A stretch of 32,272 nucleotides of DNA from Saprospiraceae bacterium (GTDB lineage Bacteria; Bacteroidota; Bacteroidia; Chitinophagales; Saprospiraceae): assembly GCA_027011385.1 (NCBI GenBank), contig JALVAD010000183.1:1-32272 (forward strand). The letters run 5' to 3'. Below are positions 1 to 32,272 of the stretch, in pieces. The notes under the pieces were generated by a model that worked only from the letters and a program-made list of their open reading frames with translations, made no database searches and had not been told where the DNA came from. Each line of letters starts with the position of its first letter. Position 1 is the stretch's first letter. Position numbers and translations under genes: made by a program.

Positions 1-1111
1 TAATATCATATAATGTGGGATAAATATCCATCAGCATCACTAAAGATTTATTTTCATTTCTGTGTTTAAACTTATTATTCCATTTAATAAATAAAGGAAT
101 TTTAATACCTCCTTCATACAGGTGTCCTTTTCCTGCGCGTAATGGATAATTTGATGTTGCCAAATGGCGCTTCTTTTTTCCGTCATTTGATAAACCTCCG
201 TGATCTGATGAAAAAACTATGATTGTATTGTTTTCTAACCCTAAATTTCTTAAAGTCTGTAATATTTTACCAATATTTTCATCCAGATTTTCAACCATTC
301 CTGCATAGACAGGATTGTCTTGGCGCATTTTTGTACGTCCAGTTCCTTCACTGATGTATTCAGGTTGATTGCCAAAATCAAAAGAGTTTATTTCTTTTCT
401 ATTCCTTTGAATATCCTCTTTTTTTGCTTCCAATGGCTGATGTACTGCATAAAAAGCAAATTCTACTAAAAAAGGTTTGTGGTCATCTCTGTTTTTGATA
501 TAATCTATCAATTTATCAGTCATCAGATCTGTCAAATAGTCCCCTGATTTTCCAATTTCATCAATATCCGGAATGGGATGTTTTTTGCTTTTACCTTTTC
601 GTTTTTTTACATTGAAAGGATAAAAATAGCTAATAGGCGATCCTGCATGTCCGGCTGCAAAAACGTAATCGAAGCCAAAATCCTTTACGCTTTGCTTGCT
701 TCCAAGATGCCATTTGCCAAAAAAAGCAGTTTGATAGCCCGTATTTTTTATTGCTTTAATATAATTTTTACTATTGCTAAAATTACCAATATTGAATCCA
801 TCATCAGGAACATCTCCGTTTTGAACGGGATATCCTGCAGTCATCATTGCATAACGAGAAGGAACACATCTGGGGTAATTGGCATAAGCATTATCAAAAA
901 CGATAGATTCTGATGCCAGTTTGTCAATATTTGGTGTTTGGTAGATTTTTGATCCATTGATACTTAGATCGTGATAGCCCAGATCATCAACGTGCAATAT
1001 GAGGATATTGGGCTTTTTGACGTATTTCTTAGATTCTGATATTTGATTTGTTTTACACGAAAAAGCTATAGCTATTAATAGTAGGATTGCATAAATAACG
1101 TTTTTTTTCAT
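1..1111 (-). CDS. Sulfatase (S1 family), 3' end truncated by the window edge
   Basis: Open minus-strand frame from ATG at 1109-1111 to position 1, absent from the ORF track because it has no stop in the window. Read-through gives MKKNVIYAILLLIAIAFSCKTN...KKPNILILHVDDLGYHDLSINGSKIYQTPNIDKLA...YPRCVPSRYAMMTAGYPV...GKWHLGS...DHGGLSNDGKKKRHLATSNYPLRAGKGHLYEGGIKIPLFIKW...LMDIYPTLYDI. C-x-P-S-R formylglycine motif and lipoprotein-type signal. Confidence 0.93.
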   Translation of the reverse strand, partial: MKKNVIYAILLLIAIAFSCKTNQISESKKYVKKPNILILHVDDLGYHDLSINGSKIYQTPNIDKLASESIVFDNAYANYPRCVPSRYAMMTAGYPVQNGDVPDDGFNIGNFSNSKNYIKAIKNTGYQTAFFGKWHLGSKQSVKDFGFDYVFAAGHAGSPISYFYPFNVKKRKGKSKKHPIPDIDEIGKSGDYLTDLMTDKLIDYIKNRDDHKPFLVEFAFYAVHQPLEAKKEDIQRNRKEINSFDFGNQPEYISEGTGRTKMRQDNPVYAGMVENLDENIGKILQTLRNLGLENNTIIVFSSDHGGLSNDGKKKRHLATSNYPLRAGKGHLYEGGIKIPLFIKWNNKFKHRNENKSLVMLMDIYPTLYDI

Positions 1112-1998
1112 TTGAAATATTTTTCGTAGTATTCAAAAAACAGTTTGCCTATTTTTTTCATACTTTTATACTTATAATGCCCTAAAGGTCTCGGATTTTT
1201 TTCAAAATAGAACTCTGAATTTTTATCATTGCTTTGGGGGATTAAGACTACATTTTTATCTTCTCTTGCTATATCTCTCATTGCTTGAACAACTTTACCA
1301 TGTCCGACTTGAAATATCATGAATGGCAAATCAGGCTTTCTGAATTCCTTCCTTACACCCTGTATTAAGTTCTTTAGGTTATCTTTATATGTATCTGCAG
1401 GAATAGTTCCATTTTTTTTCTTGCCGCTATCACTTTCCCCTTGTACCCATAGCATACCATCCAATTCGTATTGGGATGTGTCCATAGTGGATAATACTTC
1501 TTTTGCGTAAGCGATAAAATCACTGTAAAGTTTGGGGTCATCATCTTCTTTCATCACTTTAGCTTTGTCCAATGACCAATTAGGATTCCAAGCACCATAA
1601 AGTGACATGCCTCCCTTGGAACGTTTAATCAAGACTATTTTATGATTGGGATATTTTTCTGACATATTGATACCAAAAAACAATTCAGGGCCGAACATCT
1701 TTTTTGCTCCGAATTTTTTTTGAGTGTGTTTTGCCGGAGTGGAAATCTGTAGTGGAGTAGGGGGTAGATGATTGTAATAAAGAGTGACATTTTTTTGTGC
1801 TTTTGAAAGTCTTTTTAAATCATCGGGAGTTAAATTTCTAGCTCTCGCCCTTCCTTCCATATTGGATTGTCCGGCTAGGAAAAATACTTTTATCTTTTTA
1901 TCTTTGGATGTAGAAACTACCTTTTGAGTGTTGCAACTAAATATAAGTGTAAATAAAACTACGGCTAATGAATAAATTAATAACGATTTTTTTTTCAT
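1108..1998 (-). CDS. SGNH-type carbohydrate acetylesterase (sialate O-acetylesterase/SASA, CE6-like), lipoprotein
   Basis: KVFFLAGQSNMEGRARARNL block typical of SASA/CE6 esterases, IKRSKGGMSLYGAWNP, WVQGESDS; lipobox-like FSC. Overlaps the next gene start by 4 bp (ATGA). Confidence 0.85.
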   Translation of the reverse strand: MKKKSLLIYSLAVVLFTLIFSCNTQKVVSTSKDKKIKVFFLAGQSNMEGRARARNLTPDDLKRLSKAQKNVTLYYNHLPPTPLQISTPAKHTQKKFGAKKMFGPELFFGINMSEKYPNHKIVLIKRSKGGMSLYGAWNPNWSLDKAKVMKEDDDPKLYSDFIAYAKEVLSTMDTSQYELDGMLWVQGESDSGKKKNGTIPADTYKDNLKNLIQGVRKEFRKPDLPFMIFQVGHGKVVQAMRDIAREDKNVVLIPQSNDKNSEFYFEKNPRPLGHYKYKSMKKIGKLFFEYYEKYFK

Positions 1999-2013
1999 TG
2001 GTGTTTGATTTTA

Positions 2014-2054
2014 TGTTTCGAGTTCAAGGTTTCGGGTTTAAGGTTCAATGTTTA
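2014..2054. repeat. Diverged copies of the same 14-bp repeat family (about 2.9 units)
   Basis: tgtttcgagttcaa / ggtttcgggtttaa / ggttcaatgttta; overlaps the 3' end of CDS 2038-3840. Confidence 0.7.
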
Positions 2055-3840
2055 ATTCTGTATTCTGATTGATAATTAGTTGACCGTCTCCATTAATATA
2101 TAGTTTTTTTATTTGTACATTGGAGTTTACTTTGGGATAATAATTATAATTAGCTGCTGAAGGGATTGTGATGCTATCTGTTGCAGTTGGAATTTGATTG
2201 TTTGACCAATTCCCAATTGTATGCCAGTTGTTACTAATTTTGCCGTTCCAATATATACCGAATTCATATGCTCCATCATCATCCCCGTTTAATAGTGCTC
2301 TTGGATTACCTTCAAAATCAATTTGGGGAGCTTTTGTTGTATCTGCATGATCAATGGCAGGTGAAGCATTGGTCAGATGGAAATCAAAATTATATGTTTG
2401 ATCTTCATAAGAAGAAGGGGCATCCTTGAACAATGGATTTGCTATTTTTCTATTGACTTCTACTGAATTGACATCGGGATCTATTTCTAAATTGCCTTGA
2501 AGGTCAAACGATACATTATTTTGCACTTTTAATTGAGTAGTACCGGCAGAAGAAATAGCATAACCATGCCAAGCAGGAACATTATCTGGTACTGAAACTA
2601 CAGAGACATTGTTATAAAACTTGATGTCATCACCATTTTGAGCACTAAATCCAAAGTTTTTTCCTTTCTGCTCCTCATTAGCATATGTGATAGTATTTGT
2701 GTAATGATTGCAATAAGCAGTATTATTGATAAAGTCTATTTTGTAACCGTCATTGCTGTGAAAACCACTATATCCATTCCAATATGCGAGATTATTTTCA
2801 ACTAAAATCCGAGAAGAATTATTAATGCCTTTCCAAGCACTTGTATTATTTCTTTGTAGAGAAATACCTTTGCCCTCATCTATTCTAGGTGTTATTTTTG
2901 TCTTTGAGGGAGCCCAAGAGTACTGTTCATTATAATTATGGTGTACATTATTATTTTCAATAGTTATGCTGTATAGATTGGTGCTTGACGGTTTTGTTTT
3001 TGTAACTACTAATGCGTGAGTTCCTGAATATGATTTTGCTGAAGTACGATATACCTCATTACCTTTTATCGTAATATCTTTACTCTCAGATACCCTTAAC
3101 CCACCTCCCGGCATATGGTGGATTTTGTTATTGGATAAATTGATATCATTACAATTACTAATATATAAACCCCTGGTATCAATATATGAAGGTCTTTTAA
3201 CAGTATAGTCTGTTAAATCAGTAAATTTATCTGTTGATTCTATAATACCATCTCCATCTGTTATCTCATCATCATCTCTATAGTGAATATCAGAGGCAAA
3301 TGGTGCGGTTTCAGTGCCTGCTAATGGTTCTGTATTATTGTATCTGATATATACAAATTGGAGAGAATTAGCTGTAGAAAGCGGTATTGAGTCGACCATT
3401 CCTTCTATATTGAAGCCTTCGAAGTTAATATAAGAGCTATTGATAATTCTCACGATATTAGAGCCATCTCCCCGAAGAATTGTATTGTTATCATAATTTG
3501 TAATGGTAATGTATTTACTGGCTTTGCCATGCAAATCACTAACGAAAATAGTTTTTTCAGCATTCCATAAGTGTGCAATAGAATCCACTCCTGTATATTT
3601 GAAATCTTCATCGAATACAGGATTGTGATATTCTCCCATTATTTTAATGGTATCGCCTTGGCTGTTGTTGTTTTGAGTAACGCTATTTGCTGCTTTTTCA
3701 AATGTTTGGAAAGCAGAAGAGGGAGAAAGACCGGTATTATTATCATTTCCATTTATTTGATCAACAAAATATGTAGTTTGTGACAAACCGCTTGTGGAAT
3801 AAATTAAAGTTATTATTAGTAAATAGAATGATCTTTTCAT
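2038..3840 (-). CDS. Secreted right-handed parallel beta-helix protein (putative polysaccharide lyase/hydrolase)
   Basis: Signal peptide; N-terminal TYFVDQINGNDNNTGLSPSSAFQTFEKAAN; repeated coil signatures (INLSNNKIHHMPGGGLRVSESKDITIKGNEVYRT; YSITIENNNVHHN; ILVENNLAYWNGYSGFHSNDGYKIDFINNTAYCN). C-terminus ends abruptly in a short-repeat element. Confidence 0.8.
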   Translation of the reverse strand: MKRSFYLLIITLIYSTSGLSQTTYFVDQINGNDNNTGLSPSSAFQTFEKAANSVTQNNNSQGDTIKIMGEYHNPVFDEDFKYTGVDSIAHLWNAEKTIFVSDLHGKASKYITITNYDNNTILRGDGSNIVRIINSSYINFEGFNIEGMVDSIPLSTANSLQFVYIRYNNTEPLAGTETAPFASDIHYRDDDEITDGDGIIESTDKFTDLTDYTVKRPSYIDTRGLYISNCNDINLSNNKIHHMPGGGLRVSESKDITIKGNEVYRTSAKSYSGTHALVVTKTKPSSTNLYSITIENNNVHHNYNEQYSWAPSKTKITPRIDEGKGISLQRNNTSAWKGINNSSRILVENNLAYWNGYSGFHSNDGYKIDFINNTAYCNHYTNTITYANEEQKGKNFGFSAQNGDDIKFYNNVSVVSVPDNVPAWHGYAISSAGTTQLKVQNNVSFDLQGNLEIDPDVNSVEVNRKIANPLFKDAPSSYEDQTYNFDFHLTNASPAIDHADTTKAPQIDFEGNPRALLNGDDDGAYEFGIYWNGKISNNWHTIGNWSNNQIPTATDSITIPSAANYNYYPKVNSNVQIKKLYINGDGQLIINQNTELNIEP

Positions 3841-3857
3841 TTCATATGTTTTTTATA

Positions 3858-6800
3858 CTACTTAAGCTTATTTCTTTTCTTATGTTTGTGCTTATTTTTC
3901 TTTTTCTTTTTCTTTTTCACTTTTGTATTATCTACATTGTGTTTTTTTTGCCAATCTTTTAGCAAGCCCATTAATTCATATACTTTTTCGGGCATTTGTG
4001 TTGAGAGGTCATTGCTTTCGCTGATATCTTTTTTGATATTATAGAGTTCTATTCGATTATCATCAAAAAAGTGAAGCAATTTGTAATCTCCTGATCTAAC
4101 CACTGATGAATTATGTTCACCTGTTCGTCTTGGTCTTGCTTTTTTCTCATTCCAAAAAACAGTTCTGTCCTCCCAAGAATCACTATCTTCTAAGACATTT
4201 TTATAACTTATGCCATCGACGCCAACAACTTTTTTATTCAAAGCTAAATCAAGTAATGTTGGAAAGACATCCATACCTAAAATGATAGATTTATCGTCAA
4301 GTCTAGGCTTAAAATGATTTCCCCATTTTACGAAAAGAGGAACTCTTATACCTCCCTCGTAGAGCCAGCCTTTGCCGGCTCTAAGCGGGGAGTTCGTTGT
4401 TGCCAATTCTCTTTTCTTTTTTAACCCTGAATTTGATAATCCACCATGGTCAGAGGATAAGACAATAATCGTGTTATCATCTATTCCCAATTCCTTTAAA
4501 GTATTTAATAATCTTGATACATTCTCATCAACATTTTCTACCATCCCTGCATATGCCGGATTATCTTGCCTCATCTTAGCTCTACAACCATCATATGTGT
4601 ATTCAGGTGTATCGCCAAAGTCTATATGCTTAAGTTGTTCTTTGTTTCTTGCTTCATCTTCAGGCTTTGCTTCTATCGGTGTATGAACAGCATAAAATGC
4701 AAGTACTGCAAGGAATGGCTTGTCTTTGGGATTATTTTTTATAAAATCAATGGTTGCATCAGTCAGTAAGTCTGCTGCATAGTCTCCTTCATTTCCATCT
4801 TCTTCAACATTTGGAACAATATACTTTCCCGGTTTGCCATTTTTCCTTTGTATATTGAATGGATACAATCTACTGGCAATACCACCTGCTTCGCCTGCTG
4901 CATAAGAATCTGTATAACCAAAACCTCTTGGCGATGCATTATCTTTGCCCAAATGCCATTTTCCTACATAATAAGTATTATATCCTGCTTTGTCAAATTG
5001 TTTTACAAAATTTTGTCCTTCCGGAATATCTTCCAAATGTCCTTTATTTTCATTAACAGGATAATTGGCAGTCATCATTCCGTATCTAGAAGGTACGCAG
5101 CGTGGGTAACTCGCATAGGCATTTGTGAAATTGACTGATTCTTGGCTTAGTTTATCAATATTTGGAGTATTGTATAGAACGGAGCCCTTGCAACTTAAAT
5201 CGTGATAGCCTAAATCATCAACATGAATAATAAGTATATTTGGTTTATCAAGATTGGATTTTGAATGTTTATCAAATGCTTTATCATTTATCAATGCTGT
5301 TGTCTTTGAAGTATAATTTTTCATTGTTTGAGCAGATGCTTTCCCTGATTGTTTTAATTTGTCTATAGCATTAGATTTCCTTTTTTTGTGCTTTTTGTGC
5401 TTTTTATGTTTCTTGTTCTTCTTGTTCTTTTTTCTTTTATGATTTTTATCCTTTTTCCCTTTCAATACAGCAGGAGCAGTACTAACTCCAATTGATTTAT
5501 AATAAACTTGTTTATCCGAAAGATGTTTTCTTAATTTTTCTTTTAATTCAGCCTTAATTGATTGCATATTTGGATTATAAATTAGGTTTTTGGGTTCTGT
5601 AGGAGCTGATTTATAATCATACAATTCAGTTGCAACGATGTTTTTGTCTGAATAAGGCAAATAGCTATGGTAATTATTGGCATGCCATTCCGTATAGCGA
5701 TACCTGTCAGTACGTATGCTGTAGCCTTCTGTTTTTACAGGTCTGTGATATTGGCTTATAGTATAATCTTTATCTACTGTTGTTTTGTTATTTCCATCCA
5801 TTAACGTAACAAGTGATATTCCTTCAGTTTGTTTTGAGGGTTTTACATCAACCAAATCAAAGACTGTAGGAAATAGGTCTAGCAATTCTACAGGATGATC
5901 TATTTTTATATCTTTTTCTACTCCTGGACCTGCGAACATAAAAGGAATTCTTGTCGCTTGTTCAAAATTGCTGTGTTTACACCATAAAGTATGATCTCCG
6001 AGGTGATATCCATGATCTCCCCAAAGAACTATAATTGTATTTTTATCAAGTCCCAATCTTTCATATTCATCCAAAATTTTTCCTAATTGTGCATCTATAT
6101 AAGAAACAGCAGCCATATAACCGTGGATAAGTTGTTTTTGTTTATCTTCCGGTAGGGGTACACCTTTTTTTACTTTATTAGGTATATCGGTATAGGCTCT
6201 TAATTCACCATAGGTATGGTATGCTATTTTTGGAGTCCCTTCACTATATGATTGTTGGGGTGATAGTTTTATACTGTCACGATCGTATAAATCCCAATAC
6301 TTTTTAGGAGCTATAAAAGGGAGATGTGGTTTTTGGAATCCTACGCCGAGGAAAAAAGGCTTATCTCCTTTGGCCAATTTTCTCATTCTCTTAAGGGCTT
6401 CTTTTGTATATATCCCGTCTTGATATGCTTCGTCAGAAACATCTACCATTTCGGTACTAGGCTTTATCCTTTTCATTATTTTTGTTCTCAAACCACCTTT
6501 GATACCCTGAGATTCCAATTCGTTAGCTATTTTTTCAATTTCTTGTTTAGTTTCAGATTTTTGATAGTATTCCAAAGCGGGTTCACCATATTTAGGATCG
6601 TAGTCTTTTGGAATTATATGAGGGATACTCCAGGATTTTCCATCGTGTCCGGGGGATGCAGACCCCTTGTGATATATTTTTCCTATTGCTGTTGTTTCGT
6701 ATCCTTGAGAAATAAGATATTCCGGCATAGAAATAAGATCCGGATTAGATTCTCTGAAATTGGTATGTAAATCCCAAACTCTTGTTCTGTCAGGAGGAGT

Positions 6801-7058
6801 TCCTGTCATAACACTGGCTCTAGAGGGACCGCATACTGCTTGTTGAACATAAGCGTGAGTAAATGTCGCACCCATTTTGGCAAGTCTGTCAAAATTAGGT
6901 GTATGCATTTCTTTGTGGTCGTAGTTGCTCAGTAAGGGTTTTAAGTCATCTACTGCTATGAAAAGTATATTTTTCGCCTTGTTTTGTGCACTCAGATTGA
7001 ACGCAACCATTAGAATAAGCAATGATGCTACTTTTTTGAGATGATTTTTGTGTTTCAT
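3858..7058 (-). CDS. Bifunctional tandem sulfatase: N-terminal iduronate-2-sulfatase-like domain, Lys/His-rich linker, second S1 sulfatase domain, polybasic C-terminal tail
   Basis: Single 1066-aa ORF with two complete S1 signatures: NILFIAVDDLKPLL...QQAVCGPSRASVMTGTPP and NILIIHVDDLGYHDLSCKG...YPRCVPSRYGMMTANYPV. Linker KGKKDKNHKRKKNKKNKKHKKHKKHKKRKS; tail KKKKKKKNKHKHKKRNKLK. Confidence 0.93.
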   Translation of the reverse strand: MKHKNHLKKVASLLILMVAFNLSAQNKAKNILFIAVDDLKPLLSNYDHKEMHTPNFDRLAKMGATFTHAYVQQAVCGPSRASVMTGTPPDRTRVWDLHTNFRESNPDLISMPEYLISQGYETTAIGKIYHKGSASPGHDGKSWSIPHIIPKDYDPKYGEPALEYYQKSETKQEIEKIANELESQGIKGGLRTKIMKRIKPSTEMVDVSDEAYQDGIYTKEALKRMRKLAKGDKPFFLGVGFQKPHLPFIAPKKYWDLYDRDSIKLSPQQSYSEGTPKIAYHTYGELRAYTDIPNKVKKGVPLPEDKQKQLIHGYMAAVSYIDAQLGKILDEYERLGLDKNTIIVLWGDHGYHLGDHTLWCKHSNFEQATRIPFMFAGPGVEKDIKIDHPVELLDLFPTVFDLVDVKPSKQTEGISLVTLMDGNNKTTVDKDYTISQYHRPVKTEGYSIRTDRYRYTEWHANNYHSYLPYSDKNIVATELYDYKSAPTEPKNLIYNPNMQSIKAELKEKLRKHLSDKQVYYKSIGVSTAPAVLKGKKDKNHKRKKNKKNKKHKKHKKHKKRKSNAIDKLKQSGKASAQTMKNYTSKTTALINDKAFDKHSKSNLDKPNILIIHVDDLGYHDLSCKGSVLYNTPNIDKLSQESVNFTNAYASYPRCVPSRYGMMTANYPVNENKGHLEDIPEGQNFVKQFDKAGYNTYYVGKWHLGKDNASPRGFGYTDSYAAGEAGGIASRLYPFNIQRKNGKPGKYIVPNVEEDGNEGDYAADLLTDATIDFIKNNPKDKPFLAVLAFYAVHTPIEAKPEDEARNKEQLKHIDFGDTPEYTYDGCRAKMRQDNPAYAGMVENVDENVSRLLNTLKELGIDDNTIIVLSSDHGGLSNSGLKKKRELATTNSPLRAGKGWLYEGGIRVPLFVKWGNHFKPRLDDKSIILGMDVFPTLLDLALNKKVVGVDGISYKNVLEDSDSWEDRTVFWNEKKARPRRTGEHNSSVVRSGDYKLLHFFDDNRIELYNIKKDISESNDLSTQMPEKVYELMGLLKDWQKKHNVDNTKVKKKKKKKNKHKHKKRNKLK

Positions 7059-7140
7059 TGTATTGTGGATTTAAAAACTACATTTATTAATCAAAAACTT
7101 TTAGACTAACAAATAAGTCTTTGGTTTATTTAATTTGCAA

Positions 7141-7191
7141 CAAATTAACGTTGTTTCTTTCAATTTACGGTTTAAATATTATCTGAAAGGG
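7141..7191 (-). promoter_or_regulatory. Degenerate copy of the PUL promoter motif upstream of the double-sulfatase operon
   Basis: CAAATTAA (7141-7148), 20-nt spacer, ggtttaaatattatc-tg-aaagggtat, resembling ggcataataataatc-nn-aaaaggttt of the two better copies. Confidence 0.35.
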
Positions 7192-7326
7192 TATAATAAT
7201 CGTTTGCTATGTTAGTATTGCTACTAAAAGTTATAATTTTAGCAATTTTATTTGATACAAATTTATTACTATTTTTGTAAATACACAAGTTGATTATTTC
7301 GGGTTAAAGCCCAATTTATACCTGAT

Positions 7327-7350
7327 AAGCGAGTGTCTCTGACCTCGCTT
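7327..7350 (-). terminator. Stem-loop downstream of sulfatase 7371-8996
   Basis: Perfect 7-bp inverted repeat AAGCGAG...CTCGCTT with 10-nt loop, about 20 nt after the stop codon; no strong T tract on the minus strand. Confidence 0.45.
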
Positions 7351-7370
7351 TTATTGTAAATTCAATTACT

Positions 7371-8996
7371 TTATTTTGTTTCTTGTTTTAAAATAGCTCT
7401 GACTTTCCCATTAGTGTCTTCATCGGATATATAACCAAAGTCTTTATCGGTTATCTCACGGTATTTTTTCAATGGTAAATCATCCCCATATTGTTTTTGC
7501 AACTGCTTCAATTCTTTTTTTAATCTTATAACGATATTCTTATACTTAGGAGAGTCGATGATATTATTTATTTCGTATTGGTCTTTTTCCAAATCATAAA
7601 GTTCCCATTTATCAATATTATAATAGAAATGTGCTAAAGTATATCTTTTTGTTCTTATTCCGTAATGCGGTTGAACATGATGCCAATAGGGAAATTCATA
7701 ATAATGATAATACATAGACTGACGCCAATTTTTAAGCGGCTCACCGTTTATTATATTTGCAAAACTTCTACCTTGTAATTTTTCATTTGTTTTGATTCGA
7801 GCTAAATCCAAAAATGTTGGAGCAAAATCTATATTCGAAATGATATCTGTATTTATTTGTTTTTTCTTGATTTTAGCAGGATATCTTACGATAAATGGCA
7901 TTCTGAGTGATTCCTCATAAATAAACCTTTTATCAAAAAAGCCGTGTTCTCCGAGATAGAATCCTTGATCGGAAGTCAATACAATTACAGTGTTTTTTTC
8001 CAGGTTATTTTGCTTTAAATAAGCTAAAAGTTTTCCGATATTGTCATCTACCGATTTAACACAAGCTAAATAATCTTTGATATAAATTTGATATCGCCAT
8101 TTCTTGCCTTCTTCTTTTGACATTCCTTTGGGTTGAACAATCTCATCTTTAGCTGCTCCGTAAAAAATCCATTTGAGCAGTTTATCACCCTCTAATCCTT
8201 CGGGCTTGGGTAATTTAAGATCCGCATTAGCAAGATAATCCATTGTCATTTCGGTATCACCAGCAGTTGATTCTCTTCCCTTATATTCATCATCAAATGT
8301 GACAGGGTAGGGCATTTCAATATCGTCCCATAGTTTCTCATATTTTTTATCAGGCTCCCAAGGTCTGTGCGGTGCTTTAAACTGTAGGAGCATCAAAAAT
8401 GGTTTCTTCTTATCTCGGGTGTTTTTTAGCCAATCAATAGCTACATTTGCAGTTATATTTGTAGTATATCCGGATTCTTTTATTTTCTTACCGTTTTCAT
8501 TGTATTCCGGATTCCAATATACTCCTTGCTGACCACTACTGATATGATATTTGTAAAAATCAAACCCTTTTGGTTCAGAGCCCAGATGCCATTTTCCGAA
8601 TAAACTTGTCTGATAACCTTTCTTCTGAAATTCTTGAGGGAAAGTCCATTGATTTGCATCGAATTTGCCGCCACTTTCGTTTTTGTAATAGCCGTTAATA
8701 TTACTGTATTTACCCGTAAGAATTGCAGCTCTACTGGGACCGCATATCGCATTTGTACACATCACATCTTTAAATAAAATTCCTTCGTTAGCCAATTTGT
8801 CTATATTTGGCGTGGGAGCGATATTTTTATATATTCCACCATAAGCACTTATTGCTTGGGTTGTCAAATCATCTGCCATAATATAGATTATATTGGGCTT
8901 ATCATTTCGCTTATTTTTCTCTTCTTTGTTTGTACAAGAAGCTAAAATTAGTGACAAATTGATGAGCAAAAATAATATTTTAGATGAATATGACAT
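7371..8996 (-). CDS. Sulfatase (S1 family), lipoprotein
   Basis: PNIIYIMADDLTTQAISAYGG...PTPNIDKLANEGILFKDVMCTNAICGPSRAAILTGKYS...FGKWHLGSEPKGFD; ILASCTN lipobox. Confidence 0.93.
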   Translation of the reverse strand: MSYSSKILFLLINLSLILASCTNKEEKNKRNDKPNIIYIMADDLTTQAISAYGGIYKNIAPTPNIDKLANEGILFKDVMCTNAICGPSRAAILTGKYSNINGYYKNESGGKFDANQWTFPQEFQKKGYQTSLFGKWHLGSEPKGFDFYKYHISSGQQGVYWNPEYNENGKKIKESGYTTNITANVAIDWLKNTRDKKKPFLMLLQFKAPHRPWEPDKKYEKLWDDIEMPYPVTFDDEYKGRESTAGDTEMTMDYLANADLKLPKPEGLEGDKLLKWIFYGAAKDEIVQPKGMSKEEGKKWRYQIYIKDYLACVKSVDDNIGKLLAYLKQNNLEKNTVIVLTSDQGFYLGEHGFFDKRFIYEESLRMPFIVRYPAKIKKKQINTDIISNIDFAPTFLDLARIKTNEKLQGRSFANIINGEPLKNWRQSMYYHYYEFPYWHHVQPHYGIRTKRYTLAHFYYNIDKWELYDLEKDQYEINNIIDSPKYKNIVIRLKKELKQLQKQYGDDLPLKKYREITDKDFGYISDEDTNGKVRAILKQETK

Positions 8997-9190
8997 TTTA
9001 GATGATTTCTAATTATTAAGCTGTAACGATATGCATATATACTATTATTGTCAATATCGTATATATCAATAGAAATATGATTCTTTCTATTGTCCTATTT
9101 CTTCCCATTATCCTTTTTCCCATTTGTATATCCTTTAGAGATTAACGAATAAATATTTATTAGAAAGTGGTTTTATAAAAATCTAAAGTT

Positions 9191-9224
9191 GAATCCAGTC
9201 AGCTGTTTTAGACTGACTGAATTC
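9191..9224 (-). terminator. Probable intrinsic terminator after susD-like gene
   Basis: GAATcCAGTCAG-loop-CTGACTGaATTC hairpin (11 bp paired with one mismatch), 25 nt downstream of the susD stop, followed on the minus strand by a T-rich stretch (CTTTAGATTTTTAT). Confidence 0.6.
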
Positions 9225-9248
9225 ACTTGCATAAATTAAATGTTATTC

Positions 9249-10808
9249 TTAATATCCGGGATTTTGGTCTGAAGTACTTATTTTAGCATTAGAATTAATC
9301 TCAATGTCAGGAATTGGTAAGACCATAATCCTTTTGTTGTCTAATAGTTCAATATCTCTTTTCTTCTTAAAATCATAGAGAGGGTGATTGTTATGTGCAT
9401 CGATTACAAATTCCTTAAAAAAGTCATATCCTCTTCTTCTAACATTAAAAAAGTCTTGTCCTTCTTGTTGCAATTCAAAGAAATACTCTTTTGTGATTGC
9501 TTCTCTAAATGAGTCTTGAGTTATCCCGTTCCAATCTGCAGGTGCGGTGACTAAAGTGTCAGATGAATTTCTAGCTCTTGTTAATACTTCATTTACGTAT
9601 TGATATGCATTAGCGGAGCCATTTAATTCGTTTTCTATTTCTGCAAGCATCAATAACAAATCTGCATATCTGTAAGCTACATAATTCATATTAGACTCCG
9701 TATTTAGAGCGAGTTCATTTTTTATGAAATACTTGTAGCCATAAGGATAACTTTTTTCCTTATTATTTCTTTTTGTATAACTAGGATATGCTTTAACAAC
9801 TGTAAAACTTCCATCCGGTTTGTATTTATTGAAATCCGTTTTGAATGAAAATCTTATTCTAGGGTCATCCGGATAAGTTGCAACGTGTCTGTCATAAACT
9901 TCAAGATTTGGTTTGAAACGCGCCCAAGTTAAACCTCCTACATGAGCTTTGCCGGCAGTCCAATACTTAATTAATTTGAAAGAATGTTCAACATTTCCCA
10001 TAATTTCAAAAATAGATTCTGTGGTATTATTTCTAGTATCATCTTGCCATAAATCTCCAAAATTATCTACAAGGCTGTAATTCCCATATACTTTTATAGC
10101 ATTGTCATAAGCTTTTTGCCATAAATCTGTTTCCGATGCTTTTTTATTTCCTGCCATCCACATATATACTTTTGCCAATAGCATATTTGCAGCTAAATTT
10201 GCAGGTCTTCCAGCTTCATTATCTCCTTTTTCTGGCAATAACTGCACTGCTTTATTTCCATCTTCTATTATTTGTGCAAACAAATCTTGCGATGAACTTA
10301 AACCGGTATTTGGATTGTCACTAGATATAGGTTTGATAATTAGAGGTGCTCTTCCGAAAATCCTAACTAAATCAAAATATGCATAAGCTCTAAGAAATAA
10401 CGCTTGTCCTAATATTTTGTCTCTTTGCTCAGGATTGCCTAAATCCTTTTCTTCTAATTGAGAAATAACACTGTTTGCCCTACTTATGGTTCTATATATA
10501 CCTGCCCAAAGATTTGTTATGAATTTATCGTTTGAGGAAGGGTTTAATGCTGCAATGTCTTTTAGACTACCATCTCTATTTGAATTGTACATTCCTGAAG
10601 TCCAATTCAAAGTGTGATGGTATTCAGAGCCAAGATAACCATAATCTGTGAGTCCTGAATATACACCGTTCAAAGCGATTTTTGCTCCTGCTACATCCTC
10701 AAATAAATTATTTGTACTCAAGAATGTAGGATTTTCATTCAATTCACAGGAAACAAGTCCAAAAATTGAAAGAAAGATAATTGTGATAAATATATTTATT
10801 TTTTTCAT
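9249..10808 (-). CDS. SusD/RagB family nutrient-binding outer membrane lipoprotein
   Basis: FGLVSCELNENPTFLSTNNLFEDVAGAKIALNGVYSGL; RAYAYFDLVRIFGRAPLI; YRYADLLLMLAEIENELNG; C-terminal RRRGYDFF. Directly downstream of the SusC gene. Confidence 0.95.
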   Translation of the reverse strand: MKKINIFITIIFLSIFGLVSCELNENPTFLSTNNLFEDVAGAKIALNGVYSGLTDYGYLGSEYHHTLNWTSGMYNSNRDGSLKDIAALNPSSNDKFITNLWAGIYRTISRANSVISQLEEKDLGNPEQRDKILGQALFLRAYAYFDLVRIFGRAPLIIKPISSDNPNTGLSSSQDLFAQIIEDGNKAVQLLPEKGDNEAGRPANLAANMLLAKVYMWMAGNKKASETDLWQKAYDNAIKVYGNYSLVDNFGDLWQDDTRNNTTESIFEIMGNVEHSFKLIKYWTAGKAHVGGLTWARFKPNLEVYDRHVATYPDDPRIRFSFKTDFNKYKPDGSFTVVKAYPSYTKRNNKEKSYPYGYKYFIKNELALNTESNMNYVAYRYADLLLMLAEIENELNGSANAYQYVNEVLTRARNSSDTLVTAPADWNGITQDSFREAITKEYFFELQQEGQDFFNVRRRGYDFFKEFVIDAHNNHPLYDFKKKRDIELLDNKRIMVLPIPDIEINSNAKISTSDQNPGY

Positions 10809-10867
10809 TTTAATATTTTTTTACTTTTAATAATATCAATTTTTATTTTTAAATTTTACAAATATTA

Positions 10868-13800
10868 TCAAAAACTCAAATTAATTCCAAATAAAAATGA
10901 CCTCACGTTTGGTGTTCCAACCCAATCAACACCAATTATTGTACCGTCACCTAGGAAACTTGTTATTTGAGGTTCGTATCCTGAATATTTGGTTATGTAG
11001 AATAAATTCCTTCCGGAAACATAAATGTTTACATTGTCAAGATAAGAGGTTTTTACAGGTAAATCGTATGAAAGTGTCAGTATGTTTAGCCTGAAATAAC
11101 TTCCGTCTTCTACGACTAAATCAACAAATCCTTGATTCATTATATCATAATTCAATCTTGGTCCGGTATTGTTAGGATGATCTTCAGACCAAGCATTTTC
11201 ATAGGCACTACTCAATACATTTTTGAATCTTCCTTCTGCAAAACCAACCTCAAGATTATAACCATTTGCAATATCATTGCCATATACTCCGTCAAATAGA
11301 GCTTTTACTGTAAATCTTTTGTATTTTGCAACGACATCAAATCCATATGTAAAATCCGGATTTGGATTACCTATAAAAGTCCTATCGTCATCATTGATAT
11401 TGCCATCACCGTTTACATCTACAAAAACTAAATCACCTGCTTTATTTGAATTACCTTTATAGGTGGGACTGGCATCAGCTTCTTCTTGAGATTTATATAC
11501 TCCATCTGTTTTATATCCCCAAAACATACCTATTGGTTGTCCTTCCATAAATATATTTGCCGGAGCTTTGAAATATCCACCGGTAGAGATATTGTTTCCA
11601 AAATAAAATGATTCTTGCCTTTCTTGACCATCAATCCAAACAGTTGAAGCAGGTAAACCAAGGGAAATTACTTTGTTTTTATTAAATGAGATATGTCCTC
11701 CCATTGAGAAGTTTAAATCATTTTTGTGAAAAAGGTCTGCGTCCATTGACAGTTCAATACCCTTATTCTCTATTTCTCCTCTGTTTACTGTCATTTTTGC
11801 AAAACCTGTTGAGGTAGGCAAACTAATATTTTGCAATAAGTTTTTAGTCCTCTTATAATATGCATCAATAATGAAATTTAGCTTTCCTGATAGCACTGAA
11901 ATATCCAATCCTGAATTATACTGTTCAGTTGACTCCCATGTTAAATCGGGGTTTGCAATTCTGCTTGGTACACTACCAATAACCGTATTGTCTCTGCTAT
12001 CAACATAATAGACTGTTGAATAAGTGGAAAGTGTTTGATATGGACGTATGCCCTGATTCCCTGTTATACCCCAACCTAATCTAAGTTTTAAATTATAGAA
12101 CCAATTAAGCTTTTTTAGAAACTTTTCTTCACCTAATCTCCAAGCAAAAGATGCTGAAGGGAAATACCCCCATTGCTGCCCTTTAGTAAACTTTGAAGAT
12201 TTGTCTGCTCTAAAACTTGCGGTTAAAATATACTTATTTCTATAACTGTAATTAACTCTACCTAAAGTCGAGAAAATTGCCTCATCTCTATTTAATAGGG
12301 CTCTAGGCTGCGTAATTAATTGACCTAATTGAGGTGCTTTTGAACGAAGTGTCTGAATTGGGAAGTCAGTTATTTCAAAAACATCATTGGAGCTTATTAC
12401 ACCGTCATAGGTAACAGCGGCCATCATATTAATTCGATGTTTTTTATTTATTTTAGTATTGTAATTAATTATATTGTCAAGGGTATATGATTTTCTGTTT
12501 AATGTTGAATAATCAGCTAAACCATTTACTTTTGCTCCTTTAAATATTTCTGTTCCATACCATTTATTTCTATTTTTAAATCTATAATCAACACCTCCTC
12601 TTATAGTATATTTAAGGTCTTTTATGATTTCATAATTAAATGATGTTGATAAATTGGCTCTTAACTCTTTTATTAGGTCATCAAAATCTGTAAGCCAAGA
12701 ATATGGGTTGGATATTTCCAAATCTACATCTTCTTCCAATTTGTCGATTAGCGGTCTGTAAGTCAATACTTGTTTTGTGAAACTTCTACTACCTCCCGAA
12801 CGACTTCCTGCTTGAGCGAAAGACCCTTCTTGGTAAGTAAGTGCAACCCTGTTATCAAAAGTTAGTTTTGAATTTAATCTTGAATTTAGATTCAAGCGGA
12901 TATCTCCTTTTTTAAGGTTTGTTGTTTCTACAATTCCATTGATATTATTGAATCCTGCTGAGAAATAATACCCTGTCTTATTTTTCTTTCCACCAAATGA
13001 AAACCCCGTATTATAACTGATGCCTTGTTGATAAATTTCATCTTGCCAATCCACTTTTTTTGCTGCATCAGGGCTTTTTACGACATTGGTATCGGAGTAT
13101 TCTAAAATTGAGTAAATATTATCCCCTTCAACTACGTATTTAGGATTATTACCATCAGCAATTAAAGCATCATTTTGATATTTAGCAAAAGAGAGCGGAT
13201 CTAACATATCAATTTTCTTAGTTATAGATGTCATAGTACTTGATGCATAGGCATTGATTTTAGGTTTGCCACCTGTTTTTGAACCGCTTTTTGTAGTAAT
13301 CAATACAACTCCATTAGCACCTCTTGATCCATAAATAGCCGTTGCCGAAGCATCTTTTAATATCTCAATACTTTTAATATCTCTTGGATTGAGACCTGTA
13401 AGTCCATTTTGAGCTGTTTGCATCTCGTTCGCATCAGGTGTAGCTTCAAGAACATCTTCCCCTGCTGTACTGATAATGACACCATCAATAACGTAAAGAG
13501 GTTCATTGTTTCCTCTAAGACTATTTATTCCTCTAATTCTTACGCTGACAGCACCATTAGGAGATCCTGCATTAGAAGTAACATTTACCCCCGATACTCT
13601 TCCTTGCAATAGCTCATCTACACCACTATATTGTCTAGCTGTCTTTGGATCTTCAACCAATTTAGAAACTGATCCCGTTAAATCACGTTTTTTTAGTTTT
13701 CCATAACCAACTACAACAACTTCATCCAGAACCTTACCGGAAACAAGTTTTATAAGATAGTCCTCTTTGTTTGGATCAAGTTTAACTATTTTTGTTTGAT

Positions 13801-14032
13801 AACCGATGTATGATATTTTAATACGTTCGGTCTTAGTGGGAACTTCAAGGCTGAATTTTCCATCCATATCTGTTATTATCCCTTTGTTTAAATTAGGTAT
13901 AACAACAGATGCTCCAATCAATGGTTCTTTAGTAGATTTATCTATTACTTGACCTTTTACTGTTCTCTGTGCATAGGTAAAAGAAAGAGATAGAAAAAAA
14001 ATCGAAATAAGAAAAAGTAGTTTTGTTTTCAT
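10868..14032 (-). CDS. SusC/RagA family TonB-linked outer membrane receptor
   Basis: RTVKGQVIDKSTKEPLIGASVVI carboxypeptidase-regulatory-like domain, DEVVVVGYGKLKKRDLTGSVS TonB-box/plug, VRIRGINSLRGNNEPLYVIDGV, ILKDASATAIYGSRGANGVVLITTKSG, C-terminal FLFGINLSF. Confidence 0.97.
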   Translation of the reverse strand: MKTKLLFLISIFFLSLSFTYAQRTVKGQVIDKSTKEPLIGASVVIPNLNKGIITDMDGKFSLEVPTKTERIKISYIGYQTKIVKLDPNKEDYLIKLVSGKVLDEVVVVGYGKLKKRDLTGSVSKLVEDPKTARQYSGVDELLQGRVSGVNVTSNAGSPNGAVSVRIRGINSLRGNNEPLYVIDGVIISTAGEDVLEATPDANEMQTAQNGLTGLNPRDIKSIEILKDASATAIYGSRGANGVVLITTKSGSKTGGKPKINAYASSTMTSITKKIDMLDPLSFAKYQNDALIADGNNPKYVVEGDNIYSILEYSDTNVVKSPDAAKKVDWQDEIYQQGISYNTGFSFGGKKNKTGYYFSAGFNNINGIVETTNLKKGDIRLNLNSRLNSKLTFDNRVALTYQEGSFAQAGSRSGGSRSFTKQVLTYRPLIDKLEEDVDLEISNPYSWLTDFDDLIKELRANLSTSFNYEIIKDLKYTIRGGVDYRFKNRNKWYGTEIFKGAKVNGLADYSTLNRKSYTLDNIINYNTKINKKHRINMMAAVTYDGVISSNDVFEITDFPIQTLRSKAPQLGQLITQPRALLNRDEAIFSTLGRVNYSYRNKYILTASFRADKSSKFTKGQQWGYFPSASFAWRLGEEKFLKKLNWFYNLKLRLGWGITGNQGIRPYQTLSTYSTVYYVDSRDNTVIGSVPSRIANPDLTWESTEQYNSGLDISVLSGKLNFIIDAYYKRTKNLLQNISLPTSTGFAKMTVNRGEIENKGIELSMDADLFHKNDLNFSMGGHISFNKNKVISLGLPASTVWIDGQERQESFYFGNNISTGGYFKAPANIFMEGQPIGMFWGYKTDGVYKSQEEADASPTYKGNSNKAGDLVFVDVNGDGNINDDDRTFIGNPNPDFTYGFDVVAKYKRFTVKALFDGVYGNDIANGYNLEVGFAEGRFKNVLSSAYENAWSEDHPNNTGPRLNYDIMNQGFVDLVVEDGSYFRLNILTLSYDLPVKTSYLDNVNIYVSGRNLFYITKYSGYEPQITSFLGDGTIIGVDWVGTPNVRSFLFGINLSF

Positions 14033-14148
14033 CCGTAATTTTTTTTATTTAATTAATTTCAGATGCAATCTCCAAAAGTTGTGTGTAGATTATTTGTAAT
14101 TTTCACATCAACTTAAACGTAGATTTCATTTTTCTGTTAAAATATGCT

Positions 14149-14216
14149 CAAATTAACAATTATAATTATTAATATATGGCATAATAATAATCATAAAAGG
14201 TTTGTTTATTGTCAAA
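14149..14216 (-). promoter_or_regulatory. Candidate susC promoter: -7-like TTAATTTG plus 39-bp upstream motif
   Basis: Plus strand: CAAATTAA (14149-14156)-N21-ggcataataataatcataaaaggtttgtttattgtcaaa (14178-14216). Same arrangement at 29180-29247. Confidence 0.6.
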
Positions 14217-14271
14217 CAACTGAAAATTAAATCGAAATCATAAATTATGCTGTGATATTTGCTAAGAATTG

Positions 14272-16920
14272 CTATTTCCCTTTGACAAATCTGTATAGGA
14301 ATACTTGATTTTTTAATTGGAGTTTTACTATATAGAATCCAATTGGCATAAAGCCGATGCTCAAATTTATTTTCTTGTTTTTATAAGATCTATTTAATAT
14401 TGATTGCCCGGAATAATTGTAGATTGAAACACCGTAAATCATTTCACTTTCAGAAATGATATTGATATTAGACTCAACAGGGTTTGGAAATATTTTTATA
14501 TCGGCTAAATTTTTACTAATAGTACCGGTAGTTGGTGTCACGACTATACTAAAAGAACAAGAGTCTTTATTCGAGTTATTATCTATCGCTGTCCAAATAA
14601 ATACTGTCGTGTCTATTGGCAGTTGAACATTGTCAAGAGTTTCTTTTTCGTTGAGATTATTTCTAATACCGGAAATATCGCAATTATCGGTCACTTTTAC
14701 AGGGTCAAACTCTGTACCTTTGACGGTATATGATAATTGTCCTTGTGTTAGTTCAATTGTTTTTGAATTGATACATTCTATAATTGGTTTAACCGTGTCT
14801 ATCACTTCTATATTGAAACTAACATCAGAATGATTTCCTGATTTATCTGTTACGATCAATTTAATGTTATTTATTGCTCCGGAAATAATATTGCCTTCTT
14901 CAGGAATTTGAATGATGGTCAAACTATCATCACAATTATCTGTAGCAGTTACATACTTTGTGAAATCAATTAACGCCACTTCACATTCTTCATTAGCGTA
15001 TAATTGTTGGTCGGGGTGTGATGAGTTGATAATTGGTGCTTCACTTTCCAATGAGAATTGCACTATATCACTTGTTTTATTATTTTGGTTATTTGAAACA
15101 ATACATCTGAATTTTGCATTATTGACTTCCTTTATTGCGATAAAAACTAAATTTGCAGATTTACTTCCTTCAAATAAAGAATCATCGGAGATATCTGTCC
15201 ATTCATTTTGATTATACTTTAAAATCTGCCATTTGTATGCTGTGATATTATCACCTGTTATAGTATATTTCACTTCATTTTCATAGCAAATATCCAATTG
15301 GTTTTCCGGTTGTAGTGTTATGGTTAGGGGGCGATTTATCTCGCCACAATTGCATTTTTGAACGGGTTTGTTTTGTAAATATCTAATTTTTGCAGGAATA
15401 GTTCCTGTATTTAATTGAAATACCGGACCGATGCTGGGCCACATATTATTTCCAAAAAAGGAGGGCTTTTCATCCAAATAAAATGAGCTGGCAAGATTTG
15501 AACTGTAATCGGGATCAAAAGATATAGTGCCATTTACATTATTTCCATTCACAATGGTGCCTTGGACATCATCTTGGATTCTGATAATTGTATTTCCTCC
15601 CGTCAATTCATTTCCAATTACATTTTGATTGTGCGAACTAAACTTTAAATGGAGATTGGATTGTTCTACTCTGTTTCTGAAAAATGTAACACCTGCACCA
15701 ACAGGTCCCCACCAATCAGAACTTGTAATCTCTTGAACTATATTACCTTCAAATAGTTCCATATATGCGTAATGACCGTGAAGTGAAATGTCGGGGGGTA
15801 TATCAGAAGGATCTCCATTGGCTTCTGCCCATAAAGGATTGATTGAATAGTTATAAGCAAAAACATTTCCACTAGAGCCGAGATGAGAAAGCATAGAATG
15901 ACGAAGAGAATCAAATACGTTGTTCTCGATAAGACAATTTCCGGATTGACTACTCAATGCAATACCATATCCTCTACCTCCATTATAACTATATGATTTA
16001 TGGAAATAACTATTCCTAACTTCAATATTACAGCTTTGGTGAATGGTCACTTGATGATATTTTGTCAATTCTGACTCAATCCCACAGATCCAACAATTGG
16101 CAGCATTTTTGAAGAAAAATGACGAACCGTCCATATTGGGATTATTCGCTTTTATATAAAAATTCTCAAATCCTACATTTTCAATTAATCCAAAACTTCT
16201 CGCTTTGATATATCCGTTTCCATTATCATCATCAAAGTCTATTCTCAAAGGTCTGTCCAGATGTATTTTATCTCCCTCAATAGAAATCACTCTTGCAATC
16301 ATACCAATAGCGTCTTTGCTCCAAGATTTTGCCCATTCTTCAGGAAAGAGAGATAATATATTTTTCTGAACTATGTGTATATGTTTACCTACTTCAAATT
16401 TGGATGCATCTGCAACATTTACAACAGTCGAACCTTTGTTATATCCTCCGGTAATTGCCGTAAATGAACCATAATCATATTTAAGAATACTAAATAAATC
16501 TTCATTGGAATTTGATATGAATATAGTCGAATCCGAAGATATACCTCTGATTATCCTACCTGAGACCATATTTATTTTTGAATTAAATACATAAGTGCCT
16601 GCCGGAAAATAAAAAACACAGGGAGAGGGATAAGAATTAATATCATCGATTAAACTTTGAAGATTTTTTGAATTGTCTGACTGCCCATCTCCATTGAGAG
16701 CGGGTGTGGCTTCCAATACATTGTAAATCGCAGTTGGACAAGTTACAGCGGTAGAATCCAATCCGGCAATACTCCAATCTACAATTCTTGAATCCGGCAA
16801 ATCATTTTTGACAAGGGGAGCATTTTGTGAGTTATAAGATTTTATTATGATATTGCTCTGAGAATAAATCACTGATATCATCCGGGTAGAAATTACCATA
16901 ATAAAAAATATGCTTTTCAT
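14272..16920 (-). CDS. Secreted pectate-lyase-superfamily beta-helix protein with Ig/HYR-like modules and type IX secretion sorting domain
   Basis: NGDGQSDNSKNLQSLIDDINSYPSPCVFYFPAGTYVF (Pectate_lyase_3-like start), beta-helix repeats, VTATDNCDDSLT and VTDNCDISGI HYR-like blocks, C-terminal IFPNPVESNINIISES...SIYNYSGQSIL...GFYIVKLQLKNQVFLYRFVKGK (T9SS type A-like). Confidence 0.85.
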   Translation of the reverse strand: MKSIFFIMVISTRMISVIYSQSNIIIKSYNSQNAPLVKNDLPDSRIVDWSIAGLDSTAVTCPTAIYNVLEATPALNGDGQSDNSKNLQSLIDDINSYPSPCVFYFPAGTYVFNSKINMVSGRIIRGISSDSTIFISNSNEDLFSILKYDYGSFTAITGGYNKGSTVVNVADASKFEVGKHIHIVQKNILSLFPEEWAKSWSKDAIGMIARVISIEGDKIHLDRPLRIDFDDDNGNGYIKARSFGLIENVGFENFYIKANNPNMDGSSFFFKNAANCWICGIESELTKYHQVTIHQSCNIEVRNSYFHKSYSYNGGRGYGIALSSQSGNCLIENNVFDSLRHSMLSHLGSSGNVFAYNYSINPLWAEANGDPSDIPPDISLHGHYAYMELFEGNIVQEITSSDWWGPVGAGVTFFRNRVEQSNLHLKFSSHNQNVIGNELTGGNTIIRIQDDVQGTIVNGNNVNGTISFDPDYSSNLASSFYLDEKPSFFGNNMWPSIGPVFQLNTGTIPAKIRYLQNKPVQKCNCGEINRPLTITLQPENQLDICYENEVKYTITGDNITAYKWQILKYNQNEWTDISDDSLFEGSKSANLVFIAIKEVNNAKFRCIVSNNQNNKTSDIVQFSLESEAPIINSSHPDQQLYANEECEVALIDFTKYVTATDNCDDSLTIIQIPEEGNIISGAINNIKLIVTDKSGNHSDVSFNIEVIDTVKPIIECINSKTIELTQGQLSYTVKGTEFDPVKVTDNCDISGIRNNLNEKETLDNVQLPIDTTVFIWTAIDNNSNKDSCSFSIVVTPTTGTISKNLADIKIFPNPVESNINIISESEMIYGVSIYNYSGQSILNRSYKNKKINLSIGFMPIGFYIVKLQLKNQVFLYRFVKGK

Positions 16921-16979
16921 CCTTATATATTTATTGTAAGATATAATTTATTTAAAACCGATAAACTCAGAGCAAAATC

Positions 16980-18449
16980 CTATTTTTTCTCAAACTTTTT
17001 GAAAAAATCCTTTGCTGTTTTCCTGAAATTTGAAGCTGTTTTTAAGTATTTATTATCAGAAATCAGATTCTTTGTTTCCAAAGGATCTACATTATAATCA
17101 TAGAGTTCTTCCGCATCTACAAGGGAATCATCAAAATGCTTTTCCGAATTAAAGTGATTTTTAACCCAAATCACATACCGGTATCTTTCATCCCTGAATG
17201 CATAGCCCATTTTGTTGCCTTCCCTTGGAAACTGACTCACAGCATAATCTTTGATTTTTTGTACTTTCCCTTCAATAAGGGGAACAAGGCTTTTGCCGTC
17301 AAGGTCTTGAGGCGTTTTGATTCCCGATAAATCACAAAGAGTAGGATATACGTCCACAAATTCTGTAGGAGAATCGGTTGAACCTGTTTTGCCCTTGAAA
17401 GTGGAAAAAATCAAAGGGGAACGTGTAGCTTGCTCGTAATTGGTATGCTTGCAAAACATATCGTGATCTCCAAGATGCCAACCGTGGTCACCCCAAAGGA
17501 CAATTACCGTACTTTTGCGCAATCCCAGTTTGTCCAATTCGTCCAAAACTCTACCTATCTGCTGATCTATGAACGATACACAAGCATAATAACCGTGAAT
17601 CAGATTTAGCTGTTTTTGTACAGGAATTTCTACATTATAATCCTTTGGGATATCTGCGTATCCACCTCGCAATTCCCAACTTGGTTGAGTAGCATATCTT
17701 GGTGCGCCAACGGGAGCTTTCCTGTAGGGGGGGAGTTTGATATCCTCATCGCTGTACAAATCCCAATATTTTTGAGGGACTACAAAGGGTAGATGAGGTT
17801 TGTAAAATCCAACAGCCATAAAAAAGGGTTTATCTTCTTTTGCAAATTTCTTAAGGTACTTAACACTGCGCCTTACTACTTCTCCATCAGCTGTCATACT
17901 ATCGGGAACATTTGTTATTTCCATCGAAGCCCTTTCCTTGGATTTGACATATTCCTTTCCAATATCCGAATGATGCTTGAAATTGTCGTATTTGTAACTC
18001 CAAGAGAGTGAATCATTCAATTCATCGACCGATCTAAAGTCAAATATTTTACCAACAGCAGCTGTCTGATATCCCAATTGTTTGAAGTATTGAGGCATAG
18101 TGATAATATCAGGATTTTTATCCCTTATCAATGTTTTTAAATCCCAAATTTTGGTATAATCAGGCCTTTTCCCTGTCAAAATACTCGCTCTTGACGGACC
18201 GCAAACCGCTTGTTGGCAATGATTGTTTTTAAAAACATAACCCTGTGAAGCCAATTTGTCAATATTCGGTGTTTTTATTAAAGGAGTACCGTAGCATCCT
18301 AACAATGGTTTCAAATCATCAACCGCTATAAACAGGATGTTTTTAGGTTTATCTTCGGTCTTTTTGCCCGTTTCATTTGTTTTTGAATTGAATTGGCAAG
18401 CAGTACTTCCCAAGATTGTAAAAAGAGCAAGGAATAAAAGATTTTTCAT
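16980..18449 (-). CDS. Iduronate-2-sulfatase-like sulfatase (S1 family), lipoprotein
   Basis: KNILFIAVDDLKPLLGCYGTPLIKTPNIDKLASQGYVF...CQQAVCGPSRASILTGKRPDYTKIWDLKT; clear paralogue of the N-terminal domain of 3858-7058; LGSTACQ lipobox. Confidence 0.94.
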   Translation of the reverse strand: MKNLLFLALFTILGSTACQFNSKTNETGKKTEDKPKNILFIAVDDLKPLLGCYGTPLIKTPNIDKLASQGYVFKNNHCQQAVCGPSRASILTGKRPDYTKIWDLKTLIRDKNPDIITMPQYFKQLGYQTAAVGKIFDFRSVDELNDSLSWSYKYDNFKHHSDIGKEYVKSKERASMEITNVPDSMTADGEVVRRSVKYLKKFAKEDKPFFMAVGFYKPHLPFVVPQKYWDLYSDEDIKLPPYRKAPVGAPRYATQPSWELRGGYADIPKDYNVEIPVQKQLNLIHGYYACVSFIDQQIGRVLDELDKLGLRKSTVIVLWGDHGWHLGDHDMFCKHTNYEQATRSPLIFSTFKGKTGSTDSPTEFVDVYPTLCDLSGIKTPQDLDGKSLVPLIEGKVQKIKDYAVSQFPREGNKMGYAFRDERYRYVIWVKNHFNSEKHFDDSLVDAEELYDYNVDPLETKNLISDNKYLKTASNFRKTAKDFFKKFEKK

Positions 18450-18461
18450 TTTATAAAAATT

Positions 18462-19433
18462 TTATTTTTGTATTTCAATACTGTATTTCATTTTAAAAAT
18501 TTTTCCGGAATCCAATGATTGAATCCCGGTTTTTTCTGTTATTTCCCCGGATGAATTGACATAATCGGATATACCGTACCAAGGCTCAATGCATACAAAC
18601 GGCTCATCTTTTTTCACAAAAGTCCAAATACCCAGATATGGAAATTTATCAATTTCTTTGATTCGTATCCCCCTTTTTGATTTTTTGTTTCTAATTATCA
18701 ATGCTTCTGATTTCAATCCCTTTAGAATGATCACTCTATCCCTGAATAAATCGTGGCTGAGAGATAGAATATTACCACCGCCAAGATAATTGCGGAGCAA
18801 ACTATCAGTCGGATATCCTTTTGGCTTGGAAAGTACGATACGATCGGCAACTTCTGTTGTGTCAAACTCAATGAAGTAGTCTTCAAATTTTTCATTAGGA
18901 ACAAAGGGGATATTGAAACCCGGATGTGCTCCGATAGAGAAAAATATCTTCTTTGTATCAATATTTTCGACTTTATCGGTAACCTTGAGTTCATTGCCCT
19001 CCAAGGAATAACATACGGTCAATCTGAATTTAAAAGGATATATTTTTAATGTTGAGGGATTACTTTCCAAGACTAAGACTAATTTTGAGGGAGATTGTTC
19101 TGATATTTTAAATATTTTACGGGAAGCAAAGCCGTGATTTTTCATTTTGTATTTTTTGCCGGCTATTTTGTAAAATCCTCCTTTGATTTTTCCGACAAAA
19201 GGGAACAATATAGGAGAGTGTTTCTGCCAAGATTCATTACTTCCTTGCCATATGTATTCGATACTATCAGTATTATCAAATAATGAAATTATTTCAGCAC
19301 CTTTTAAAGCTATTTTTGCTCTTAAATGGTTGTTGTAAATTTCTAATGTGTCACTTTGAGCATTGATTGAACCAGATATTGTTAACAAGCACAATAATAA
19401 TATAAATAAATATTTGTGTTTATTATTTTTCAT
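18462..19433 (-). CDS. Aldose-1-epimerase-like (mutarotase fold) protein with N-terminal signal peptide
   Basis: SDTLEIYNNHLRAKIALKGAEIISLFDN...WQKHSPILFPFVGKIKGGFYKIAGKKYKMKNHGFASRKIF...FFSIGAHPGFNIPF; preceded by hydrophobic YLFILLLCLLTISGSINAQ. Confidence 0.85.
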   Translation of the reverse strand: MKNNKHKYLFILLLCLLTISGSINAQSDTLEIYNNHLRAKIALKGAEIISLFDNTDSIEYIWQGSNESWQKHSPILFPFVGKIKGGFYKIAGKKYKMKNHGFASRKIFKISEQSPSKLVLVLESNPSTLKIYPFKFRLTVCYSLEGNELKVTDKVENIDTKKIFFSIGAHPGFNIPFVPNEKFEDYFIEFDTTEVADRIVLSKPKGYPTDSLLRNYLGGGNILSLSHDLFRDRVIILKGLKSEALIIRNKKSKRGIRIKEIDKFPYLGIWTFVKKDEPFVCIEPWYGISDYVNSSGEITEKTGIQSLDSGKIFKMKYSIEIQK

Positions 19434-19435
19434 TA

Positions 19436-21028
19436 TTAATTATTAATTACTTTCATCGTATCTAATTTATATTTAATGACTTTTATACTATAAGGAGTGA
19501 TGTTGATCTCCTTTGAAGAAGCATTAGACATAACTTCTACCCTCGGAGGAACACTTTTAACAGGTTTTAAAGATTTTCGGTCTAAAATATATTGATTATT
19601 AGAATAAGTTATTACTTCGAAAATATTTCGCAATTCTGTTTTTGGGAATGAAATATCAATATTAACACTTTGTTTTTTTGAGCCATTTATGAGCATAACA
19701 CTGACTTCATTATTTTCGATTGTGGTATAAACTCGAATAAAATCAGGAGCGTTAATTTGATTTTTCACCATAGTATTTCCCATAAATTTGCTCCATAGAT
19801 ACATAGCCCAATATTGGCTTCTCGGATTCATTTTTTTATCCTTCGGGTTAAAAAGTCCGTGTCCACCCGTATCGGTAGTCGAAAATAAGTCCCATTGTAT
19901 AGCGATATCTACCCCTGCTTTTGCCATTTCACCCAACATTACCGCTGACCAAAGAGTATTTGTCAAGTCGATTGTAGTATTATCTTCTTTGACTTTGATA
20001 TTCCACTCGGTCACGGCTATTTCAATTTTGTCTTTTTTATAAGGTCTGTACTGAGCCAACCAAGATTTTATTCTTTTTACGGCATCATTAACCTTGACTG
20101 CCTCATTGACCATTTTAACAAAATCAGTATCCTTATTATTAGAGGGATATGCGTGAAAGGAAATAAAATCTATTGGTGCATCTTTATCGCGGATAAGCTC
20201 TTCGATAAATTTTAATTTCATACTTGAAGCGACGCTTCCTCCAACTTTGATTTGTGGATCTGCTTTTTTCATTGCATTTGCAAACAGTTTGTATCGCCTT
20301 ACATATTCTTTTGCATTCATAGTGGTACCATCAGGTAGGGTATAGCCGAGTTCCCAAGAACCGTCCATTTCATTGCCCATTTCCCAATATCTAACATTAA
20401 ATGGTTCTCTAGCGAAATATTGTCTTTGCTTGACCCACTTTACCCATTCTACTGCCATTTTTACTGTTCCTGTACCCATATTTACCGTGACCATTGTCTC
20501 TGCACCAAAAGATTGTATGAATTTATGCAAAAACAGGACATCTGTAAAACCGTGAAAATCCGAAAGATGGTGCTTGGTGTCTTTTATCCTGAAACCCGGT
20601 GCATAACCGGAATAATCCACATCCCATTTTCCCTTCTTGTATTTTGTTGTGTCAAAAGCAACTTCGATTGGGTTTTTACCTTTCTTAATTGCATCTTTCC
20701 ATTCTTTTTCAGGAATATAACTTTCTTCTGATAGTCTGACTTTATTTCCGTTCCAATACAATTCATTTGACCAAGTGCCGCCGGGCATTCTGATGATCCC
20801 GGGATTTAATAGTTTGAGGTTCTCCAACAAATCAAGATTCATCAATGAAGATTCTTCATAAAATACACCTACATTTGTCCCCAAAAGCATTTGTTTATTG
20901 TATTGAGCGATAGTTTTGTTTAAATCTACTGATATATTGTATTGATTGGCTTTATTGCTGAGTTGTTTTGGGCTAGTGCAGCTAAACAAAACCAATATAA
21001 AGGGCAATAAACGTATTATCTTTTTCAT
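19436..21028 (-). CDS. Clan-A glycoside hydrolase, alpha-L-arabinofuranosidase (GH51)-like, lipoprotein
   Basis: NPGIIRMPGGTWSNELYWNG; VRYWEMGNEMDGSWELG (acid/base-type NE); IAVTEWNIK (nucleophile-type E); VLFSCTS lipobox. Exact GH family not resolvable by eye. Confidence 0.7.
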   Translation of the reverse strand: MKKIIRLLPFILVLFSCTSPKQLSNKANQYNISVDLNKTIAQYNKQMLLGTNVGVFYEESSLMNLDLLENLKLLNPGIIRMPGGTWSNELYWNGNKVRLSEESYIPEKEWKDAIKKGKNPIEVAFDTTKYKKGKWDVDYSGYAPGFRIKDTKHHLSDFHGFTDVLFLHKFIQSFGAETMVTVNMGTGTVKMAVEWVKWVKQRQYFAREPFNVRYWEMGNEMDGSWELGYTLPDGTTMNAKEYVRRYKLFANAMKKADPQIKVGGSVASSMKLKFIEELIRDKDAPIDFISFHAYPSNNKDTDFVKMVNEAVKVNDAVKRIKSWLAQYRPYKKDKIEIAVTEWNIKVKEDNTTIDLTNTLWSAVMLGEMAKAGVDIAIQWDLFSTTDTGGHGLFNPKDKKMNPRSQYWAMYLWSKFMGNTMVKNQINAPDFIRVYTTIENNEVSVMLINGSKKQSVNIDISFPKTELRNIFEVITYSNNQYILDRKSLKPVKSVPPRVEVMSNASSKEINITPYSIKVIKYKLDTMKVINN

Positions 21029-21039
21029 TTCAACTAATT

Positions 21040-23448
21040 TTAAATTCCCATAATTACTTTTATATTATGAATTTTATTGTCATTGAATATTGGGACTATG
21101 TTACCATCAATTTGATTGCCATCTACAGTCATTTTGATAACTCCCTTTGAAACTTTATCAGGATTCCGGACAGAAATATTGTATATTGAATCTCTGAATT
21201 TTCTTACAGCTTTAAATCCTTCCCAATTTTTTGGTATACAAGGGTCTATTATTAATCCTGTATGCTGTGGTCTGATCCCCAGTATATATTTGGTTGCTGC
21301 CTGATATACCCAAGAAGAAGTTCCAGACAACCAATGATTTCTTGCTAAGCCAAATTGGGGATGCTCATCACCTAAAATATTTTGAGGATAACAATAAGGG
21401 TCTAATTCATATCTATCAATTATATCGTTTTTAGCAGCAGGATTTATTTGATTGTAATATTGAACAGCTCTATCACCGTTTCCAAGAAGCGTTTCAGCGA
21501 TTATCACCCAAGGATTGGAATGAAGAAAAATACCACCGTTTTCTTTCGCTCCCGGAGGATATGTTGTTACGCCACCAATATTAGGGTCAAAGCCATTATA
21601 TCCGGGATGGCTCAATTTGATACCAAATTCAGTATTCATTATTTTATTTACAGAATCCAATGCGGTTTTAGCCCTATCTAAACTGGCAAATCTTGATAAT
21701 ACACTCCAAGATTGAGCATTTGTGTAGATTTGCCCTTGTTGATTTTGCTTAGAACCAATCGGAGTTCCATCTTCTTCTATATATCTTATATACCATTCTC
21801 CATCCCAACAATTATTGTTGACAATGGATTTCATATGTTCGTAGTCTTTTTTATACTCATTTAATAATTCATCCTGCCCTAAATATGTCAACAGGCTTAT
21901 CATTTTTAGTAATGCTCTACCATAGAGATTTGCGATAAATACACTTTCAGCATCTCCGGGCAAATTGACAGTATCATTCCAATCAGCAAACCCGAGCAAT
22001 GGTAATCCGTGTTTGCCTGTATTATTTTTTGTAAAATCCAAAGCTCTTTTGAGATGTTCAAAAACCGTAGCCTTTTCCCTTTCTTCAAGTTCTAACTCTT
22101 TGTCATAAAAGCTTATTTCTTTATCAAGAAAATCGTAGTCTCCCGTTTCTTTCAAGTAATCACATACAGAAAGAATTATCCATAAATGATCATCTCCATA
22201 ATATTGCTTTTCGCCTTCTTCACGGGAATCGCCCTCATTTGCTTCCATAGTCAAAGGGAAAAATTGATGCATTGCTGAACCATCAGGTTTTTGTACAGAT
22301 AATAGTTTTTCTATCAGTTTTTTCCCTTCGTCAGGTACAGCAGGTAGTATGCCCAATACATCTTGTGAACTATCTCTGAATCCTAATCCTCTTGCTCCTA
22401 AACCAAGTTGGTACAGAGATAAATATCTTGACCAATTCAAGGTAGTATGGCATTGTCTGGGATTATGAATGTTAATCATCGAATTGAATGCAGTGTCAGG
22501 TGTTTCAAAATACATTTTGGATAAATAATCATCCCAAAATTGTGATAATTCATTAAATGCTTTGTTGACATTTATGAAGTCCTTGTATTTTTCAATAGAA
22601 TTATCAATTTTATCCGGTTCTGATTGCCCTAATTGAGTTGCGATACGAACAGTTTCGTTTGGAGTGATAGTCCCCATTTTATGTAAAATTGCAGCAATAT
22701 TATCTCCTCTCCTTGCTTCATAATTTGATAAACTTGGGTTTTGCAATTCAAGAGGATTTTTCCAAGTCCCATATTCATTGTCCCCAAGAAAAAGTTTTCT
22801 ATCTGTTTGAAATGAATCAGCAGGATAATTGGACGTGAAAAAATTGTTTTCATACTCTTTTTTCATAAATGCGTATTGCTTTAGCACAACTGTACCATCG
22901 TCTTTTCTTTCTGCATCAACAGTCATCGTTTGAGGAACCCAATCAGCATTAGTGAATTGCTTGAGTGCATCAAAATGACTGAACTCCACAACCGGAATAA
23001 TATCTATTTCTACATTTTCATCCCTTAAATTTGTCACTTTTATATCCCTGACTACTACATTTGAACCGGTAGGCACAAAAATTGTAACCTCTGTTTTTAT
23101 ATTATAAAATTCTGAAATGATTTTTTGGTATCCTAGCCCTACGTGACACTCATACATGTCGTACCTGTCAAGAGTAGGAACAAAAAATGGTGAAAAAACT
23201 TTATATCCGTCTTTTTCTTTAATCCTTAAATATAAAGTTTCACCCTTGAATTCAGAGTTTGGTAATTGGGGAATATATTTTACGATTCTATTCAATGCCG
23301 GGTCTCCCTTGGTAATAAGTGAGCCGCCCGTATGATCAACGATACCACCAAAAGAAAGTGTGCCGACGTAATTTATCCATTTAACCGGGGTTTTAGGATT
23401 GGTGATTATATATTCTCTGTTCTTATCATCAAAATATCCGTAGTTCAT
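21040..23448 (-). CDS. GH94 glycoside phosphorylase (subtype uncertain; possibly cellobionic-acid-phosphorylase-like)
   Basis: [124 protein letters not shown]. No signal peptide. Confidence 0.88.
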   Translation of the reverse strand: MNYGYFDDKNREYIITNPKTPVKWINYVGTLSFGGIVDHTGGSLITKGDPALNRIVKYIPQLPNSEFKGETLYLRIKEKDGYKVFSPFFVPTLDRYDMYECHVGLGYQKIISEFYNIKTEVTIFVPTGSNVVVRDIKVTNLRDENVEIDIIPVVEFSHFDALKQFTNADWVPQTMTVDAERKDDGTVVLKQYAFMKKEYENNFFTSNYPADSFQTDRKLFLGDNEYGTWKNPLELQNPSLSNYEARRGDNIAAILHKMGTITPNETVRIATQLGQSEPDKIDNSIEKYKDFINVNKAFNELSQFWDDYLSKMYFETPDTAFNSMINIHNPRQCHTTLNWSRYLSLYQLGLGARGLGFRDSSQDVLGILPAVPDEGKKLIEKLLSVQKPDGSAMHQFFPLTMEANEGDSREEGEKQYYGDDHLWIILSVCDYLKETGDYDFLDKEISFYDKELELEEREKATVFEHLKRALDFTKNNTGKHGLPLLGFADWNDTVNLPGDAESVFIANLYGRALLKMISLLTYLGQDELLNEYKKDYEHMKSIVNNNCWDGEWYIRYIEEDGTPIGSKQNQQGQIYTNAQSWSVLSRFASLDRAKTALDSVNKIMNTEFGIKLSHPGYNGFDPNIGGVTTYPPGAKENGGIFLHSNPWVIIAETLLGNGDRAVQYYNQINPAAKNDIIDRYELDPYCYPQNILGDEHPQFGLARNHWLSGTSSWVYQAATKYILGIRPQHTGLIIDPCIPKNWEGFKAVRKFRDSIYNISVRNPDKVSKGVIKMTVDGNQIDGNIVPIFNDNKIHNIKVIMGI

Positions 23449-23460
23449 CTTCTTCTTTTA

Positions 23461-23526
23461 TGTTTCAAGTTCAATGTTTCAAGTTCAATGTTTTAAGTTC
23501 AATGTTTCAAGTTCAATGTTTCAAGC
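23461..23526. repeat. 14-bp tandem repeat (TGTTTCAAGTTCAA), about 4.7 copies
   Basis: tgtttcaagttcaa x2, tgttttaagttcaa, tgtttcaagttcaa, tgtttcaagc, read directly. Confidence 0.97.
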
Positions 23527-23557
23527 TGTAGCGAAAGCGTATTGTGGGATTTTAAGT

Positions 23558-25003
23558 TTATACATTTCCTCTTCTATTTTCCAATTCTGTTCGTATTTCA
23601 TTTGCTTTTTTTGCTGTAATAGGAAAAGATCTTAACAAATACAATGCAATCCCTAATGCAACAACGGGAATAATCAAGAATCCAATTCTCATATTTGTAT
23701 ATACTCCTTCCGCTTGAGTACTTCCCAATTCAGCATCAAATCCTGTTATCTCAAGCAAAGGTCCAGTAATCAAAAAGCCAACCATAAAGCTCAATTTTAA
23801 AATCCAAGAATATATCGAAGAAAAACCTCCTTCACGCCTTTCTCCCGTTTTTAATTCATCGTAATCGACTACATCCGCTTGCATCGACGGTAGCATCAGC
23901 CACAATCCTGCATATCCTGCTCCTATAAAAACCGTATTTAGCAGCATCAACCAAGGATTACTTGGTGTAAAAGTCCACCAAGTTGTTGCATAAGAAATAA
24001 TAGCAAGAGTCATTGATATCGTAAGTACTTTTTTCTTACCGATTTTTTCAGATAAAGAGCGAAAAACAGGGATAAAAATCAGGCTAAAAACCGTATATAT
24101 CACTGTACCATATCCGGCAAATTTCGCTCCTTCTCCCCAGTCGCCTCCAAGAACATAATAGGTGCCGACATAACGACCGTAACCATCAAAAATCGCTTGT
24201 CCCATCAAGAAGAAGATTGTGATTAGACTCAATATAAGAAACGGTCTATTGCTTAAAGTCTCTCTTATACTTGTCCAAAGTTTTATTTGTTTTTGGTTTT
24301 GTACCAAATCACTTTCATAATATCTCTCTTTTAGAAAAATAGCCGGTAATACACCGAGAATAATAATTAAAGCACCGATTATTAAACTTATATATCTCAT
24401 TCCATTTATTGGACTGGCTACTTCAACCCCATCTTTCACTATAAAAAATATTGGTAACATCGACAACCACCATATCCATCCATTTGCAAAACCTGCAATT
24501 GTTTGAAAGTAACTTCTCATTTCTGCAACACGTGTACGCTCATTATAATCCGGCGTCATTTCCATCAAAAGGCTTTGGTAAGGAATACCCCAAATTGTGA
24601 AAAATGTATAAAAAATCACACCGAATCCAATGACCCAAAACATAATTCCAACTTGTGATAAATCGGAGGGAAACCACCAAATAAGGGGGTATAGCAGTCC
24701 TGCCATAATAGCACCTACAAGAATATATGGTCTTCTCCGACCCCATTTTGTACGAGTATTGTCTGATATCCAACCCATAATAGGATCCAATACACCATCC
24801 CATAATCTTAATGACATCAAGATAATAGCGACATAAGTAGGAGGAAGTTTTAGTTCCATATTAAATACTTGATATGCTATACTCACGAGAACCCAAATTC
24901 CTAAAACATCCACCGGACCGGCAGCAGCATAAGCCAATTTGCTTTTAAAAGGCACTTTGTCTTCCGGTGCGATTAGAGGTTTGCGTTCTTCTTTGTTTAG
25001 CAT
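23558..25003 (-). CDS. MFS sugar transporter, GPH (glycoside-pentoside-hexuronide:cation symporter) family
   Basis: KLAYAAAGPVDVLGIWVLVSIAYQVF; LRLWDGVLDPIMGWISDNTRTKWGRRRPYILVGAI; MTPDYNERTRVAEMRSYFQTIAG; about 12 hydrophobic segments. Confidence 0.93.
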   Translation of the reverse strand: MLNKEERKPLIAPEDKVPFKSKLAYAAAGPVDVLGIWVLVSIAYQVFNMELKLPPTYVAIILMSLRLWDGVLDPIMGWISDNTRTKWGRRRPYILVGAIMAGLLYPLIWWFPSDLSQVGIMFWVIGFGVIFYTFFTIWGIPYQSLLMEMTPDYNERTRVAEMRSYFQTIAGFANGWIWWLSMLPIFFIVKDGVEVASPINGMRYISLIIGALIIILGVLPAIFLKERYYESDLVQNQKQIKLWTSIRETLSNRPFLILSLITIFFLMGQAIFDGYGRYVGTYYVLGGDWGEGAKFAGYGTVIYTVFSLIFIPVFRSLSEKIGKKKVLTISMTLAIISYATTWWTFTPSNPWLMLLNTVFIGAGYAGLWLMLPSMQADVVDYDELKTGERREGGFSSIYSWILKLSFMVGFLITGPLLEITGFDAELGSTQAEGVYTNMRIGFLIIPVVALGIALYLLRSFPITAKKANEIRTELENRRGNV

Positions 25004-25036
25004 ATCAATTTTATTTTCTAATAATGATTAATCTAA

Positions 25037-27475
25037 TTATCCGAGTATTACTATAATATCATGTTCTGTTTTTTCTTTAAAAACAGGTAATCTGTTACCG
25101 GATTGTTCTTTTCCATCGACAATGATCTTATTAATTCCTTTGGAGATATGATTTGGGTTTTTGACTTCTATATTGTAAATCGCTCCTCTAAAAACTCTTT
25201 TAATCTTGAATTCTTTCCAAGATCCCGGAATACATGGATCGATAATCAGTGAGTCATAATCCGGTCTGATTCCCAAGATATATTGTGTCACTGCATAATA
25301 ATTCCAAGCAGCCGTACCGGTAAGCCAGGAGTTTTTTGCTTCTCCGGGTTTATAGGCATCTCTACCTGCAATCATTTGTGCATAGACATAAGGTTCTGTT
25401 CTATGTAAATCGCTGATATCCTCCAGATAAGCGGGTGCGATTTTTTTATAATAGTCAAATGCCATTTCACCTCTTCCAATACCAGTTTCTGCAATGATAA
25501 TCCATGGGTTATTGTGGCAAAAAATGGAACCATTTTCTTTATATCCTTCGGGATAAGTGGAGATTTCTCCCATTTCGATATAGTATTTTGTGAAACTTGG
25601 GTTATTTAATATTATTCCATAATCAGTATCCAAATGTTTCTTAACTGAATTTAATGATTTTTTGACAAATCCTTCTTTTTGCCCAATACCGGCCATACTG
25701 CACCACCCATTGGATTCAATGAAAATTTTTCCTTCTTCATTTTCATTGCTTCCAATCTTATTTCCAAAAAAATCATAGGCTCTGAGAAACCATTCACCAT
25801 CCCAACCGTATTTTTTTACGGCTTCTATCATTTTATCTACGTGTTTTTGAGCTCTCTTTGCTTCTTTGTCTTTATTTAAGAATTTACATAGTTCTACATA
25901 TTCCGTACCATAAACAACAAATAGACCGGCAATCATTAAAGATTCTGCTTTAGAGCCTTCTGTTTTATTTTCAGTAGTTTGAAATGATTCATTGGGATCT
26001 TTGGAAAAACAATTGAGATTGAGACAATCATTCCAATCAGCTCTTCCTATCAATGGAAGCTTGTGTGGTCCGAGGTTATCTATTACATGGTCAAATGATA
26101 TTGTCAAATGATCAAATAATGATTTTGCAAGGGCTTTATCATTGTCAAAAGGTACAGATTCATTCAGAATACTGAAATCGCCTGTCTCCTTTAAATATGC
26201 TGTTGTCCCAAAAATTAACCATAATGGGTCATCATTGAATCCGCTTCCTACAGCATCATTTCCTCTTTTTGTCAAGGGTTGGTATTGGTGATAACAACTA
26301 CCATCGGGAAATTGAGTTGAAGCGATATCGATTATTCTTTGTCTAGCTCTATTAGGTGCTTGATGTACAAAACCAACCAAGTCCTGATTTGAATCTCTAA
26401 ACCCCATACCTCGACCTATACCTGACTCAAAATATGATGCACTTCTAGACATATTAAAAGTAATCATGCATTGGTACTGATTCCAGATATTGACCATACG
26501 GTTAAGTTTATCATCATCTGATTCCAATTGGTAAACCGATAGTAAATTGTCCCAATAGTCGGCAAGTTCATTCAATGCTTTATCCACTTTAATATCCGAA
26601 TCATACTTGGCAATCATCTCTTTTGCAGGCATTTTATTGATAATACCTTTTGACTCCCATTTTTCATTTTCCGGTAATTCCACATAACCAAGTAAAAATA
26701 TCAATGATTTTTCTTCCCTGGGCTCTAGTTCTATTTCAAAATAATGCGAAGCTATAGGTGACCATCCGTGTGCTATTGAATTATCAGGTTTCCCCTCCAA
26801 AACATTTTGTGGTTCATTAAATCCATTATAAAGCCCTAAGAATGTCTCACGGTCAGTATCAAATCCGTCATGTTTTTGGTTGACTGAATGAAAAGCGTAA
26901 TGATTTCTCCTTTCTCTAAACTCTGTTTTATGATAAATTACAGAATCTTCAACTTCTACTTGTCCGGTATTAAAATTTCTCTGAAAATTGGTCATGTCGT
27001 CCTCAGCATTCCACAATGCCCATTCAATAAGAGAAAATAATTTGAAAGATTTATTTTTTGTTCCGGTATTCTTCAATTTCACCCTTTGAATCTCACCTGT
27101 GAAATGCAAAGGAACAAAATACAAGACTTCTACATCCAAATTATCTTTTTTACTTTTGATGATGGTATAACTCAAGCCATGTCTGCATTCATAGCTATCA
27201 AGGGGCGTTTTCATAGGTTTCCATCCGGGAGACCAAACCGTATCTCCATCTTTAATGTAGAAATATCTTCCTCCGTCATCTGTCGGTACATTATTATAGC
27301 GGTAACGTGTCAGTCTACGGTACTTTGCATCTTTATAGAATGAATATCCGCCGGAAGTATTGGATATAAGAGAAAAAAAATCGTGATTTCCCAAATAATT
27401 TATCCAAGGGTAGGGAGTCTTGGGATTTGTAATCACATATTCTCTTCTCTTATCATCAAAAAAACCGTATTTCAT
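25037..27475 (-). CDS. GH94 glycoside phosphorylase, cellobiose phosphorylase-like
   Basis: [138 protein letters not shown] closely matches remembered cellobiose phosphorylase sequence. No signal peptide. Confidence 0.93.
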
Positions 27476-27495
27476 GTTAGCTTATTATCTGTTTT

Positions 27496-29163
27496 TTATT
27501 GTTTTTTAAACTCACCAAACTTTCCCGGAAGATTATCGAGATACTTTTTTAATTCATTTTGCAAGTCTTTAACTTTATTCTTGTATTTTGGATTATTGAA
27601 TAGATTATTCTGTTCTTTCGGGTCTGTTCTCAAATCGTATAATTGATCAGTATCGTAATAATGTTTATATCTTTTAGTCGAAGGAAATTCGGCATCGCCT
27701 CCACCCGGTATCAACATAAGATGTGAAAAAGGTAATGAAGGATCGGTAAAATGATATTCCAATTTATTTTTTATTCTAAAGTTATTCCATTTATCCAATA
27801 TTTCCTTACGTTTTTTTAAGTCCCATTTCATTGCATATTCAGGGTATCTAAGAGCGATATATTTGAAACTGTCCTTTAAAATACCACGTGAGAATCCCAT
27901 TTCGAAGTATAGCGATTCTCTGATTTTATCTTTTTTTGCATCTAATATTGGTAAAAAGCTCTTGCCGTCAAATGCTTCGATCTTTTGAGGTTCGCCTCCT
28001 GCCATATCTATGATTGTGGGGGCAAAATCAATGTTTGATACCAATGCTTTATTGACATGTCCTGTCTTGAATCCTCCTTTTTTCCAAATCAAGGAGGGGG
28101 AACTGACCCCACCTTCATATACAGAGCCTTTGGCATGTTGTCCGTGGTCATTGAAGAAAAATATAATGGTATTATCCAGTTTTCCTTGCTCTTCAAGCTT
28201 GTCCATCAATGCACCAAGAGCATCATCAATCCACAGAGTATTGCCCAATGCATCGGGAACTTTTTCTCCTTCTTTTACCAATCCTGATTCGATCAATCTT
28301 TTTGGTATTGTTTCTTTTGGAGGTAAGCAAGTAGGGGCTTTATCCAATATCCCTTCAGCAGTGACTCTTCTGTCTCCAAACCATGATTGTTCTGCATTAG
28401 ATGGTCCGTGTGGTACTGTGGTTGCATAATAAAGGAATATAGGTTTATCCGGTGTTTTGTTGAGGAAATCCAATGCATTATCAGTAATCCAATCCAGATT
28501 TTGAACTCTCAATTTTTCAGGACCGAGATAGCTTGGATTATCTTGATAAAGACCACCGGAATAATTGAAACCGCATTTTTTAAGTTGTGCGCTTATAATT
28601 TTAGCATTATTCTTCAATACTTTGACTGCTTCAGGAGTGGTTGGATCTGTATCCAATGGAAGTTTTTTCCATCCTGGGGCTTCAACTGCGTGATTTTTTC
28701 CATAAAATCCTGTTGTATATCCCAGGTCTTTCATATAAGTTCCGATAGTTGGTTGTCCCGGTACAATATAGGAATTCCATTGTACAGCAGTTTGTCCATC
28801 CATTTTATTTGTAAAATCGGTCATATACTTACTCTTGGCTCTACTTGCATATTGACCTGTAAGGCAGCCATATCTACTGGGAGTACATACAGCGGAACTA
28901 ACATATTGATTTAGCATCAATACTCCTTCATTTGCCAATTTATCCAGATGAGGCGATAGGTTTTTACCTTTTCCTTCTTTCAGGCAATTGAACATATATC
29001 TTTCCATATCATCAGCTATGAAAAATACGATATTCGGTTTATCAGCCTTAACTTCCTTTTTTGAAATATCTGCTTTGTCTTGTTCTTTGTCTTTACAAGA
29101 TGTGAAAATAATTGTACCTGCAATTGTGATAATTGATACAAAAAATACTATTGTTTTTTTCAT
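27496..29163 (-). CDS. Sulfatase (arylsulfatase-type, S1 family), lipoprotein
   Basis: PNIVFFIADDMERYMFN...LSPHLDKLANEGVLMLNQYVSSAVCTPSRYGCLTGQYASRA; start set at MKKTIVFF (29163) rather than the track's 29190, which overlaps the proposed -7 element. Confidence 0.93.
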   Translation of the reverse strand: MKKTIVFFVSIITIAGTIIFTSCKDKEQDKADISKKEVKADKPNIVFFIADDMERYMFNCLKEGKGKNLSPHLDKLANEGVLMLNQYVSSAVCTPSRYGCLTGQYASRAKSKYMTDFTNKMDGQTAVQWNSYIVPGQPTIGTYMKDLGYTTGFYGKNHAVEAPGWKKLPLDTDPTTPEAVKVLKNNAKIISAQLKKCGFNYSGGLYQDNPSYLGPEKLRVQNLDWITDNALDFLNKTPDKPIFLYYATTVPHGPSNAEQSWFGDRRVTAEGILDKAPTCLPPKETIPKRLIESGLVKEGEKVPDALGNTLWIDDALGALMDKLEEQGKLDNTIIFFFNDHGQHAKGSVYEGGVSSPSLIWKKGGFKTGHVNKALVSNIDFAPTIIDMAGGEPQKIEAFDGKSFLPILDAKKDKIRESLYFEMGFSRGILKDSFKYIALRYPEYAMKWDLKKRKEILDKWNNFRIKNKLEYHFTDPSLPFSHLMLIPGGGDAEFPSTKRYKHYYDTDQLYDLRTDPKEQNNLFNNPKYKNKVKDLQNELKKYLDNLPGKFGEFKKQ

Positions 29164-29179
29164 AATATAAACTTTTGCC

Positions 29180-29247
29180 CAAAGTAACACAATGAAAATG
29201 ATAAATACGGCATAATAATAATCTCAAAAGGTTTAAAAACTGTCAAA
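29180..29247 (-). promoter_or_regulatory. Candidate promoter of the sulfatase-GH94-MFS-GH94-GH operon: -7-like TTACTTTG plus 39-bp upstream motif
   Basis: Plus strand: CAAAGTAA (29180-29187)-N21-ggcataataataatctcaaaaggtttaaaaactgtcaaa (29209-29247); 32/39 identical to 14178-14216 with identical spacing. Confidence 0.6.
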
Positions 29248-29480
29248 TGCTAATATTTCACTCCCCAATCCCTTTTATAATAAACAAACAACCTTTAAAC
29301 AAATCTTTTTTGCCTCCAAAAATTACTTAGAGAGTTTCCAAAAATAAGCGTTTTCCAAAGTGACGAGGTATAGAAAGAAATTAGGCGAATTTCATTTTTA
29401 GGTATTTTTTATCGATTATTGGGGAAATAGAAGGAATTTTTTAGAAAAAAGCAATATTTTTTGAATTTATTGTCAATTGT

Positions 29481-29508
29481 AGGCAAGGGTTTGATTTTTT
29501 TTGGATAT
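29481..29508 (+). promoter_or_regulatory. Candidate ECF-sigma-dependent promoter of the lipoprotein-sigma-barrel cassette
   Basis: AGGCAAGG-N12-TTGGATAT, 49 nt before the ATG at 29558; the same bipartite element with the same spacing occurs at 32219-32246. Confidence 0.55.
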
Positions 29509-29557
29509 ATCTATTGAAAATGTTTTTTATTTTTTAATTTTATAAAAAGGAAATGGG

Positions 29558-30133
29558 ATGAGAAAGTATTTTAGTTTTAGTATTTTGATTTTATTAATCG
29601 CAATGTCAGTGATATCTTGTGATAAACAAGATGTAGTGAATATTACAGACGAAGTACCTGAAATCAAGCCCAAAAAGGATACAATATATCAAGACGCCTT
29701 ATTGATGAGTTCCGGTAAAATAATATTTGACAGTGCATTTATTCAAACTGTTTATACTGAGGGTAGTACGATTGACAATTATTCACTTACTGTAAATTCA
29801 AGTTTGATCAATTCTGGAGGTTATTTGTTTTTAGCAGCTTTCAGTCCCACCGGTACAACTGTGTTAAAAGAAGGAGTTTATAACGGATTGGCTTCTGTCA
29901 CGCTTTCTAAGAATGGTATAGATTTATTGGAGGAGTGGATACAGAATGGTGGAGATACTGATAAAATGCCCAATTTGGATTCTGAATTTATTTCGTACAA
30001 TGCTGATAGCCTCAAAATGGTGGTTTATCAGTTGAATTCAGATTTAGCAAAAGTCAAGTTGCAAGGATATTTATTGTTGGATAGTGGTGAAAAAGAGATA
30101 GTACAAGCTGATTTTGATGTGTATTTAAGGTAA
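29558..30133 (+). CDS. Putative lipoprotein of unknown function
   Basis: MRKYFSFSILILLIAMSVISCDKQD: signal peptide with lipobox (VISC); no recognised domain; 13 nt upstream of the sigma factor gene. Confidence 0.75.
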   Translation: MRKYFSFSILILLIAMSVISCDKQDVVNITDEVPEIKPKKDTIYQDALLMSSGKIIFDSAFIQTVYTEGSTIDNYSLTVNSSLINSGGYLFLAAFSPTGTTVLKEGVYNGLASVTLSKNGIDLLEEWIQNGGDTDKMPNLDSEFISYNADSLKMVVYQLNSDLAKVKLQGYLLLDSGEKEIVQADFDVYLR

Positions 30134-30146
30134 TTGTATTTTTTTA

Positions 30147-30725
30147 ATGGAGCAATTGAAAATAAATAGTAAAACGCTTTCTGAAGTTATCAGTAAATGC
30201 AAAAAAGCTGATACTTTAGCGCAAGAAGTCTTATTTAGATTTTTTGCTCCCAAGATATTGACCACTTGTCGCAGATATGAATTGCCTGATTTTGGTGCAG
30301 AGGATATCCTGCACGAAACTTTTATTATTGTTTTTAAGAAAATCAAACAATTTGATGAGTCCAAAGGCACTATTGAAGTATGGATAAGGAGAATTGCTAT
30401 AAACGTAGCATTAAAATTTATGCGAGACAAAAAGATTCAGATAACTGAAAGTGAAGATTATCTGCTAAATTTTACTGAGGTAGAAGATATTTCAGATATC
30501 ACTCAGCTCTCTGTAAGAGCTATTTTGGATATTATTAAAATATTGCCTTTGGGGTATAGAACTGTTTTTAATATGTATCTGATTGAGGGATATACACATG
30601 AGGAAATAGCTAATTATCTCGGTATTAGTACAAGTACATCTATGTCGCAATTATCAAAAGCAAAGAAAATGGTAAAGAATATCTTACAGTCTAAAAATGG
30701 TAAAATCCGAAGTATTAAAATGTAA
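30147..30725 (+). CDS. ECF-type RNA polymerase sigma factor (sigma-70 family)
   Basis: Region 2: DFGAEDILHETFIIVFKKIKQFDESKGTIEVWIRRIAINVALKFMRDKK; region 4: LPLGYRTVFNMYLIEGYTHEEIANYLGISTSTSMSQLSKAKKMVKNIL. Confidence 0.92.
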   Translation: MEQLKINSKTLSEVISKCKKADTLAQEVLFRFFAPKILTTCRRYELPDFGAEDILHETFIIVFKKIKQFDESKGTIEVWIRRIAINVALKFMRDKKIQITESEDYLLNFTEVEDISDITQLSVRAILDIIKILPLGYRTVFNMYLIEGYTHEEIANYLGISTSTSMSQLSKAKKMVKNILQSKNGKIRSIKM

Positions 30726-30729
30726 AAGT

Positions 30730-32139
30730 ATGACAGATAAAGAATTACAAAATATATTAAATGAAAAAATAAATTCCTACGAGTCCGGACTGGACTTGGA
30801 TAAGCATTGGGAGAGTTTATCCTCGGAATTAAAGCGAAATAAAAAGGAGCATAAGTTATTTTATTTAATAGCACTATTGGCTTTTCTTCTTGCAGGTATG
30901 AGCGTGTACGTTTTTAGTGACATTCATAGCTCTTCTGACACAAAATCAAAAAATGATGATTTTGTTAATGTGAATAAAAGCAGGGTAAGCAATAATGATA
31001 GTCAAAGCAAAGATTGGGATAAAAAAGGCAGTAATAATGATAATATTGCTTACCAAAATAATGCAATTAATCCAAATTCTAAAGATACTAAGCCTGATGG
31101 CATTAAGCAAATTGATATCAAGAGAGATGAAATCGCTTTTGTGGGTAATAGATGTACAAGCGCTACAGTTGAAAGTAGAATAAATGACAGCACGAATAGT
31201 ATTAATCAAGTCGATAGCGATAGTCAAAGTGATAACTCCGAAATTAAATATGTGATTAATGATAATAAAGACTTGGTTTATGATAATAGCAAATCTGTAA
31301 AAGCCGGAAATGGAAATATTATGAATATCGAATTGCTCAATAAATTGCATTTTGAATTATCAAAGAATTCACTACATTATGAAATTACCTCTCCTGATTT
31401 TATCCATTTTAATAAATTGAGGAACATGAGCAATCTGTCTATTGTTTTTGGTACAGCAGTGATGATCTCCCCATTGATTCATAAGGCAAAAACTTCTGAA
31501 GCAATATCCTTAAAGAATTTCAGGTCTGTCAATGAAAAACCCTTGGAAACATACCAAATGCAACTGGGGATGAAATTAGCTTTGAGAAAGTATTACCTGT
31601 CAGCCGGCATTTTATATAGTCAAGGATTTAGCAGATTGGACTATACTCAAGAGCTCAAAAAAGAATATTTAGTCAAAAATGCATTACTCGAAGAAAGATA
31701 TTATACCTTGACAAATACAAATGAAAAATTATACGGTGACACCTCTGTTACAGGAAAACAAATAGTTGAAGGCATCTATTTTACAAAATACAAATCAGTC
31801 GATTTATATATCGGCATTGGAAAAAAACTTTGGAGTAATGGATTATATTATTTTAACATAGATGCTGGAATTCTGGCAAATATCAGCAATACAGTCAAAG
31901 GGAAAACTATAGATCAATATGATTTTAATATAACAGATGCGAGTAGTATTTATAAATCTAATGTAGGTCTTGGATTTATATCTAATCTTTCTATAGGCTA
32001 TCATTTAGACGATAGGATTGATATTAGCTTAGGAGCCAGAGGAGTCTATTATTTTAACAATATCAATGTTTCCGGCTATAGATTAAAAACCCATTTGTTC
32101 AGATATGGTTTGGGAGGAAATATAGTGTATAGATTTTGA
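30730..32139 (+). CDS. Putative anti-sigma-like single-pass membrane protein with C-terminal outer-membrane beta-barrel
   Basis: Start reassigned to MTDKELQ (30730), 4 nt after the sigma stop. Charged N-terminus, TM segment LFYLIALLAFLLAGMSVYVF (about 30856-30915), Asn/Asp/Ser-rich linker, C-terminal alternating strands ending LSIGYHLDDRIDISLGARGVYYFNN...HLFRYGLGGNIVYRF (terminal aromatic). Confidence 0.75.
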   Translation: MTDKELQNILNEKINSYESGLDLDKHWESLSSELKRNKKEHKLFYLIALLAFLLAGMSVYVFSDIHSSSDTKSKNDDFVNVNKSRVSNNDSQSKDWDKKGSNNDNIAYQNNAINPNSKDTKPDGIKQIDIKRDEIAFVGNRCTSATVESRINDSTNSINQVDSDSQSDNSEIKYVINDNKDLVYDNSKSVKAGNGNIMNIELLNKLHFELSKNSLHYEITSPDFIHFNKLRNMSNLSIVFGTAVMISPLIHKAKTSEAISLKNFRSVNEKPLETYQMQLGMKLALRKYYLSAGILYSQGFSRLDYTQELKKEYLVKNALLEERYYTLTNTNEKLYGDTSVTGKQIVEGIYFTKYKSVDLYIGIGKKLWSNGLYYFNIDAGILANISNTVKGKTIDQYDFNITDASSIYKSNVGLGFISNLSIGYHLDDRIDISLGARGVYYFNNINVSGYRLKTHLFRYGLGGNIVYRF

Positions 32140-32166
32140 GGTGAATAGAACTACTTATTTAAAAAG

Positions 32167-32200
32167 AATGCTACTTCGAAAAAAAGTGGCATTTTTTTTT
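32167..32200 (+). terminator. Intrinsic terminator of the ECF cassette
   Basis: AATGCTACTT-loop-AAGTGGCATT stem (10 bp including one G-T pair) followed by a run of T. Confidence 0.85.
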
Positions 32201-32218
32201 GAAAATTTTTCAATTTAC

Positions 32219-32246
32219 AGGCAAGGTTTTTCTTTAAATTGGATAT
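32219..32246 (+). promoter_or_regulatory. Second copy of the candidate ECF-dependent promoter
   Basis: AGGCAAGG (32219-32226)-N12-TTGGATAT (32239-32246), downstream of the terminator and pointing out of the window. Confidence 0.5.
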
Positions 32247-32272
32247 TACAAATATACAGATCAATATTGATA

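Follow-up and report, generated by a model that had tools for sequence, protein, structure and literature searches.

The window, that is, the whole stretch of DNA analysed (32,272 nt), corresponds to the entire contig C183 and is a sulfated-glycan PUL. Followed leftward along the minus strand, the PUL consists of a sulfatase/GH94 operon, followed by susC, susD and a sulfatase gene, and then by a double-sulfatase operon. The degradation operon starts with a sulfatase gene (27496–29163; Pfam PF00884), and the remainder, whose extent (14272–27475) was deduced from the short gaps between genes, codes for a GH94 enzyme (25037–27475), an MFS transporter (23558–25003), a second GH94 enzyme (21040–23448), a GH39-like protein (19436–21028), an aldose epimerase (18462–19433), a further sulfatase (16980–18449) and a pectate-lyase-like protein with a sorting tail (14272–16920). 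That a sulfatase-rich PUL encodes two phosphorylase-type enzymes of GH94 along with an MFS sugar transporter (21040–27475) suggests phosphorolysis of a desulfated oligosaccharide. Genes susC (10868–14032; Plug/CarbopepD_reg_2) and susD (9249–10808; SusD_RagB) come next, and the double-sulfatase operon contains a gene (3858–7058, minus strand) for a 1066-aa protein with two tandem sulfatase domains (two PF00884 stretches), which is also found in another genome of the genus, G002 (L052:9644–12871).

Divergent from the PUL, on the plus strand (29558–32139), there are genes for a lipoprotein, an ECF sigma factor (30147–30725) and a 480-aa protein, possibly an anti-sigma factor, which has a single probable membrane segment and a C-terminus resembling those of outer-membrane proteins. 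Close copies of the ECF factor (94 % identity) and of the 480-aa protein (85 %) occur only in G002, and a comparison of the ECF protein with the genome contigs retrieved, besides that copy, only distant homologs.

A direct-repeat block upstream of the PUL operons

The original prediction described a 39-bp block shared by the sulfatase operon and susC, and re-reading of the window returned the same sequence, strand, coordinates, identity and spacer length. The minus strand reads TTTGACA-N6-AAACCTTTT-NN-GATTATTATTATGCC-N21-TTA(A/C)TTTG at both 29247–29180, upstream of the sulfatase operon, and 14216–14149, upstream of susC. The two blocks are identical in 32 of 39 positions and each lies 21 nt from a −7-like TTANTTTG, but the 21-nt spacers differ in sequence, as do the flanks, so that the similarity ends at the edge of the block. 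The block is present as originally drawn, although its informative extent is slightly different: the core backed by cross-species conservation is TTTGACAAT-N4-A-N-ACC-YTTT-N2-GATNATT, and other species do not keep the terminal GCC.

Two 18-bp half-sites make up the block, arranged head-to-tail with a period of 21 bp; their consensus sequences, TTTGACAATTTTTATACC and TTTGATAATTATTATGCC, are identical in 15 of 18 positions, and the second half-site is less conserved than the first. A lag of 21 scored best among lags 14 to 26 (z = 3.4 against column shuffles, with each promoter family represented by one or two sites), and in one genome of another genus, G109, the repeat is visible by eye, with TGACAAT at positions 3 and 24. 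The predicted operator of the sulfatase/GH94 operon (29209–29247, minus strand), kept by the orthologous operon of G002 (L051:10057), comprises half-site 1 at 29247–29230 (TTTGACAGTTTTTAAACC) and half-site 2 at 29226–29209 (TGAGATTATTATTATGCC), 21 bp apart; that of susCD (14178–14216, minus strand) comprises half-sites at 14216–14199 and 14195–14178. A third, weaker predicted operator is situated upstream of the double-sulfatase operon (7169–7207, minus strand); its first half is degenerate (GCAAACG), and the site is conserved in G002 at L052:9493.

All three operators are followed on the minus strand by a −7-like element: TTACTTTG (29180–29187) for the sulfatase operon and TTAATTTG (14149–14156) for susCD, both at offset 60 from the operator start, and again TTAATTTG (7141–7148), at offset 59, for the double-sulfatase operon. 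Within the genus, T[A/T]nnTTTG was found at offset 58–60 in 16/16 promoter-proximal sites, against a background of 0.0024 per position. These 16 sites were curated from several orthologous groups, are not independent of one another and leave out one strong match (C132:8385, see below). Outside the genus the −7 box is variable (TAnnTTAG, GTTCTTTG), and the distance between operator and box is about equal to that of the genus. By inspection of the sites, no TTTG occupies the expected −33 position, as had been noted in support of an activator-dependent promoter. The absence thus holds, but the conclusion drawn from it is weak when based on the absence alone, because a −33 motif could not be identified in Flavobacterium johnsoniae either (PMC7366714).

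Conservation and distribution of the block

Allowing up to three mismatches, the 26-position core has exactly two copies in the genome of origin (G000; 4.47 Mb, 655 contigs), both in the window, while a reversed-pattern control gave no matches under the same conditions. A stricter, 30-position pattern including GCCRTAT had no matches in 40 relatives, a result explained by the lack of conservation of the terminal GCC.

The alignment of orthologous upstream regions, a check put forward with the original prediction, agreed with it: G002 keeps the block before the orthologous sulfatase gene (TTTGACAATTTTTATACCCTTTTTGATTATTAGTATG) and before susC (TTTGACAATAAACAAACCTTTTATGATTATTATTATA), with −7-like boxes at unchanged offset (TTGATTTG and TAAATTTG, respectively), and G004, also of the genus, keeps block, −7 box and offset before its own susC. 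For the susC pair of G000 and G002, identity was 36/60 in the upstream sequence, 36/37 in the block, 7/23 in the spacer, 7/8 in the −7 box and 105/116 in the leader, indicating that the block, the −7 box and the length of the spacer were retained whereas the sequence of the spacer was lost. Sites from related species are statistically non-independent.

We also scanned genomes with R1, a sequence-only model of the block built from eight sites. Within the window R1 recovered the two main sites (E = 9e-11 and 5e-10), both of which belong to its training set, and the third site at 7207–7169 (E = 4e-4, columns 8–30). Strong sites were present only in G000, G002 and G004, and not in G001 or G003, where the best E values were 0.025 and 0.22. 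Matches outside the training set in the own genome include sites that precede genes for a small secreted protein (C269:2546), a beta-helix protein (C269:7084) and a sulfatase (C23:1597); several weak matches without a −7 box, many of them intragenic, were discarded. Unrelated strong R1 matches were not numerous in this genome-wide scan, another of the checks suggested beforehand. The own genome also holds a near-perfect copy of the operator at C132:8385 (L115:4386–4424), in a convergent intergenic region with neither a −7 box nor a gene downstream of it; this copy may be a relic or decoy.

A candidate hybrid two-component regulator associated with the block

The original prediction saw no evident regulator in the window. 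Indeed, the contig encodes no hybrid two-component system (HTCS) and the candidate lies elsewhere, although the prediction overlooked the ECF sigma factor gene at 30147–30725, which is unlikely to be the regulator. G002 encodes a complete 1303-aa HTCS (Reg_prop, Y_Y_Y, HisKA, HATPase, receiver and HTH_18 domains) that ends ca. 225 bp upstream of the operator of the sulfatase operon. In the own genome an HTCS gene (C257:2801–6754; L081:2801–6754) is directly followed by the block and then by a gene for a secreted beta-helix-type protein, and the same order, with an HTCS of the same type, is found in G004 (C548). The HTH_18 domains of these three proteins are 86–95 % identical to one another, and in G000 only one match to the DNA-binding domain (DBD) reached E ≤ 1e-25. 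Genomes G001 and G003, which have no strong R1 site, likewise contain no close HTCS.

The C257 protein is likewise a complete HTCS, and its phospho-acceptor motifs (HELKTPL, DLIMP and SHIP) are intact. Its sensor is only 54 % identical to those of its congeners, against 86–90 % for its HTH_18 domain. Overall, it shares 62 % identity with the G002 HTCS, compared with 93 % between the first sulfatases of the two PULs, so it may be a paralog, and the true ortholog of the G002 protein may be missing from the 93 %-complete assembly. The C257 HTCS is nevertheless most likely the regulator of the window operators in G000.

A search with the DBD in 150 genomes of the family identified nine further HTCS proteins. 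Overall, an HTCS with a related DBD adjoins the block, or shares a cluster with it, in G002, G004 and four other genera, and outside the genus the block usually precedes susC. The genome-wide best R1 match is located between the HTCS gene and susC in G109 (DBD 76 % identical) and before susC, ca. 4 kb from the HTCS gene, in G019 (75 %). In G082 (68 %), the best match is situated between the HTCS gene and a divergent gene for an FGE-sulfatase (sulfatase-maturation) protein (L143:5249–6472), which links the regulator to sulfatase systems. Sites between the HTCS gene and susC were also found in G050 (72 %; E = 0.004) and, scoring weakly, in G157 (E = 0.36). The operator was not detected near the HTCS gene of G141 (77 %), and no site adjoined the HTCS gene for the two proteins with DBD identities of ≤52 %. 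The motif, its repeat period, its fixed offset and the co-occurrence and adjacency of the HTCS are all read from sequence.

A proposed HTCS operator and the alternatives to it

The block resembles the half-sites I1–I2 of AraC, which are asymmetric, ~17 bp long, directly oriented, about 21 bp apart and located beside the promoter, but it is associated with the Bacteroidota −7 box TAnnTTTG and not with −35 and −10 elements of the E. coli type. It also resembles the predicted HTCS operators of Bacteroides thetaiotaomicron, which are tandem direct repeats averaging 21 bp apart, interpreted as the binding of a dimer to one face of the DNA, and which precede PUL operons including susCD under the control of an HTCS with an AraC-type DNA-binding domain (Ravcheev et al. 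2013, PMC3878776). In contrast to those cases, the regulator here is encoded away from the PUL of the window. The likeness is one of architecture; the half-site TTTGACAAT....A.ACC was derived anew in Saprospiraceae. A comparable regulon is that of BT4663 (HTCS_Hep), for heparin/heparan sulfate in B. thetaiotaomicron, where a single HTCS, acting through a direct-repeat motif, governs susCD together with degradation operons and one distant gene (PMC3878776), although the organism and the enzymes (here many sulfatases and two GH94) are different.

Given its location ca. 1 kb from the sulfatase operator, the ECF sigma factor of the window could instead read the block as a promoter, with a −35-like AAACC, a 16-nt spacer and a −10-like ATGCCRTAT. 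ECF/anti-sigma pairs are common regulators of PULs in Bacteroides (PMC11501099), and the two sites in G000 also share GCCRTAT beyond the block; it was the ECF gene and this shared sequence that led us to favour such a promoter at first. Conservation and co-occurrence led us to reject it: GCCRTAT is absent from the orthologous G002 promoters (TATGTAGAAT and TATACAGAAA), which keep both block and distal −7 box, and in G004 motif and HTCS are present but the best ECF match is just 36 % and there is no homolog of the protein encoded next to the ECF gene. Moreover, the G002 ECF gene is on another contig, near a contig end, and the window SusC lacks an STN signalling domain in Pfam. We thus consider an ECF-type promoter very improbable. 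Still less credible is that the two copies are alike merely through a recent duplication of the upstream region, devoid of regulatory meaning. An identity of 32/39 inside one locus could be so explained, but the comparison across genomes contradicts it, in that the likeness is confined to the block whereas spacer and flanks differ, the susC pair of G000 and G002 retains block and −7 box despite divergence of the spacer, and the block recurs at non-homologous promoters and before susC in other genera.

There is also a small chance, scarcely greater than for the ECF factor, that the block serves an activator of another class. Direct repeats spaced by about 21 bp also serve stand-alone AraC regulators. 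LacI or CRP-like proteins would require palindromes, which the block is not, and the predicted repeats of SusR are 67 or 77 bp apart (PMC3878776), a spacing that does not match the 21-bp period found here. Against this whole group of activators, the gene that repeatedly adjoins the motif is an HTCS, and the DBD has its single match at E ≤ 1e-25 in G000.

We therefore propose, with a probability of about 0.86, that the block serves an AraC-type HTCS as operator, through which the operons for uptake and degradation of a sulfated polysaccharide would be switched on together. This would agree with the core of the original prediction, which the comparative data support: an activator site, set at constant distance from a −7 box of the Bacteroidota type, that co-regulates susCD and degradation operons. 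Binding, activation, phosphorylation, ligand and transcription start sites are what we infer in the following scheme. A glycan fragment in the periplasm would bind the HTCS sensor, the protein would be phosphorylated within itself, and its AraC-type domain would bind the operator as a dimer, the two head-to-tail half-sites of ~18 bp, at 21 bp or two helical turns, presenting one face of the DNA. The operator ends ca. 20 bp upstream of the housekeeping −7 box (TAnnTTTG) and so covers the position of the −33 element; recruitment of the housekeeping RNA polymerase to that box would follow. The putative targets are susCD, the sulfatase/GH94/MFS operon and unlinked sulfatase and beta-helix genes, with the third sulfatase operon as a probable further target.

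A wider and more tentative proposal, which we hold to be possible but less probable than its negation, is that one Saprospiraceae HTCS lineage commands a sulfated-glycan regulon dispersed over several contigs, with some six promoters or more, in which the dimer replaces the −33 contact and the input has been exchanged on a fixed regulon. The distance from operator to −7 box is held within 2 bp in the genus and is similar elsewhere, suggesting that the HTCS dimer, once phosphorylated, itself stands in for the absent −33 contact. The DNA-binding domain and the operators are unchanged although the G000 sensor has diverged (54 %), as if the input had been exchanged on a fixed regulon. Among the papers accessible to us, a search combining Saprospiraceae, PULs and hybrid two-component systems found none, and a further one on HTCS in Flavobacteriia gave the same outcome. 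The operator type is known, and what appears to be new is its instance in Saprospiraceae, which is well supported by the comparison of genomes.

These results provide a predicted operator sequence, a named candidate regulator gene and a predicted regulon for the degradation of sulfated glycans in Saprospiraceae. They would also show that the rule of 21-bp direct repeats in HTCS operators applies outside Bacteroides, and would supplement it with a constant distance to the −7 box. Together these features may make HTCS regulons predictable from sequence in uncultured Bacteroidota.
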